From: a virus
IMG/VR virus record: IMGVR_UViG_3300033553_000090
Span: 1 to 50,170 of that record
Strand: one strand, 5' to 3'
Length of the DNA stretch: 50,170 bases
Shown here: piece by piece, positions 1 to 50,170 of the stretch
How positions within the stretch are numbered: position 1 is the stretch's first letter
How the letters are laid out: the number at the start of each line of letters is the position of its first letter
The notes under the pieces: generated by a model
Databases searched by the model: none
The model's input: the letters and a program-made list of their open reading frames with translations, nothing else
Told to the model about the DNA's origin: nothing
Made by a program: the position numbers and the translations under genes

Positions 1-384
1 TACTTCCTTGAGTGTCTGATTCTGTGTGAACGAAGTCGGAGCATCGCCTATGGAATCAACAAGCCACTTTGTCTTATCAACTCCTTGATAACTAGTAACC
101 TTACCAGTACCGTCCTGAGTTTCTACAGGGTCTAGTGGTATAAAAACACCAAGAGATTCATAAACTACCACATCATTGATTTTTTGACCGTACCAAAGCC
201 TCCACAGGTCTAACAACCAATCTTCGGGTAGTTCTTCTGACAAATCAAACTTACAGGTTCTACGGTACTTTTCGCCACGACTAACCTTAACTTCACCATT
301 TATCAAATGGGGTGTCTTTTCTTCTATAACTATCCCAGCCTGATTGAGCCGTTCTATTTTGAAATAAAGTTCACGACTAGCCAT
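1..384 (-). CDS. Tail-tip protein, N-terminal part (cut by window edge)
   Basis: The first 128 codons of a tail-tip/baseplate protein; the rest lies beyond base 1. The encoded protein is about 91% identical to the N-terminus of the 507-aa protein at 48613-50136 and aligns to it without gaps. The start ATG overlaps the stop of the upstream tail gene by 8 bases (stop at 377), the usual coupling in this operon. An AAGGAGA-like site lies inside the upstream gene's last codons. Most base differences from the right-hand copy are synonymous, so both are under selection as functional proteins. It is either the same locus seen twice through circular permutation or a true paralogue. Confidence 0.85.
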   Translation of the reverse strand, partial: MASRELYFKIERLNQAGIVIEEKTPHLINGEVKVSRGEKYRRTCKFDLSEELPEDWLLDLWRLWYGQKINDVVVYESLGVFIPLDPVETQDGTGKVTSYQGVDKTKWLVDSIGDAPTSFTQNQTLKEV

Positions 385-418
385 TACCAATCTCCTTGAA
401 TGAGAATCCTGCTGACCA
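1..418. repeat. Left-end copy of the 418-bp terminal repeat
   Basis: Bases 1-418 match 49753-50170 in the same orientation without a gap. I count about 55 mismatches in total. The first 90 bases are identical and all mismatches fall in the remaining 328, giving a mosaic look. The block spans the end of one tail gene and the start of the next in both copies. Confidence 0.9.
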
Positions 419-3400
419 GCCAATTCCAGGTTTACGGTTTACAGATATAACACCATCTACTGAAATCCAGTAATTATCTCCCCACCAAGTACGTAATAGT
501 ATCGGCTTAATGTTTTTTATATCCTCAAATACCCTAACACCAGCTTTACCTTGACCACCTTTTTGTACATCGAAGAACCACAATTCCAAACTGCCGTCCT
601 TGAACTGCTGATTCGCATTTACAAATACTGACGGATATTTAGCTCCAACTGGCTCGTAGTACTGTGTTTCTGTTCTGTCGTTGATAGGTATTCCACTTGT
701 ACCGTCCAGCCAACCTTTGAGCATATTTTCCTCACTACCAAGAGGCACGAGATACGTATTGTACAGATTCTCTAGGAATCTAACTTGAGTCAACGATGAT
801 TGTACTAATCCAGTACTAACAGCCGCTTCAACACTTCTAGCAGTAATTCCGTATATCAAGTCATCACCGTTTGCTGTTTCGTAGTCTTTGAACGTATACA
901 ATGACTGCAATAGACGTATTTCATCGATGAGAATATCACCAACAGCTATAGCTCCTGTCGGGTTTTGAATTACTACCTTTATAGAATTGATGTCATTCGG
1001 GTTCGGTTCACCTACTTGAGTCCAGTTTTCAAGGTTCACGTGTATAGGATTCCACACACCGTTAGCCAAATCACCAGAGGCTACAACTATTTCAAAATAA
1101 TTGCTGGCATCTGTTTCTAGTCTGAAATCTATTGACGTATAAGCAGTGTTATCGACTACGTTAATCATTACCTGAAACGTATCGTAATCTACTAAGTTCT
1201 GAATATCTATTAACTTGTACCAACTGTTAGCACCTGTTCCAGTAGTAGCTAACTGAACAGATTGAGTACCGTATTTAGCTGTACCAGCAGTTGCCGCAAT
1301 AGCATCACCAAACTCAACCCAAAGCGTTTCGTCCTCTGCATCATCAACCAATGCTACATTGAGCATATAGTCAACAATGAATTGCGTATTTTCAAGACCA
1401 CCATCATTACTTTTATAAAGCGTAATCTTGTCTGCGTACCAACCATCAGTCGGAGGCTGGTTAATCGTAATGTTCACATCAACTATTCCAGCGTTATCTG
1501 CTGTCGTTGATATTGTCGGCTGTGCAGGAGCTAGGAATACTACAGTAAACTCGTGGCTTACTAAAGCTGAATACAATCCATCACCGTCTTGAAGCTCTAC
1601 AGATACGTTATACGTATTATTAGTTTCCAGAATACCGTCAGGCATTAGATAGCTTGTATCAGTTCCTAATACCTCACCAGTGTCATGCAGAAGCGTTGTG
1701 TTGTCAGATGCATATACTCTGACTCGTGAGCTTACTTGAACCGTTGATTCTGGGTCTGAGTACGTCCACGTGAACGTAGGCGTGTTTGACGGTATCGTTG
1801 CTGTGTCTGTCGGGTACGTAATAGTCGCAACTGGCAATTCTGACGTTTTGAACACAACCGTAGTAGAATACGGAGAATCAAGGTCTGCCTGATTCCAAGT
1901 TCTGACTTCCCATTGATAAACAACATCGTAAACTAAAGCTGTACCTGCGTAATCAACATTCTGGTTTGAACTAACTACTTTTGTACTGTCCCACATCTGG
2001 ACAGAATCAGATTGTCTAGTAACAATTACTTGATAAGCAGATTGCGTATCGTTAGCTGAACCAGGATTGTACTGCCATGACAGATTTGGAGTCAGGTCAT
2101 CAGTAGCATTACCACCTGACGGTACTAAATTACTAGGCTGTAACGGATTAGTTTCAACAGCCGTAAAGCTCTTTTCGTTACCATATCCAGTACCACCCTC
2201 GTTAATGGCGTATGCACGAATATAGTAAGTTGCACTAGGCGTTAATCCTGTTATCTGGTCGCTGAATATACCAATACCTGAACCGACTTGCCATTTACTA
2301 TCAGCAGTCGTAGGAGCTGGCGTAGTACCGTATACGAAGCCTCTTTCTGAAACAATACCACCACCGTCTGAAAGCACCTCACCTGACATATCTGCCGTTG
2401 TGGTCGTAATTGCCGATGGGTCATTAGTCGTAAGCGTAGGAGGCACAACTGTCTGGAATGAGGATTCACTGCCGTATACCGTACCTGCTGTGTTTTTAGC
2501 ATACGCACGTATGTAATATGTAGTCGATGGCGTAAGACCTGTTAAACCTGCGTTATACGCACCTGTAGCCGTACCTGCGACAGTGACTTTATTGTTAGAA
2601 GTTGTCGGAGTTGGACTAGTACTATATACGAAACCTTTTTCCGTAATGTCTGGATTACCGTTGTTAATCAGTTGTCCGTTTGCTGTTGCAGTAGTACCTG
2701 TAATACTGGTAGTCGCATCAGTCGTAACTTCTGCTAATTCATAGGTCGTGAATGTACGTACAATTCCGTAGCTCGTGCCTCGTGAGTTGGTAGCATAAGC
2801 TCGGTAGTAATAAAGCGTGTTTGGAGTTAAACCACCTAGCGTTGCTCCAAATGAACCAGAGTTATCGTTTGAATCTGCATCTAAATCACCTGCATCTGGC
2901 GTACTGTCAACAGACGATACGTACACACCAGCATCAGTTACCGTAGCACCACCAGTGTCAGATATGTTTCCAGGGAAATACCCACTTGTCGGAGTAACAC
3001 TAGAAACTGTACTTGTCGATACTGTCGGAGGTTTAGGTATTCTGTTCAGTGAGAAGTTTACAGAGTTAGACGTGTTGTCACCACCACCGTAGTAAATACG
3101 ACCAGTCGAGTTAGCATTGAATGTTTTATAACCAGCTCCATCGTGACCTACGTTTGTAGAGCCACTGAACAAAACATAACCAGTAGTCATTTCAATCTGG
3201 TTAGAAGCATCGCCCATTAAGACACCGTTAATGACTAACCTACGATGCCATGTATAGACCCACCAACCTCCACCAGTACCACCATGTCCTTTGAGGCTAT
3301 AGCTAACAGTTGAAAAGTTGCCACCTATGTTTTGAGTAGCTGACCATTCAAATCTAAATCTGTTCGGATATTGTGAAGCTAAACCACCTACATTGTTCGT

Positions 3401-3424
3401 TTCAAACGAGCCACTTAAAGCCAT
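377..3424 (-). CDS. Large tail-tip / receptor-binding protein with FN3-like modules
   Basis: A 1015-aa protein directly after the tape measure, the position of distal-tail and host-recognition proteins. The first ~130 residues are a glycine/aromatic-rich beta domain resembling siphovirus DUF859-type tail proteins. Three tandem FN3-like modules follow (about 134-230, 232-327, 328-424), each with the core GLTP.T.YY.RAYA.N..GT.YG. Two or three further Ig/FN3-like domains lie at about 428-680, and a carbohydrate-binding-like beta sandwich at about 690-830. The C-terminal ~150 residues (PINDRTETQYYEP to WSAGFSFKEIGNG) recur at the right window edge. The family call comes from position and architecture; the receptor is unknown. 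The same FN3-like module occurs in the giant protein at 9152-16141. Confidence 0.8.
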   Translation of the reverse strand: MALSGSFETNNVGGLASQYPNRFRFEWSATQNIGGNFSTVSYSLKGHGGTGGGWWVYTWHRRLVINGVLMGDASNQIEMTTGYVLFSGSTNVGHDGAGYKTFNANSTGRIYYGGGDNTSNSVNFSLNRIPKPPTVSTSTVSSVTPTSGYFPGNISDTGGATVTDAGVYVSSVDSTPDAGDLDADSNDNSGSFGATLGGLTPNTLYYYRAYATNSRGTSYGIVRTFTTYELAEVTTDATTSITGTTATANGQLINNGNPDITEKGFVYSTSPTPTTSNNKVTVAGTATGAYNAGLTGLTPSTTYYIRAYAKNTAGTVYGSESSFQTVVPPTLTTNDPSAITTTTADMSGEVLSDGGGIVSERGFVYGTTPAPTTADSKWQVGSGIGIFSDQITGLTPSATYYIRAYAINEGGTGYGNEKSFTAVETNPLQPSNLVPSGGNATDDLTPNLSWQYNPGSANDTQSAYQVIVTRQSDSVQMWDSTKVVSSNQNVDYAGTALVYDVVYQWEVRTWNQADLDSPYSTTVVFKTSELPVATITYPTDTATIPSNTPTFTWTYSDPESTVQVSSRVRVYASDNTTLLHDTGEVLGTDTSYLMPDGILETNNTYNVSVELQDGDGLYSALVSHEFTVVFLAPAQPTISTTADNAGIVDVNITINQPPTDGWYADKITLYKSNDGGLENTQFIVDYMLNVALVDDAEDETLWVEFGDAIAATAGTAKYGTQSVQLATTGTGANSWYKLIDIQNLVDYDTFQVMINVVDNTAYTSIDFRLETDASNYFEIVVASGDLANGVWNPIHVNLENWTQVGEPNPNDINSIKVVIQNPTGAIAVGDILIDEIRLLQSLYTFKDYETANGDDLIYGITARSVEAAVSTGLVQSSLTQVRFLENLYNTYLVPLGSEENMLKGWLDGTSGIPINDRTETQYYEPVGAKYPSVFVNANQQFKDGSLELWFFDVQKGGQGKAGVRVFEDIKNIKPILLRTWWGDNYWISVDGVISVNRKPGIGWSAGFSFKEIGNG

Positions 3425-3427
3425 ATT

Positions 3428-6073
3428 CTATACTCCCCTCATTGAAGCTAATTTGAGTTTCATGTCACGAACAAAATCATCTGGATTCTGTACATTTGGA
3501 AGCTCTAATCTATCTATATTTATAACATCACCGTTACTGCCCGAAGTCTTAGTATCTAAGCCATTAGGAACAGAACCAACGCTAGTTCGCATCGATGGTA
3601 ATTCATTTCTCATAATCTGACTTAACTTACTTAACGGTATAACTGCTTCTGGTTCGCCACCCTCACCAATCATAGCCAAAGTAGCTCTGGTAGCGATACC
3701 ACCTTGAGCAAGTGTTGGAATAGTCGGCATACTGAACCCTTTACCACCTATTCCTGGAACCCAATCTGGAGCTGTGAACGAAATCTTACCAACCGTACTG
3801 TTCCAGAATCCAGCCACAGCGTTGAAAGCCGCTCTGAAAGGCGAAGAAACCGTATCAGCTATACCACCAATCGCAGAGCCAATTCTACCACCAAGTCCAC
3901 TAAACCAACCAACCACAGTATCAACCACGTTACTAATAGTTGTTTTTATGCCGTTAAATACTGCTACTGCTTTATCTTTAATCCAATTCCACGCACCAAC
4001 CACTCTATCTCTGAGCCACATAAACGTATTTATATAGGCGTTTATGTACATAACAACAGCACCTTTAATAAAGTTGAATACCGTTACAGCCGCATTTTTA
4101 ATCCAGTTCCACACAGCTATTGCAAAGGTCTTAACTTTGTCCCAGTTAAGAATAATCAAAGCTACTGCCGCAATAACAACTGCAACTATCAGCCCAATCG
4201 GTCCCATCGCCAACAACCAAGATGCCGCAATTCTAAGAGCCGCTAATGCTGACTGAGCTACTGCAACTGCCATTCCTGCTAGATAACCAGCAAAAGTGAT
4301 ACCCCACTGGAAAAGCGTAGTAGCCGCACTAGCTATCCAAGCACCTGTCGTTATAGCCGCATTGATTATCGCACTACCACTAGCTAATACGAATTGAGCA
4401 ATCAAGCCAGGTATTCTGATTACAAAAGCCAACAAAGACTGTGCCGCAGATGCTACCCATGCACCTGCTGTAATTGCCGCACTAGCAACTGCTCTACCTG
4501 CTGTTATAGCAAATTGAATACCAATCTGAGTAATCTTAGGCAATAGTGCCGCTCCAATAACTACACCTACGTTTTTAATTGCAGTTTCGTTATCCTCAAG
4601 GAAACCAGTAACAGCATCGTAAACTGTTTGCCAAGTTGCTTTGATACTGTTTATCGCATCGCTAAAAGCCCCAACTACTATATCTTTAACAACCACTATT
4701 TTGTCATAGATAGTATTCCAACCGTTTACGATAACGTCCTTAAATGTAATAAACCAACCCTTTAACGTGTCCCAATTACTAATAATCAGGTACGCAAGTG
4801 CCGCAATTGCCGCACCAAGAGCTATGAACGGTAGTAACGGAGCTACTGCCAGCCATGCGTTGACAGCCATAATAATAAATGCTGGTACTAGTCCACCGAT
4901 AATTGCTCCAGCAAGTGCCGCAATTACAATTTTGTTTTGTCCTAGCCAAGTGAATAATTTAGAAGCCGCAGGAACTACCCTGTTAAGCATGAAGTCAGCA
5001 AACTGAGTTACATACGGTAGCAATTTAGAACCTAGTTCTACAGCTACGACCTGTAATTGATTGCCTAGTAACTTCAACTGGTTATTTGCTGTAGCTTTTT
5101 GCTTTTCAAATGCTTCATTTACTCCGTACGTGGCATCTTCCATATCATTCAACGTATTTGCATAGGCTTCTGATGTTGCACCAGAAATAGACGTTATTGC
5201 CGCCATAGCTTCCGTAGAACCTACTAACTTGAGCATTTCTGCATCGTTGTCGCCTACCTGTTCTTTAACGGCTTGCATGGCTTTACCAACACCACCTGTT
5301 TTAGCAATCAATTCTTTGAATGTTTTTACTCCCAATTCACCAAACACCTTTTTCGATGTTTCGGTTTCACGAGTTAATCCAGCGATAACTGCCCTCATCT
5401 GCGTATAAGCCTGTGAAGCAGGGACACCTACCGTAGTTAGAGCAGAGATAACTGACATAAAGTCTTTCATAGGAATACCTGCATCTGACATTTGACCTGC
5501 CACTGCACCAAAGCCTTGACTTAATTCTGCAACTGTTGTTTTACCATTCTTTACTGTCTTGAACAAAATATCTGAAATCTCAGCCGCAGTTAATCCCTCT
5601 GACGCAAACGAGTTAATCGCACTCGTCATAAGATTCGTAGCTTCCTCTGTAGTACCAAGACCTGCAACTGCCAATTTTGCAGATGATTCCAAGACTTTTA
5701 GAGCCTCAGCCGCATCTGTAATACCAGCAGAAGTAATCGCATAAGCAGAAGCACCAAGCTCCTCTGGTGATTTAGGAATCTCCTTGACCATATCCAGAAT
5801 ACCCTGACGTAACGTACCCATAGCTTGAGTCGAGTCGCCAGCAATCAATGTACTAACGTCAGCCATTTGAGTTTCAAAGTCAGCCGCTTGCTTACCTGCG
5901 TAAACCATAGCCGCACCAGCCGCTACAGAAGCCGCCCCAACGACCTTAGCGAATCCCATAGAAGCAGTACCAGCTTTTCCAAACTTACTTTCGACACCAG
6001 AAAGAGCACTGTTAAACTTCGCAGTTTTCATTTCCAGTGTTGCGTAAATGCTTCCTAAGAACACGCCAGCCAT
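3428..6073 (-). CDS. Tail tape measure protein
   Basis: 881 aa. The N-terminal ~330 residues carry the TP901-type tape-measure core (ADFETQMADVSTL, then alanine-rich helices). The middle has several long hydrophobic segments separated by repeated W..I.D.....G modules. The C-terminus contains GEGGEPEAVIPLSKLSQIM, a signature common in siphovirus tape measures. In infection it sets tail length and is ejected ahead of DNA. It sits directly downstream of the frameshifted chaperone pair and upstream of the tail-tip genes, the canonical order. At 881 aa the tail should be roughly 130 nm by the usual 0.15 nm per residue; that is inference. Confidence 0.93.
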   Translation of the reverse strand: MAGVFLGSIYATLEMKTAKFNSALSGVESKFGKAGTASMGFAKVVGAASVAAGAAMVYAGKQAADFETQMADVSTLIAGDSTQAMGTLRQGILDMVKEIPKSPEELGASAYAITSAGITDAAEALKVLESSAKLAVAGLGTTEEATNLMTSAINSFASEGLTAAEISDILFKTVKNGKTTVAELSQGFGAVAGQMSDAGIPMKDFMSVISALTTVGVPASQAYTQMRAVIAGLTRETETSKKVFGELGVKTFKELIAKTGGVGKAMQAVKEQVGDNDAEMLKLVGSTEAMAAITSISGATSEAYANTLNDMEDATYGVNEAFEKQKATANNQLKLLGNQLQVVAVELGSKLLPYVTQFADFMLNRVVPAASKLFTWLGQNKIVIAALAGAIIGGLVPAFIIMAVNAWLAVAPLLPFIALGAAIAALAYLIISNWDTLKGWFITFKDVIVNGWNTIYDKIVVVKDIVVGAFSDAINSIKATWQTVYDAVTGFLEDNETAIKNVGVVIGAALLPKITQIGIQFAITAGRAVASAAITAGAWVASAAQSLLAFVIRIPGLIAQFVLASGSAIINAAITTGAWIASAATTLFQWGITFAGYLAGMAVAVAQSALAALRIAASWLLAMGPIGLIVAVVIAAVALIILNWDKVKTFAIAVWNWIKNAAVTVFNFIKGAVVMYINAYINTFMWLRDRVVGAWNWIKDKAVAVFNGIKTTISNVVDTVVGWFSGLGGRIGSAIGGIADTVSSPFRAAFNAVAGFWNSTVGKISFTAPDWVPGIGGKGFSMPTIPTLAQGGIATRATLAMIGEGGEPEAVIPLSKLSQIMRNELPSMRTSVGSVPNGLDTKTSGSNGDVINIDRLELPNVQNPDDFVRDMKLKLASMRGV

Positions 6074-6074
6074 A

Positions 6075-6428
6075 TTATTTATCTCCTATCGATTTCAGTA
6101 TATCCGATAATTGAGGAATCTCATCATCTGAAACAGAGTCCGAGTCAGTTACTATTGAGCGTTTGAACTTTTCAATCTTCACGCTTTTAGCTCCCATCAC
6201 TTTCATCAGTCCTTTTATGTACTGAATCAACGTGTGGACTATCTCTGCTTCGTTCTCTTTTTCTATAGCTTCATAACGTGTTGCTAATGCTGAATCTAAT
6301 TGCCATGCATCATACCCTGTCAGGTGAGGCATGAAGTCACTAGGCTTCGTCGTCGGATAGCGTTTCGCTACCAAGTCTAGCAATCTGCCTTTGTCGCTGG
6401 ACACGAAACTGACGGAGGGCTTCATCAC
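6075..6428 (-). CDS. Tail assembly chaperone, frameshift-extension ORF (gpT-like)
   Basis: A 117-codon frame overlapping the end of the upstream chaperone gene and ending 2 bases before the tape measure. This is exactly the arrangement of the lambda G/T pair. The frame is open only from a TGA just upstream of a run of six G (minus strand, 6428-6433), and the run lies inside the overlap. The frame is +1 (equivalently -2) relative to the upstream gene, so a simple -1 slip would hit TGA at once. Products are expected as a fusion with the upstream protein. Independent initiation at GTG 6428 or ATG 6425, using the G-run as a ribosome site, is possible. Helical and charged, as the family usually is. 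Confidence 0.75.
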   Translation of the reverse strand: MMKPSVSFVSSDKGRLLDLVAKRYPTTKPSDFMPHLTGYDAWQLDSALATRYEAIEKENEAEIVHTLIQYIKGLMKVMGAKSVKIEKFKRSIVTDSDSVSDDEIPQLSDILKSIGDK

Positions 6429-6894
6429 CCCCCTGAATGAACATCATCAACTCAGTTGATTCCATATCTGACAAATCTTCAAACAATATCTGACCTGCCT
6501 CGTAGTTTGGATTTTCATCGACAATTTGAGGACTACGTAGTGATGCTTTAACCATCAGACGTTCGTATTGACTGTAATCCTCTAGCTCTTTACCTGTGAC
6601 TGGACGATTTTTCGCCATCTTCTGTTGAACATTAGTTGCTTTAGCCGCTAATTCGCTCGGAACTATACCTTGTTTTGTTAAAGATGCAAGACTTGGACGA
6701 CCCACTAGAAACGTAATATCTCCAATCGTAACAGGAGTACCAGAACGGTCTTTCTCGTTACGATTCTTGAAATACGAACCACTAGTCGCCTGTGGTGCAG
6801 GTGGAGGAGAAAGCGAAGCCTCTCCTCCCTTGTTCACGTCTTGCTGAACATCATCAGGTTTTACTTGATTCTGTTCGTTGTTTTCTGCGTCCAT
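6340..6894 (-). CDS. Tail assembly chaperone (gpG-like)
   Basis: 184 aa between the major tail protein and the tape measure. The N-terminal ~50 residues are proline- and asparagine-rich, followed by a helical domain (VTIGDITFLVGRPSLASLTKQG onward), and the protein ends in the acidic ETLSDDEA. It is expected to coat the tape measure during tail assembly and be absent from the virion. A CAG GGG GGT sequence near codon 155 is the likely recoding site producing the longer G-T fusion. The family is assigned from gene order and the overlapping second frame; sequence similarity alone would not be decisive. Confidence 0.75.
   Translation of the reverse strand: MDAENNEQNQVKPDDVQQDVNKGGEASLSPPPAPQATSGSYFKNRNEKDRSGTPVTIGDITFLVGRPSLASLTKQGIVPSELAAKATNVQQKMAKNRPVTGKELEDYSQYERLMVKASLRSPQIVDENPNYEAGQILFEDLSDMESTELMMFIQGGDEALRQFRVQRQRQIARLGSETLSDDEA
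6428..6434 (-). promoter_or_regulatory. Probable recoding site GGGGGGT in tail chaperone overlap
   Basis: The minus strand reads CAG GGG GGT GAT in the upstream frame. A slip of two bases backwards on the G-run, or one forwards, places ribosomes at GTG ATG AAG or ATG AAG of the downstream frame. A -1 slip meets TGA immediately. Tail chaperone frameshifts are widely conserved; most are -1, and Mu-type phages use -2. Confidence 0.6.
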
Positions 6895-6920
6895 AAGTTG
6901 ATTCCTTTACTTCTTAATTA

Positions 6921-7472
6921 CTATGCAGGTGTGGTGTCACTATCAACGATAGTAACTGTAGCGATTCGACTTGAACCTAATGCAGCACTCTCAATGTCAG
7001 TAGCCGTTTTATAAGCTGTTCCAGTAAGAGTTAGAGGCATTTCACTTTCTAGTGCTTGTGCTAGGTTTTCAATCATCAATTGAACCTTGTGGTAAACAAT
7101 CTCGATTGTAACTACTGCTCCAGTAGTATCTTTGGCACGAGTCTGGGTCTTTAGCTCCACGAATGGAGGATTAGTTTCACCAGTTGTACCGATTGCAATT
7201 TCATCTGCTGTTGGTGGACCAACTACAGTGTCCGTTGCTGTTCCTGTAATCATCGCAACTGCGTCAAGACTCCAAGCGTTTGCTTCGCCTGAAAGACTAA
7301 TTTTTTGACTGCCGTAGAATGTCACTTTAACTTCATCATCACCTTTGATTTCTGTAGACTCGATTTCCATCGAACCCTCAACGTTGATAACGGCTTCTAT
7401 ATCTACGATAGCACCCAGGTCGTCTTTCAACTCTGCGTGTCGTAAACCTGCTCCGTATGCTTTTATAGCCAT
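6921..7472 (-). CDS. Major tail (tube) protein
   Basis: 183 aa, beta-rich and acidic, between the tail terminator and the chaperone pair. Residues such as EIESTEIKGDDEVKVTFYGSQK and the alternating hydrophobic strands are typical of phage tube proteins that polymerise as hexameric rings. It has a strong upstream AAGGAG site, as expected for an abundant protein. Assignment is by position, size and composition. Confidence 0.75.
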   Translation of the reverse strand: MAIKAYGAGLRHAELKDDLGAIVDIEAVINVEGSMEIESTEIKGDDEVKVTFYGSQKISLSGEANAWSLDAVAMITGTATDTVVGPPTADEIAIGTTGETNPPFVELKTQTRAKDTTGAVVTIEIVYHKVQLMIENLAQALESEMPLTLTGTAYKTATDIESAALGSSRIATVTIVDSDTTPA

Positions 7473-7488
7473 CTTAATTTTCTCCTTG

Positions 7489-7929
7489 TTAGATTATCTG
7501 TAATCGAATTGTCATTTCGCGAAATCTCAGTTGATATGCATCGTCAACCGATTCTTCACCTATTGTTTCTAACTCGGTGGCTATGTTCACCATGTTAGTA
7601 AGTATGAACTTTTTTCCACGAATCGTACTTTCGATTCTCGACAAGACTTTGTTGATGTCAACGTACGCCTTGTCCATATTATTGTAGCATCTTATAAGAA
7701 TTATCGCATCATACAAGCTAACTCCTATTTTAGCCATGACTCCAGCTTTGATTCCGATAGCTGGCATATTCCTCAGCTCTGGTATGAACTCCATAGGCAC
7801 AATCGAGTTCTCTTTTGACTGTGACCCTTTAGGTTTGTAATATGGCGTATTCGTAGCCAACATAGCGACAAGTGTAGCGTCTGCTTTCATTTCTTTAACT
7901 ATTTCCAGAACATTCTCGTGTGTCAACAT
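7489..7929 (-). CDS. Tail terminator / tail completion protein
   Basis: 146 aa, overlapping the upstream gp10-like gene by one base (TAATG-type junction). An N-terminal helix (HENVLEIVKEMKADATLVAML) is followed by a compact alpha/beta domain. Size and location between an HK97-gp10-like protein and the major tail protein match tail-terminator proteins (lambda gpU type), which cap the tube. No diagnostic motif is visible. Confidence 0.6.
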   Translation of the reverse strand: MLTHENVLEIVKEMKADATLVAMLATNTPYYKPKGSQSKENSIVPMEFIPELRNMPAIGIKAGVMAKIGVSLYDAIILIRCYNNMDKAYVDINKVLSRIESTIRGKKFILTNMVNIATELETIGEESVDDAYQLRFREMTIRLQII

Positions 7930-8285
7930 TATAGTAACCCCTTAAACTCTCTTAAATACCGTCTGCGATACTCATTGATTGTTGGCTTGATAATTGAGTA
8001 GCGTCCACCATGTCCGAGTTCTAATGGTGGACCATATTCAACACCGATTGCCAATGCAATAATAATAGCACCTATCTTCGATTCGCTTGAGCCTGTAATA
8101 GAACGCCTAGCATTACCAGTCTGGTCAGTCCAGGGTCGTTTAGCTTTAGCTGTATTTTCCATATCAGCCGCAATTTTCTTGGACTTTGTTTCTGCATCAC
8201 GAATAGCCTGTACGCTGGTCTTTTTTAATTTACCTAATACAGCATCAAGTCCTATAAGTTTTACTGAATTACTCGCCTTTGGCAT
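7929..8285 (-). CDS. HK97 gp10-like head-tail joining protein
   Basis: 118 aa with the hallmarks of the HK97-gp10 family: an N-terminal helix with repeated lysines, the segment RPWTDQTGNARRSI, then GVEYGPPLELGHGGRYSIIKP near the C-terminus. Members act at the neck between connector and tail terminator. It overlaps the upstream head-closure gene by 17 bases and shares a start/stop with the next gene. Confidence 0.85.
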   Translation of the reverse strand: MPKASNSVKLIGLDAVLGKLKKTSVQAIRDAETKSKKIAADMENTAKAKRPWTDQTGNARRSITGSSESKIGAIIIALAIGVEYGPPLELGHGGRYSIIKPTINEYRRRYLREFKGLL

Positions 8286-8619
8286 ATCGTTTTAACTCCA
8301 CTTGGCAACCACCGATGCGTGGCTTTACGCCTGTTACTCTCCAGTTTTTCATATCATCACGAACGTTCAACATTCTCCAGATGTCATTCACCTGACAGTC
8401 CAACCAATCCGTAAGACCAATCCACTTATCACCTTTTGGGTCAATGCGTCCAACTATCGTTTTGATTTTGGTATGGTTAGTCAGTTCTTGTTCAAAACCA
8501 GCATTATCCATTTCACCTACCTGAGAACGGAACACGTCTATCGTATTGCCGTCCCTCAACAGATAGTTTACCGATTGCTTATCTTGCTCGGTCTGGTCGA
8601 TGTAGTCATTAGCAAACAT
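8269..8619 (-). CDS. Head closure protein
   Basis: 116 aa between the connector adaptor and the gp10-like protein. Its beta-rich sequence (NTIDVFRSQVGEMDNAGFEQELTN and KIKTIVGRIDPKGDKW in outline) suits an SPP1-gp16-like head-completion protein. The start overlaps the stop of the upstream gene (TAATG). Assigned by position. Confidence 0.6.
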   Translation of the reverse strand: MFANDYIDQTEQDKQSVNYLLRDGNTIDVFRSQVGEMDNAGFEQELTNHTKIKTIVGRIDPKGDKWIGLTDWLDCQVNDIWRMLNVRDDMKNWRVTGVKPRIGGCQVELKRYAKGE

Positions 8620-9149
8620 TAGTACAGCCTCGTTAAGTCAGCAGGTGTAACGGTGTCCTTTTTGTACAGGTCATGGATTCTGCGACCTTTTTTGACAGCA
8701 TTTTTATTACTCACCTTGCCACTCCAATATTTCAGTAGCTTTTCTACCTGTGCGAATACCTGTGAGTTTTTAACTTCTGAATCTGCTTCCTTGTAATCAC
8801 GTTGACGAGCAACACTGCTCAAAATGCCCTCAAGTGCCATTATGATTGATGCATCTACACCATAGTTATCTATGTAATCCTGTAATTCAATATCAGTAAA
8901 TGCCGCATATTTGAACGTGACTCGAATCTCAACACCGTCTGCTGGTGCTGTATCAAATGTCAACACTCCAGGTTCGCTCGAAAGCGAATATCCAGTGTTC
9001 TGTAATACTGTATCGAAATACACACGTTCGTCCCATACGTTTTCGTGACGTATTTGGAAGTCCTCTAATTCACCATTAGCAGACAGCAGGTTTTCATCTG
9101 CTTTTACCCTGTCACCTATAGCTATTCGCACTTTAGTTAAATCGTCCAT
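8619..9149 (-). CDS. Head-tail connector adaptor (gp6/gp15-like)
   Basis: 176 aa. The N-terminal ~90 residues read like a beta-rich domain (DERVYFDTVLQNTGYSLSSEPG; ITFDTAPADGVEIRVTFKYA in outline). The C-terminal half is the helical DIELQDYIDNYGVD... bundle common in adaptor proteins that dock under the portal. It ends in basic residues. It is the first gene of the neck module, separated by only 2 bases from the giant repeat protein upstream. Confidence 0.65.
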   Translation of the reverse strand: MDDLTKVRIAIGDRVKADENLLSANGELEDFQIRHENVWDERVYFDTVLQNTGYSLSSEPGVLTFDTAPADGVEIRVTFKYAAFTDIELQDYIDNYGVDASIIMALEGILSSVARQRDYKEADSEVKNSQVFAQVEKLLKYWSGKVSNKNAVKKGRRIHDLYKKDTVTPADLTRLY

Positions 9150-9151
9150 AT

Positions 9152-12100
9152 CTATCTCCTTGTTCTGCTGGAGGCTTCTCCAGCTTTAATTTTACCACTT
9201 CTTCCAGTATGACGGCTACTTCTACCCATGTGCATCAACCGTCCACGAGGCTCAACATCATATCTCATTGACAGTTGAACCGTATTAGTTGACTTGATTG
9301 CGTAACTCAAGTCTAGCCGTACTAACGTTGGCAACTGAACTATGTAAGTCAGCGACTTAGTAATCTGCTGAGTTTTCTTAACCTCATAGGTTAATGATTT
9401 TGTTTCTAACCCTTGTGACTGAATCTGATAAACAAGACCTTTGCTGATAGCACTATTGTTAAATACTACATATATCAACTGCCTTGTTTCAGATGCTTGA
9501 GCTTTGACAGTGTACTGTAAGCTCTGATTTTGCACGTTTGAACCGTTCACACGATATTCTAGTGATTTGCTCTGGCTATCGCCTGTAACTACTCGATATG
9601 CAAGCTGTTTGGTCGTTGAATAGGTTTTGAGTATTGCATATTGTACAGCCTTAGCAAGCACACCTATCGGTAGCAGGTTGTACTGTAGTGCTTTCTGAAC
9701 TAGCTTACTAGTGATAACTGCATACTGAGCAGACTTTTGAACTATTTTCGTAGCACGAATGGCGTATTCTAAGCCCTTTTGAGGAGCTGTAGCACCCAAG
9801 TCGATACGATATTCAAGTCCGAGCTGTATCGAAGCAGGAGTGCTGGTAACTGTGTACTGGACAGGCTTATATATATTGGCTTCTGGCACGATTGAGTATT
9901 GCAAGGACTTCTGACTGTCCGTACTGGTAATGACCGTATATTTAGCTGACTTCTGAACAGTCACAGTTGGCTTGACTGCATAGCTTAACGATTTCGTATT
10001 TCTGTCTGCCGTAATGACCGAGTACTCAAGTGATTTATTTAACACAGCAGGTGTACTGGTTATCACATACTTCAAGGACTTCGTAATAGATTCCAGATTC
10101 TGTATCTGGTAGTCTATCGATTTCTGTAGGTTCGACTGAGTACGTACTGCATAGGTAAGCGTACGTTGAACCTGTATGGACGGAACGACTGCGTAAGTAA
10201 CGGACTTTAGAATAACGTCACCAGTTATTACAGAATACGTAAGATTTTTAGACTTAGCTGTAGGCGTTTGAATGACTGTGTACTGAGCTGATTTAGAAAC
10301 TGCACCAGACGGAACAATCGAGTACTGTAATGACTGTTGAATTAGCTTAGGAGCTATCACTGTGTATTTAGTGCTTTGCTGTAGTGTCGTAGACGGAGTT
10401 ACACGATATTCAATAGGTTTCTGAACCATATCGTTCGTTAGAACTCGGTAGGTCACGCTCTTTGTTCGTGATTTTGGAGAAGCAACCATATACGTTAGTG
10501 ATTTGGTGGTAAAGTCTGACGTGACGATTCCGTATAGCAGTGCTTTTTGAACAAGGTCATTAGATGTTACCGTATACTGCAACGATTTAGTCACAGATAA
10601 TAAGTTCTGAATTATGTAATTCAAGTCTTTTTGAACTAGCGAGTTAGTAAGAACCGTATACTTCAAGCTCTTTGTCGGAGTGAACGTAGGCTTAACAGCG
10701 TACTCAAGCGTCTTGAGCTGAACATCACCGAGTGCAATACGATATTCCAGTGACTTCTGAGCAGAGTCATTCGTAATAACCGTATACTGGACTCCCTTTT
10801 CAATGAAGTCACCAGTCGTTACGTGATACGTTAGCGTACGGTTAATAGCTGGTGCCTGAGCTACAACCGTATATTTGGCAGTTTTTGTTTGTGTTTGAGG
10901 CGTTTTAACAGCGTAACTCAGGCTCTTACTAAACGATAGCGATGGAGCTACCTTATATAACAATGACTTACTTACAGGTGTAGCAGGTGCAGTAACAGTA
11001 TATTTAATCGCTTTGCCAATACTTCCTGATGGCGTGACGTAATACTGCATATCTAATTGAACGAAATTATTATCAATGACGGTGTACTGGAGGCTTCTAG
11101 TGTCAGGCGTTTTAACGACAATCTGATAATCAAGTGACTTAGTTTGCGAGTCACCTAATAGAACTCGGTACGTGAGCTGTTTCGTAGTACTGTCTTGCGT
11201 GATTACCTGATATTCCAGTGCCTTTGTAATAGCATTGGTATCTTTCACTTCATAAGCCAACGACTTAGTTACTGGAGTAGCAACTGCTACACGATACTCT
11301 AATGATTTCGTAACACTGTACGTTTGAGTACCAAGAATGTCGTATCGCATTGATTTGGTGATACTGTTCGTATCTCTGATTGCGTACTCTAATGATTTGG
11401 TCGTAGCCGTTGGACTTATATCTACACGATATTCAAGTGACTTCGTAATCGGAGTAGCTGGAGCGACAACAGCGTATTCAAGTGCTTTTGTTATCGGAGC
11501 ATTTGGAGCAACCACTACGTACATAAGCGATTTAGTGACATCTGTAGTATCAACAATCCTATACTCAAGTGATTTGGTAGCTGACTTTGTATCTACAATC
11601 TGATATTCAAGCGATTTAGTTGTCGGTTCTGTCTGAACGATACGATATTCAAGCGATTTCGTTATGACTGTCGGAGTTGTGACAACCGTATAAGCTAGAG
11701 TCTTAGTCACAGAACCAATTTGCTGAACGACATAATCTAGGCTCTTAGTGACTGGAGTAGCAGGAGCAACCACAGCGTACTGGAGCGATTTGGTCTGACT
11801 ATCTTGAGCTTTGACCGTATATACCAATCCCTTTGTAATCGGGAACTTCTGGTTAATGTAGTACTCTAACGATTTGGTCAATGGCGTAGCTGTGGTCGTG
11901 ACTGAATATGCCAAGTCCTTTTGAATGGCGTTTGTATCTAGGATTTCATACGTAAGCGACTTTGTATCTGGTACAGGAACAACAACTGTATATTGAAGTG
12001 ACTTCGTACTACTGCTCGGTTTAACGACTTGATATTCAAGTGATTTGGTGACAGGTGTAGCAGTCGTAACAACCCTGTATTCTAATGACTTCGTTACTGG

Positions 12101-15100
12101 TGTAGCTGTTGTGACTACTGAGTATTCTAGTGGTTTGGTAATAACGTCACCTATATTGATTGAGTAATCAATAGTTTTCGTGATTGGCGTAGCTGGAGCA
12201 GTAACCTGATATTCAAGTGACTTAGTTTTAGCTGTCGGAGTTGTAACTATCTCATAACTCAAGTTCTTTGTTTGACTATCGGTAGTTACACCTGCTCCTA
12301 TAGTAAAGTCGGTAGCACTCTCAAGGTTTGAAACGTCTGATTCTACTATAAGTTCAACAATACTTATGTTCATAGCACCTGTGAAATAATCACTTACGAA
12401 AACATAAGCCTCTAGTGATTGAATCTTAGCCCATGTCCAACCACCACTAGGAACTGTAAGCTCTACAGGAGCAGACACTCCACCATTACCTACATCACTA
12501 TTGAAATTTTCAGAATACAATTGTGTAGTTTTACCATCATCATATATATCTACGTTTAATGTAGAGTCGCCACCACTTTGCCTGTTAAATCTAGCTTTAA
12601 CTGAGCTTATTGTGCCTCCAGTAGCAGGTGCATTTGTTCCCTCTATTTTTAATTCATTTGTTGAATTAGTACCTACCGTAGTTGTGTCAGCAGTAGTCGT
12701 TAGATTTCCGTCTGTTAAGTTAGTTTCATTTGTCCAAACATTATCTGGGTCTGAAACAGCGACATCTGAGCCATCAAAATAAAACTTTTCTATTTTAGTA
12801 GGAGCAGGGTATGAAACTTTTGATGAACTACCAGCCCATGATTGCCAGTGATAGTTATCAGCAGTAAGCGATGATAATGCTACTCTTGCCAGTTGTTGTA
12901 TTATAGGATTTTCATTTACCCAAGTTCCAAGTGCAGCAAAAGTTGTACTTATTTCTATTGATTGAGTATCGTTGAACCAAGTTCCAGTTGAGGGTCTACC
13001 AGCAGTTATATAAAATTTGTTATTTGCATGAAATCCTGCATGAGAACGTCTTGCTGATGGTGCTGATGTTTGTGAAACGGAATTCCAATTACCAATACCA
13101 GGAGTCAATATTTGTGAGTCATTTAATACTGCACCGTTATAACCACCCCACAAAATTAAATGATTAAGATACGGATTATACGAAAGCACGGCTGAACGTC
13201 TACCTGTGGTAATATTATTTCCTATGTTCCACACCATATTGGTTGTACTCATGTCTAAGTAGCCAGATTGAGCAGAATAACCTGAGTCACCTGTGCCTGT
13301 TGCACCACCAACAATCCATAAATAGTTGTTTTTTGTGTCTACTGCATAAGCTGAACCCCAAGCAGCAGTAAGAGCTGTTCCAGTAGGAGTTCTCTGAGTC
13401 CATACTCCATCAGCAGAGCCACTAAATGATAATTCCCATACTTGAGTACGGTTTGGTCCACCAGTACCAGCAGAGCCTCCCCATATAACCATACGGTCAT
13501 TTGTAGCATCATAACCAGCTACGTGTAACCAACTAGTCGGTGGTTTCGTACCAGTCGGATTTAATTTAGTCCAGTAATAATCACCATTCGTGTTTCTAGT
13601 CAATGACCATACGTCATTCATAGTTACAATATTTCCTTGACCACCACCATAGAAAATGAATCTGTTTCGATTCGTATCGTAAACTAATGAGCTACCCTCA
13701 CGCTGGAATGGTGCTAGATAACCAACTACACCGTTTCGCCAGATGTTATTAGCAACATCATATATATGCGTAGCTGTACCATGACCACCATCTGCGATTG
13801 TTACACCGTTATCAGGTATGTGCTGATAGCCATGAGTCATAACAAACTCGTTTGCATCAGGGTTAAAAGCAAATGCTGGTGCGTCTAACGGACGGTATTT
13901 ATTGTTCCAGTTTAATCCATAGAACTTAATAGGGTCGCCAGTGTCGTTCATGTCAATAACAAACTCACGTCTTTCAGGGTCGGCTGTGCTATCTACACCA
14001 CCACCGATGTACCACATATTCCTAGTAGTATCTACTGCACTGAATGAGCCGTATGTTCCAAGAGGCATATGTTCTGCTACGTCAGATATGTTATTCCAAG
14101 CCTCAGAGCCACTGGTCAAATCCAATTCCCACATATCTCTGTAATAAGTTCCAGATGAGCTGTTTGAGTTTCCACCCCACATAAGCATACGGTTGTTTAC
14201 TGCATCGTATTTAGCAACGTGCAATTCTCTAGCCGCAGGAGCAGTTCCAAGTCCAGTTAATTCTGTCCATACATATGTACTGAGGTTAAACGACCATACC
14301 GTATTACGACTTGTCGTACCGTTGTGACCACCGAACTGTATAAGCCTGTTGTTTGTGCTGTCATATATCAAAGAGCCGTTTCTGGTAACAGGAGGTGCTG
14401 TACCTGAGCCAGTATGCCTTTGAGTCCATGCACCGTTAAACGATGACATATCAAGTTCCCAAACATCGTTGTAATACACAGAACCCCAACCACCAAATAC
14501 CCACGATTTGTTAGTTCCAGTGTCATAGGTCATCATCTCACCTATGTTTGAACGAGCCGCAGGTGGACCACCTGTAGGCGATAGCTCCCACCATTCACCG
14601 TCTGAGCCTGATGTAAACCACCATCTCCAAAGGTCGTTATTATCTGTACCTGAATAACCTCCAAAGAATATAGCGTGATTGTTACCAGAATCCCAACCTT
14701 GTCCAAAGTAATAGCGTCCCTCTGGTGCTTGAGTACCGTTATAAGCAGTTACCAGTGTTCCACTTGAATCTCGTGGTGCCATCTTACGCCATTTAGGTAA
14801 TTCCTGTTTCATGTCCAGTTCCCATGCCTCAGCACGATAAGTCGTATTGTAAGCACCATGAGTCATAACAAATCGTTGATTCGTAGCGTCATACCAAATA
14901 CCAGAGCCACGTACACCTTTCCAGATGTCAGGATTCCAGTGCAGGGTATTTAACGTGTTGCTTGCAGTATTAGTAAACGCAGTGCCTACAGGGTCTACCT
15001 CTACACTTGGTATTACATCGGTTGTTTCTGTATCTGAGCCAACAGTAACATCAAACTGCAACATAGGGTCTGAACCAACTAATACAGAGCCACCAGTTGC

Positions 15101-16141
15101 TAATGGCGTTTCTCTGTCTGATTGATACTGAACTGGATTACGTACTGCATCTACGGCTGGAGTTGTGAACTCAGTATCAGCTCCATAGCTCGTGCCTATA
15201 GAGTTTGTAGCGTATGCCCGATAATGATAAAGGGTCGATGGACTTAAACCTGTCATGGACTGCGAGAACGCTCCTGTTCCATACGAACCAGACGTATTGA
15301 ATATAAAATCATTACTGGCTGTTGTCGGGTTGGCAGATGTACTTACTACAAAACCACGAACCGAAGCATTTTCATTACCTCTATTTGTAATGTTACCGTT
15401 ACCTGTTGCTGACGTTGCCGCTACTGATGTAGCCGCTTGAGTCGTTACTGTAGGAGCTTGCAGTTTAGTAATAGTTACAGTCGGAGTTACGTTATTGGTC
15501 ATAGTCTTGCCATCAATCAGAACAGGGAATGTCAGAACATCACCATCACCTACATCTGCGTATCTAATAACTACCGACCAGACGTGTTCTGTGAAGTTGT
15601 TTGCTGTCAGGGTCATACTTGGCGTAACACCGTCACCCTCGTCATACTTACCAGTTACAAAGCTACCTGAGCCACCAGTCAAACGAGCCGCAGTTACATC
15701 AGCACCGTCAGCAGGAGTACCGTTATATGACCTTACGAATGAACTTGCACCGTCTATCTGAGTTTGAGCACCACCATTCCTTGTGTAGTCAAGTCGGTAT
15801 ACGTTAGCTTCACCAAGACCACCTTGTTCCTGAATACGTATTCTAATCTGCATTACATAGTCTGCCGTTACTGTCGGAGTCAAGTTAGTACCTTGAGCCG
15901 CTAAAGCCGTAGAGCTTGCTAGAGTGCCGTCCTGATAGAATCTATATGCCGTTGTATATGGGTCAAAGAACGTGTGACCTGCTATAAAGTATTTTGGTAT
16001 ATCAAAGTTGTGTTTTCTGAACCACCAACAGAGGTGAATTGGCTTGTATTCCTCAAGCCTTGATTCTCCTAGTATTGGTCGTAAGAAAAATGCAACCAGT
16101 AATGTAAGACGGTTAATCAACCATGCTAATAGCTTACGCAT
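9152..16141 (-). CDS. Giant virion protein: FN3-like, kelch propellers, 71 tandem 14-aa repeats
   Basis: About 2329 aa, the largest gene. The N-terminal ~50 residues contain a hydrophobic helix (LLAWLINRLTLLVAFFLRP) and a tryptophan-rich patch, followed by a beta domain to about 225. One FN3-like module (about 228-326) matches those in the tail-tip protein at 377-3424. Kelch-type repeats fill about 400-1100 (many FGG/WGG turns such as VFGGWGS, QFGGHNG, MWGGNSN), enough for two beta-propellers. A beta sandwich follows (about 1145-1270), then 71 units of consensus TKSLEYxVxxxxxx, and a basic 31-residue tail. I prefer ATG 16141 to 16150 because GGGGAG lies 9 bases upstream of it. It lies between capsid-associated and connector genes, so a head or neck fibre that binds cell surfaces or glycans is likely; that is inference. 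Confidence 0.8.
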   Translation of the reverse strand: MRKLLAWLINRLTLLVAFFLRPILGESRLEEYKPIHLCWWFRKHNFDIPKYFIAGHTFFDPYTTAYRFYQDGTLASSTALAAQGTNLTPTVTADYVMQIRIRIQEQGGLGEANVYRLDYTRNGGAQTQIDGASSFVRSYNGTPADGADVTAARLTGGSGSFVTGKYDEGDGVTPSMTLTANNFTEHVWSVVIRYADVGDGDVLTFPVLIDGKTMTNNVTPTVTITKLQAPTVTTQAATSVAATSATGNGNITNRGNENASVRGFVVSTSANPTTASNDFIFNTSGSYGTGAFSQSMTGLSPSTLYHYRAYATNSIGTSYGADTEFTTPAVDAVRNPVQYQSDRETPLATGGSVLVGSDPMLQFDVTVGSDTETTDVIPSVEVDPVGTAFTNTASNTLNTLHWNPDIWKGVRGSGIWYDATNQRFVMTHGAYNTTYRAEAWELDMKQELPKWRKMAPRDSSGTLVTAYNGTQAPEGRYYFGQGWDSGNNHAIFFGGYSGTDNNDLWRWWFTSGSDGEWWELSPTGGPPAARSNIGEMMTYDTGTNKSWVFGGWGSVYYNDVWELDMSSFNGAWTQRHTGSGTAPPVTRNGSLIYDSTNNRLIQFGGHNGTTSRNTVWSFNLSTYVWTELTGLGTAPAARELHVAKYDAVNNRMLMWGGNSNSSSGTYYRDMWELDLTSGSEAWNNISDVAEHMPLGTYGSFSAVDTTRNMWYIGGGVDSTADPERREFVIDMNDTGDPIKFYGLNWNNKYRPLDAPAFAFNPDANEFVMTHGYQHIPDNGVTIADGGHGTATHIYDVANNIWRNGVVGYLAPFQREGSSLVYDTNRNRFIFYGGGQGNIVTMNDVWSLTRNTNGDYYWTKLNPTGTKPPTSWLHVAGYDATNDRMVIWGGSAGTGGPNRTQVWELSFSGSADGVWTQRTPTGTALTAAWGSAYAVDTKNNYLWIVGGATGTGDSGYSAQSGYLDMSTTNMVWNIGNNITTGRRSAVLSYNPYLNHLILWGGYNGAVLNDSQILTPGIGNWNSVSQTSAPSARRSHAGFHANNKFYITAGRPSTGTWFNDTQSIEISTTFAALGTWVNENPIIQQLARVALSSLTADNYHWQSWAGSSSKVSYPAPTKIEKFYFDGSDVAVSDPDNVWTNETNLTDGNLTTTADTTTVGTNSTNELKIEGTNAPATGGTISSVKARFNRQSGGDSTLNVDIYDDGKTTQLYSENFNSDVGNGGVSAPVELTVPSGGWTWAKIQSLEAYVFVSDYFTGAMNISIVELIVESDVSNLESATDFTIGAGVTTDSQTKNLSYEIVTTPTAKTKSLEYQVTAPATPITKTIDYSINIGDVITKPLEYSVVTTATPVTKSLEYRVVTTATPVTKSLEYQVVKPSSSTKSLQYTVVVPVPDTKSLTYEILDTNAIQKDLAYSVTTTATPLTKSLEYYINQKFPITKGLVYTVKAQDSQTKSLQYAVVAPATPVTKSLDYVVQQIGSVTKTLAYTVVTTPTVITKSLEYRIVQTEPTTKSLEYQIVDTKSATKSLEYRIVDTTDVTKSLMYVVVAPNAPITKALEYAVVAPATPITKSLEYRVDISPTATTKSLEYAIRDTNSITKSMRYDILGTQTYSVTKSLEYRVAVATPVTKSLAYEVKDTNAITKALEYQVITQDSTTKQLTYRVLLGDSQTKSLDYQIVVKTPDTRSLQYTVIDNNFVQLDMQYYVTPSGSIGKAIKYTVTAPATPVSKSLLYKVAPSLSFSKSLSYAVKTPQTQTKTAKYTVVAQAPAINRTLTYHVTTGDFIEKGVQYTVITNDSAQKSLEYRIALGDVQLKTLEYAVKPTFTPTKSLKYTVLTNSLVQKDLNYIIQNLLSVTKSLQYTVTSNDLVQKALLYGIVTSDFTTKSLTYMVASPKSRTKSVTYRVLTNDMVQKPIEYRVTPSTTLQQSTKYTVIAPKLIQQSLQYSIVPSGAVSKSAQYTVIQTPTAKSKNLTYSVITGDVILKSVTYAVVPSIQVQRTLTYAVRTQSNLQKSIDYQIQNLESITKSLKYVITSTPAVLNKSLEYSVITADRNTKSLSYAVKPTVTVQKSAKYTVITSTDSQKSLQYSIVPEANIYKPVQYTVTSTPASIQLGLEYRIDLGATAPQKGLEYAIRATKIVQKSAQYAVITSKLVQKALQYNLLPIGVLAKAVQYAILKTYSTTKQLAYRVVTGDSQSKSLEYRVNGSNVQNQSLQYTVKAQASETRQLIYVVFNNSAISKGLVYQIQSQGLETKSLTYEVKKTQQITKSLTYIVQLPTLVRLDLSYAIKSTNTVQLSMRYDVEPRGRLMHMGRSSRHTGRSGKIKAGEASSRTRR
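9248..12271 (-). repeat. 71 tandem coding repeats of 14-16 residues
   Basis: I counted 71 consecutive units with a fixed Lys, hydrophobic residue, Tyr and Val/Ile (T/Q-K-S-L-x-Y-x-V). Most are 14 residues, some 15-16, giving 3024 bases. Codons differ widely between units, so the protein repeat is conserved while the DNA has drifted. The N-terminal third is richer in TKSLEY; later units more often use QK, SA and TV variants. Confidence 0.95.
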
Positions 16142-16520
16142 TTTTACCATCTCCCCAAACTTGTCGTTTTGGAGTTTCTAATCTTTTCTTTCCAGTTTCA
16201 ACTAAAAATATAGTTTCATCTATAGCACGTTGTTTGATAGCGTCAAAGTCACGCTGAGGTAACGTACGCCCTTGTTTAAGAGCTTCTACGTTTCTGTGCA
16301 TGAATTGGTCGAGTACACCGTATATATCAGCACCACACCATTGATTGTCGTCTAGGTCGAAATAATACCAGTCCCATAAATGCAAAAGCTGACGACCCAC
16401 ATCATCGTCAGCTACCACAATTACTTGAACGTCTAATGTAGGTGCGTCTTTAGGACTGCCTTGCGTATTATCAAAGCTAGTTCCATCACCGTAATATATT
16501 CTCCATTTAAGCTGTTTCAC
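16134..16520 (-). CDS. Conserved small protein next to giant virion protein
   Basis: 128 aa with an N-terminal KWRIYYGDGTSFDNTQGSP motif, then DVQVIVVADDDVGRQLLH and WDWYYFD. I recognise this pattern from phage and metagenomic proteins of unknown function, often encoded near large decorated fibres. No catalytic motif is evident. It overlaps its neighbours by 14 bases upstream and 8 bases downstream, so it is probably cotranslated with the giant protein. A role in assembling or chaperoning that protein is a guess from context. Confidence 0.65.
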   Translation of the reverse strand: MKQLKWRIYYGDGTSFDNTQGSPKDAPTLDVQVIVVADDDVGRQLLHLWDWYYFDLDDNQWCGADIYGVLDQFMHRNVEALKQGRTLPQRDFDAIKQRAIDETIFLVETGKKRLETPKRQVWGDGKNA

Positions 16521-16974
16521 TGCTAATCCACCTCATAGAGTCTTTGCTCTGAGATGAGATTTGCAACCAGTGGCCACCAAGCGATTGAACTAAGTAAAAT
16601 AGCTCCATCTCGCCTTTACGGTCATGTTCAGCAGGGAACTCATACCCGAAGCCGTAACTGATAATCTCTGTTTGATTACCAGCACCATCGCTGAGGCGTG
16701 AAGTCCTACGGAAGTGAATCAATTTAGCACCATCTGGAATTGCCATAGTGAACTGGTGTATACCATTCACCATTCTCAAAGCCGATAGTTTGGATTGGTC
16801 GATGTCATTGAAGCCTCTAGCTTCCTTTGTATCATCGTTAAACTGAGGTAGTTCGCTACCGTCTTTATAGACAGCAACAAAATCCCAGTGCCAACCAGCC
16901 CTATCAACTGTATCTCCATTTGGTTTTGTGTAAATTGTATCTTGCATTGTATTGCCCTTTCGCTTCATTGGCAT
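16507..16974 (-). CDS. Hypothetical virion-region protein
   Basis: 155 aa, or 146 aa if started at the second site (ATG 16947). It is mixed beta/alpha and rich in Trp, Phe and Asp (GWHWDFVAVYKDGSELPQF), with no motif I can assign. The two possible starts lie in copies of a 13-base direct repeat, each with its own G-rich ribosome site. It belongs to the accessory virion operon between the capsid and the giant fibre. Confidence 0.6.
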   Translation of the reverse strand: MPMKRKGNTMQDTIYTKPNGDTVDRAGWHWDFVAVYKDGSELPQFNDDTKEARGFNDIDQSKLSALRMVNGIHQFTMAIPDGAKLIHFRRTSRLSDGAGNQTEIISYGFGYEFPAEHDRKGEMELFYLVQSLGGHWLQISSQSKDSMRWISSETA

Positions 16975-16983
16975 TGTATTGCC
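16944..16983 (-). repeat. Duplicated translation-start segment GGCAATACAATGC
   Basis: The 13-base sequence occurs exactly twice, at 16944-16956 and 16971-16983 (minus-strand reading GGCAATACAATGC), and each copy contains an in-frame ATG. Copy spacing is 27 bases, so both ATGs are in the same frame. Confidence 0.8.
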
Positions 16984-17000
16984 TCAGCTTTTAATTGTTA

Positions 17001-17186
17001 CTAAACTACTTTCGGTTTCTTGGCGTTACCACGAGCCACTGCCTTTTCAGACACGAGTGCGAATATACGTCCAAGATGTTCTGGATTAGTGGGTTTCTTA
17101 CCAGTTTCCGAGCAGGTGTGGTTCAAATAAGCCTGATTGCTATTGAACTCCTCACCTCCTGGTCCACAAATATGTTTCTGAGCCAT
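17001..17186 (-). CDS. Small Cys/His protein
   Basis: 61 aa. An N-terminal C....(12 residues)....H..C arrangement (ICGPGGEEF to YLNHTC) could bind one zinc; the C-terminal half is basic. A good AGGAGG site precedes the start. It sits in the virion accessory operon. The function is unknown; it could be a minor capsid-associated protein. Confidence 0.55.
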   Translation of the reverse strand: MAQKHICGPGGEEFNSNQAYLNHTCSETGKKPTNPEHLGRIFALVSEKAVARGNAKKPKVV

Positions 17187-17199
17187 TTCTGAACCTCCT

Positions 17200-17703
17200 T
17201 TACGCTGTTTCGTCGTATTGGTAGTTCATTGTAGATGTACTACCTGCTGTGTCAGATACGTTTGTCTGAATCTGGTGAACGAGATAGTCTGAACTACCTG
17301 TTGCAGTAAGACTGCCTGTTAATGCTCCTGCGATACCGAGGTTCGCTGAACCTGGCTCTGCTGTTGGCATTGTCTGAGTTGCTTTTGTACTAGCACTTGC
17401 AGTTGGCTGTACATAAGTTTCAGCACCACCATAAGTTGCTGTACGTGCGTTAGTGACGTGCGTTGCCGCTCCACCTAATGCACCTGTTCGCCATACTTTC
17501 AAGTTATCAATAGCAGATGAACCACCCATAGCAGTTACATCAATTTTCTGATACTTCTCGAATGTGTTGTCGCCTGGGACGACTGGATTAGCTACTGCGT
17601 TCAAGTTAGCCGCATCTGTGCTACCCATGTTTGAATTACTGATGTTATTGGTTATAGTTTCACCTACACCGTTACTTTCATCAATTTCTACTGTTGCTGG
17701 CAT
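17200..17703 (-). CDS. Probable virion surface protein
   Basis: 167 aa, very rich in Thr, Ala, Ser, Asn and Gly, with almost no charged patches (ATHVTNARTATYGG; GALTGSLTATGSSDY). This composition is typical of phage structural beta proteins. It follows the major capsid gene after one small gene, so a head decoration or fibre-associated role fits. No catalytic motif. Confidence 0.55.
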   Translation of the reverse strand: MPATVEIDESNGVGETITNNISNSNMGSTDAANLNAVANPVVPGDNTFEKYQKIDVTAMGGSSAIDNLKVWRTGALGGAATHVTNARTATYGGAETYVQPTASASTKATQTMPTAEPGSANLGIAGALTGSLTATGSSDYLVHQIQTNVSDTAGSTSTMNYQYDETA

Positions 17704-17724
17704 TGTAATACCCTCCTCTTAAAA

Positions 17725-17985
17725 TTATTTACTTCCATATACAGGATTGCCTGATTCATCGAATCGGACAGGGTGTCCAGGTAGTTCATTTGCTACTGGA
17801 GCAGATGGAGCTACTGATTCCTTATCTTCTTCTGGAGCTGGTTCATCGAACTCGATTCCTGCTTCCAAGATAGCTTCTTTTACTTCGTCTTTGTTACCAA
17901 ACTGTTCGGCATCTAGCTCGAACTCGTCTGTCGCTAGAGCGTTAAGCTCAGGACGACTAAGTTTGTTAAATTGTGCTTCTGTCAT
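17725..17985 (-). CDS. Small HeH/LEM-like helical protein
   Basis: 86 aa. Residues about 1-45 (LSRPELNALATDEFELD followed by NKDEVKEAILEAG) match the helix-extended-loop-helix (HeH/SAP-like) fold common in proteins encoded beside phage capsid genes. The C-terminus is acidic and proline-rich. It is the first gene after the capsid terminator and its own putative promoter. Confidence 0.6.
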   Translation of the reverse strand: MTEAQFNKLSRPELNALATDEFELDAEQFGNKDEVKEAILEAGIEFDEPAPEEDKESVAPSAPVANELPGHPVRFDESGNPVYGSK

Positions 17986-18049
17986 GTCAATTCCTCCGAA
18001 TTATTTTATTAACTCATTGAACCTCTACGTAGGAAAGTTCAATACGTCC

Positions 18050-18055
18050 ATTATA
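18050..18055 (-). promoter_or_regulatory. -10 box (TATAAT) between capsid gene and accessory virion operon
   Basis: A perfect TATAAT on the minus strand, without a clear -35 at 17 bases. It is flanked by an inverted repeat (arms TAGGAAGTTC near 18069-18078 and GAACTTTCCTA near 18030-18040) that could be an operator or a leader hairpin. It lies after the capsid terminator and before the gene at 17985. Confidence 0.4.
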
Positions 18056-18089
18056 GAACAAATCGTACGAACTTCCTATCCTGTCAATA

Positions 18090-18112
18090 GAAAAGGGGGA
18101 ATAAATCCCCCT
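18090..18112 (-). terminator. Intrinsic terminator after the major capsid gene
   Basis: The minus strand reads AGGGGGA, loop TTTAT, TCCCCCT, then TTTC: a 7-bp G/C stem followed by a short T-run. It sits 26 bases downstream of the capsid stop and would lower expression of downstream genes relative to capsid. Confidence 0.7.
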
Positions 18113-18137
18113 AGTCTACTTGTCTATCTAATCAACT

Positions 18138-19142
18138 CTATTGCAAGTTGACTTTGATAACACCGTATTTGCCACCAAGAGCCGCAAACACACCACGACG
18201 TGTTCGACCAACTACCTGTGCAAGCACAAGACGAGTCAAGTCACCGTCATTCGAGTCAACACGTAAACCATGCTTCTCGTATTCAACCAACTGTCGTTTA
18301 GGAACAAGCAGGTAGACCGTACCTACATCTACGCCAGGGTAGGTGTAAGTTTTCTTACGTACAACGGCTGAATCACCATCGTATGCAATTTTAGCCATAC
18401 TACCGAATGTTCGCTTAACAACGTTTGAAGAACCGTCAGTGTGGATTGCTCCAGCCACAGCTTCCTCGATGCGTTGAACATCAAAGGTGTTGTGAAGCAT
18501 CAAGCTACCAGCAGGTAGAACTTGTAATGCGTTACTAAGGGTCGTTTCAATGTCGGTATCAAATGCAATCTCTACAGCCGTACCAGCTTCCTGACGAACT
18601 TTCTTCAACGCAATTGATTCAACAGTTGCGTCATAAGTTGCAGTAACGATAGGACCTAAGTGCAAGTGGTTCAAGAGCTTATTGTAAGCCTCACCAAATG
18701 CTGTTGCGATTTCACTAACTCTCCATGTCTGGTTGAACTCAACGATGTCCTCGTTGTATTCCATACCAGTTGTCCAAGTGTTGATGCTAACGGTCTTTTC
18801 AGAACCAGGTGACATCGCACCGAACTTAACTTCTCCACCCTCCCAGAACTGTAAGAACACAGCCTGTAGTGGACCAAACTCTTTCTCAGTTAGTGTCTGA
18901 GGAAGATTTGCATCTGAAACTGTACGGTAGATGCTTCCGTATATTAGAGGCACTGTTTCTCGTCCTGAGTAAGCACTATAAGTAACTTGCTCAATGAACT
19001 CACGTGAACCAGAGTCAGTACCAAGCATTTCTGCTATCTGTACATCTTCTGCAAACTCCATTACTGGAATTACGCCTTTGTTCTCGTGCATTTCTGAAAC
19101 CACTTGGCGTTGAGCTTCTATGCCGAATTGTCGAATATTCAT
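18138..19142 (-). CDS. Major capsid protein
   Basis: About 334 aa. I choose ATG 19142 because TTAGGAGGG lies 6 bases upstream; an extended frame opens at 19181 but would overlap the decoration gene. The sequence has the HK97-fold layout: N-terminal helix (GIEAQRQVVSEMHEN), E-loop-like stretch, then alpha/beta core (VESIALKKVRQEAGTAVEIAF in outline) and a C-terminal VVGRTRRGVFAALGGKYGVIK. It follows protease/scaffold and decoration genes and is followed by its own terminator, consistent with very high expression. Confidence 0.85.
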   Translation of the reverse strand: MNIRQFGIEAQRQVVSEMHENKGVIPVMEFAEDVQIAEMLGTDSGSREFIEQVTYSAYSGRETVPLIYGSIYRTVSDANLPQTLTEKEFGPLQAVFLQFWEGGEVKFGAMSPGSEKTVSINTWTTGMEYNEDIVEFNQTWRVSEIATAFGEAYNKLLNHLHLGPIVTATYDATVESIALKKVRQEAGTAVEIAFDTDIETTLSNALQVLPAGSLMLHNTFDVQRIEEAVAGAIHTDGSSNVVKRTFGSMAKIAYDGDSAVVRKKTYTYPGVDVGTVYLLVPKRQLVEYEKHGLRVDSNDGDLTRLVLAQVVGRTRRGVFAALGGKYGVIKVNLQ

Positions 19143-19153
19143 CTCAAACCCTC

Positions 19154-19498
19154 CTAACGGTTTTCTAGTAGCTTGTACCAAACAACGTTGTTGGCATCTT
19201 TCGCTACGGTTACTTTACAAAATGGTCGGTTGGTATTAGTAGCATTAACTACGTCTGTACCGTCTGTGGTGATATATAACAAATCACCTTTAGCCGCAAC
19301 GACACCACCAGCGACTTCGTGTTCGAACTCTCGTTCTGTGGTTTCTAGTGAAACGATATTATCGCTTGTATCACCATCGGCATCTTTCATAGCTACGCCA
19401 TGAAATCCCTCTGCATAGCAGGGAGCACCTTTTTCGACAGCTTGTCCAGCAATCAGTGTTACTGTTACTGCCTTGCCGTCTGAAACTAGATTATCCAT
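19154..19498 (-). CDS. Capsid decoration protein (DUF2190-like)
   Basis: 114 aa, beta-rich: GKAVTVTLIAGQAVEKGAPCYAEG..., a pattern typical of DUF2190 head decoration/stabilisation proteins (VTAGQAV.KG motif). It lies between the protease/scaffold gene and the major capsid gene, its usual place. It probably trimerises on the capsid surface. Confidence 0.75.
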   Translation of the reverse strand: MDNLVSDGKAVTVTLIAGQAVEKGAPCYAEGFHGVAMKDADGDTSDNIVSLETTEREFEHEVAGGVVAAKGDLLYITTDGTDVVNATNTNRPFCKVTVAKDANNVVWYKLLENR

Positions 19499-19514
19499 AT
19501 CAGATTCTCCTTAA

Positions 19515-20582
19515 TTATTTACTATTACGTTTAACTGTGAACTTACGTTCTGCTTTTGCTTCTGGCTTACCCTTGCCAGCCGCAATTTTCGGTTCAGTGG
19601 TTTGGAACTGTTCAAGAACTGCAACGGCATCAGGAGATTTTAGAATCTCATCTACCATTTCACTAACTGTCTTGTCAGCGTGAGCTTCCATTTCAGATAG
19701 CACCATGTTCTCAATCACTGGTCTAGCACCACTAGCCTTGACCTTTGCGTTCACTTCGACTTTCGCCTCAAGTGTACGGTTCTTTGTTTGCATTTCTGCA
19801 ATTGTTACTGCTGGCTCATCGCCAACCAACTCTTTGATTCCTGCCATTTCTGAAACGAGTTGTTCGTTGGTGGCACTTGCCTCTAGTTCTGATACCAGAC
19901 TAGGGTTATACTCACGCATTTCAGATACAGTCGCATTTTTTAGGACATCTATTTTATCCACTGCATTTTCTCCTTTATTAGATTTATCTTCGTCAAACAT
20001 TTCGGAAGCTAGAATCAGTGTACCATTATTCGGAACACCCTCACTACCCTCACGAGCGAAATCAACAGAGTCAAGCACGAAACCCTGCAAGTCATAGGCG
20101 GCTGCTTTTGCATTGTAAACAGCTTTCTCGGCAGTCCCCTGAATTGACATAGCTACGTTCTTGCCGAGAGCTTTCGCCTTTCTGAGATAAGTACGAAACT
20201 TCTTCTCATCTGGCATGACGTAACCACGAGCATAAACTACTTTCTTGCCATTTTCTTCCTTAGTAACAGCACCAAGCCACATAACTAGGGGGTCAGGAGC
20301 TTTGGTTTTGCGTTCTTCGGAGGTCAAATGACCTTGATAGCCGTTTGGACGTTTCTCATTGATTGAGTCAGCTACTTGCTGTACAAGTTCTGGCGTATAG
20401 TTTCTGCGATTCTTGGAAACGCCCTCACTAAGAATCTGCATAGTGATAAACAACGGATTGTCATCACCCTCACTAATACGCTTTATTACTTCCTTATCGA
20501 TTGGCACTAATTCATCGGAAATAGTGGAGTCCATTTCCTGAATACCTGCGTCCATAAGTGCGTAACCTGTACGAGTTGTCAT
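19515..20582 (-). CDS. Prohead protease fused to scaffold
   Basis: 355 aa. Residues about 40-210 form a protease-like domain with a candidate catalytic His in YQGHLTSEERK and a Ser in NVAMSIQGTAEKAV, the order used by herpes/HK97-type prohead proteases. The remaining ~150 residues are charged and helical with many Glu/Lys/Ala, as in scaffolds, and end in a basic KFTVKRNSK tail for capsid binding. One gene thus probably supplies both functions, with the scaffold removed by the protease. Confidence 0.75.
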   Translation of the reverse strand: MTTRTGYALMDAGIQEMDSTISDELVPIDKEVIKRISEGDDNPLFITMQILSEGVSKNRRNYTPELVQQVADSINEKRPNGYQGHLTSEERKTKAPDPLVMWLGAVTKEENGKKVVYARGYVMPDEKKFRTYLRKAKALGKNVAMSIQGTAEKAVYNAKAAAYDLQGFVLDSVDFAREGSEGVPNNGTLILASEMFDEDKSNKGENAVDKIDVLKNATVSEMREYNPSLVSELEASATNEQLVSEMAGIKELVGDEPAVTIAEMQTKNRTLEAKVEVNAKVKASGARPVIENMVLSEMEAHADKTVSEMVDEILKSPDAVAVLEQFQTTEPKIAAGKGKPEAKAERKFTVKRNSK

Positions 20583-20669
20583 GCTTTACCTCTGTTAATA
20601 TTTTGACGGTGTTCGTAAGCGAACTATTTTAGATTTACATCTTATGGAGCAGTTAAACTACTTATACAA

Positions 20670-20698
20670 ATAATATCATGCTTACTACGAGTTCACAA
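20670..20698 (-). promoter_or_regulatory. Putative promoter for the protease/scaffold-capsid operon
   Basis: The minus strand reads TTGTGA, 17 bases, TATTAT. The spacer starts with ACTCG, resembling but shifted by two bases from the early-promoter spacer motif seen at 28580, 36519, 39658, 42043 and 45042. It lies in the end of the upstream gene and the ~100-base gap before 20582. Confidence 0.45.
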
Positions 20699-20900
20699 CA
20701 CAGTAGGCACAGGTAGACTTGTCGTGGTCAGGCTCTATATGCTCCCTACCATCGAACGACTTGTGCTGATAATTAACCAGAAACTCATCAATGACTTCAA
20801 CTCTAGGATTACAATCACAATCATAATCTGGAATGTGATGAAACCAATCATCTAGTGGTACTGAATGTACTGAACCCTCTAGCTCTACGCACTGCCACAT
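20685..20900 (-). CDS. Small Cys/His/Asp-rich protein
   Basis: 71 aa with HHIPDYDCDCNP and a C-terminal C..C pair (STCAYCVVNS), so metal binding is possible. No family recognised. It lies between the minor head protein and the protease gene, overlapping the putative promoter of the capsid operon. Confidence 0.55.
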   Translation of the reverse strand: MWQCVELEGSVHSVPLDDWFHHIPDYDCDCNPRVEVIDEFLVNYQHKSFDGREHIEPDHDKSTCAYCVVNS

Positions 20901-20902
20901 GG

Positions 20903-21229
20903 CTATTCCTCGTCTTTGTCGTCTTTCTTGTCGGACTTTTTGGACTTGTCATTCTCGTCTTTATCATCGTCCTTGTTTTCTTTCAGGTCGCCAGTTTCTT
21001 CATCAACATCTTCGTCCTTTGCGAACTTGACCTGAGTATCATCAATCTTGCCCTCTTTGACGATTAGCATAGTAGCTTTGTTTGAATTACGTGATGTACC
21101 AACAACACTGAAATCATTACCTGTAATAGTGAACTTTTGGTCACGTCTTTTGATTTCAATGGTCTTGTCACTAACTGCTATAGCAAATATGGCACGACCA
21201 TCAGACGATAGTATCTTTCTTGTAGCCAT
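20903..21229 (-). CDS. Hypothetical protein with long acidic/lysine tail
   Basis: 108 aa. The first ~65 residues form a short beta domain (AIFAIAVSDKTIEIKRRDQKF). The last ~40 are almost only Asp, Glu, Lys and Ser, certainly disordered. The start overlaps the stop of the 49-aa gene (TAATG). Possibly a head-assembly or structural accessory; no function assigned. Confidence 0.6.
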   Translation of the reverse strand: MATRKILSSDGRAIFAIAVSDKTIEIKRRDQKFTITGNDFSVVGTSRNSNKATMLIVKEGKIDDTQVKFAKDEDVDEETGDLKENKDDDKDENDKSKKSDKKDDKDEE

Positions 21230-21378
21230 TACTTACTACTCGCTTTCTTGCCAGCCATTTTACTAGTTTCGGTTTTGACGATTTTATCTAGCTTCTTCTG
21301 ATTCTTGGCAAATGTACCAACTTCTGCTGGTTTTGGTTCAGCTTCTTCAACTTTCGGTGCTTGTTTTTCTTCGTTCAT
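21229..21378 (-). CDS. 49-aa lysine-rich peptide
   Basis: A short gene starting MNEEKQAPKVEEAEP and ending GKKASSK. It is preceded by AAAGGGGGG and overlaps the next gene by TAATG. It is acidic at the N-terminus and basic at the C-terminus, probably disordered. Unknown function. Confidence 0.5.
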   Translation of the reverse strand: MNEEKQAPKVEEAEPKPAEVGTFAKNQKKLDKIVKTETSKMAGKKASSK

Positions 21379-21404
21379 AATGACCCCCTTTATAGTCAAT
21401 TCCA

Positions 21405-21410
21405 ATTATA
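21405..21410 (-). promoter_or_regulatory. Candidate -10 box upstream of the 49-aa gene
   Basis: The minus strand reads CTGTATAATTGG, a perfect TATAAT in the gap between 21378 and 21431. No good -35 at 17 bases; only CTGACA nearer by. Weak evidence. Confidence 0.3.
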
Positions 21411-21430
21411 CAGAACTTGTCAGACTTATG

Positions 21431-22315
21431 CTAGTCTAGCCCCAGTTTTTTCATATCTGCCTGTGAAATAGTGACTACTTGCGTATCACAAACACAGTTC
21501 GGGTGTCCTGCTGGTAGGTCAGAGCCGTCTTTCTTATAAAGCGATTTACTAGCCCATTCGTTACATATATCAGGGACGCTATGTCGGTTACTCAATACCC
21601 ATTTGAAGCCTTTTGTAAACTGCTCATCTGAATAGTAATCGATAGTAGCCTGACGATACGTATAAGCTGTTTCTGTTCTCGCTATACGAATTGCGTTGTG
21701 CTGAATCGAGCCAGATGGTACGCCACGTGGAACACGACCTAAGCGTTGTCGCATAACTTCATACGGAGCAACTCTACTATTGCCAGTTGGCTTAACGTAT
21801 AACTGTATCTTTTTGGCTATCTTTTTGGCTGACGTGCCTTTCTTGACCTCGTTCTGAACAATGCCCCTCACGACTTTTGATGTACCTGTTTTAAGTGTTT
21901 TCATTTTCTCGGTGAACGTGTAGCCACCAAACTCAGGAACTCTACGTGTTTTCAGCTTGGCTTGATAATAAACATCATAGCCAGCTTGCTTTTTCTCCAT
22001 ACGTTGTAGCGTGTTGGTATGACCGAACTTAGCGAATATCGGTCTTATGGTTTTCAGTGCCTCTAATCCCTTGTATGAGGCAACTGCCCCCGAATAAGTA
22101 GCTGTTAGTTGCGTATAACCATCAAAATAGCTGTTCAGGATAGCCTCAGCCTGTGTTTCAAACTGCTTAATCTTCGCTACCTTATTGCCAGTAGTTGCTT
22201 TTGCGAGTGCCTTGTCCAAATCCCCTGCTAATACATCGAGTTGCTGATTAACCTCAAACTCAAGTTTCAGGAGCGTTCCAACTAGTACTCTATCTAGTTC
22301 ATTCTGTGTCGCCAT
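21431..22315 (-). CDS. Minor head protein (SPP1 gp7 / Mu gpF family)
   Basis: 294 aa. The C-terminal third carries the family signature: AIRIARTETAYTYRQA, then SVPDICNEWASKS, then LPAGHPNCVCDT. The N-terminal two-thirds are helical. It overlaps the portal gene by 17 bases, the usual partner order. Family members bind the portal and are packaged or assist DNA delivery. Confidence 0.88.
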   Translation of the reverse strand: MATQNELDRVLVGTLLKLEFEVNQQLDVLAGDLDKALAKATTGNKVAKIKQFETQAEAILNSYFDGYTQLTATYSGAVASYKGLEALKTIRPIFAKFGHTNTLQRMEKKQAGYDVYYQAKLKTRRVPEFGGYTFTEKMKTLKTGTSKVVRGIVQNEVKKGTSAKKIAKKIQLYVKPTGNSRVAPYEVMRQRLGRVPRGVPSGSIQHNAIRIARTETAYTYRQATIDYYSDEQFTKGFKWVLSNRHSVPDICNEWASKSLYKKDGSDLPAGHPNCVCDTQVVTISQADMKKLGLD

Positions 22316-23888
22316 TAGGGTCGTCCTCTACAGGGTCGTCCACTGTTGGCTCATCAGGTATAACGTCAGGAGTTATGGCTGAGTTCTCCAGTGCTTCCTT
22401 TGAATCTGCTTTAGCATCGCTGATTTCTTTATCTATATCTGCAATCTTATTACCAACTGCTGATAGTTTCAGAGCTGTCTTATTGCTGATAATTCCATTG
22501 GTCAGAAGCATATCAATCGTTTCTTTAGTCAAAGCACCGTCCTCATCTGTGATGTCAGGGAATAATACTTTAACTTTAGGGTCGATACCCTGTAATGGGA
22601 AAAAGTCAGGGTCACTGAGTGAAATCTTACGGTCAATAACAATATCTATCATGTGCTTGATTGAACTGGTGAACTCCGTACGCTTACGATTGGCTTTCAG
22701 TACAACAATAGGCATTTGCTCAGATACAGATGCTTTACTGGATTGAACAGCCGCCCCAAATACGAACTCTGGTGTTTCTGAACCCTCTAGTATCAAATAA
22801 AAGTAAATCTCAAGTAGCTTGCCTGAGTCGCCCATGATTGACTGCGTAGTGACGAACTTAGCTTCTGCATTGTCGCCAGTCAGGAACAGTATATTGTCAG
22901 CACCAAGATTGACTCGCTTGTTACCCTCCTCATCAGTTTCATCTTCAAGTTCTTCCTTTTCTGCACCACGTACTGTGAATATCGGACTGCCGTTATAAAT
23001 AACGTTCTTTGTGCTTTCTTCTAGGACACCTGAGTAATTACGGAACTGAATCAGGATATTCTGGAGTTCTGAGTTACCATATACGGCTCGTGGTTCATGT
23101 TCGTTGTGAATAGCCACTATAGGCAACGGACGTTCAACTATCTCATCGAATACGACAACGTTACCTGCATCATCGGTTTCTAAGTCCTCTGGTACAACGC
23201 CTTGATTGTATAGAACTACCTTGCCACCTGTTGTGTAGATTTCTGCGTAATAGAGCTTCGTTTCATCAATCTTTTCGTTTTGTTCGAGTCGGTATATCTC
23301 AAGACGTGATTTGCGATACTTTTTAATGTATCTAACTGACTGAGTAGTATTATCACCCATGATTTCTTCAACTGTTTCGGTGACATCGTAACCAATCTGC
23401 TCGTTAGTCATAGCGTCCAGAATGACCTCAACTGTGCGTGGGTCGAGCATTTCAGCGTCTAGCATATCGTTGATATATAAGTACGAATCACCATCACGTA
23501 GACCAAACTTCGTGAGTTCGAGCTGATTGTGCTGGTTTTCTTCAAGCCATTCGTTAATCTTCTCTGTAACGGTTTCTTTTTGGTTTTCAGTTATAAGTTG
23601 TGTACCTAAGTCTACTTTGTAGCCTGAGCCGACTATGAACGCTGTAGCCGAGTTAATGATAGGCTTTGCCATTGAAGCCGCTAACTGATATTCAGCTCCA
23701 ATCTTATTTGTCGAATCTGGAGTAGGCATTTCACTAGCCCAATAGATGCTCTGAAACAAGTCGTAGTCGTTACGAGTGTAATCAACTGACGGTGCTTCTG
23801 TGTTAAACAGACCGATAACCTTACGTGTAAACCACGTATCATGCTTACCAGCCATCTCTGCTATACGTTTACGTACCTTTGGGAACAT
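22299..23888 (-). CDS. Portal protein
   Basis: 529 aa between the large terminase and the gp7-like head gene. It has the portal layout: helical N-terminus, beta wing region (LFRD-like GDSYLYINDMLDAEML), PYGNSEL-like AVYGNSELQNILIQF and a helical stem, then an acidic proline-rich C-terminus. Twelve copies form the DNA channel at one capsid vertex. The C-terminal ~60 residues look disordered. Confidence 0.85.
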   Translation of the reverse strand: MFPKVRKRIAEMAGKHDTWFTRKVIGLFNTEAPSVDYTRNDYDLFQSIYWASEMPTPDSTNKIGAEYQLAASMAKPIINSATAFIVGSGYKVDLGTQLITENQKETVTEKINEWLEENQHNQLELTKFGLRDGDSYLYINDMLDAEMLDPRTVEVILDAMTNEQIGYDVTETVEEIMGDNTTQSVRYIKKYRKSRLEIYRLEQNEKIDETKLYYAEIYTTGGKVVLYNQGVVPEDLETDDAGNVVVFDEIVERPLPIVAIHNEHEPRAVYGNSELQNILIQFRNYSGVLEESTKNVIYNGSPIFTVRGAEKEELEDETDEEGNKRVNLGADNILFLTGDNAEAKFVTTQSIMGDSGKLLEIYFYLILEGSETPEFVFGAAVQSSKASVSEQMPIVVLKANRKRTEFTSSIKHMIDIVIDRKISLSDPDFFPLQGIDPKVKVLFPDITDEDGALTKETIDMLLTNGIISNKTALKLSAVGNKIADIDKEISDAKADSKEALENSAITPDVIPDEPTVDDPVEDDPNGDTE

Positions 23889-23890
23889 AT

Positions 23891-24289
23891 CTATTCCTCG
23901 CTATCTGTAGTGTCTTTGACAGCCTCTTTTTTAGGAGCTGATATTTTGTACCTTGATACTACTTGATATTTAGTTTTCTTGTCTATCTCTCCACTTGGGT
24001 CGAATGTAATCTTCTCGCCATCTGTGACAACTGTTTGAAATTGGTGCTTACCATTCACAACGATAACCGTAAGATTCTCGCCCTCTGATGTCTGTAATGG
24101 TACTAAATCAAAGCCTTTTGCTTGTAATGCTTTCTTAATGACCTGCATATAACGTGAGCCAGTATTGCCCTTGATGTCTAATGATTCTCCAGTTATCTTT
24201 TCTACACATTGAACTGCATCTAACTTATCTGATTGTTTCGATTCGTTTTGTATTGCTTCTCTCTTAGCTTGTGATTTGCTCTTAGCCAT
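23891..24289 (-). CDS. Hypothetical protein between terminase and portal
   Basis: 132 aa. The N-terminus is basic and helical (SKSQAKREAIQNESKQ); residues about 35-115 look like a small alpha/beta domain (SRYMQVIKKALQAKGFDLVPLQ, then beta strands). It is separated from the portal by 2 bases. No family recognised. Confidence 0.55.
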   Translation of the reverse strand: MAKSKSQAKREAIQNESKQSDKLDAVQCVEKITGESLDIKGNTGSRYMQVIKKALQAKGFDLVPLQTSEGENLTVIVVNGKHQFQTVVTDGEKITFDPSGEIDKKTKYQVVSRYKISAPKKEAVKDTTDSEE

Positions 24290-24317
24290 GATTGACTCCT
24301 TTTCTAATGTTATTTTA

Positions 24318-25925
24318 TCACCTTTTGCGATTTATCGGGTTGCCTTTTGCGAATGTGGCTTTGCCCTTAGACTTCCCTTTTCCGTATGTAATGTCACGCA
24401 TAGCTGTATTTGCAAACCAGAGTGCCATAAGTAGGTCGTTCGTGTGTCCTCCAGGAAATCCGAGCATACCACCTATTAGATAGTCTACCATTCTACGAGT
24501 GTACTCGCTACTGTCGTTGTACGGTAGAATCCACTTGCCGTTCTCGAACTCAACAGCCATTGAATTGATACCGATGTCCTCATCAAACTTTTCACCACCA
24601 GTACCATAGCCAGCTATCGGTAGGTCTGTCATTTCATTCATATCACGTACAAGTGAAGCCTGATAAGCGTTCGATTCAACGGTAAACTTTTTCATCATCG
24701 GGTAACGTTCAAACATTTCAACAATCATCTTACGTTGTTCGCTAGGACTCCATTTGCCGTAATCAAGCCACAATGGAATCTTAACGCCTGATTTGGTACG
24801 TCCGATAATGGCAATAGCTGAATCATCACTGCCGTCTTTCTTACTGATAGCTAAGTCCATACCACCTGTGACTGTCATAGCCCCTAAGTCCCAACTTGCG
24901 TAATTAACAAAGCGTACTAGCTTCCTTGAGCCTGACATAGCATCTTCGAGCCATTCCTTTTGAAATACTTGGTCCTCTGCCGATATAACCATGTTCCGAT
25001 ATGCTCGGTTGAATGATAACGAGCCAGATGATAGCTTACGTTCCATTAACAAGTCCCATGTCCATTTGTCGTCCCAGAGTACTTCCTTTTTCTTTTCATT
25101 GACCACAGCATCGTAGATAATCTTCACGTCAAAGGTAACGTCTGCCAATAGCTCCTGATATAAATCAAGCTGATTCCATGCAGTACCAACGATAATAAGC
25201 GTTCCATTAGGCTCTAGTACTGGCATCAGGACATCGAAGAACCATTCACGAGTTCTTTCACGCTGTGTAGCTGACCTTGTAATACTTTCGTTCAGAATGT
25301 CGTCACAGATGATAATATCGGCACGTTTACTAAGCAATACACCTGATACTGACGTTGCTGATACTGTCGGGTCTTTCAGTTTGTTATTGTCACGCTTAAC
25401 GATGAACTCCGATTGCGTCCATTTTTGAGCTTGGTCGGGTACGAGGTTTCCAGCCCATTCGATGTATTCATCATTACGTTCCATATGACCTTGTACCTCA
25501 CGAACGAATGATTCTGACTGTGATGCTGATTTACTGACTATAACAATACGTACGTTGTGGTCTTTAGCTATTTTCCACAATGGGAAGTTCACACTGAACG
25601 TGGTGCTTTTAGCGTGTCCACGAGGAGCTTCGAGCATGATTTTACGGTTCATTACGCTCGGTTCGTGAGGTTGGAGTATGCGTATATTACTACCCTCTTG
25701 TACGGCTCTATTCTGGAGTAGCATCTGCCACTCGTAATGGTGGTCGCCATTAGTGAATCCCAATATATGTTCAACGAATGTAGGAAACTCCTCCCACGCT
25801 TCTAGGTCACGAATCTTCTTGACTAGTTGTCGCCACTGCTCTAGTTCCCCTAGACTCTGTGGTTGATATTCTAGCAACGTTTTCATTGGTTCTGACGAGT
25901 TTTTTAATATCTGCTCTAACGGCAT
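24318..25925 (-). CDS. terL: Terminase large subunit
   Basis: 535 aa packaging ATPase-nuclease. Walker A is EAPRGHAKST (about 99-108), Walker B is IIICDDILNE (about 204-213), and the nuclease domain starts GGMDLAISKKDGSDD (about 354-368) with a further Asp near the C-terminus (GGHTNDLLMALW). It cuts concatemers and drives DNA through the portal. ATG 25925 is supported by AGAGGAG 7 bases upstream and implies a 119-base overlap with the small terminase gene. Confidence 0.95.
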   Translation of the reverse strand: MPLEQILKNSSEPMKTLLEYQPQSLGELEQWRQLVKKIRDLEAWEEFPTFVEHILGFTNGDHHYEWQMLLQNRAVQEGSNIRILQPHEPSVMNRKIMLEAPRGHAKSTTFSVNFPLWKIAKDHNVRIVIVSKSASQSESFVREVQGHMERNDEYIEWAGNLVPDQAQKWTQSEFIVKRDNNKLKDPTVSATSVSGVLLSKRADIIICDDILNESITRSATQRERTREWFFDVLMPVLEPNGTLIIVGTAWNQLDLYQELLADVTFDVKIIYDAVVNEKKKEVLWDDKWTWDLLMERKLSSGSLSFNRAYRNMVISAEDQVFQKEWLEDAMSGSRKLVRFVNYASWDLGAMTVTGGMDLAISKKDGSDDSAIAIIGRTKSGVKIPLWLDYGKWSPSEQRKMIVEMFERYPMMKKFTVESNAYQASLVRDMNEMTDLPIAGYGTGGEKFDEDIGINSMAVEFENGKWILPYNDSSEYTRRMVDYLIGGMLGFPGGHTNDLLMALWFANTAMRDITYGKGKSKGKATFAKGNPINRKR

Positions 25926-26505
25926 TTGCCATCTCCTCTAATTCATCTTTCTTAACTTCCACTCCACTACCATCGACCTGTAGCGTATTGTTCTGCTGAT
26001 TAAACGTAACGTTTGGCGTACTCGAATCTCCAGTACGAAGATGCAACTTAATTTCAAGCTCTGAGAACTGAATCTCTTTTTCTATGAGCCTGACGAGCAT
26101 ATTTGTCGTAGTGCCTAACGGTAGTCCTCCCATTTGCTTTTCTTTTTCGAGTGCGTTGATGTAACGATTTTTGAGTTCGTTTAAAGCCCACAGACCCTCT
26201 TTGTACGAGTCGTGGTTCTTCATATGTAATTGGTAATCTGGCACATAAGGCGAAACTACCACCGTTTCCTTTACTTGACCGTACTTGTCAATCCAACTAT
26301 AAAATGCTGGCTGTGACGGCAAGTCGTAATCTGGGAACTTCTCCAAAGCAGTTTTGTATATCTGTACTTTAGCTTTTCCGTCCTGTACGCCCTGCCTGAT
26401 GTACGTCATCACATCTGGGTAACGGTGAATCATCGTTTTGAACCTTGACTTGTTCACTTGACGTGCTTTATTCAGGTTCGACTTATCGCTGACCGTTTTT
26501 GACAT
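25807..26505 (-). CDS. terS: Probable terminase small subunit
   Basis: 232 aa directly before the large subunit. The N-terminal ~75 residues look like a helix-turn-helix DNA-binding domain (YIRQGVQDGKAKVQIYKTALEKF then PSQPAFYSWIDKYG), followed by a helical oligomerisation region (ALNELKNRYINALEKEKQM). The role, recognition of the packaging site, is inferred from position and architecture. It is the first gene after the strong terminator at 26601-26636. Confidence 0.75.
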   Translation of the reverse strand: MSKTVSDKSNLNKARQVNKSRFKTMIHRYPDVMTYIRQGVQDGKAKVQIYKTALEKFPDYDLPSQPAFYSWIDKYGQVKETVVVSPYVPDYQLHMKNHDSYKEGLWALNELKNRYINALEKEKQMGGLPLGTTTNMLVRLIEKEIQFSELEIKLHLRTGDSSTPNVTFNQQNNTLQVDGSGVEVKKDELEEMANAVRADIKKLVRTNENVARISTTESRGTRAVATTSQEDS

Positions 26506-26520
26506 CTGTTACATAACCCC

Positions 26521-26537
26521 CTAGCGTGTATCGCTAG
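26521..26537. promoter_or_regulatory. Perfect inverted repeat before the terminase operon
   Basis: CTAGCG, 5-base loop, CGCTAG. On the minus strand it lies between an A/T-rich stretch (AAAATTATAAC, possible -10 region) and the GGGGG ribosome site of the small terminase gene. It could be an operator or a 5' leader hairpin. Confidence 0.45.
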
Positions 26538-26600
26538 TTATAATTTTATCATCTCTGCTCTACTTTTGCACAGTTTATATCTAGGCGTTATAACTAAACT

Positions 26601-26636
26601 AAAACTAAAAAATGACCACTCTCGCATTGTGGTCAT
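26601..26636 (-). terminator. Strong intrinsic terminator before the terminase operon
   Basis: The minus strand reads ATGACCAC, 9-base loop, GTGGTCAT, then TTTTTTAGTTTTAG. An 8-bp stem with a T6 tract ends transcription of the middle region (down to 26724). Confidence 0.88.
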
Positions 26637-26643
26637 TCTTGGT

Positions 26644-26702
26644 GTTGCCAGCATCGTGTGGTTGATGCTGTGGCTCACTACGTATTTGGTAGCTTCGGCA
26701 AC
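26644..26702 (-). ncRNA. Possible three-way-junction RNA before terminator
   Basis: On the minus strand, GTTGC pairs with GCAAC (ends of the element), GCTAC pairs with GTAGT around a 7-base loop, and CAGCATC pairs with GATGCTG around an 8-base loop. Together these make a compact three-way junction 8 bases upstream of the terminator stem, in a non-coding stretch. It could be a 3'-processed small RNA or simply an extended terminator leader. Confidence 0.35.
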
Positions 26703-26723
26703 GTTACTATTAAATACTATACA

Positions 26724-27050
26724 TCAATGTTTATCATCGTCATCATGTTCCCTATTAAACATATCAATCAAATCTTTCAAGTCGCCATAGCCCTCAATAT
26801 GCTTCATTCCGATTGCCCTAGCCATTTTGTAGAACAATTCGGGGTCTACCATTACGAACTGAAAGTGCAAGTGTTCATTCTCGCCCTCATCGCCATCAAC
26901 GTGATAGAGCGTAGTGTCCATACATACACCAATTAGCGTTTGTGCGATTTTTAACATTTCTTTCTTCGATTCCTTAGTTTCAGGATTGTCTACGATGTTC
27001 TTGTGCATTTGCCAATCTAGGACTGGCGTGATTACTTTACGATTCCTCAT
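26724..27050 (-). CDS. Hypothetical acidic protein
   Basis: 108 aa, last gene of the middle operon. Mixed helix/strand with HLHFQFVMVDPELFYKMARAIG and a C-terminal EHDDDDKH tail. It overlaps the upstream gene by 14 bases. No family recognised. Confidence 0.6.
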   Translation of the reverse strand: MRNRKVITPVLDWQMHKNIVDNPETKESKKEMLKIAQTLIGVCMDTTLYHVDGDEGENEHLHFQFVMVDPELFYKMARAIGMKHIEGYGDLKDLIDMFNREHDDDDKH

Positions 27051-27492
27051 TATGCTCCTCCATGTATTTCTTTAAGAATATGCTACGTTTTTTGCTATCG
27101 CCCATACGTTTGAAGTCGCTTCGACAGCTTTTAATCCATTCACGCATAGCATCTGCTTTTAATTTGGCGATACGTTCCTGTTCTGGTGTCAGTGGCTTAT
27201 TCTCCAGCTTTTTACGGTCTGGTGCGTTCAACATTGATTTGCATGAGCATATTTCGTCCCACAAGTGCGTACTGCCTTTTGAGCAGACCCATGAACGTCT
27301 TTTGCTCGTATACATAGTTTTGTAGGTTTCAGGCTTCAAGAAGCCACGTATCGTGCTTGTAGCGTATATATTGCCACGTAACGATACATTTTTAGTACCT
27401 TTGGCTTTGGCTGTTGCTGATAATCTAGCTTCTTTCGGAGTAAGCCAAATATCACCTAAGTCACAAACCATAACTACGTATTCTTCATTCAA
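27037..27492 (-). CDS. Hypothetical protein
   Basis: 151 aa. N-terminus LGDIWLTPKEARLSATAKAKG, then a central region with SWVCSKGSTHLWDEICSCKSM that has three cysteines and a histidine (possible metal site), then a basic helical C-terminus. It overlaps both neighbours by a few bases, so it is translationally coupled. Function unknown. Confidence 0.6.
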   Translation of the reverse strand: MNEEYVVMVCDLGDIWLTPKEARLSATAKAKGTKNVSLRGNIYATSTIRGFLKPETYKTMYTSKRRSWVCSKGSTHLWDEICSCKSMLNAPDRKKLENKPLTPEQERIAKLKADAMREWIKSCRSDFKRMGDSKKRSIFLKKYMEEHNEES

Positions 27493-27914
27493 GATATAAA
27501 CTCCACAGCTTTCGGTTCAGATTTGATTCTAACTAGCATAGTGTCGAAGTGCTTACGAAGATTACCACCAGAGCGTATTTGCTGACTCCAGAAGTCATCG
27601 TCTTGTGACCATTTCATAACACCCTCGATGATTTTCCAATCGTACTTATCAAGTCGGTGAATCTTATCTATGTCAGTAGCCCATTTTTTAGCATCTGTCG
27701 AACGTTCCAGATGTGGATAGTTCTCCAATACCATTGTTCGCAGTGCCATAGCTATTTCCAGTGCTTCGTTGGCTACATTCTTCGATAATGACTTGTCGGT
27801 TGCGTTGGAGTTGATTGATTTGATGTTCTTATCGCAAGCTAATCGGATTCTACGCATATGTTCCAAATTGCCATCGTTCAATGCAACAAAATCTAATACG
27901 TCTTGAATTGTCAT
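27489..27914 (-). CDS. Hypothetical helical protein
   Basis: 141 aa, predicted almost all helical, with LAC..N.KSINSNATDKSLSKNVANEALEIAMALR in outline. Coupled to both neighbours through 4-base overlaps. I recognise no family. Confidence 0.6.
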   Translation of the reverse strand: MTIQDVLDFVALNDGNLEHMRRIRLACDKNIKSINSNATDKSLSKNVANEALEIAMALRTMVLENYPHLERSTDAKKWATDIDKIHRLDKYDWKIIEGVMKWSQDDDFWSQQIRSGGNLRKHFDTMLVRIKSEPKAVEFIS

Positions 27915-28162
27915 ACGCCTTTATGCTCCCAATCCTCTAATGGTGCAACGTGTAGCTTTACGCCACCTCCGACTACTTGTACTGGATATTTCCTGAGCTT
28001 ATTACAATCCATTTCATACCAGCCAGGGTAGCTTTCTTCACCATCAGACTTACGAACATATCTAATCTTTACTTGACAGTTGCCCTGACTGCCGATTCGG
28101 AAGTCTGCTACACCGATATGAGGCTTGCCACCGTTCCAGATTGGTTTTCTTAGTTCTATCAT
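27911..28162 (-). CDS. Small beta-rich protein
   Basis: 83 aa. I choose ATG 28162, which overlaps the TGA of the membrane-protein gene upstream (ATGA junction). A TTG at 28180 opens the same frame but has no advantage. Sequence features: GGKPHIGVADFRIGSQGN, KIRYVRKSDGEESYPGWYEMD. Unknown function. Confidence 0.6.
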   Translation of the reverse strand: MIELRKPIWNGGKPHIGVADFRIGSQGNCQVKIRYVRKSDGEESYPGWYEMDCNKLRKYPVQVVGGGVKLHVAPLEDWEHKGV

Positions 28163-28329
28163 ACTACCCAATCCGTCCAATCTAGCAATTTAATAGGGTG
28201 GTACAGCACATAGATGATTATTCCTAACAAAACTAAGTCCATTATGACCAGAGCTATCCAGAAGTGCTTACTTCTTAGCTTTAACAGGCTTCGTTTTTTT
28301 GGCTGATTGTGCCGATAAACGTTGCTCAT
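28159..28329 (-). CDS. 56-aa single-span membrane protein
   Basis: A short gene in a frame overlapping the end of 28268-28552 by about 60 bases. It has an ATG with GGAGG 7 bases upstream and a stop overlapping the next ATG (ATGA). The N-terminus is basic (YRHNQPKKRSLLKLRSKHFW), followed by one long hydrophobic span (IALVIMDLVLLGIIIYVLY) and a Trp-rich end. Topology rules predict the basic N-terminus inside. Candidate roles include superinfection exclusion or membrane modification; none is shown. Confidence 0.65.
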   Translation of the reverse strand: MSNVYRHNQPKKRSLLKLRSKHFWIALVIMDLVLLGIIIYVLYHPIKLLDWTDWVV

Positions 28330-28552
28330 TGTCGTCCTCCAGTTCTTTGATTCGACCCTCTAACTGTTGTTGCATTTGCTGACTAGTTACTGCTTGCCAC
28401 GATATGATTCTCAGCAAATCATTCTTACTAAACATTTTGATTGCGTACGAGAAAAACGACTTTGCCTTTGGCAATCGTCCAATCTCCTCTTTCACCTGTT
28501 GAAATGACGGTTTTTCAACTTTCGGTGGTACTTTTGGTTCGTCTTTCGACAT
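28268..28552 (-). CDS. Small coiled-coil protein
   Basis: 94 aa, charged: an N-terminal PKVPPKVEKPSFQQVKEEIG, a helical heart ending QQQLEGRIKELEDDNEQRL (likely coiled coil) and a lysine-rich tail. It is the first gene behind the promoter at 28580-28608. Unknown function. Confidence 0.6.
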   Translation of the reverse strand: MSKDEPKVPPKVEKPSFQQVKEEIGRLPKAKSFFSYAIKMFSKNDLLRIISWQAVTSQQMQQQLEGRIKELEDDNEQRLSAQSAKKTKPVKAKK

Positions 28553-28579
28553 ACGGTTGACTCCTTTTGTTACCCTTAC

Positions 28580-28608
28580 ATTATACCAGATTAGCCGAGT
28601 TTTGTCTT
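28580..28608 (-). promoter_or_regulatory. Promoter with conserved spacer motif
   Basis: The minus strand reads AAGACA, 17 bases, TATAAT. The spacer begins AAACTCGGC, matching the family motif WAACTCGGACA. It drives the gene starting 28552 and the following small genes down to the terminator at 26601. Confidence 0.7.
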
Positions 28609-29310
28609 GAGCGTTTTGACCAAATCCTCCTTACTATCTTTATGCTCTTTCGCTATTTCGTTAATCATTTCCCAAAGTTCATCATCAGTTTCTACCCACA
28701 GATGCTCTTTGCCTCCGTAAGAGAACACCATGAAGTGCTGGTCGAGCGTTTCACCATAGGTAGCAAACATATCATTCAGGACTTTCGACAAATCTTCTAT
28801 CGTCTTGATTTCTTTTTTAGATTCATCGAGCTTTTTCTTTAGTTCATCGGGTAACTGTTTACGAATCTCACGAACCAACGACTTAATCTGGTCGAATGTC
28901 GTGATGTTCATTTTCTTGAGCGTACCCTCGATACCGTACTGCTTGGTTAGCTTAGTCCACTGCTGAGTGAACAGTTCGGGGTCAATGTTGCCTTTAACAA
29001 TGTTATCTGACATGGCATCAGCCAACATATTGTCACGCTGTTCCTCGTGTGTATCGCCATCGTACGTAGCGATGATTGACGGTATGGTTTCGTAATTTAA
29101 GTACGTAGCCGCTTGGAAACGGTGATTGCCCTTGACAACCTCATACTTACTAGACTTCTCGTTGAACCAAACCTTGATAGGTTGGTCGAATCCTTGCGTA
29201 ACAATCTTTTCTACGAGGTCATTGAACATAACATCGTCCATTTTATTGACGTTATCGACTAGCAGAGTAATCTCTCCTAGCTTTAGGTCTTTAATATCAG
29301 CTTTTTTCAT
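28591..29310 (-). CDS. ParB/sulfiredoxin-like domain protein
   Basis: 239 aa. Residues about 1-110 are a ParB N-terminal-like domain with the signature KGNHRFQAA (GxxR-type nucleotide site) after a beta hairpin (DQPIKVWFNEKSSKYEVV). The rest is helical with Lys/Glu-rich segments. No HTH typical of partition proteins is obvious. Standalone domains of this type act as DNA-binding factors, nucleases or kinases; in phages they also occur in DNA-modification loci. It overlaps the sugar epimerase gene by 14 bases, which ties it to that operon. Confidence 0.78.
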   Translation of the reverse strand: MKKADIKDLKLGEITLLVDNVNKMDDVMFNDLVEKIVTQGFDQPIKVWFNEKSSKYEVVKGNHRFQAATYLNYETIPSIIATYDGDTHEEQRDNMLADAMSDNIVKGNIDPELFTQQWTKLTKQYGIEGTLKKMNITTFDQIKSLVREIRKQLPDELKKKLDESKKEIKTIEDLSKVLNDMFATYGETLDQHFMVFSYGGKEHLWVETDDELWEMINEIAKEHKDSKEDLVKTLKTKLG

Positions 29311-30073
29311 TCCATTCCCTCCAGTTACTTATTGATTTTCGCACATCGATTTTAGGTCGCCAGCCTGTTGCCATTTTGAACTGTTCGTTGTCACCGTCAA
29401 GTATATCTACATCGCCATTATCACGTTCTTCTTTCTTGAACTTTACAGGAATGTCCATCAATTCAATAACTTCTTTTACTGACAGAGCTTGGTCGCTACA
29501 AATATCAAAAGCTCCTGTGACCGTAGGCTTATCGATACAGGCTCGTATGGCACTAACTACATCGCTAACTTCTATGAAATTGCGTACTTGCTTACCACCT
29601 TTATAAACAACAGCTTTATCTTTCTTGGTGCTTTTCATCAGGTTCGGAATCAAATGAGTTTCGTTTTCATGGTTCTCGCCTTTGCCAAACGGATTGAATA
29701 TGCGTAATGCTACCGAGTCGGCAGGTAATAGCTTTTCGCCCCATCTTTTCGATAATCCATAAGGACTAATGTTTTCAGCGTAGACAGCCGCAGAACTGGC
29801 AAAGACAAATCTAGCATTTGGGAATCTTTCAGCTAACAATGCCGTAGCAATAGTGTTATTCAGATAATACATATCTGGTTCTTCAAACGATTCTGTTATG
29901 TCGATGTAAGCCGCTAAATGCACAACCACATCGTAATTCGCTTTTTCCTCGTAGACCATAACATCTTCACCCATCTTGACATCTATACCTACTACCGTAT
30001 GACCTGACTGCATCAAATCCACCATGACGTGCTTGCCGATGAAGCCGTCACAACCTGTTACTAAAATGTTCAT
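29297..30073 (-). CDS. NAD-dependent sugar epimerase/dehydratase (extended SDR)
   Basis: 258 aa. The Rossmann start NILVTGCDGFIGKHV has the TGxxGFIG motif and the catalytic pair appears as YGLSKRWGE (YxxxK), preceded by FVFASSAAVYAENISPYG. Extended SDRs of this size convert nucleotide sugars (epimerases, 4,6-dehydratases, 4-reductases). It is followed by the ParB-like gene and preceded by a HAD phosphatase and two glycosyltransferases, so it likely supplies a sugar nucleotide for them. Confidence 0.88.
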   Translation of the reverse strand: MNILVTGCDGFIGKHVMVDLMQSGHTVVGIDVKMGEDVMVYEEKANYDVVVHLAAYIDITESFEEPDMYYLNNTIATALLAERFPNARFVFASSAAVYAENISPYGLSKRWGEKLLPADSVALRIFNPFGKGENHENETHLIPNLMKSTKKDKAVVYKGGKQVRNFIEVSDVVSAIRACIDKPTVTGAFDICSDQALSVKEVIELMDIPVKFKKEERDNGDVDILDGDNEQFKMATGWRPKIDVRKSISNWREWNEKS

Positions 30074-30402
30074 TTCTCCCTCACAATCAAGTTAATTTTA
30101 CCTAAAATACACGCTTGTATATCATCAACTGCAATATCTGGTGTCATATCTGGATTGAATACGTGCTTGCCGTCCTCAAGACCCATGTGGTTTTTATCAG
30201 CACATTTATCAACGTACTTTTCCAAATCTAGCTTTCTGACAATCATTTCTGCGTAGTCTTTGCCACCACCTGACCAAACAACAATTTCTGTGTTCTTCAT
30301 GTGAGCCAATGCGATGAGCAAGTCTACCTGTCTACGGTTCGTATGACCCTCGCTATCGATAAGCGTTCCGTCTACATCAAAAGCTATTACTACCTTTTTC
30401 AT
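30070..30402 (-). CDS. Small HAD-family phosphatase
   Basis: 110 aa. The nucleophile motif is FDVDGTLIDSEG and a later acidic patch is DIAVDDIQA, with VVWSGGG as motif II. It is about the size of minimal HAD phosphatases acting on sugar phosphates or nucleotides. Four-base overlaps couple it to the epimerase and the glycosyltransferase, so it probably acts on a sugar phosphate of the same pathway. Confidence 0.82.
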   Translation of the reverse strand: MKKVVIAFDVDGTLIDSEGHTNRRQVDLLIALAHMKNTEIVVWSGGGKDYAEMIVRKLDLEKYVDKCADKNHMGLEDGKHVFNPDMTPDIAVDDIQACILGKINLIVREK

Positions 30403-31787
30403 TTCTTTCTCCGATACGTTGGTTTATCTGCTTCACAAGTGTCCACAAATCCTAACGATTTCATATACTGATGCAAGTCGTAAATACTAGGCTGTCCTAG
30501 TTTGCTGATTCGTCTTGGGTCGTAATTCTTCGAGAGTTTTCTAATTCCCGATATAAGCTCCTCCCAATGTATCTCGGTTTTATCACCAATGGTGGTTTCG
30601 ATAAGTTCTCCAATGCCTCCAAGTCTAGTGACCTTACTCGCATCATCTGTAGAATCTTTAAGCCGTTTGGCGAATCTTTCACCAATGAGAGCACTGTCGT
30701 ATCGCTCCCTGATGTACTGTCGAATCCATTTGACTTTTTCTCTTGCTTCATCGTAATTCTCCTCAATCCAACGAATCATGGCATGAGCCTCACTCATACC
30801 GTTATAAATGAACGGATATTCTGGTGGTAGCGATTTCTTAACCCAATCGTTGTTTGGGAAAATACCAACCTCTGCTATATACAACTGCTCCCAGAAGCCC
30901 ACAGGGAAGCCCTCTACCTTGCTAGTACATAAGAACATATGTGACTTCGCAACCTTAGTCCAAAACTCGTCACGTGGACAGTTAAGAGCTAATTCTTCAA
31001 TGAAACCTCCTTTCATTTTGAACGCTTGCTTCGGACTAATCTGGTGACTAGTAACAATGTGACGAACATCACGCCCGAATGAATAGAACTTATCCATCAA
31101 TTCAATGAACTTGTCTGGGTCTTTCTCGGCTGTGATTCTACCACCCCAAATGACCTGAAACTTATCGTCTGCTTTTTCTACACCCTTGATAACTTTATCG
31201 ATAGCTTTCGTATCAACACCCAATCCATCAACATAGCCCTTTTTACGGCTTTCCAGATAACGACTCGGTGACATATAAATCCTGTTAGCTTCATCAGCCA
31301 TTTCCTTTTCGCTGTGATTAAGAAACCAAGTGTCAGCATATCCGTAAGCACTAGCCATAGCCCAACGGAACGGTTCATATTTTGTTTGCTCGACACGTAC
31401 CAACGGTTCAAATATGTGAATCGGAAGCATATTCGAGCGTCTGAAATCTCCTAACATACTAGCCATCGTGTTGACTGCTGGCGTTTTGCTGGTAACTACA
31501 ACGTCAATCGGGTACTTGCCTCCACGTTGCATGAACGTTTTGAGCAAATCACGTGGAATATAGCTCTGTTCTGTCCAGAAATCATCAATCCAATCTACTT
31601 TGACAAACGTAGTTTTCGGATTACGTTTTTGAGCTAATTCAATAGATTCATCAGGTATACGGTCTGGCACTGCCATATACCACCAGATGTCATCAGGAGC
31701 GTGTTGCATTAAGTCCTCGTAAACTCTAAAGTTACTGTCTTTAACAGCATCGGACATACTGATTAAAGGTACGATTAAAACTCTCAT
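30399..31787 (-). CDS. Glycosyltransferase (GT-B fold, GT4-like)
   Basis: 462 aa with a GT-B layout. The C-terminal domain starts FQVIWGGRITAEKDPDKF, then the nucleotide-sugar region KVEGFPVGFWEQLYIAEVG where the glutamate-rich EGFP motif is typical of retaining GT4 enzymes. The N-terminal acceptor domain is aromatic-rich. Four-base overlaps join it to both neighbours. Substrate and acceptor unknown; phage candidates are DNA bases, virion proteins or host surface glycans. Confidence 0.82.
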   Translation of the reverse strand: MRVLIVPLISMSDAVKDSNFRVYEDLMQHAPDDIWWYMAVPDRIPDESIELAQKRNPKTTFVKVDWIDDFWTEQSYIPRDLLKTFMQRGGKYPIDVVVTSKTPAVNTMASMLGDFRRSNMLPIHIFEPLVRVEQTKYEPFRWAMASAYGYADTWFLNHSEKEMADEANRIYMSPSRYLESRKKGYVDGLGVDTKAIDKVIKGVEKADDKFQVIWGGRITAEKDPDKFIELMDKFYSFGRDVRHIVTSHQISPKQAFKMKGGFIEELALNCPRDEFWTKVAKSHMFLCTSKVEGFPVGFWEQLYIAEVGIFPNNDWVKKSLPPEYPFIYNGMSEAHAMIRWIEENYDEAREKVKWIRQYIRERYDSALIGERFAKRLKDSTDDASKVTRLGGIGELIETTIGDKTEIHWEELISGIRKLSKNYDPRRISKLGQPSIYDLHQYMKSLGFVDTCEADKPTYRRKK

Positions 31788-33124
31788 TCTTGATTCCTTA
31801 ATGCTTTCAATGCGTAAAATTGACCCTCTGGTATAACAGATTTCAGTCTAATTTTATCACTTCTCATGTACTTCTGAGCATCTATCAGGAATTGCTCGTA
31901 TGTCGTAAGCTCCAGATTAGGCAATATCTCGATAATGAAATGCTTGGTTTCAAATGCTTTTTCCATAGCCTTAGCAGTTGCTCGTTCAAACACACCATAA
32001 ATCTTGTCTACCATATACTTACTGGAGTGATTTTTGTACCAGAGGTCGTGAATGTTATTCCACTGCTTATTCATCAAATCAAAGTATTCCTCTGTGTTTT
32101 CTGTTTTCATCTTAGCAAGCATGACAATGAGCTTATCTAGTTCTCGTTTACCGTTGGCGTTTAGTATGTAGTTATGTGGCAAACGTTCTTCCAACCACTT
32201 GCCGTACAGAAACATCATCGGCTTTCCCTCATAGACTGCTTGCACGTATGCGACACCAGTACAGATATAAACTGCTCCAGAATAACCAACATCTGCTCGT
32301 TTCAAGTGTTCTTTATATTCCTCAGCCGAACAGTTCTCGATACATTCCACGAAGTCGTACTCCTTGTATTCATCAGGTATCTCCATCGGTGAAGTCAGAA
32401 TCAGTTTGATATTTGGGTACAGAACTCGTGCTTTTTCTATCGATTTGCATAGCTTATCGACACGCTTCCTACGTGGTAGCGTACCTCCATGAATTATCAC
32501 CAATTCTTTCGATTCGTTTGGCTCGAACTTATAAGTCCGTTTGTCGTAAACCATCGGCTTAACTACCTCAATGTCTGAGTTTCGCATAGCACTGACAGAT
32601 ATTCGTTTTGCCGCATCGTTCTTGAACTTTACTTCATCGATGTCGCAATAGACCATAACCTTGTTTTTTCCAACCGTTGCTGACACAGCCCATTCCACAG
32701 GGTCATAGAAAGGCCATTGAATCGATTTATCGTCCACCTCATCACCTATAAACACAACTGGCGTATCGTATCTGATACCCATACCCATAGAACGGAACTC
32801 GTAGATAGCCGCTTCTAATAGCGACACCCAATACGGTACATCTGTGAATACTGCCGTATATTTTTTATGATTCTTACGTACGAAGTCGAACACCTTTGTT
32901 TCAAGTGGGTCTAATCGTGTTGGTGCAAAATCTCGTGCGTCCATTAAGCGAATAAAATTGATACGTTCTAAGTCCTCAAAGCCTGTTATGTCGGTATCTT
33001 CCTGAATAATGATGTCCATTTGAACTCGCTCATCATATCTAGCCCAATCCAGCCAGGGCATCACTGACGAACAGCCAGATAATCGTTTACTTGTATGCAA
33101 TCTCGGTGCGAATAGTATTTTCAT
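31784..33124 (-). CDS. Second glycosyltransferase-like protein (GT-B fold)
   Basis: 446 aa, similar in size to its neighbour. The C-terminal half opens LVIIHGGTLPRRKRVDKL and continues IKLILTSPMEIPDEY, a GT-B nucleotide-sugar domain pattern; a GYSGAVYICTG segment follows. The start at 33124 has no good ribosome site and may rely on coupling with the small gene upstream. First enzyme of the sugar operon. Confidence 0.75.
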   Translation of the reverse strand: MKILFAPRLHTSKRLSGCSSVMPWLDWARYDERVQMDIIIQEDTDITGFEDLERINFIRLMDARDFAPTRLDPLETKVFDFVRKNHKKYTAVFTDVPYWVSLLEAAIYEFRSMGMGIRYDTPVVFIGDEVDDKSIQWPFYDPVEWAVSATVGKNKVMVYCDIDEVKFKNDAAKRISVSAMRNSDIEVVKPMVYDKRTYKFEPNESKELVIIHGGTLPRRKRVDKLCKSIEKARVLYPNIKLILTSPMEIPDEYKEYDFVECIENCSAEEYKEHLKRADVGYSGAVYICTGVAYVQAVYEGKPMMFLYGKWLEERLPHNYILNANGKRELDKLIVMLAKMKTENTEEYFDLMNKQWNNIHDLWYKNHSSKYMVDKIYGVFERATAKAMEKAFETKHFIIEILPNLELTTYEQFLIDAQKYMRSDKIRLKSVIPEGQFYALKALRNQE

Positions 33125-33127
33125 AAT

Positions 33128-33298
33128 TTAATACCAAATCTCTTTACGTATTTCAGCTTCAACACCACATCGTTCACAAGTACCATCGGCTGTTTCATAT
33201 ATTTCCCATTTGCTTCGTCTGTCAACACCCTCAGTTCCCTTGATTGGTTTCCATTTGTGTTTACCTATAAAACATAAAATCTTTTCAATGCTACCCAT
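33128..33298 (-). CDS. 56-aa zinc-ribbon-like protein (DUF1660-like)
   Basis: A short gene with C.IGKHKW at the N-terminus and CERCG near the C-terminus. This is the arrangement of a small phage zinc-binding family (often annotated DUF1660). It overlaps the upstream gene by 8 bases and ends 4 bases before the glycosyltransferase gene. Unknown role. Confidence 0.65.
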   Translation of the reverse strand: MGSIEKILCFIGKHKWKPIKGTEGVDRRSKWEIYETADGTCERCGVEAEIRKEIWY

Positions 33299-33617
33299 AA
33301 ACAACCTCCCCGAATATTGATTTTTGAACTACCTCGTCAGCATCGCCAGCATCGTAGTTATCAGCGTCAAAGTTCGATAATGACAGTCCTTTTAATAGCT
33401 TGGCTAGGTTCAGTGTATACCATTTTTCTTCCTCGAAGTCGTAAAGCTGGAGCGAACCACCTCTGGAGATTACCTCACTAGCATATTCATACGGTTTTTC
33501 TATCTTTTTGCTACTGATACGTGCCTCACTGCACCAGTACGTAATACCTCCCTCAAGTGCCGTCACCATCAGGTCGTCAATTTCTTCGTCTGTAATTCTT
33601 TTCTTATATTGATGCAT
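33291..33617 (-). CDS. Conserved phage protein of unknown function
   Basis: 108 aa from ATG 33617, which has AGGAGG 6 bases upstream. It carries ITDEEIDDLMVTALEGGITYWC, YASEVISRGGSL.LYD and a C-terminal DADEVVQKSIFGEVVYG. I recognise this pattern from many Gram-positive and environmental phages, always of unknown function. Overlaps both neighbours. Confidence 0.75.
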   Translation of the reverse strand: MHQYKKRITDEEIDDLMVTALEGGITYWCSEARISSKKIEKPYEYASEVISRGGSLQLYDFEEEKWYTLNLAKLLKGLSLSNFDADNYDAGDADEVVQKSIFGEVVYG

Positions 33618-33933
33618 TACCAACCTCCTTTTTACGAATTATTCTACGTTCATACCAGATGAAGTCACCCTCATCGTCTGTCGGGAACAACTGATTCGAT
33701 ACGTGGTCTACACATTTTGCACGTACATAATGAATGTTTACCGACAAATCATAGACACTGCCGTTCTTGGCGTTCTCCATATTGCCTGACGTGATTATAA
33801 GTTCTCGACCATCATCATCTATAACTATATCGCCTTTACTGAATAACTGGAGCATACGTAGTGCTTCGTGACCACAGTGTTCGCATTTACTGGTTTTACT
33901 GGTTTGCACACAGTCAAGACATTCGTAATACAT
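33604..33933 (-). CDS. Zinc-ribbon protein
   Basis: 109 aa with an N-terminal four-cysteine ribbon (YYECLDCVQTSKTSKCEHCG) followed by a beta-rich domain (GDIVIDDDGRELIITSGNM, YDLSVNIHYVRAKCVDH). Possibly nucleic-acid or protein binding. It shares a base with the upstream stop. Confidence 0.65.
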   Translation of the reverse strand: MYYECLDCVQTSKTSKCEHCGHEALRMLQLFSKGDIVIDDDGRELIITSGNMENAKNGSVYDLSVNIHYVRAKCVDHVSNQLFPTDDEGDFIWYERRIIRKKEVGNASI

Positions 33934-34877
33934 TATTTGCCACCTCCATTTGCACGTTTTTTACGTACCCATTCCGAAAGACTATGACAATCAGCTTCTA
34001 CTATCGTCCAAAGCTCGTCCATTTGTGGTCTAGTTGATTCTGGAAACGGATTAACACGACCCTCATCTACAAACCAGTCAATAGTTCTACCATGACCAAT
34101 TTGCGTTTTATGATTAGTCGCTACCCAATACCTCCACACCAAATGACCTAGAACTTCACCAATATCGTTGTTTGGAAATAATCTAGCACAAGCCTCCTGA
34201 ACATACGGCTTATTGCCTATCAATCTAATGTAAGCTCCCCCCATAACGTGCATATCATAGCTATTCAATTCAATGTCCGATATTTGAGCGTAATCAATAT
34301 CATTCCAGTCCAAGTCTGGTGCTTTTTCAAAGAACTGTTCAACATCATCTAAAGACATTCCTTTGACAGTCCAACGATATTGCCAACCACGTAACTGATG
34401 CCGAAGCATCGGAGGGTCCTCAGCTAATCCACCTGCTGACGCTCTGTATTCAATTTGTTCCGATAGTGATTTTTGCTTATCCGTTAATTTTGTTAAGTCT
34501 GGGACTTCACGACCATCTGCATTATTTTTCCAGAAGTCATCACGATATTCTGTGTTAGCTATTTCCCAAACATATCTTAGTACGAAGTTTCTATCTTCAT
34601 CGCTCAAGTTGAACGACTTTCTACTGCTCGAACGATACAATTCCACCAGTTTGTCCATATCAGGGTGCAACATCACATCTTCCATAGTGATTATTGGCAA
34701 TCTCCTAAGACATTCCGTTGCATCAAGAGCTATAAACGATTTAGCTATTTTGATTGCGTTGTCTGGCTGACATTTACGGACTGCCTTTTGCAATCCTGAT
34801 TTTAATACCGATTTACTTATTGTTATTTGAGTGTTGAGTTCGTGCATTGATGGTGCATCAAATAGGTTCTCTTGCAT
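33933..34877 (-). CDS. Clamp-loader-collar-like helical protein without P-loop
   Basis: 314 aa, helical. Residues about 20-75 read ITISKSVLKSGLQKAVRKCQ, then AIKIAKSFIALDATECLRRLPIITMEDVML. The RRL.II..EDV segment resembles the C-terminal oligomerisation (collar) domain of clamp-loader/MgsA-type AAA+ ATPases. No Walker A or B is present, so it is not an ATPase by itself. It could bind a host replication factor. It has its own extended -10 promoter. The similarity is by eye and needs a profile search. Confidence 0.45.
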   Translation of the reverse strand: MQENLFDAPSMHELNTQITISKSVLKSGLQKAVRKCQPDNAIKIAKSFIALDATECLRRLPIITMEDVMLHPDMDKLVELYRSSSRKSFNLSDEDRNFVLRYVWEIANTEYRDDFWKNNADGREVPDLTKLTDKQKSLSEQIEYRASAGGLAEDPPMLRHQLRGWQYRWTVKGMSLDDVEQFFEKAPDLDWNDIDYAQISDIELNSYDMHVMGGAYIRLIGNKPYVQEACARLFPNNDIGEVLGHLVWRYWVATNHKTQIGHGRTIDWFVDEGRVNPFPESTRPQMDELWTIVEADCHSLSEWVRKKRANGGGK

Positions 34878-34904
34878 TGGTTGATTCCTTTGGTTTATAT
34901 AAAC

Positions 34905-34913
34905 ATTATAACA
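34905..34913 (-). promoter_or_regulatory. Extended -10 promoter (TGTTATAAT)
   Basis: The minus strand reads TGTTATAAT, a perfect extended -10 28 bases before the start of the gene at 34877. The -35 is poor (TCGTAA at 17 bases), which is usual for extended -10 promoters. It lacks the early-promoter spacer motif. Confidence 0.6.
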
Positions 34914-34917
34914 TAAT

Positions 34918-35226
34918 CTACTGTTTTTTACGATGTATTTCCGATGCTAATTTCATGGCTCTACCTGCATCGGCTAGGAACTTTTTGGTCATTCCGTCTT
35001 TCGTAAGCGAGTCTTTGTTTAGCACATAGGATTGCTCGGTGTAAGCTAGTAGCAGTTCACGCCTTGATAGTGGGATAGTTTCAGCGTTTTCGTTGAGGAA
35101 CGCACTAAAGTCATTCTCCAGTAAATCAAAGATTTGTATCGGTTCGTACCGTATATCCAGATAAGCCTGTTTTACATACTTTGCCATGTGAAAGTCCAGT
35201 ACTGCTTGCTTGCCGTCTTTATCCAT
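34918..35226 (-). CDS. Hypothetical helical protein
   Basis: 102 aa from ATG 35226 (CTAGGGAG 5 bases upstream). A longer frame from 35286 would run through the end of the upstream gene. Mostly helical with AVLDFHMAKYVKQAYLDIRY and a basic end (RAMKLASEIHRKKQ). Unknown. Confidence 0.6.
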   Translation of the reverse strand: MDKDGKQAVLDFHMAKYVKQAYLDIRYEPIQIFDLLENDFSAFLNENAETIPLSRRELLLAYTEQSYVLNKDSLTKDGMTKKFLADAGRAMKLASEIHRKKQ

Positions 35227-35234
35227 ATAACTCC

Positions 35235-35726
35235 CTAGTTTAGTTTCAATTCTAGCCATTTCAGACCAACAATCAGAACTGAACAAGATTTCTTGAGCAG
35301 TTGCCTCATGTACCTACTTATTATAGCCCAAGTCGTAACAATAAGCGTTGCAACAACCCCAACCGAATAGGCAATAGCTTCTGTGAGTTTGTGCGTGGAT
35401 ACCGTTTTAATAATGTTCGTCTGGTTCTCAGAACGGTTTGGACGCTCGATGCCGATAAAAACTTGAACTTTTGGCGTGTGTTCAGCTTTATACCGTTTTC
35501 CTCCAGCCAATACAGTAGCAACATATCGTCCGAGTTTAGTGCTATCGGATTTCTTTTTAGTATTTTCTTTACTTGTTTTGCTGTGCTCATTTCTACCCTT
35601 TCGTTTAGTGCCATCTTCGTATCTCGCTATCGGTTCACCGTCACTTCCATATACCATGTGACCGATTGGCGTTTGAACTGTTACTTTTTGCTTGCGACTC
35701 CTTTCTTGAGTTATTTCTATCTGCAT
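35235..35726 (-). CDS. Basic protein with C-terminal membrane span (one of two overlapping frames)
   Basis: 163 codons. N-terminus IEITQERSRKQKVTVQTPIG is followed by a highly basic, Ser/Lys-rich middle and one hydrophobic span near 115-137 (AIAYSVGVVATLIVTTWAII). The start overlaps the upstream gene by 10 bases and has a weak ribosome site. The middle (about 45-135) overlaps a second frame that looks at least as protein-like. Either one frame is spurious or the DNA codes for both. Confidence 0.5.
   Translation of the reverse strand: MQIEITQERSRKQKVTVQTPIGHMVYGSDGEPIARYEDGTKRKGRNEHSKTSKENTKKKSDSTKLGRYVATVLAGGKRYKAEHTPKVQVFIGIERPNRSENQTNIIKTVSTHKLTEAIAYSVGVVATLIVTTWAIISRYMRQLLKKSCSVLIVGLKWLELKLN
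35321..35590 (-). CDS. Helical phage protein (RTRR.L..RYP family-like), overlapping frame
   Basis: 89 aa from ATG 35590, with GAAAGGG at a good distance. The sequence STAKQVKKILKRNP, ALNSDDMLLLYWLEENG and SVQTVLRTRRTLLKRYP follows a pattern I know from small early proteins of Gram-positive phages (...NSD..L...yw.e.g... ...sI.R.RR.l..kYP). It lies wholly within the 35235-35726 frame, out of phase. The last ~18 residues are Leu/Arg-rich and probably not conserved. Confidence 0.55.
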   Translation of the reverse strand: MSTAKQVKKILKRNPIALNSDDMLLLYWLEENGIKLNTRQKFKFLSASSVQTVLRTRRTLLKRYPRTNSQKLLPIRLGLLQRLLLRLGL

Positions 35727-35929
35727 GGTCGTATGTCAGCAACTTTGATTGCAAAGTTGTCGTGACCCTCGTTAAACATTATCCTTTTGGCTTCACGAAC
35801 TATACAAAGTTCAGGCGATAGCTCGTAGTAATCTCGGTTTCCTAAGTCAATCGTTGTTGGTATGTGATTGACTTTGCGATGCTCTAGTACTCCATTAACA
35901 ATTATTGGTACTGAATATGGCTGATTCAT
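35717..35929 (-). CDS. Hypothetical small protein
   Basis: 70 aa; strand-rich start (SVPIIVNGVLEHRKVNHIP), then YYELSPELCIVREAKRIMF. GGAGA ribosome site. Overlaps 34 bases with the upstream gene. Unknown. Confidence 0.6.
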   Translation of the reverse strand: MNQPYSVPIIVNGVLEHRKVNHIPTTIDLGNRDYYELSPELCIVREAKRIMFNEGHDNFAIKVADIRPCR

Positions 35930-36107
35930 TTGTATCTCCTAACCACGATTCTCGGATTGAGATTTCGTGTTCTTTTTCGCATAACTCTGAGCAAAATTGT
36001 GCATCTTCGTCCAGTGGACATACGATTTTTCTGTTTGTTGTTATTGACACGTTGCAGTTTTCGCAAAAGCGTTGGTAGCAACCCTCCAGTAGTTCATTGA
36101 TTTCCAT
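35895..36107 (-). CDS. Small zinc-finger-like protein
   Basis: 70 aa with six cysteines in CYQRFCENC, IVCPLDEDAQFCSELCEKEH, suggesting a treble-clef or similar Zn site. AAGGAGG ribosome site. Likely a nucleic-acid or host-protein binding early protein. Confidence 0.62.
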   Translation of the reverse strand: MEINELLEGCYQRFCENCNVSITTNRKIVCPLDEDAQFCSELCEKEHEISIRESWLGDTNESAIFSTNNC

Positions 36108-36131
36108 AAAGATACCCTCCTTAATTATTTT

Positions 36132-36311
36132 TTACATTAAATCTTCTAGGTCTAAATCTTGTTCCTGAACCTCCTTTGCTGTTTCTGCAATCAGTTGTTG
36201 AGCAATAGCCATGAACGCACCAGTTTTGTCACCGTAATCCATATCGTCTGCGTTATTGATTTCTAACATTTTGTCCGAATACTTGTGAATTAGCTTGTCT
36301 TTAATACTCAT
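36132..36311 (-). CDS. 59-aa hypothetical protein
   Basis: A short gene starting MSIKDKLIHKYSDKMLEI and ending in the acidic EQDLDLEDLM. The start overlaps the upstream stop (ATGA). Helical and acidic; unknown function. Confidence 0.6.
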   Translation of the reverse strand: MSIKDKLIHKYSDKMLEINNADDMDYGDKTGAFMAIAQQLIAETAKEVQEQDLDLEDLM

Positions 36312-36484
36312 ACTATGAACTCCAGTTTTGAGTTAGGTTGATATTTTGCTACTGCTTGTTCGACTTGCTCTTGGTTTTCATGCCATTTGCCAGCGAATTG
36401 AAACTTACCTTTTGCGTAAAATAACGCTCGGCTTCCTAGATTTGTGTTTTCTATTCTGTGGGTAGTGATTGTTGCGTATGTCAT
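36308..36484 (-). CDS. 58-aa hypothetical protein, first gene of its operon
   Basis: Begins MTYATITTHRIENTNLGS and contains LFYAKGKFQFAGKW. An AAGGAG site precedes it. It is the first gene after the promoter near 36519-36547 and is coupled to the next by ATGA. Unknown. Confidence 0.6.
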   Translation of the reverse strand: MTYATITTHRIENTNLGSRALFYAKGKFQFAGKWHENQEQVEQAVAKYQPNSKLEFIV

Positions 36485-36518
36485 TGTATTGACTCCTTGT
36501 TTAATTGGTTATGCTTTA

Positions 36519-36547
36519 ACTCTGACTGATTGTCCGAGTGATGTCAA
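36519..36547 (-). promoter_or_regulatory. Promoter-like region with conserved spacer motif (weak -10)
   Basis: The minus strand reads TTGACA followed by TCACTCGGACA, then at 17 bases CAGAGT, a poor -10 (TTAAAG lies further down). Upstream are AATAAAC repeats and GGATTTCCACAGG, both also present at the 45042-45107 promoter. Relatedness to that promoter is the main evidence. Confidence 0.55.
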
Positions 36548-36591
36548 GTTTATTCGACTTTTCGAGAGTTATTCCTGTGGAAATCCAGACA

Positions 36592-36645
36592 AACAAAAAG
36601 AGGGGCGTATTGGGCGAATCAACCAAAAGACTCCCAATACACCAC
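36592..36645 (-). terminator. Intrinsic terminator after the HNH gene
   Basis: The minus strand reads GGTGTATTGGG ... CCCAATACGCC, an 11-bp stem with one G-U pair, followed by CCTCTTTTTGTTTG. It lies just after the HNH gene stop at 36654. Confidence 0.75.
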
Positions 36646-36653
36646 CTCAGACT

Positions 36654-37022
36654 TCATTTTACTATACTATCCCTCAGTTGGTGACAACTTCTACAGAGAA
36701 AGCGAACATTATCTATATCCATAGTCAGCGATGGAGCACCCCCCATCTTACGTTTCTTGATATGGTCAACGTCCAAAGACCCAACAACATTACGTGGTTT
36801 CTTGCATCTACTACACCAATCACCGTACTTTTCTATCAAATATGGAATAGCAACATCATCACGCCATTTTTCATACGTGATTGTTTTCTTACCACGTTGC
36901 TTCATCGGCTTCGGTGGTTTCTTGTTCTTTGCAGTTCTAGCGTACTGACATTTCGGACAACGTGTTTGCAAGGAGCTGAACGTATTATATTCAGCTTTAC
37001 AATCCTTGCAATTACGTATCAT
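36654..37022 (-). CDS. HNH endonuclease (NinG-like layout)
   Basis: 122 aa. The N-terminus has a four-cysteine finger (CKDCKAEYNTF...CPKC), then a lysine-rich linker, and a C-terminal HNH site: WCSRCKK, LDVDHIKKRKMGG, DNVRFLCRSCHQLRD. The Cys pairs plus HNH resemble lambda NinG-type proteins and phage HNH enzymes involved in recombination or packaging. It overlaps the acidic gene upstream (ATGA). Confidence 0.82.
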   Translation of the reverse strand: MIRNCKDCKAEYNTFSSLQTRCPKCQYARTAKNKKPPKPMKQRGKKTITYEKWRDDVAIPYLIEKYGDWCSRCKKPRNVVGSLDVDHIKKRKMGGAPSLTMDIDNVRFLCRSCHQLRDSIVK

Positions 37023-37174
37023 TTGGCTTCGTCAGATTCGCCTTTGCCCTGTTGTTCAGTTTGAGGCGTTTCTTCTGTAGTCTTACCAGTAGTTTCACTA
37101 TCTTCAACTACTGATTCTGCGTCTACACGTCCAGCTTCGTTGTCTGGCATATCTGTTGATTTTGGTTCGTTCAT
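37019..37174 (-). CDS. 51-aa acidic disordered peptide
   Basis: A short gene starting MNEPKSTDMPDNEAGR, rich in Glu, Thr and Asp. AAAGGAGGAATT precedes the start. Its stop overlaps the HNH start. It may be a mimic or inhibitor of a basic protein; this is only suggested by charge. Confidence 0.5.
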   Translation of the reverse strand: MNEPKSTDMPDNEAGRVDAESVVEDSETTGKTTEETPQTEQQGKGESDEAK

Positions 37175-37184
37175 AATTCCTCCT

Positions 37185-38003
37185 TTAGTAAATATACAAA
37201 AACTCGTTAGCGTTGACCGTCCGAGTCGTGACTACGTTCCAGCCACCATAGTTCATATCACTGATTGTAATAGTACCATTTCCATGTACTGCTTCCACGT
37301 AAACTACGTGTCCGAGTGAGCCTCGTGTGGTCGTTCCGACAGCACCAGCTCTAGGCGTTGAGCCAGTAGCTAATCCAAATCCAGATGCACGTGAGTACCA
37401 CGTATTCGCATTACCGAGTCCGTTCGGCAAGTCAGGTCTACGATTCTTCACATACCACGTACAATAACCATAACCGTACGTATTTCCTCCACTGCTATAG
37501 CTACGCACAGGCTGTGTGGCTGGCGTTTGTGCTACAGGCGATGTCTGAGCCGTTCTAGCTGATGCAATCGATGTCTGAGCCGTTATAACTGGTGCAATAA
37601 CGACAGGAGCTACGTAAAAGGCTCTGTCTTTCAGTTTTTCTTCGGCATCAGGAATAATCAGTTTATCTCCAACTGATATTACATCTTGATTTTTTAACTT
37701 CTCGTTTGCGTTCCACAGGCGTACCCATGTTGTATCAAACTTCTTTGCTATCTTTGACAGGTTGTCACCGTCTTTGACGATGTACTCTGTCGGTTCTGGT
37801 TCTTTTTCTACTAATTCGGTTTCAGGTTTTTGATTTTCCGTTTTGGTTAGAGTCGCTACTCCTAACGGATAGTCTTGAACAAATAAGTCCAAGAAACTTA
37901 CGTTGCTAGTTTCCGTTACTTCCAGTGCGTTTGCACTTACTGGTTGTGCTGGCACGATTGACAGCGTTATTGCTGTTATCGCTACTGCTAGTAAATATTT
38001 CAT
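37185..38003 (-). CDS. Secreted LysM-CHAP peptidoglycan hydrolase
   Basis: 272 aa. A signal peptide (residues 1-24, hydrophobic LLAVAITAITLSIV with cleavage after VSA) is followed by a LysM domain (about 73-118, YIVKDGDNLSKIAKKF). A Thr/Ala/Pro linker and a C-terminal CHAP domain (about 173-270) follow, with catalytic Cys181 (YGYCTWYV) and His232 (LGHVVYVE). Such enzymes cut peptide cross-links or the Ala amide in peptidoglycan. It lies apart from the lysis cassette at 45.7-47.1 kb, behind its own leader, which suggests a role other than final lysis, such as wall remodelling or blocking other phages. A strong AAGGAGG 44 bases upstream serves a different frame. Confidence 0.88.
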   Translation of the reverse strand: MKYLLAVAITAITLSIVPAQPVSANALEVTETSNVSFLDLFVQDYPLGVATLTKTENQKPETELVEKEPEPTEYIVKDGDNLSKIAKKFDTTWVRLWNANEKLKNQDVISVGDKLIIPDAEEKLKDRAFYVAPVVIAPVITAQTSIASARTAQTSPVAQTPATQPVRSYSSGGNTYGYGYCTWYVKNRRPDLPNGLGNANTWYSRASGFGLATGSTPRAGAVGTTTRGSLGHVVYVEAVHGNGTITISDMNYGGWNVVTTRTVNANEFLYIY

Positions 38004-38037
38004 ACCTTCGGTTTTTGCAAGCGACAGTCATGCTCAT
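37906..38037 (-). other. Out-of-frame 43-codon leader ORF over the LysM-CHAP start
   Basis: AAGGAGGA at 38047-38054 sits 9 bases before ATG 38037, which opens a 43-codon frame running across the start of the hydrolase in a different phase. The hydrolase ATG at 38003 has only a weak site of its own (CCGAAGG). This could regulate hydrolase translation or be accidental. Confidence 0.35.
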
Positions 38038-38090
38038 TACCTCAAATCCTCCTTGTTAATTGACAAGCTATTTTCATAGCCATGCCGTTT

Positions 38091-38117
38091 AGTTTATCAC
38101 ATTCTAGCCCACGTCAA
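38091..38117 (-). promoter_or_regulatory. Weak promoter candidate for the LysM-CHAP gene
   Basis: The minus strand reads TTGACG, then TAAACT after 15 bases; spacing is short and the -10 only partly matches. It lies about 90 bases before the hydrolase start, downstream of the terminator, where a promoter is required. Confidence 0.3.
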
Positions 38118-38171
38118 ATAGACTCCCTTTTTTTCCACAGCCTACGGCTTGGGGAGTTCATACTCAAGCAT

Positions 38172-38190
38172 TTACCTGATATATAGGTAA
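38172..38190. promoter_or_regulatory. Palindrome TTACCT-N7-AGGTAA (operator candidate)
   Basis: Perfect 6-base arms around an A/T core in the non-coding region upstream of the hydrolase gene. This looks like a dimeric repressor site, though a chance palindrome is possible. Confidence 0.45.
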
Positions 38191-38423
38191 GATATACGTG
38201 TTACAGGTGTTCTAGTGTTACCAGTTGATTCTAGGGTCAATAGGCACAAGGCTATTTCATCTATTCTCACGATTATTTGTTAAGGTAGCTAAGTTGATAT
38301 TCTTTTACATATCAGTGCAAAAGCAGACTTGTACGATAGTCTAAAACGTTGAGCATATTTAGTGATTATTTTTGAGTAGCATCACAAGCCATACGTCAGG
38401 GACTCCCCACTACTTTTTGATAT

Positions 38424-38446
38424 AAAAAAGCCCTCGCTTGGAGGGC
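38424..38446 (-). terminator. Strong intrinsic terminator after the recombination module
   Basis: The minus strand reads GCCCTC, 5-base loop, GAGGGC, followed by TTTTTTAT. It ends transcription coming from 38598. Confidence 0.9.
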
Positions 38447-38597
38447 ATAAACGTTTCCGTTTTGAGTGATTGGCAATCGTGACTATAGCAATTATAGCAC
38501 ACAAGAAACAATCAGCAATACCCTCGCTGTCTAAACTTTTTTATTGGCTAAGGGTCACAGTCACGATTACCTTTGCCTGTCCATGATTATAACACAG

Positions 38598-38999
38598 TCA
38601 TTTCTTGTTCGTCTTGTCGTTTTTGCGTTTCTCTGCTTTAGCTTTACGTACAGCTTCCTGTTCAAAGATGATGTCCTCGATGCTAGGAAATGGTACGTGA
38701 GCACCATGATGTTCACCTAAATACCTGTTAATGGTTTCAAACACTTCATCGATTTCTTTCGTGGTCATTTGGGTCGTTGACACCTTTTGTAATTGTGCTC
38801 GCATTACTGGTTTCCACAAAAACTCTTTAACGGTTATCTTCGACCAGGGGATTTGAACGTCAGGCTTGAGCGTCTTTCGCATATCCAAGCCCGATTCGTT
38901 CAATTCATTAGCCAGCAGTTGAAACAGAACGTGCAACGCTCTATTCTGCTTTGCCGTCCTTTTCGAATATTGTTTCTGTTCCAAGTCTGCTGATGCCAT
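38598..38999 (-). CDS. Conserved phage recombination-neighbourhood protein (NinB-like position)
   Basis: 133 aa. The pattern TAKQNRALHVLFQLLANELN, GLDMRKTLKPDVQIPWSK, VKEFLWKPVM and NRYLGEHHGAHVPFPS belongs to a family I know from many phages beside single-strand annealing proteins. Its biochemical function is not established to my knowledge. It ends in a lysine-rich tail and is followed by the strong terminator. Confidence 0.8.
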   Translation of the reverse strand: MASADLEQKQYSKRTAKQNRALHVLFQLLANELNESGLDMRKTLKPDVQIPWSKITVKEFLWKPVMRAQLQKVSTTQMTTKEIDEVFETINRYLGEHHGAHVPFPSIEDIIFEQEAVRKAKAEKRKNDKTNKK

Positions 39000-39000
39000 G

Positions 39001-39627
39001 TTATACCCTTACGCTTACGTCTTTTTCTTCAATCACTTCGATGCCAGGGACTCCCTCAAGTTCATTTTTGTACGCATCGATAGCATCTTTTTTAGCTCGT
39101 GATTCATTCAGCTCGTAGTACAGTTGAGGTATTTTAGATTCGTCTTTTATAACGGCTCTATAGACTGTCCTATACGATGCACTGCCCTTTTTGGTTCTGA
39201 TTGGTTCAGTACTGGTTTCTTGTAACTTATCCATTTCAGCGACCACCTCGGACGGTTTCATGTTTTCATCTTTCATGCGTTCTTGCAACTTAGCTTCGTC
39301 CTCAGCTAGTTTTTTCTGCTTTGCGTTTTCATAGTCAGCTAACTTACCTTTAATGACTCGCTCGGCTTCGTCCATTTGCTGTTCGACTGGACGGAAAAAG
39401 TCACGTGTCTGTTTTACTAGTGCATTTATCGGATTCAGAAACTTCTGCTTTTCAGCTTTGATTTCTTTAGCGTTTGATTTGATTATTGTCAGCAATTCAA
39501 CTGCTGTTTGCTCCTGCTCATCGTTTGTAATTGTCAGGTCACGACCACGATTTTCTGCTTTCGTGATTTGACCTTTCATAGCCGATATGCTTCTCGCAGT
39601 CGGTTGTTCTACTACTTGCTTTGACAT
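39001..39627 (-). CDS. Coiled-coil protein of the recombination module (DUF1351-like)
   Basis: 208 aa. Mainly long charged helices (IIKSNAKEIKAEKQKFLNPI, FFRPVEQQMDEAERVIKGKL and AEDEAKLQERMKDENM), then a short alpha/beta tail domain with SYRTVYRAVIKDESKI. Proteins like this accompany annealing proteins in phages. Driven by the best early promoter, at 39658-39686. Confidence 0.7.
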   Translation of the reverse strand: MSKQVVEQPTARSISAMKGQITKAENRGRDLTITNDEQEQTAVELLTIIKSNAKEIKAEKQKFLNPINALVKQTRDFFRPVEQQMDEAERVIKGKLADYENAKQKKLAEDEAKLQERMKDENMKPSEVVAEMDKLQETSTEPIRTKKGSASYRTVYRAVIKDESKIPQLYYELNESRAKKDAIDAYKNELEGVPGIEVIEEKDVSVRV

Positions 39628-39657
39628 TGGTTGACTCCTTTAATTTATGTACTTATC

Positions 39658-39686
39658 ATTATACTAGTTTGTTCGAGTTTATTCAA
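39658..39686 (-). promoter_or_regulatory. Early promoter TTGAAT-N17-TATAAT with spacer motif
   Basis: The minus strand reads TTGAAT, then AAACTCGAACAAACTAG (17), then TATAAT. It sits 31 bases before the start of the gene at 39627. The spacer start AAACTCGAACA matches the promoter family. Confidence 0.85.
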
Positions 39687-40197
39687 GTTTGTTTTGATAG
39701 GCAAGCTCCCCATAGAGTTCTTTAGCTTTTTCGTTATAGGCTTGTGCCGCTTCACGTTCGGTATAGAAACCACCTAAATGATGCTTCTCGTTATCCTTAC
39801 GGACTGCTGAGTGCCACAGTTTTGTATTTCCTGGCGTAACAGGTTTAGATTTCCAAACACCTTTATATTTAGATGTCGGTGTCTTATTGACGAAATTGTA
39901 CTTAGACTCACGAATCTTTTTCTCAGACAATGAACCCAATAACAGATTGCTTTTTCTGAAATCAAGTGAATCACCGTTCTTATGCAGAATGACGTGGTTA
40001 TCGTTATTCCTAGTGTCTAGCAAAAACTTACCCATCGGCACGTAAATACTTTTACCTTTATGCCAAGCTACAAATGTAACAACCTTATCTAACCGATTTT
40101 CATCTTGCTTAGTACACCACAAAAACCTATTCAGATACGGATAGTCCTCATCATCAACTTTGATGATTTCGTCATTGTCGGTGAATATCTTTTTCAC
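39679..40197 (-). CDS. AP2-domain homing-type endonuclease
   Basis: 172 aa. The N-terminal half has an HNH-like core (YVPMGKFLLDTRNNDNHVILHKNG, LDFRKSNLLLG) and the C-terminal part an AP2 DNA-binding domain (SKYKGVWKSK..., WHSAVRKDNEKHHLGGFYTEREAAQAYNEKA). This is typical of mobile phage endonucleases that invade intergenic sites. It is inserted within the recombination module, overlapping the nuclease gene by 4 bases. Confidence 0.85.
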   Translation of the reverse strand: MKKIFTDNDEIIKVDDEDYPYLNRFLWCTKQDENRLDKVVTFVAWHKGKSIYVPMGKFLLDTRNNDNHVILHKNGDSLDFRKSNLLLGSLSEKKIRESKYNFVNKTPTSKYKGVWKSKPVTPGNTKLWHSAVRKDNEKHHLGGFYTEREAAQAYNEKAKELYGELAYQNKLE

Positions 40198-40814
40198 AAG
40201 ATACCGTCCTCCTTTGCTATTGCCAGACCACGCTGTAGATACTTGATTCTACGTTCAATCCAGCTTTTTGCTTCTTTTATGTATCGAGGCAAGTACTCCT
40301 TTTCAAGTTTGCTGTAGCTCAGTACTTTCGTATGCTCCTTGTCCCAATGCTCAATCAAATATACGAGCTTATCTACTGGATAGTCGTGAATCATTAGCTG
40401 ATATGCGTAGATTTTGAGCTGTATGCTTCGATTGTAGAGGGTTTGAGCCTTTGTATACGACATCGTGGTGGTTTTATAGTCCACGACTGCTTTCTCTCCG
40501 TACAGGTCAATACGACTGTGCAGAATGACACCTGGCACAACTTCTGATGCGAACTCAGTTTCAACTTTCTCTGCTTTGATTTGGAATCGTGCTGACGGTT
40601 CTTTGAAACATTCAGGCGATAAACCTGTTTTCAGCGATTCGTCTTTCCATTCATCGTGACGATTAGTACCAAAGTCCATTCCAGGACTGCCATACGGTTT
40701 TGTAATGCCAGCCCTTTCGTTCAAGACACTGTGCATCTGAGCTGGAGTACACCTCATCAGCTCAGAAAAGTGCGTATGGATTTTTCCATCGTTCGGAATT
40801 ATGTAACCGTTCAT
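40194..40814 (-). CDS. PD-(D/E)XK exonuclease (RecB/Cas4-like) of the recombination module
   Basis: 206 aa. It shows the RecB-family motifs: His53 in GTNRHDEW, Asp103 in HSRIDLYG, the catalytic VVDYKTT (Asp112, Lys114) and QLKIYAYQL (QxxxY) downstream. It should resect dsDNA ends to make single strands for the annealing protein encoded 3 bases upstream. Together they form a Red-like recombination pair. Confidence 0.85.
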   Translation of the reverse strand: MNGYIIPNDGKIHTHFSELMRCTPAQMHSVLNERAGITKPYGSPGMDFGTNRHDEWKDESLKTGLSPECFKEPSARFQIKAEKVETEFASEVVPGVILHSRIDLYGEKAVVDYKTTTMSYTKAQTLYNRSIQLKIYAYQLMIHDYPVDKLVYLIEHWDKEHTKVLSYSKLEKEYLPRYIKEAKSWIERRIKYLQRGLAIAKEDGIL

Positions 40815-40817
40815 CGT

Positions 40818-41696
40818 CTACCCCTGTTCTTTTACAGGTTCAACTGGTTTTGGTGTAAAGTCTTGGTCGATAACTTCACCCTCGACTACCGTATCTTTCT
40901 CCATTCTATCTTGGATATTCTTTTTATCTACACGTTGGTAGCGTGGTTCGTCCATTTCTTCCTTATAGCGTTCTGACACCTCAGCGATTCCAGCGACACC
41001 GTTCAATACGTGTGGCACTCTAGTATGAATCATCAGGCTCAGAGCTTCGTAGCGTAGCTTACGTTGACGATTCTTGCCGTCTTTGAATCCTACACCGTTA
41101 GCTCCATTTGATTTCTTAGCATCTTCAAATGTGAACGTATCTTTATAGAACTCCGATACTGTATCTGGGTCAGGCTTCATCAATTCTGATTCTGGGTCAA
41201 ACTTCGAGCCACCTTTCCAAAGTTTCAACGATACTGTCGTATAGTTTTCATCTTCATCGTAATAGTCCCAATTGTAACCTGCGTTACGTAATACTGTTGG
41301 CGTTAGCTTTCCGTAGATATTCAACATACCATTCACGTAATACATACCAGACAATGCGTCCTCGTACGTCACACCGAGCGTATTAGCCGCTTGCAACACA
41401 CGAAGCACCTGATTTACGTTTTTGAGGCTGGCTGGCACTGCTTGGCTATCTATGTAGTCTTGAGCCACTTCCTTTAGCTGTGCGTATGCGATAGGGTCAA
41501 GAGCGTTGGTCTTTTGCATAGCAACCAAGTCTTGCTTCTCCTGTTTGGACTGAATCGCACGTTTGTTAATATCAGCCTTGTCCTTTTTGCTGAGTACCTC
41601 CTTTGCTTCGGGTGTAGCGATTTTCTTATCTTTTATAGATTCTTCGCTTTTACTTGTGTCAGGTGTAGCGTTCACCTGTTCATCGGCTTCTGCCAT
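40818..41696 (-). CDS. RecT/Bet-type single-strand annealing protein
   Basis: 292 aa from ATG 41696 (AAAGGAGG 5 bases upstream). A frame extends to 41765, but that part lacks a site. The N-terminus is acidic and disordered. The core has LRVLQAANTLGVTYEDALSG, YVNGMLNIYGKLTPTVLRNAGY, DTFTFEDAKKSNG and KLRYEALSLMIHTRVPHVL, a RecT-like pattern. It should bind ssDNA made by the downstream nuclease. Confidence 0.85.
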   Translation of the reverse strand: MAEADEQVNATPDTSKSEESIKDKKIATPEAKEVLSKKDKADINKRAIQSKQEKQDLVAMQKTNALDPIAYAQLKEVAQDYIDSQAVPASLKNVNQVLRVLQAANTLGVTYEDALSGMYYVNGMLNIYGKLTPTVLRNAGYNWDYYDEDENYTTVSLKLWKGGSKFDPESELMKPDPDTVSEFYKDTFTFEDAKKSNGANGVGFKDGKNRQRKLRYEALSLMIHTRVPHVLNGVAGIAEVSERYKEEMDEPRYQRVDKKNIQDRMEKDTVVEGEVIDQDFTPKPVEPVKEQG

Positions 41697-41806
41697 ATGA
41701 ACCTCCTTTGTTAATTTACGAGCTGTAATCAGCTCAACACAGGGAGCGTTCCATACCCAAAACACTCACCTGAACTGAACTGACTACAACCCTTGATGTT
41801 AATGTA

Positions 41807-42025
41807 CTAGCCGAATCGGGATTCGTTGAACTTATCTATCTCGTCCTGAGAAACTATGTAATATGGCTTGTCACCTGCGACATTCCATTGTTCAGCATTT
41901 AACTGACCATTGTTAATCAATCGCAAAACATAGCGATAATCACCGTTACCCATCGAGTTTTTTATTAGTTCCAGCTTGGCTATTTCGCTTGGCTTGAACC
42001 ATCTCTTACCATTTTGTTCAATCAT
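41807..42025 (-). CDS. Small HTH/excisionase-like DNA-binding protein
   Basis: 72 aa. KRWFKPSEIAKLELIKNS, then YRYVLRLINNGQLNAEQW and YYIVSQDEIDKF fit the winged-helix MerR/excisionase pattern, in which a first helix is followed by a hairpin carrying Trp. Its own promoter carries the family spacer motif, so it may control itself and the other early promoters. This is the candidate regulator of the early regulon; direct proof is lacking. Confidence 0.65.
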   Translation of the reverse strand: MIEQNGKRWFKPSEIAKLELIKNSMGNGDYRYVLRLINNGQLNAEQWNVAGDKPYYIVSQDEIDKFNESRFG

Positions 42026-42042
42026 TGTATACCTCTTACTAC

Positions 42043-42071
42043 ATTATACAGGAATGTCCGAGTTATGTATA
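42043..42071 (-). promoter_or_regulatory. Early promoter TATACA-N17-TATAAT with spacer motif
   Basis: The minus strand reads TATACA, then TAACTCGGACATTCCTG (17), then TATAAT. It precedes the HTH-like gene by 18 bases. The spacer start TAACTCGGACA is the family consensus. Confidence 0.85.
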
Positions 42072-42074
42072 GTA

Positions 42075-42266
42075 TCATTCGGCACTTTGATTCGGGTCTA
42101 ATTGCTCTGGCATCGGTAAATCTTGAGGTATTACCATGCATTGAGAATACTTGCCGTCAACGACTAATAACGGACTACCCATCAGCCAAGTTTTCTTTTT
42201 ATCTTTCATCAATTTATTGACTTCCTTTTCAACCTGCTTTGCTGTTCCCTCGATGATTTTATACAT
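42075..42266 (-). CDS. Hypothetical small protein
   Basis: 63 aa from ATG 42266 (CGGAG 7 bases upstream; the start overlaps the upstream stop). Basic helical N-terminus (YKIIEGTAKQVEKEVNKLMKD) then beta strands. Unknown. Confidence 0.55.
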   Translation of the reverse strand: MYKIIEGTAKQVEKEVNKLMKDKKKTWLMGSPLLVVDGKYSQCMVIPQDLPMPEQLDPNQSAE

Positions 42267-42648
42267 TTGATTGCTCCGTTTCATATTTAGCTAACATTTG
42301 TTCGAAGAATGGCACAATCAGTTCCTTGCCACGTTCTACCATTTCAGGCATTTTCTTAGCATTGAATCTGGTCGTTTCTTCAATCAATAGTTTACCACCA
42401 CTATCGCCACCCATCAGTACTGACTCCTCGCTCATAAAGCCACTATCCCTAAAGTGGATAGTAACAGGCGTTATGCTCACGTAGTAGCCTCGTCTGTTCG
42501 TTTCTGATGTGAAATAGTTGTAACCACCTTTCGAGTAGTAGACGGTCATTTTAACGTGCTTGAACCTCTTAGCGTCCATGTCGAAGTACCATCGTTGGTA
42601 ATCTCGGTCTATTCGTTCGTAAATTGATTTTCTAGTTAGCATTTCCAT
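42259..42648 (-). CDS. Hypothetical protein
   Basis: 129 aa; GAGGAG site. KRFKHVKMTVYYSKGGYNYFTS suggests a beta hairpin, and the C-terminal half is helical (FNAKKMPEMVERGKELIV). No family recognised. Confidence 0.6.
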   Translation of the reverse strand: MEMLTRKSIYERIDRDYQRWYFDMDAKRFKHVKMTVYYSKGGYNYFTSETNRRGYYVSITPVTIHFRDSGFMSEESVLMGGDSGGKLLIEETTRFNAKKMPEMVERGKELIVPFFEQMLAKYETEQSNV

Positions 42649-42817
42649 TGTCGTTCTCCTCTACGTACAGCTTATAGCTGAACTGTTTATGTTGATTACA
42701 AAATACTGACATCACTCCCCTAATCAGGTCATCAAACAGATTTTCCATGAAATGATTCGTAGTGATTCCCTCGACCTCAATTACGTATTTGTGCTTGAAC
42801 TTTTTATTCTTCGCCAT
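42632..42817 (-). CDS. Hypothetical small protein
   Basis: 61 aa from ATG 42817 (AGGAGG 6 bases upstream). Short Lys-rich start, then YVIEVEGITTNHFMENLFDDLI, ending VEENDNGNAN. Overlaps both neighbours. Unknown. Confidence 0.55.
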   Translation of the reverse strand: MAKNKKFKHKYVIEVEGITTNHFMENLFDDLIRGVMSVFCNQHKQFSYKLYVEENDNGNAN

Positions 42818-42974
42818 CATCGTCCTCCTTTACTACTTGACTTATATCTGCACCTCTATCTTTTGCACATTCTTCTGAGCAATAGCGTGGAAATCCTGAT
42901 GCTTCGCCATCGAGCCAAACACCACACATTTCACAGGCTTCACCGTAAATCATGCTATCTGCTATTTCGCCCAT
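42804..42974 (-). CDS. 56-aa zinc-finger-like protein
   Basis: Short gene with four cysteines in ACEMCGVW...RYCSEECAKDRG, a CxxC...CxxxC treble-clef-like site, and an acidic tail. The start has a good AGGAGG site. Overlaps both neighbours. Early nucleic-acid- or protein-binding role likely. Confidence 0.65.
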   Translation of the reverse strand: MGEIADSMIYGEACEMCGVWLDGEASGFPRYCSEECAKDRGADISQVVKEDDDGEE

Positions 42975-43143
42975 CGTAATCCTCCTTTAATGCTTGCATT
43001 AGTTCTAAACAGCTAGGACATTCACCTTGCTTGCCATCGTACAAATAGTCACCACAGCCGACACAGGCGTTGTCCTCAGCCAGACAGTCAGTGCATTTGA
43101 GCACTTCACCGTCCTCGTGTTCAATCTTCGTCTGGTGGGTCAT
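42955..43143 (-). CDS. 62-aa zinc-ribbon-like protein
   Basis: Six to eight cysteines in VLKCTDCLAEDNACVGCGDY and GECPSCLEL, so probably two zinc knuckles. Overlaps both neighbours. Unknown. Confidence 0.62.
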   Translation of the reverse strand: MTHQTKIEHEDGEVLKCTDCLAEDNACVGCGDYLYDGKQGECPSCLELMQALKEDYDGRNSR

Positions 43144-43423
43144 TGAGTCCTACTTCCTCTGTTACATCTTCTTCACATACTGGACACCAAGCGTACCTTG
43201 ACGTATATACATACGAGCTATCAGGATTCGCACTAGGTTCTTCGTGGATTTCTACATCATAGTTCGGGTGGTTACATTTCAACTCACCGTTTTCCAGATA
43301 GAACTCCCATTCACCACCTGACAGCAGATAACTGCCATCAGGTTGCAACAATGTTTCAAAGTCCTCTGAGTTCACCATAGCGTCAAAGCATCTATCAAAC
43401 TCAGTTGGCTTTTGCTGTTCCAT
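43121..43423 (-). CDS. Hypothetical protein with cysteine ends
   Basis: 100 aa from ATG 43423, which overlaps the upstream stop (TAATG). EFYLENGELKCNHPNYDVEIH and WCPVCEEDVTEEVG suggest a split zinc site. Unknown. Confidence 0.58.
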   Translation of the reverse strand: MEQQKPTEFDRCFDAMVNSEDFETLLQPDGSYLLSGGEWEFYLENGELKCNHPNYDVEIHEEPSANPDSSYVYTSRYAWCPVCEEDVTEEVGLNDPPDED

Positions 43424-43854
43424 TACAGCCCCCATTCTGCTTTATCGTATTCAGGCAAACTGACTACGATGTGATATGCCATAAGTTCACTGAGCTTATC
43501 CAGTTGCTTGTACACGTGCGTTTCTGGAACGTCACCCTCAGCTAACTGATAACTGATGCAGGTCAACTGCTTGAACAGTTCAATCTTCGTCAACGTTCGT
43601 CCGTTTGCTGGCATTATTGGCTCAAACTTGTAATGCATATCCTTATGTTCTGGGTAGCGTTGTTTCAGAGCTTCTATGTTCATTTCCTTGAGCTTATTCA
43701 CAAAGGCATCTACTACGCCTATCGGGTTTCGTCCTTTGTCTACGTCACCTGTGAACATTTCTAGTGCGTGAACCATATCCGAGTTCGATGCTAACTGTCC
43801 TAGCGTCAGAGCTACAGAATTGTACGTTAAGTCGCTTACCATAAATGCACTCAT
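43423..43854 (-). CDS. Conserved phage protein (SAFMVSD...PEYDKAEWG)
   Basis: 143 aa. The N-terminal SAFMVSDLTYNSVALTLGQL and the C-terminal PEYDKAEWGL, with KEMNIEALKQRYPEH between, match a small phage family of unknown function that I have seen in several genomes. No active-site residues are evident. Coupled to both neighbours. Confidence 0.7.
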   Translation of the reverse strand: MSAFMVSDLTYNSVALTLGQLASNSDMVHALEMFTGDVDKGRNPIGVVDAFVNKLKEMNIEALKQRYPEHKDMHYKFEPIMPANGRTLTKIELFKQLTCISYQLAEGDVPETHVYKQLDKLSELMAYHIVVSLPEYDKAEWGL

Positions 43855-44183
43855 CGGGTGTACTCCTGCTTAACTTCGTTCAATGGTTTCGGTGTCCAGT
43901 GCAAATCTCGTTCTATTCCCATGTGAGCACCGTTACGGTTGAACGGATTGACATTCAACGATTCAAGTTCTGATAGGCTGAAATCACCTAGTTCATCGTT
44001 CCAATCACCGAACAACGATACATAACCGAAAATTATGTCATCGAATCCCTCGACTTTTGAAATACCGAACCAGTGACCACGACCATACGGATTGAACCAG
44101 TGGCATACTACCGTTGGATTTTCTTCCTCTGACGTATCTTTTGACAGTTCTTTTTCTATTGCCTTAGTTAGCAGTTTCATCAT
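43851..44183 (-). CDS. DUF2958-like protein
   Basis: 110 aa. CHWFNPYGRGHWFGISKVEG, FGYVSLFGDWNDELGDFSLSEL and IERDLHWTPKPLNEV follow the DUF2958 pattern, a phage/plasmid family of unknown function. GGAGGACG precedes two adjacent ATGs. Overlaps upstream by 20 bases. Confidence 0.72.
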   Translation of the reverse strand: MMKLLTKAIEKELSKDTSEEENPTVVCHWFNPYGRGHWFGISKVEGFDDIIFGYVSLFGDWNDELGDFSLSELESLNVNPFNRNGAHMGIERDLHWTPKPLNEVKQEYTR

Positions 44184-44361
44184 CGTCCTCCGTTATCTGA
44201 GCAGTTCCGACAACGTTGCCGTTACTATCTCTTAATTTATGTACATCGGTATTGCCATCGTTCAGATGTCCAAACACCTGTTGCAGTACCATTTCCAGTT
44301 CGTTCTGGAAGCTATCGACAAATGCGTGGTTATCTATATCAAACTTAACTTTTACGACCAT
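44164..44361 (-). CDS. Hypothetical small protein
   Basis: 65 aa from ATG 44361 (GGAG 7 bases upstream); an earlier ATG at 44367 is too close to the site. VVKVKFDIDNHAFVD then helical LEMVLQQVFGHL. Unknown. Confidence 0.55.
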   Translation of the reverse strand: MVVKVKFDIDNHAFVDSFQNELEMVLQQVFGHLNDGNTDVHKLRDSNGNVVGTAQITEDDDETAN

Positions 44362-44548
44362 CGCCATACTCCTTTTCCAAATCAGCGTAATTTTTCATTA
44401 TGTAGAAACAGTTACCTTGAGTCAGTTCTATACTTGCTAGGTCGATGACAGTATCAACAGCCCACATATTCGTGACACCTGATTGCTGTACGTCCTGATA
44501 AGCGTGAAACTGTTCTTTCGTTGGTTTCTTGTGCTGGTGCATAGCCAT
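44345..44548 (-). CDS. DUF5049-like small protein
   Basis: 67 aa from ATG 44548 (TGATG overlap with upstream stop, GGAG 8 bases upstream). QDVQQSGVTNMWAVDTVIDLA resembles the short DUF5049-type phage family (...SG.tNMf.v..V...A). Unknown role. Confidence 0.62.
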   Translation of the reverse strand: MAMHQHKKPTKEQFHAYQDVQQSGVTNMWAVDTVIDLASIELTQGNCFYIMKNYADLEKEYGDGRKS

Positions 44549-44805
44549 CAAACTATCTCCTTTGTCAGATTTACTAATGCGTTACGAATCGTAACTGCGT
44601 TTTCTTTACTTACTTTCATTCCGACTGGTGGCATGAATCCCTCAACAGCCCAATCATACTTGGCTATCAGTTCCATCATCTCGTTCCAGATTTCACTGTT
44701 CATTTCTTTGGCTGGACATTCAACACCTTGCATTATTTGACCACAGTTGTAATCGCATAAGTCATGTGCAGTGTCTTGAGCCGCAAATCTATCAGCGTCA
44801 CTCAT
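44548..44805 (-). CDS. Hypothetical small protein
   Basis: 85 aa with LCDYNCGQIMQGVECP and a VEGFMPPVGMKVSK segment. Overlaps upstream by 4 bases. Unknown. Confidence 0.58.
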   Translation of the reverse strand: MSDADRFAAQDTAHDLCDYNCGQIMQGVECPAKEMNSEIWNEMMELIAKYDWAVEGFMPPVGMKVSKENAVTIRNALVNLTKEIV

Positions 44806-45011
44806 CGTGTACCTCCATGAGTCAATAATTGACTTCCAGTGAACGGTGAATAGCTCCTATTATATTTCTTGGCTATTTCACGTCCTTTGGCGTTGATTCG
44901 GTCAGCTACCTTACCGAGTTGCTTAACGGCTTCTGAGTATGATAGCTCACCGTTATGATATTGCTGATTTATATCAGCGACATCATGTTGATTTTGTACT
45001 GCTTGTGTCAT
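44802..45011 (-). CDS. Hypothetical small protein, first gene after promoter
   Basis: 69 aa, helical with ELSYSEAVKQLGKVADRIN. AAGGAG site. Directly behind the 45042-45070 promoter and first of the long early operon down to 42075. Unknown. Confidence 0.58.
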   Translation of the reverse strand: MTQAVQNQHDVADINQQYHNGELSYSEAVKQLGKVADRINAKGREIAKKYNRSYSPFTGSQLLTHGGTR

Positions 45012-45041
45012 GGTTGACTCCTTTATTTAATTGATACTTTA

Positions 45042-45070
45042 ATACTACTCGTTGTGTAGAGTTATGTCAA
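45042..45070 (-). promoter_or_regulatory. Early promoter TTGACA-N17-TAGTAT with spacer motif
   Basis: The minus strand reads TTGACA, then TAACTCTACACAACGAG (17), then TAGTAT. Upstream lie 10-base direct repeats of AATAAACTYG running into the -35 box, preceded by GGATTTCCACAGG (45095-45107). Drives the early operon starting 45011. Confidence 0.78.
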
Positions 45071-45107
45071 GTTTATTCGAGTTTATTCTAGTACCCTGTG
45101 GAAATCC
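45071..45107 (-). promoter_or_regulatory. Upstream elements: AATAAACTYG repeats and GGATTTCCACAGG
   Basis: On the minus strand, tandem AATAAACTYG units sit one helical turn apart and run into the -35 box. The 13-base GGATTTCCACAGG (45095-45107) lies upstream, and the same 13-mer is at 36574-36586 before the related promoter. ATTTCCACA within it differs from a DnaA box consensus at one base. Confidence 0.6.
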
Positions 45108-45391
45108 TAAACATCACGAACATAGTTCATAAAGGTAGCCCATACAGACACGCCTCCTAAGAACTCAGTAGTTCCCTCGTATCTTTTAGCCTTTTCGTGT
45201 TTTTCTAGGGCGTGTTGCATAGCCTCGTAGTTCTGGTCATCATGCATTTGGTCAGCTATGTCTAGCCAATCCTGTGCAGTCAATGGTGGTCGTTCTCCCA
45301 TAAGCTCTGCTGTAAGCTCGTCTTGATAATCTAATGGTTGAAATAATAGTCCCTGTCCGTTGCTTTCAAATAGCTCGCTGTCCGTTGTCAT
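45107..45391 (-). CDS. Hypothetical early protein
   Basis: 94 aa, acidic and helical (QDWLDIADQMHDDQNYEAMQ). The first early gene after the 320-base regulatory gap. Unknown. Confidence 0.55.
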   Translation of the reverse strand: MTTDSELFESNGQGLLFQPLDYQDELTAELMGERPPLTAQDWLDIADQMHDDQNYEAMQHALEKHEKAKRYEGTTEFLGGVSVWATFMNYVRDV

Positions 45392-45509
45392 AGAATACCC
45401 CTTGTGTTCAAATTAGTTGTCCTGACCCTAACTATATTTTACACGCTCATTTAGTAGTCCCCCACCCCAAATATAAGTCCCCCATTGATATTTTTTGCCA
45501 TTTACTCGA

Positions 45510-45625
45510 CAGGGGAGTTGCTAAGGTGTTAGCATCGTTTATTCGAGAGTGCTACACAGGGCAGGGGAGTGTGCCTCAAGGTGTTACTAAAAAAAATACC
45601 GAGTTCTTGAGCCGAGCAGGGGAGT
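45510..45625 (+). repeat. Three spaced CAGGGGAGT repeats
   Basis: Copies start at 45510, 45562 and 45617, so they are 52 and 55 bases apart, close to five helical turns. AAGGTGTTA follows two copies. This arrangement fits binding by one protein at several sites, such as a replication or regulatory iteron. Confidence 0.5.
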
Positions 45626-45665
45626 TGGTGGTAGTCTAGTGATAACTATTCTTATATATAAAGAG

Positions 45666-45685
45666 AGAGGTATCGTAATACCCCT
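45666..45685 (-). terminator. Hairpin after the holin gene, possible terminator
   Basis: The minus strand reads AGGGGTAT, loop TACG, ATACCTCT, an 8-bp stem with one G-U pair, then CTCTTTATATA. The T-run is poor, so termination may be partial. Confidence 0.45.
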
Positions 45686-45711
45686 CCCCATGTGTTGATG
45701 ATTGGTTTTAT

Positions 45712-45933
45712 TTAACCAATTTTTGATGTGACAGTGATGAGTCCAGAAGCCGATAGACCAGCCATGATTCCGAGTTCAACCGATGGTAGTTCAGCGATGC
45801 CCCAAAAGCCAGCCAAACCTCCCACAAGTGCCGCCCCAAGAATTGAGAATACTGCCACCCAATCCCTGACGTTAGCTCGTCTTACTAATTCTATTACTGC
45901 ACCTACTGATAGAACTACAAATGCGTTCTCCAT
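45712..45933 (-). CDS. Holin, two membrane spans
   Basis: 73 aa with two hydrophobic spans (FVVLSVGAVIELV; VFSILGAALVGGLAGFWGI) separated by a charged turn (RRANVRDW). It is 2 bases from the amidase gene and last in the late operon. Small size, spans and gene order fit a holin that opens the membrane for the endolysin. Confidence 0.75.
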   Translation of the reverse strand: MENAFVVLSVGAVIELVRRANVRDWVAVFSILGAALVGGLAGFWGIAELPSVELGIMAGLSASGLITVTSKIG

Positions 45934-45935
45934 AA

Positions 45936-47099
45936 CTATTTCCTCCAGTTATTAAATATCTTATCCAAGAAGTCTGCTATTGCTTTAACTAGAGCCTCAA
46001 GGACAGTCAAACGTGCTATCACATCACCGTTGCCAGGAACAGTCGGGTCAACGTCAATCGGTGGCTCAGGAACAGGCTCACGTGGTATTTCAGGAGCTTT
46101 CGGTACTTCACCAAATCTTTCAAGCAAAATGCCCCAGTTTTTGTTGTTCGTCTTAGACCATTTACTTCTAGCGTAAACGACACCAGCTTTGACTGTTTTC
46201 TTCTCAACTAATTCAATGTCAGTACCGAGTTCTATAACATCACCAGCTTCTTTCATAGTATCTAAATCAGTAACTCTACTAGCTGTGAGCAGTCGCATCT
46301 TACGAGGATTCGCAAACGCTTCCCATTTCTGTTCTATAGTCGGTGGCAACGTAATCTGTGGAACATAATCTACACAGTCTGACAGATTAAAGCCGTTCGT
46401 TGCACGAATGTTTCCGTTATTGTACGAATACGCTGTCATGTAATACTGACCACCAAGTTTATTCGTAGCTATAGCAACCACGTCCAGAACCTCATCTTTT
46501 CCATAAGTCTTAACTGGAACTGCTTTGCTCCAATCAGTGAAATTGAAGTTCCATAAGCTAGTCGTACGAGTTAGCTTGATACGCTTAGGCGTAATTTTCT
46601 TGTACGTAATGCTCGGTGCTGGTGGTTTCGGTGGATTCAACCAAGTCGTAACTTTATCCCAAACTTTACGAGCATAACCCTTGTCTTTCAGGTCTGCTGG
46701 ACAGAGCGTAATTCTGTCTGATACGTCCTTGTGATACGAAATACCTACTGTCGGGTACGCTTTTCTGAGCTTCTGCAATAACACTTCCAGATTGTTCAAG
46801 GTCGCTTGGTCGTAATAACCACGCCAGTCACCACGAACTTCTATCGTGATACTTTCCTCGTTGCTATACCAGTTTCCGTTAGTCCAAGCCGTATCTTTCG
46901 TATCTACATACTGTTCAATATGACCATTACCAACCCAAAAGTGGCTAGAGCCGTTTCTACTAGGGTCAGCCCACAGATATTTGAGCGTTTGCTCCCAACC
47001 TGCCGAGTGGTGAATTGTAATATATCTAATCGGTCTACCACGTCCAACTGTAAAGTTAGATGCATTTGCTGGATAGAACGGTATTCCTGCTATTCTCAT
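45936..47099 (-). CDS. N-acetylmuramoyl-L-alanine amidase endolysin
   Basis: 387 aa. The N-terminal Amidase_2 domain (about 20-155) has ITIHHSAG, SITIEVRG, YHKDVSDRITLCPADL; zinc ligands are likely His30 or His31, His123 and Cys133. Two SH3-like wall-binding regions follow (about 165-250, and 255-335), then a proline-rich linker (PKAPEIPREPVPEPP) and a short C-terminal helix. It cleaves the muramoyl-Ala bond at the end of infection. There is no signal peptide, so it depends on the holin encoded just downstream. Confidence 0.9.
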   Translation of the reverse strand: MRIAGIPFYPANASNFTVGRGRPIRYITIHHSAGWEQTLKYLWADPSRNGSSHFWVGNGHIEQYVDTKDTAWTNGNWYSNEESITIEVRGDWRGYYDQATLNNLEVLLQKLRKAYPTVGISYHKDVSDRITLCPADLKDKGYARKVWDKVTTWLNPPKPPAPSITYKKITPKRIKLTRTTSLWNFNFTDWSKAVPVKTYGKDEVLDVVAIATNKLGGQYYMTAYSYNNGNIRATNGFNLSDCVDYVPQITLPPTIEQKWEAFANPRKMRLLTASRVTDLDTMKEAGDVIELGTDIELVEKKTVKAGVVYARSKWSKTNNKNWGILLERFGEVPKAPEIPREPVPEPPIDVDPTVPGNGDVIARLTVLEALVKAIADFLDKIFNNWRK

Positions 47100-47131
47100 T
47101 TGGTGATTCCTTTCTTATTGCTAACATAATA

Positions 47132-47524
47132 TCACTTTTCTAACAAAGCCTCTATTTTGTCTTTTTCAACTACTATAGCTAAAGCTCCAGACATTTTGTA
47201 CAGATACCATATAAAGAATGATGATGCTACAGATGTTAAAGCATTAGAAACAGCATAGGCTATACCAAAAGTTCTAGGTACTATTCGTTTCAGTTCTACA
47301 GAATCAGCCATCAAGGTCGAAATGTGCAACATTATAGGTATTAAGTTGCCTACAAGTATGATACAAGCCATAAAGAACAGTATTCTTCTAAACAAATTAA
47401 CCTTTTCTGACACTTCAATCTTAAACAATTTCAACTGCTTCATAATAACTAGAGCTATAAAAGCCAAAGATACAACACGCAGTAACAGTAGTATTCCTGA
47501 TATTATTCTAATTTCAATCTCCAT
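47132..47524 (-). CDS. Membrane protein with several spans
   Basis: 130 aa from ATG 47524 (TGATG overlap with the upstream stop). Three or four hydrophobic segments (ISGILLLLRVVSLAFIALVI; ILFFMACIILVG; AYAVSNALTSVASSFFIWYLY). Next to the endolysin, so a holin/antiholin or spanin-like lysis role is possible. Confidence 0.6.
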   Translation of the reverse strand: MEIEIRIISGILLLLRVVSLAFIALVIMKQLKLFKIEVSEKVNLFRRILFFMACIILVGNLIPIMLHISTLMADSVELKRIVPRTFGIAYAVSNALTSVASSFFIWYLYKMSGALAIVVEKDKIEALLEK

Positions 47525-47787
47525 CAATTAGTCCTTTTCCATTTTTTAGGTGTTTCGTCACCTACTTTTGTTTGCATTTGTTGAACGTCTTTGCCACTAG
47601 TCGCCAAGTATATTGTAAGACTAAAGTTGTTTTTCATAAACAGTTTATTAAGAGCATCATTAGCTTCTTTGACATTTTCTATCTGTTCACTAGTAGCTTT
47701 TTGATGAGCTACTATTTCTACTTTCTTTTCAACGATAGAATCATCGTACTCATTTTCTAAACGTTTATTATTCTTGAATAACCCCAT
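47524..47787 (-). CDS. Small soluble helical protein
   Basis: 87 aa with QKATSEQIENVKEANDALNKLFMKN, probably a helix that could form a coiled coil. Between two membrane-protein genes in the late operon. Unknown. Confidence 0.55.
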   Translation of the reverse strand: MGLFKNNKRLENEYDDSIVEKKVEIVAHQKATSEQIENVKEANDALNKLFMKNNFSLTIYLATSGKDVQQMQTKVGDETPKKWKRTN

Positions 47788-47789
47788 AG

Positions 47790-48047
47790 CTAGTCCTTTC
47801 CAGACTTTCTACTTATTTCAATCTTGTCACTGATATTTTGCAAAGATTGTGAAATACCAGGCAACACCGATGTAACTTGGGTGCGAGTTTCCACTGCGTC
47901 TAAACGTCTAGCTTCGAGCAATTCCGTTTTTTCCTTTTCTAAACGTTCGGTCTTATTATACAGCTTTACACAAACTATGCCGAGTACCAGACAGGCTACT
48001 CCTAGTACACCTTGTGTAAATAAATATGTAGATATATCCTCACCCAT
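47790..48047 (-). CDS. Single-span membrane protein with coiled coil (XhlA-like)
   Basis: 85 aa. N-terminal membrane span (GVLGVACLVLGIVCVKLY) followed by a charged coiled coil (ERLEKEKTELLEARRLDAVET). Phage hemolysin XhlA-type lysis helpers have the reverse order, so the match is only functional. Its position between the tail-spike gene and endolysin suggests a lysis role. Confidence 0.55.
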   Translation of the reverse strand: MGEDISTYLFTQGVLGVACLVLGIVCVKLYNKTERLEKEKTELLEARRLDAVETRTQVTSVLPGISQSLQNISDKIEISRKSGKD

Positions 48048-48616
48048 TACTGTTCAGCCTTAAAAGTTAAGCCATCAAGACTAATCCAGTTCGTGACACC
48101 AGTAGACATAGAAACAGTTCCAGTAGGTGTTACATCAATTCTACCTATTGCATTGTTGCTTATAGTACCAAGCAATTGTCTACGTGATGGTCTAAAGCCA
48201 ACAGGAAGCGTGAATATAGTGCCTGTGCCACTTTTAACAAGACCTTTCAAATGCACATAACCCTCAGCATCTTTTCGATATCCCTCTATATTATAAGTAC
48301 CATCATACGTAACCCAAGAACCTGCAAGTGTTGGAACTATCCAGTCCGTAGCGTATGTCAATGGAGCTATGACCAGCAGATTAGCTCCAGAAAGTCCCAT
48401 ATTCAATATCAGTACTCTATCGCCTACCTGTGGCACGTATGAGCTTGCTACACGTACTCCAGCAGTAACGTTTTCTGAACCCTCAATTTTAAGGTCAACA
48501 TGAGTATCATCAACTATGGCATTTACTACACCTCTCAGGTGCATGGTATTGATAATACCAGCAATTCTAGTATCTACTTCTTGACTGATAATTTTAGCTA
48601 TTTCATCTGGATTCAT
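48047..48616 (-). CDS. Tail spike / baseplate hub with OB-like domain
   Basis: 189 aa. The first ~95 residues have the layout of a gp5-like OB-fold spike domain (VVNAIVDDTHVDLKIEGSENV; VGDRVLILNMG). The second half resembles tail-tip domains of siphoviruses (YVHLKGLVKSGTGTIFTLPVGFRPS; WISLDGLTF). The start overlaps the upstream tail-tip gene by 4 bases. It probably forms the tip of the tail. Confidence 0.68.
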   Translation of the reverse strand: MNPDEIAKIISQEVDTRIAGIINTMHLRGVVNAIVDDTHVDLKIEGSENVTAGVRVASSYVPQVGDRVLILNMGLSGANLLVIAPLTYATDWIVPTLAGSWVTYDGTYNIEGYRKDAEGYVHLKGLVKSGTGTIFTLPVGFRPSRRQLLGTISNNAIGRIDVTPTGTVSMSTGVTNWISLDGLTFKAEQ

Positions 48617-50136
48617 AATACTTTACCTGCTGTTATCGTTTGCAAACCTAGCCCAAGTGGGATATTGAACTCAAGCACTTCGTACTTTACACCATCTTTT
48701 ATTATAATATCTTTCACCTCAAGACTTGTAATCGGAAAACTCTGCAAACTAATCGTTGACGGAATACGAATACCCTCGTCCAGATACTTAACTGCGAGTG
48801 CGTCTGTCTGGTCTTGTGACGTAGCCGCTTCGTCCTTAAAATAACGAGTGATTCTACGCCTGTTCTCGCCAGGAACATAAGCCTTAGCAACGAAATACAA
48901 ATCCCCTGGCACTGCTGTCAAATCAACCGTACCACCAGCTCCACCGTAGTAGTTCTCGTATCTCTGACCATCAGCATACTGACTTGTCGTATCGTCCATG
49001 TAGATATTTAGGAATGGTCCACCCTTACCTGAACCAGACTGGTCAGCAATAAGTACATAAAATATAGACTCGCCAGGGAATACAGTAAACGGTTCATTAA
49101 AAACTGCCTCATATTCACCTGTGCTGTTTGCTGGTATATCTACAACCCCTGTTTGTCTAGCATTAGTAGGTGCAAACCAAGAATCTGCATTAAACAGTTC
49201 TACTGAGCTATATGCCAATACAGTGATTGGCTGAATCGTACCGTTTGGATTATTTACTTTAATTATTACTGAACCTATATTATCGATTCCATCTGGCACT
49301 AGTAAGTCTTGACCTTGCCGACCATGACCACCACCCTCAAACAAAGATTTAGTTACTGCACCGTTTCTGTTTGCCACTTCCTCCGACAACACATCGTTCG
49401 AGTAGTCCAACTTAATGCTCCTGAAAGTATCAGAATCAGCGTTTCCACCAACCACAATTACTTTATTCCAATAATCAGATGTCTGAATCTTCTTCTTGCT
49501 TTGCGTATAAATAGAAGCCTCACCGTCCTCAAACTCATAAGCTACAGGTCGTTCATTCGGTGTCGGCAATTCTAGCAGTGTCGCATATCCGTTTCTATCG
49601 TAAAAAAAGTCCACAGTGAACGAATCTACTAGCGTACGTAACGTATGCTCTGCTTCACGATATTCTGAAAACGTGTAGTTCGTATTAAGCGTGTACGGTA
49701 AATCTACTAGGTTACGCTGTGTTTCACCTATAGCGTCCAAATGTTCAATAGCTACTTCCTTGAGTGTCTGATTCTGTGTGAACGAAGTCGGAGCATCGCC
49801 TATGGAATCAACAAGCCACTTTGTCTTATCAACTCCTTGATAGCTGGTTACTTTACCAGTGCCGTCCTGAGTTTCAACAGGGTCTAACGGAATAAACACA
49901 CCAAGTGAATCGTATTCAATCACTCCATTGACTTTCCTACCGTACCAAAGCCTCCACAAGTCCAACAGCCAGTTCTCAGGCAATTCTTCTGACAAATCAA
50001 ACTTACAAGTCCTACGATATTTATCGTCACGACTGACTTTTACTTCACCACTTATCAGATGTGGTGTCTTTTCTTCTATGACAATGTCAGCCTGATTGAG
50101 TCGTTCTATCTTAAAATATAATTCACGATTAGCCAT
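48613..50136 (-). CDS. Tail-tip protein (DUF5048-like), full copy
   Basis: 507 aa. The N-terminal ~250 residues form the tail domain: ELYFKIERLNQADIVIEEKTP, CKFDLSEELPENWLLDLWRLWYG, LGVFIPLDPVETQDGTGK and YQGVDKTKWL are typical of DUF5047/5048-like siphovirus proteins. A beta-sandwich insert (about 265-410) resembles carbohydrate-binding domains, and the C-terminal part closes the tail fold (RRRITRYFKDEAA). The start overlaps the end of the upstream tail gene by 8 bases. The first 128 codons are duplicated at 1-384 with about 91% identity at protein level. Confidence 0.78.
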   Translation of the reverse strand: MANRELYFKIERLNQADIVIEEKTPHLISGEVKVSRDDKYRRTCKFDLSEELPENWLLDLWRLWYGRKVNGVIEYDSLGVFIPLDPVETQDGTGKVTSYQGVDKTKWLVDSIGDAPTSFTQNQTLKEVAIEHLDAIGETQRNLVDLPYTLNTNYTFSEYREAEHTLRTLVDSFTVDFFYDRNGYATLLELPTPNERPVAYEFEDGEASIYTQSKKKIQTSDYWNKVIVVGGNADSDTFRSIKLDYSNDVLSEEVANRNGAVTKSLFEGGGHGRQGQDLLVPDGIDNIGSVIIKVNNPNGTIQPITVLAYSSVELFNADSWFAPTNARQTGVVDIPANSTGEYEAVFNEPFTVFPGESIFYVLIADQSGSGKGGPFLNIYMDDTTSQYADGQRYENYYGGAGGTVDLTAVPGDLYFVAKAYVPGENRRRITRYFKDEAATSQDQTDALAVKYLDEGIRIPSTISLQSFPITSLEVKDIIIKDGVKYEVLEFNIPLGLGLQTITAGKVL

Positions 50137-50170
50137 TACCTATCTCCTTGAATGAGAATCCTGCTGACCA
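49753..50170. repeat. Right-end copy of the 418-bp terminal repeat
   Basis: Aligns without gaps to bases 1-418. See the left copy for mismatch details; first 90 bases identical, the rest about 83% identical. Confidence 0.9.
50129..50170 (-). CDS. C-terminus of upstream tail-tip gene (cut by window edge)
   Basis: 14 codons encoding WSAGFSFKEIGNG and stop, identical in protein to the end of the 1015-aa protein at 377-3424. The stop codon differs (TAA here, TAG there). It shows that the same upstream gene precedes the 48613-50136 gene. Confidence 0.85.
   Translation of the reverse strand, partial: WSAGFSFKEIGNG

Follow-up and report, generated by a model that had tools for sequence, protein, structure and literature searches.

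A tandem 14/15-residue repeat protein encoded in a conserved head-module cassette of uncultured phages

The window analysed here is a stretch of viral DNA of 50,170 nucleotides (IMG/VR record IMGVR_UViG_3300033553_000090, positions 1 to 50,170). The genes and features on which the analysis bears are the following.

3428..6073 (-), probable tape measure protein, by size, position and sequence; matches a 584-aa protein in locus L010 at 39%
8619..9149 (-), probable head-tail adaptor; weak PHROG match, in the position of the phrog_442 adaptor in L005
9152..16150 (-), array protein gene, an ORF of 2332 aa
9155..9229 (-), basic C-terminal tail of the array protein, aa 2308-2332, from the translation
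9230..12274 (-), 71 tandem 14/15-residue units, [VI][TQ]KSLxYx[VI] plus a loop, aa 1293-2307
12944..14686 (-), kelch-repeat propeller region, aa 489-1069 (PF24681, 1.3e-50; PF13415, 1.3e-10)
15146..15463 (-), FN3-like segment, aa 230-335, by eye only
16134..16520 (-), 128-aa gene between the cassette and the array, with no homologue in the loci
16507..16974 (-), 155-aa conserved companion (the "138-aa family"), in 63 sources by HMM
17200..17703 (-), 167-aa hyper-conserved companion, of a family found in 74 sources
18138..19181 (-), probable major capsid protein (MCP), phrog_3116, 2.9e-66; MCP identity judged from size and position
24318..25925 (-), terminase large subunit, phrog_38, 3.2e-71

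As the earlier note on this DNA had reported, the 71 units run without a break, filling the C-terminal 1015 residues of the array protein. Successive units are spaced by 14 residues in 53 cases, by 15 in 16 and by 16 in one; the 14-residue unit first described therefore holds for the 53, and "14/15-residue" is the better name. The core consensus is [VI]-[TQ]-K-S-L-x-Y-x-[VI], in which K, L, Y and V lie on a common strand face. The core residues are nearly fixed, as had been claimed: Tyr is present in 71 of 71 units, Lys in 81% of the 14-mers and 94% of the 15-mers, Leu in about 77%, and the last core position is Val or Ile in at least 98%. Pro is frequent in the 15-mer units alone (57%), no invariant or conserved Gly was found in the window units, and the array contains no Cys. 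A lag-2 periodicity, the sign of two-unit rungs, was looked for and was absent.

The repeat is maintained by selection at the protein level. After residue shuffling of the region the motif was matched 5 times on average and 12 times at most, compared with 71 matches observed. Tandem Repeats Finder reported no repeat at the array in the window DNA, adjacent units have 48% of their bases in common, and codon usage suffices to explain how often codons for the same residue agree between units, so that synonymous codons are fully randomised. The shuffling result, the absence of a DNA array and chance-level codon agreement together bear out both earlier claims, that the DNA of the units has diverged and that protein selection holds the pattern. 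A DNA minisatellite with no function at the protein level has virtually no probability left. The units are indeed arranged in tandem, and a 42-nt minisatellite in a Bacteroidetes MAG (L047:2449-2748) encodes by chance TKWLTYSVTFPAYV repeats resembling the unit, but the window array has no repeat at the DNA level, synonymous codons are saturated and match the codon use of each genome, and the Tyr, Lys, Leu and Val positions are strict across hundreds of distinct units. A minisatellite origin is thus refuted by the codon data. Anti-repeat codon diversification was also considered and rejected; raw counts hinted at such an effect, which was gone when each genome's own codon usage was taken as the reference.

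The kelch propellers expected N-terminal to the array are present (PF24681, 172 bits against a cut-off of 50). The FN3-like module that accompanied them in the earlier note can be seen by eye and was not recognised in a Pfam search of the array protein. The N-terminus of the protein is just mildly hydrophobic. "Giant", in the description "giant phage protein", fits the 2332-aa protein and not the phage, because the viral contig on record is 50 kb long. The codon use of the non-array half (12341-16150) departs slightly from that of the rest of the phage, with a third-position GC (GC3) of 0.30 compared with 0.37, whereas the array itself matches the phage; the kelch half may have been acquired later. 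A tail protein gene at 377-3424 has FN3-like repeats and resembles parts of the L002 and L021 array proteins (BLAST, ~1e-10), which suggests that modules may be exchanged between tail and array proteins. Two overlapping ORFs (6075-6428 and 6340-6894) precede the tape measure gene in a layout like that of tail assembly chaperones with programmed frameshifting.

Relatives were recovered with a two-unit DNA pattern, which found 43 viral contigs, and with a second spacing, which added 7 for a total of 50. A position-specific scorer detected in-frame arrays in all 50 pattern-found contigs and none in shuffled ORFs. The whole set holds 60 distinct array proteins besides that of the window; one candidate, L045, was rejected with two chance units only. 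Complete array proteins have 7 to 67 units (median 21, n = 43, the window's excluded), and the window array is the longest seen. Close relatives gain and lose whole units: where neighbouring genes are 78-91% identical, the arrays differ by gaps of 14, 15, 28, 42 and 60 residues. The expectation that homologues would vary in unit number is therefore confirmed over the range 7-71, close relatives included. The third-position GC of the arrays ranges from 0.15 to 0.77 and tracks each genome, which points to long residence in very different genomes. Four phages (L004, L005, L006 and L032) have two adjoining array genes, those of L004 encoding 26 units (523-3768) and 23 units (3750-5432).

The ends of the array proteins differ. 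Domains found beside arrays are kelch in the window, Laminin_G_3/LamG-like domains in relatives, Amidase_2 (6e-17) and a PHROG endolysin/amidase. In 21 of the 43 complete array proteins no more than 60 residues precede the first unit and C-terminal tails are mostly short, so that there is hardly space for a binding head of their own. In many relatives the tail is of the (R)IYPYSKKTSPY type, differing from the basic tail of the window protein. This shared post-array tail, often with 7-8-residue repeats like (R)IYPYSKKTSPYSKKTSPY..., is carried by array proteins of L002, L005, L011, L014, L020, L027, L029, L035 and L044 and is lacking in the window. In L007, L008, L012, L015, L017, L028, L042 and L043 the N-terminus carries, ahead of the array, a short repeat of the LLQENGDFLLQENGDKIILDG type. 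The N-termini of most array proteins (MARLWxSGFE..., MANYLLQETGD...) have, by eye, no signal-peptide-like segment.

Within a conserved head-module cassette, MCP/167/138/array/adaptor, it is the array gene that varies. Neighbour comparison showed that homologues of the window's 167-aa and 155-aa genes adjoin most arrays, and the typical gene order is portal, protease, MCP, 167, 138, array, adaptor (~194 aa), 105, 150, 146. The array gene lies between the MCP and the head-tail adaptor/Neck1 genes, that is, in the head/neck region, so the placement at the neck suggested by the earlier note stands as far as gene position goes; being encoded in the structural module is also what marks the functional class of virion appendages. 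The 167-aa gene was found upstream on the same strand in 19 of 20 array contigs with at least 3 kb upstream, and an array downstream in 18 of 19 viral contigs with a 167-aa gene and at least 4 kb downstream, the two contig sets having been found by separate searches yet partly overlapping. The 167-aa gene occurs without a detectable array in L064, G1296 and G1302, and in L009 an array stands beside a tail-fibre gene and the 167-aa gene is absent.

Members of the cassette diverge to very different degrees. When the 167-aa protein was used as the query, 47 contigs matched at 47-78% identity, and the loci of this family include that of the window (17200-17703) and L059-L102. Median pairwise identity is 66% for the 167-aa protein, 38% for the ~138-aa protein and 28% for the MCP, with half of the MCP pairs unalignable; the portal, in another subset, has a median of 48%. 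A virion-module protein so much more conserved than the adjoining capsid protein is unusual and begs a structural reason. The probable MCP of the window shares 38% identity with Bacillus/Weizmannia phage proteins encoded where the MCP is expected and 33-39% with MCPs of Bacillus, Weizmannia and Clostridioides phages. In the nearest named phages by MCP, no gene of the array kind separates the MCP gene from the connector genes. The 167-aa protein had no relative in Pfam, PHROG, PDB, named phages or plasmids, and the 155-aa companion had no match in Pfam and PDB.

The repeat family appears to be undescribed, in keeping with the earlier statement that no named family has this repeat. In Pfam, kelch in the N-terminal half was the sole match of the window protein, leaving the array unmatched; PHROGs, NCBIfam and PDB sequences gave nothing consistent for the array, nor did a 24-row array alignment compared with PDB, Pfam and PHROGs. 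No real relative was found by tblastn against 50,697 named phages, a negative that the BLAST low-complexity filter may weaken. Peptide-pattern searches of viral contigs, with the repeat and with the N-terminal half, gave no match, and a full-text literature search found no mention of the repeat motif. A match to LR756501 proved to be an unrelated helical repeat. Lone matches in Pfam, NCBIfam and PHROG (TIGR00412, LAMININ_IV_B, DUF4906, phrog_15087 and others) were taken as compositional because they were scattered and inconsistent from member to member.

Structure models were made with AlphaFold2 for 12 window units and 18 L006 units. In both runs most units formed one strand of ~9-13 residues with short turns, and this predicted strand per unit agrees with the sequence pattern. 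A regular rod model was not obtained, as mean pLDDT was 63 and 54, respectively; a beta-solenoid, stacked hairpins and a trimeric spiral are all candidate forms of the array. Foldseek comparison of both models with the PDB gave no significant match (best E 0.06-0.09, TM-scores below 0.4); two BFVD matches below 1e-3 were distrusted, their TM-scores being below 0.3. An array that needs oligomerisation in order to fold would be expected to give single-chain models of poor quality.

The cassette also occurs in cellular genomes. Within one phylum, whose listed members mostly have genomes of 0.5-1.1 Mb, 3 of 380 genomes encoded the 167-aa protein, and within one class 5 of 374 did so; among the genomes from two other phyla, those to which a Defluviitaleaceae and a Bacteroidetes MAG belong, the count was 0 of 793 (Fisher p 0.03 and 0.003). 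Two of the matches lie in genomes assembled as one contig, of 818,817 and 1,096,538 bases, and a third host is a draft bin. In both closed genomes an array protein of 8 units, with an amidase-like region at its end, adjoins the 167-aa gene:

G029:C1:486910-489507 (0.82 Mb genome), amidase-ended array protein of a prophage; Amidase_2; L107/L108 pair
G190:C1:326298-328883 (1.10 Mb genome), amidase-ended array protein of a prophage; same sequence region as the G029 amidase

The G029 prophage also encodes TerL, portal, MCP and tail-fibre genes. Similar DGEEDY-type domains lie on both flanks of the array in the G029 and G190 proteins (L107, L108). The ribosomal protein uL30 was missing from all three array-bearing hosts and was found in 13 of 14 control genomes; its absence is a CPR feature (PMC6744442). 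The small genomes and the absence of uL30 would make the host phylum Patescibacteria, and the cassette would accordingly lie inside CPR/Patescibacteria genomes, the phylum name being one that we infer. This host link concerns other carriers of the cassette and not the window phage.

We think it somewhat probable that the array is the length-variable stalk of a virion appendage, specified by a head-module cassette with exchangeable ends. The 167-aa and ~138-aa proteins, encoded right after the MCP, would be the constant parts, probably forming the base on the capsid or neck or assisting assembly there. The array protein would be the variable part, in which near-identical one-strand units act as a spacer and the number of units sets the reach. 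Located on the virion, anchored at one end and extended, the array would link exchangeable functional ends to the particle: kelch, LamG/ConA-like and similar modules at the N-terminus, which may bind host-surface glycans, and in some prophages a peptidoglycan amidase at the C-terminus. The earlier proposal of a stalk that presents or anchors glycan-binding heads is supported to the extent that binding-type domains (kelch, LamG-like) adjoin the array, and falls short in the missing rod model; it is plausible and structurally unproven. Counting against it are the lack of a model of useful confidence, the array-less L064, G1296 and G1302, L009 with its missing 167-aa gene, and the many short proteins with no obvious head.

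Other roles were weighed against the appendage stalk. It is rather unlikely that the array protein is a tail fibre or tail-tip adhesin of the ordinary kind, merely encoded in the head module; the array gene of L009 does come after a phrog_4492 tail-fibre gene, and the G029 prophage has a tail-fibre-like protein (phrog_7660/892) three genes past its array gene, but most contigs place the array gene between MCP/167/138 and the head-tail adaptor, where its companions are head-proximal. Improbable, too, is a prophage cargo adhesin displayed on the host cell that helps an episymbiont adhere to its partner, a role that has been proposed for the ConA-like lectin genes carried by Patescibacteriota phages (PMC12911398). 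Array proteins with lectin-like domains and prophages of small CPR-like genomes that carry the array would suit such a role, but the gene is embedded in a structural operon with near-constant companions, most N-termini have no signal-peptide-like segment by eye, and that of the window is only mildly hydrophobic. It is very doubtful that the protein is head-packaged cargo that is ejected along with the DNA, its amidase form serving to open the wall. That would explain a gene in the head module and the Amidase_2 domain of G029 with the same sequence region in G190, but most members lack an enzyme, several have binding domains of extracellular type, and beta-rich arrays of more than 100 kDa would be unlikely cargo.

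More important than the repeat itself is the conserved cassette of uncultured phages, which is uncharacterised and occurs in part in CPR-type hosts. Only tentatively can the MCP-167-138-array cassette be read as a hallmark of the tailed phages that infect ultrasmall CPR/Patescibacteria, that is, as a new head/neck appendage with an adjustable stalk of an unnamed one-strand repeat, a near-constant base protein beside a diverging capsid, and a marker of CPR hosts. If this is true, the cassette could serve as a genetic marker to assign uncultured phages to CPR hosts. The analysis in any case provides a searchable repeat family and two conserved companions for CPR-episymbiont adsorption, an area with almost no known genes, and a stalk whose length shifts by whole 14/15-residue units would be a natural system in which to study the evolution of reach and host choice.

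Several known systems resemble the array in part. The YTV motif (PF07639) of planctomycete cell-wall proteins is likewise a short repeated strand motif with Y-T-V (PMC8567305). L006 scored 28.3 bits with PF07639 (cut-off 21) as a whole-protein sum in which no single stretch passes, and the window array had no match. YTV cell-wall proteins are cysteine-rich (PMC8567305), whereas the window array is free of Cys and its context is phage structural. Beta-solenoids and functional amyloids of the curli/FapC type have the same strand-turn repetition and were among the non-significant Foldseek matches, but their unit length and core motif are unlike those of the array. The strand repeats of the adenovirus fibre shaft are about 15 residues long. 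This shaft, a triple beta-spiral, is likewise a viral stalk of strand repeats, and its isolated peptides are non-native and form amyloid (PMC8869412), which would fit the poor monomer models of the array. Of the features of a triple beta-spiral (a ~15-residue repeat, turn Gly/Pro, two short strands) the array shares length alone: an invariant Gly is lacking, Pro is frequent in the 15-mers and not in the 14-mers, the unit is a single continuous amphipathic strand, and there is no sequence match to the adenovirus shaft. The BACON domain is globular, with roughly 90 residues. Arrays of it in crAssphage are also phage tandem repeats associated with carbohydrate binding (PMC6949934). The repeating element there is a globular domain, whereas in the array it is one strand of 14/15 residues.
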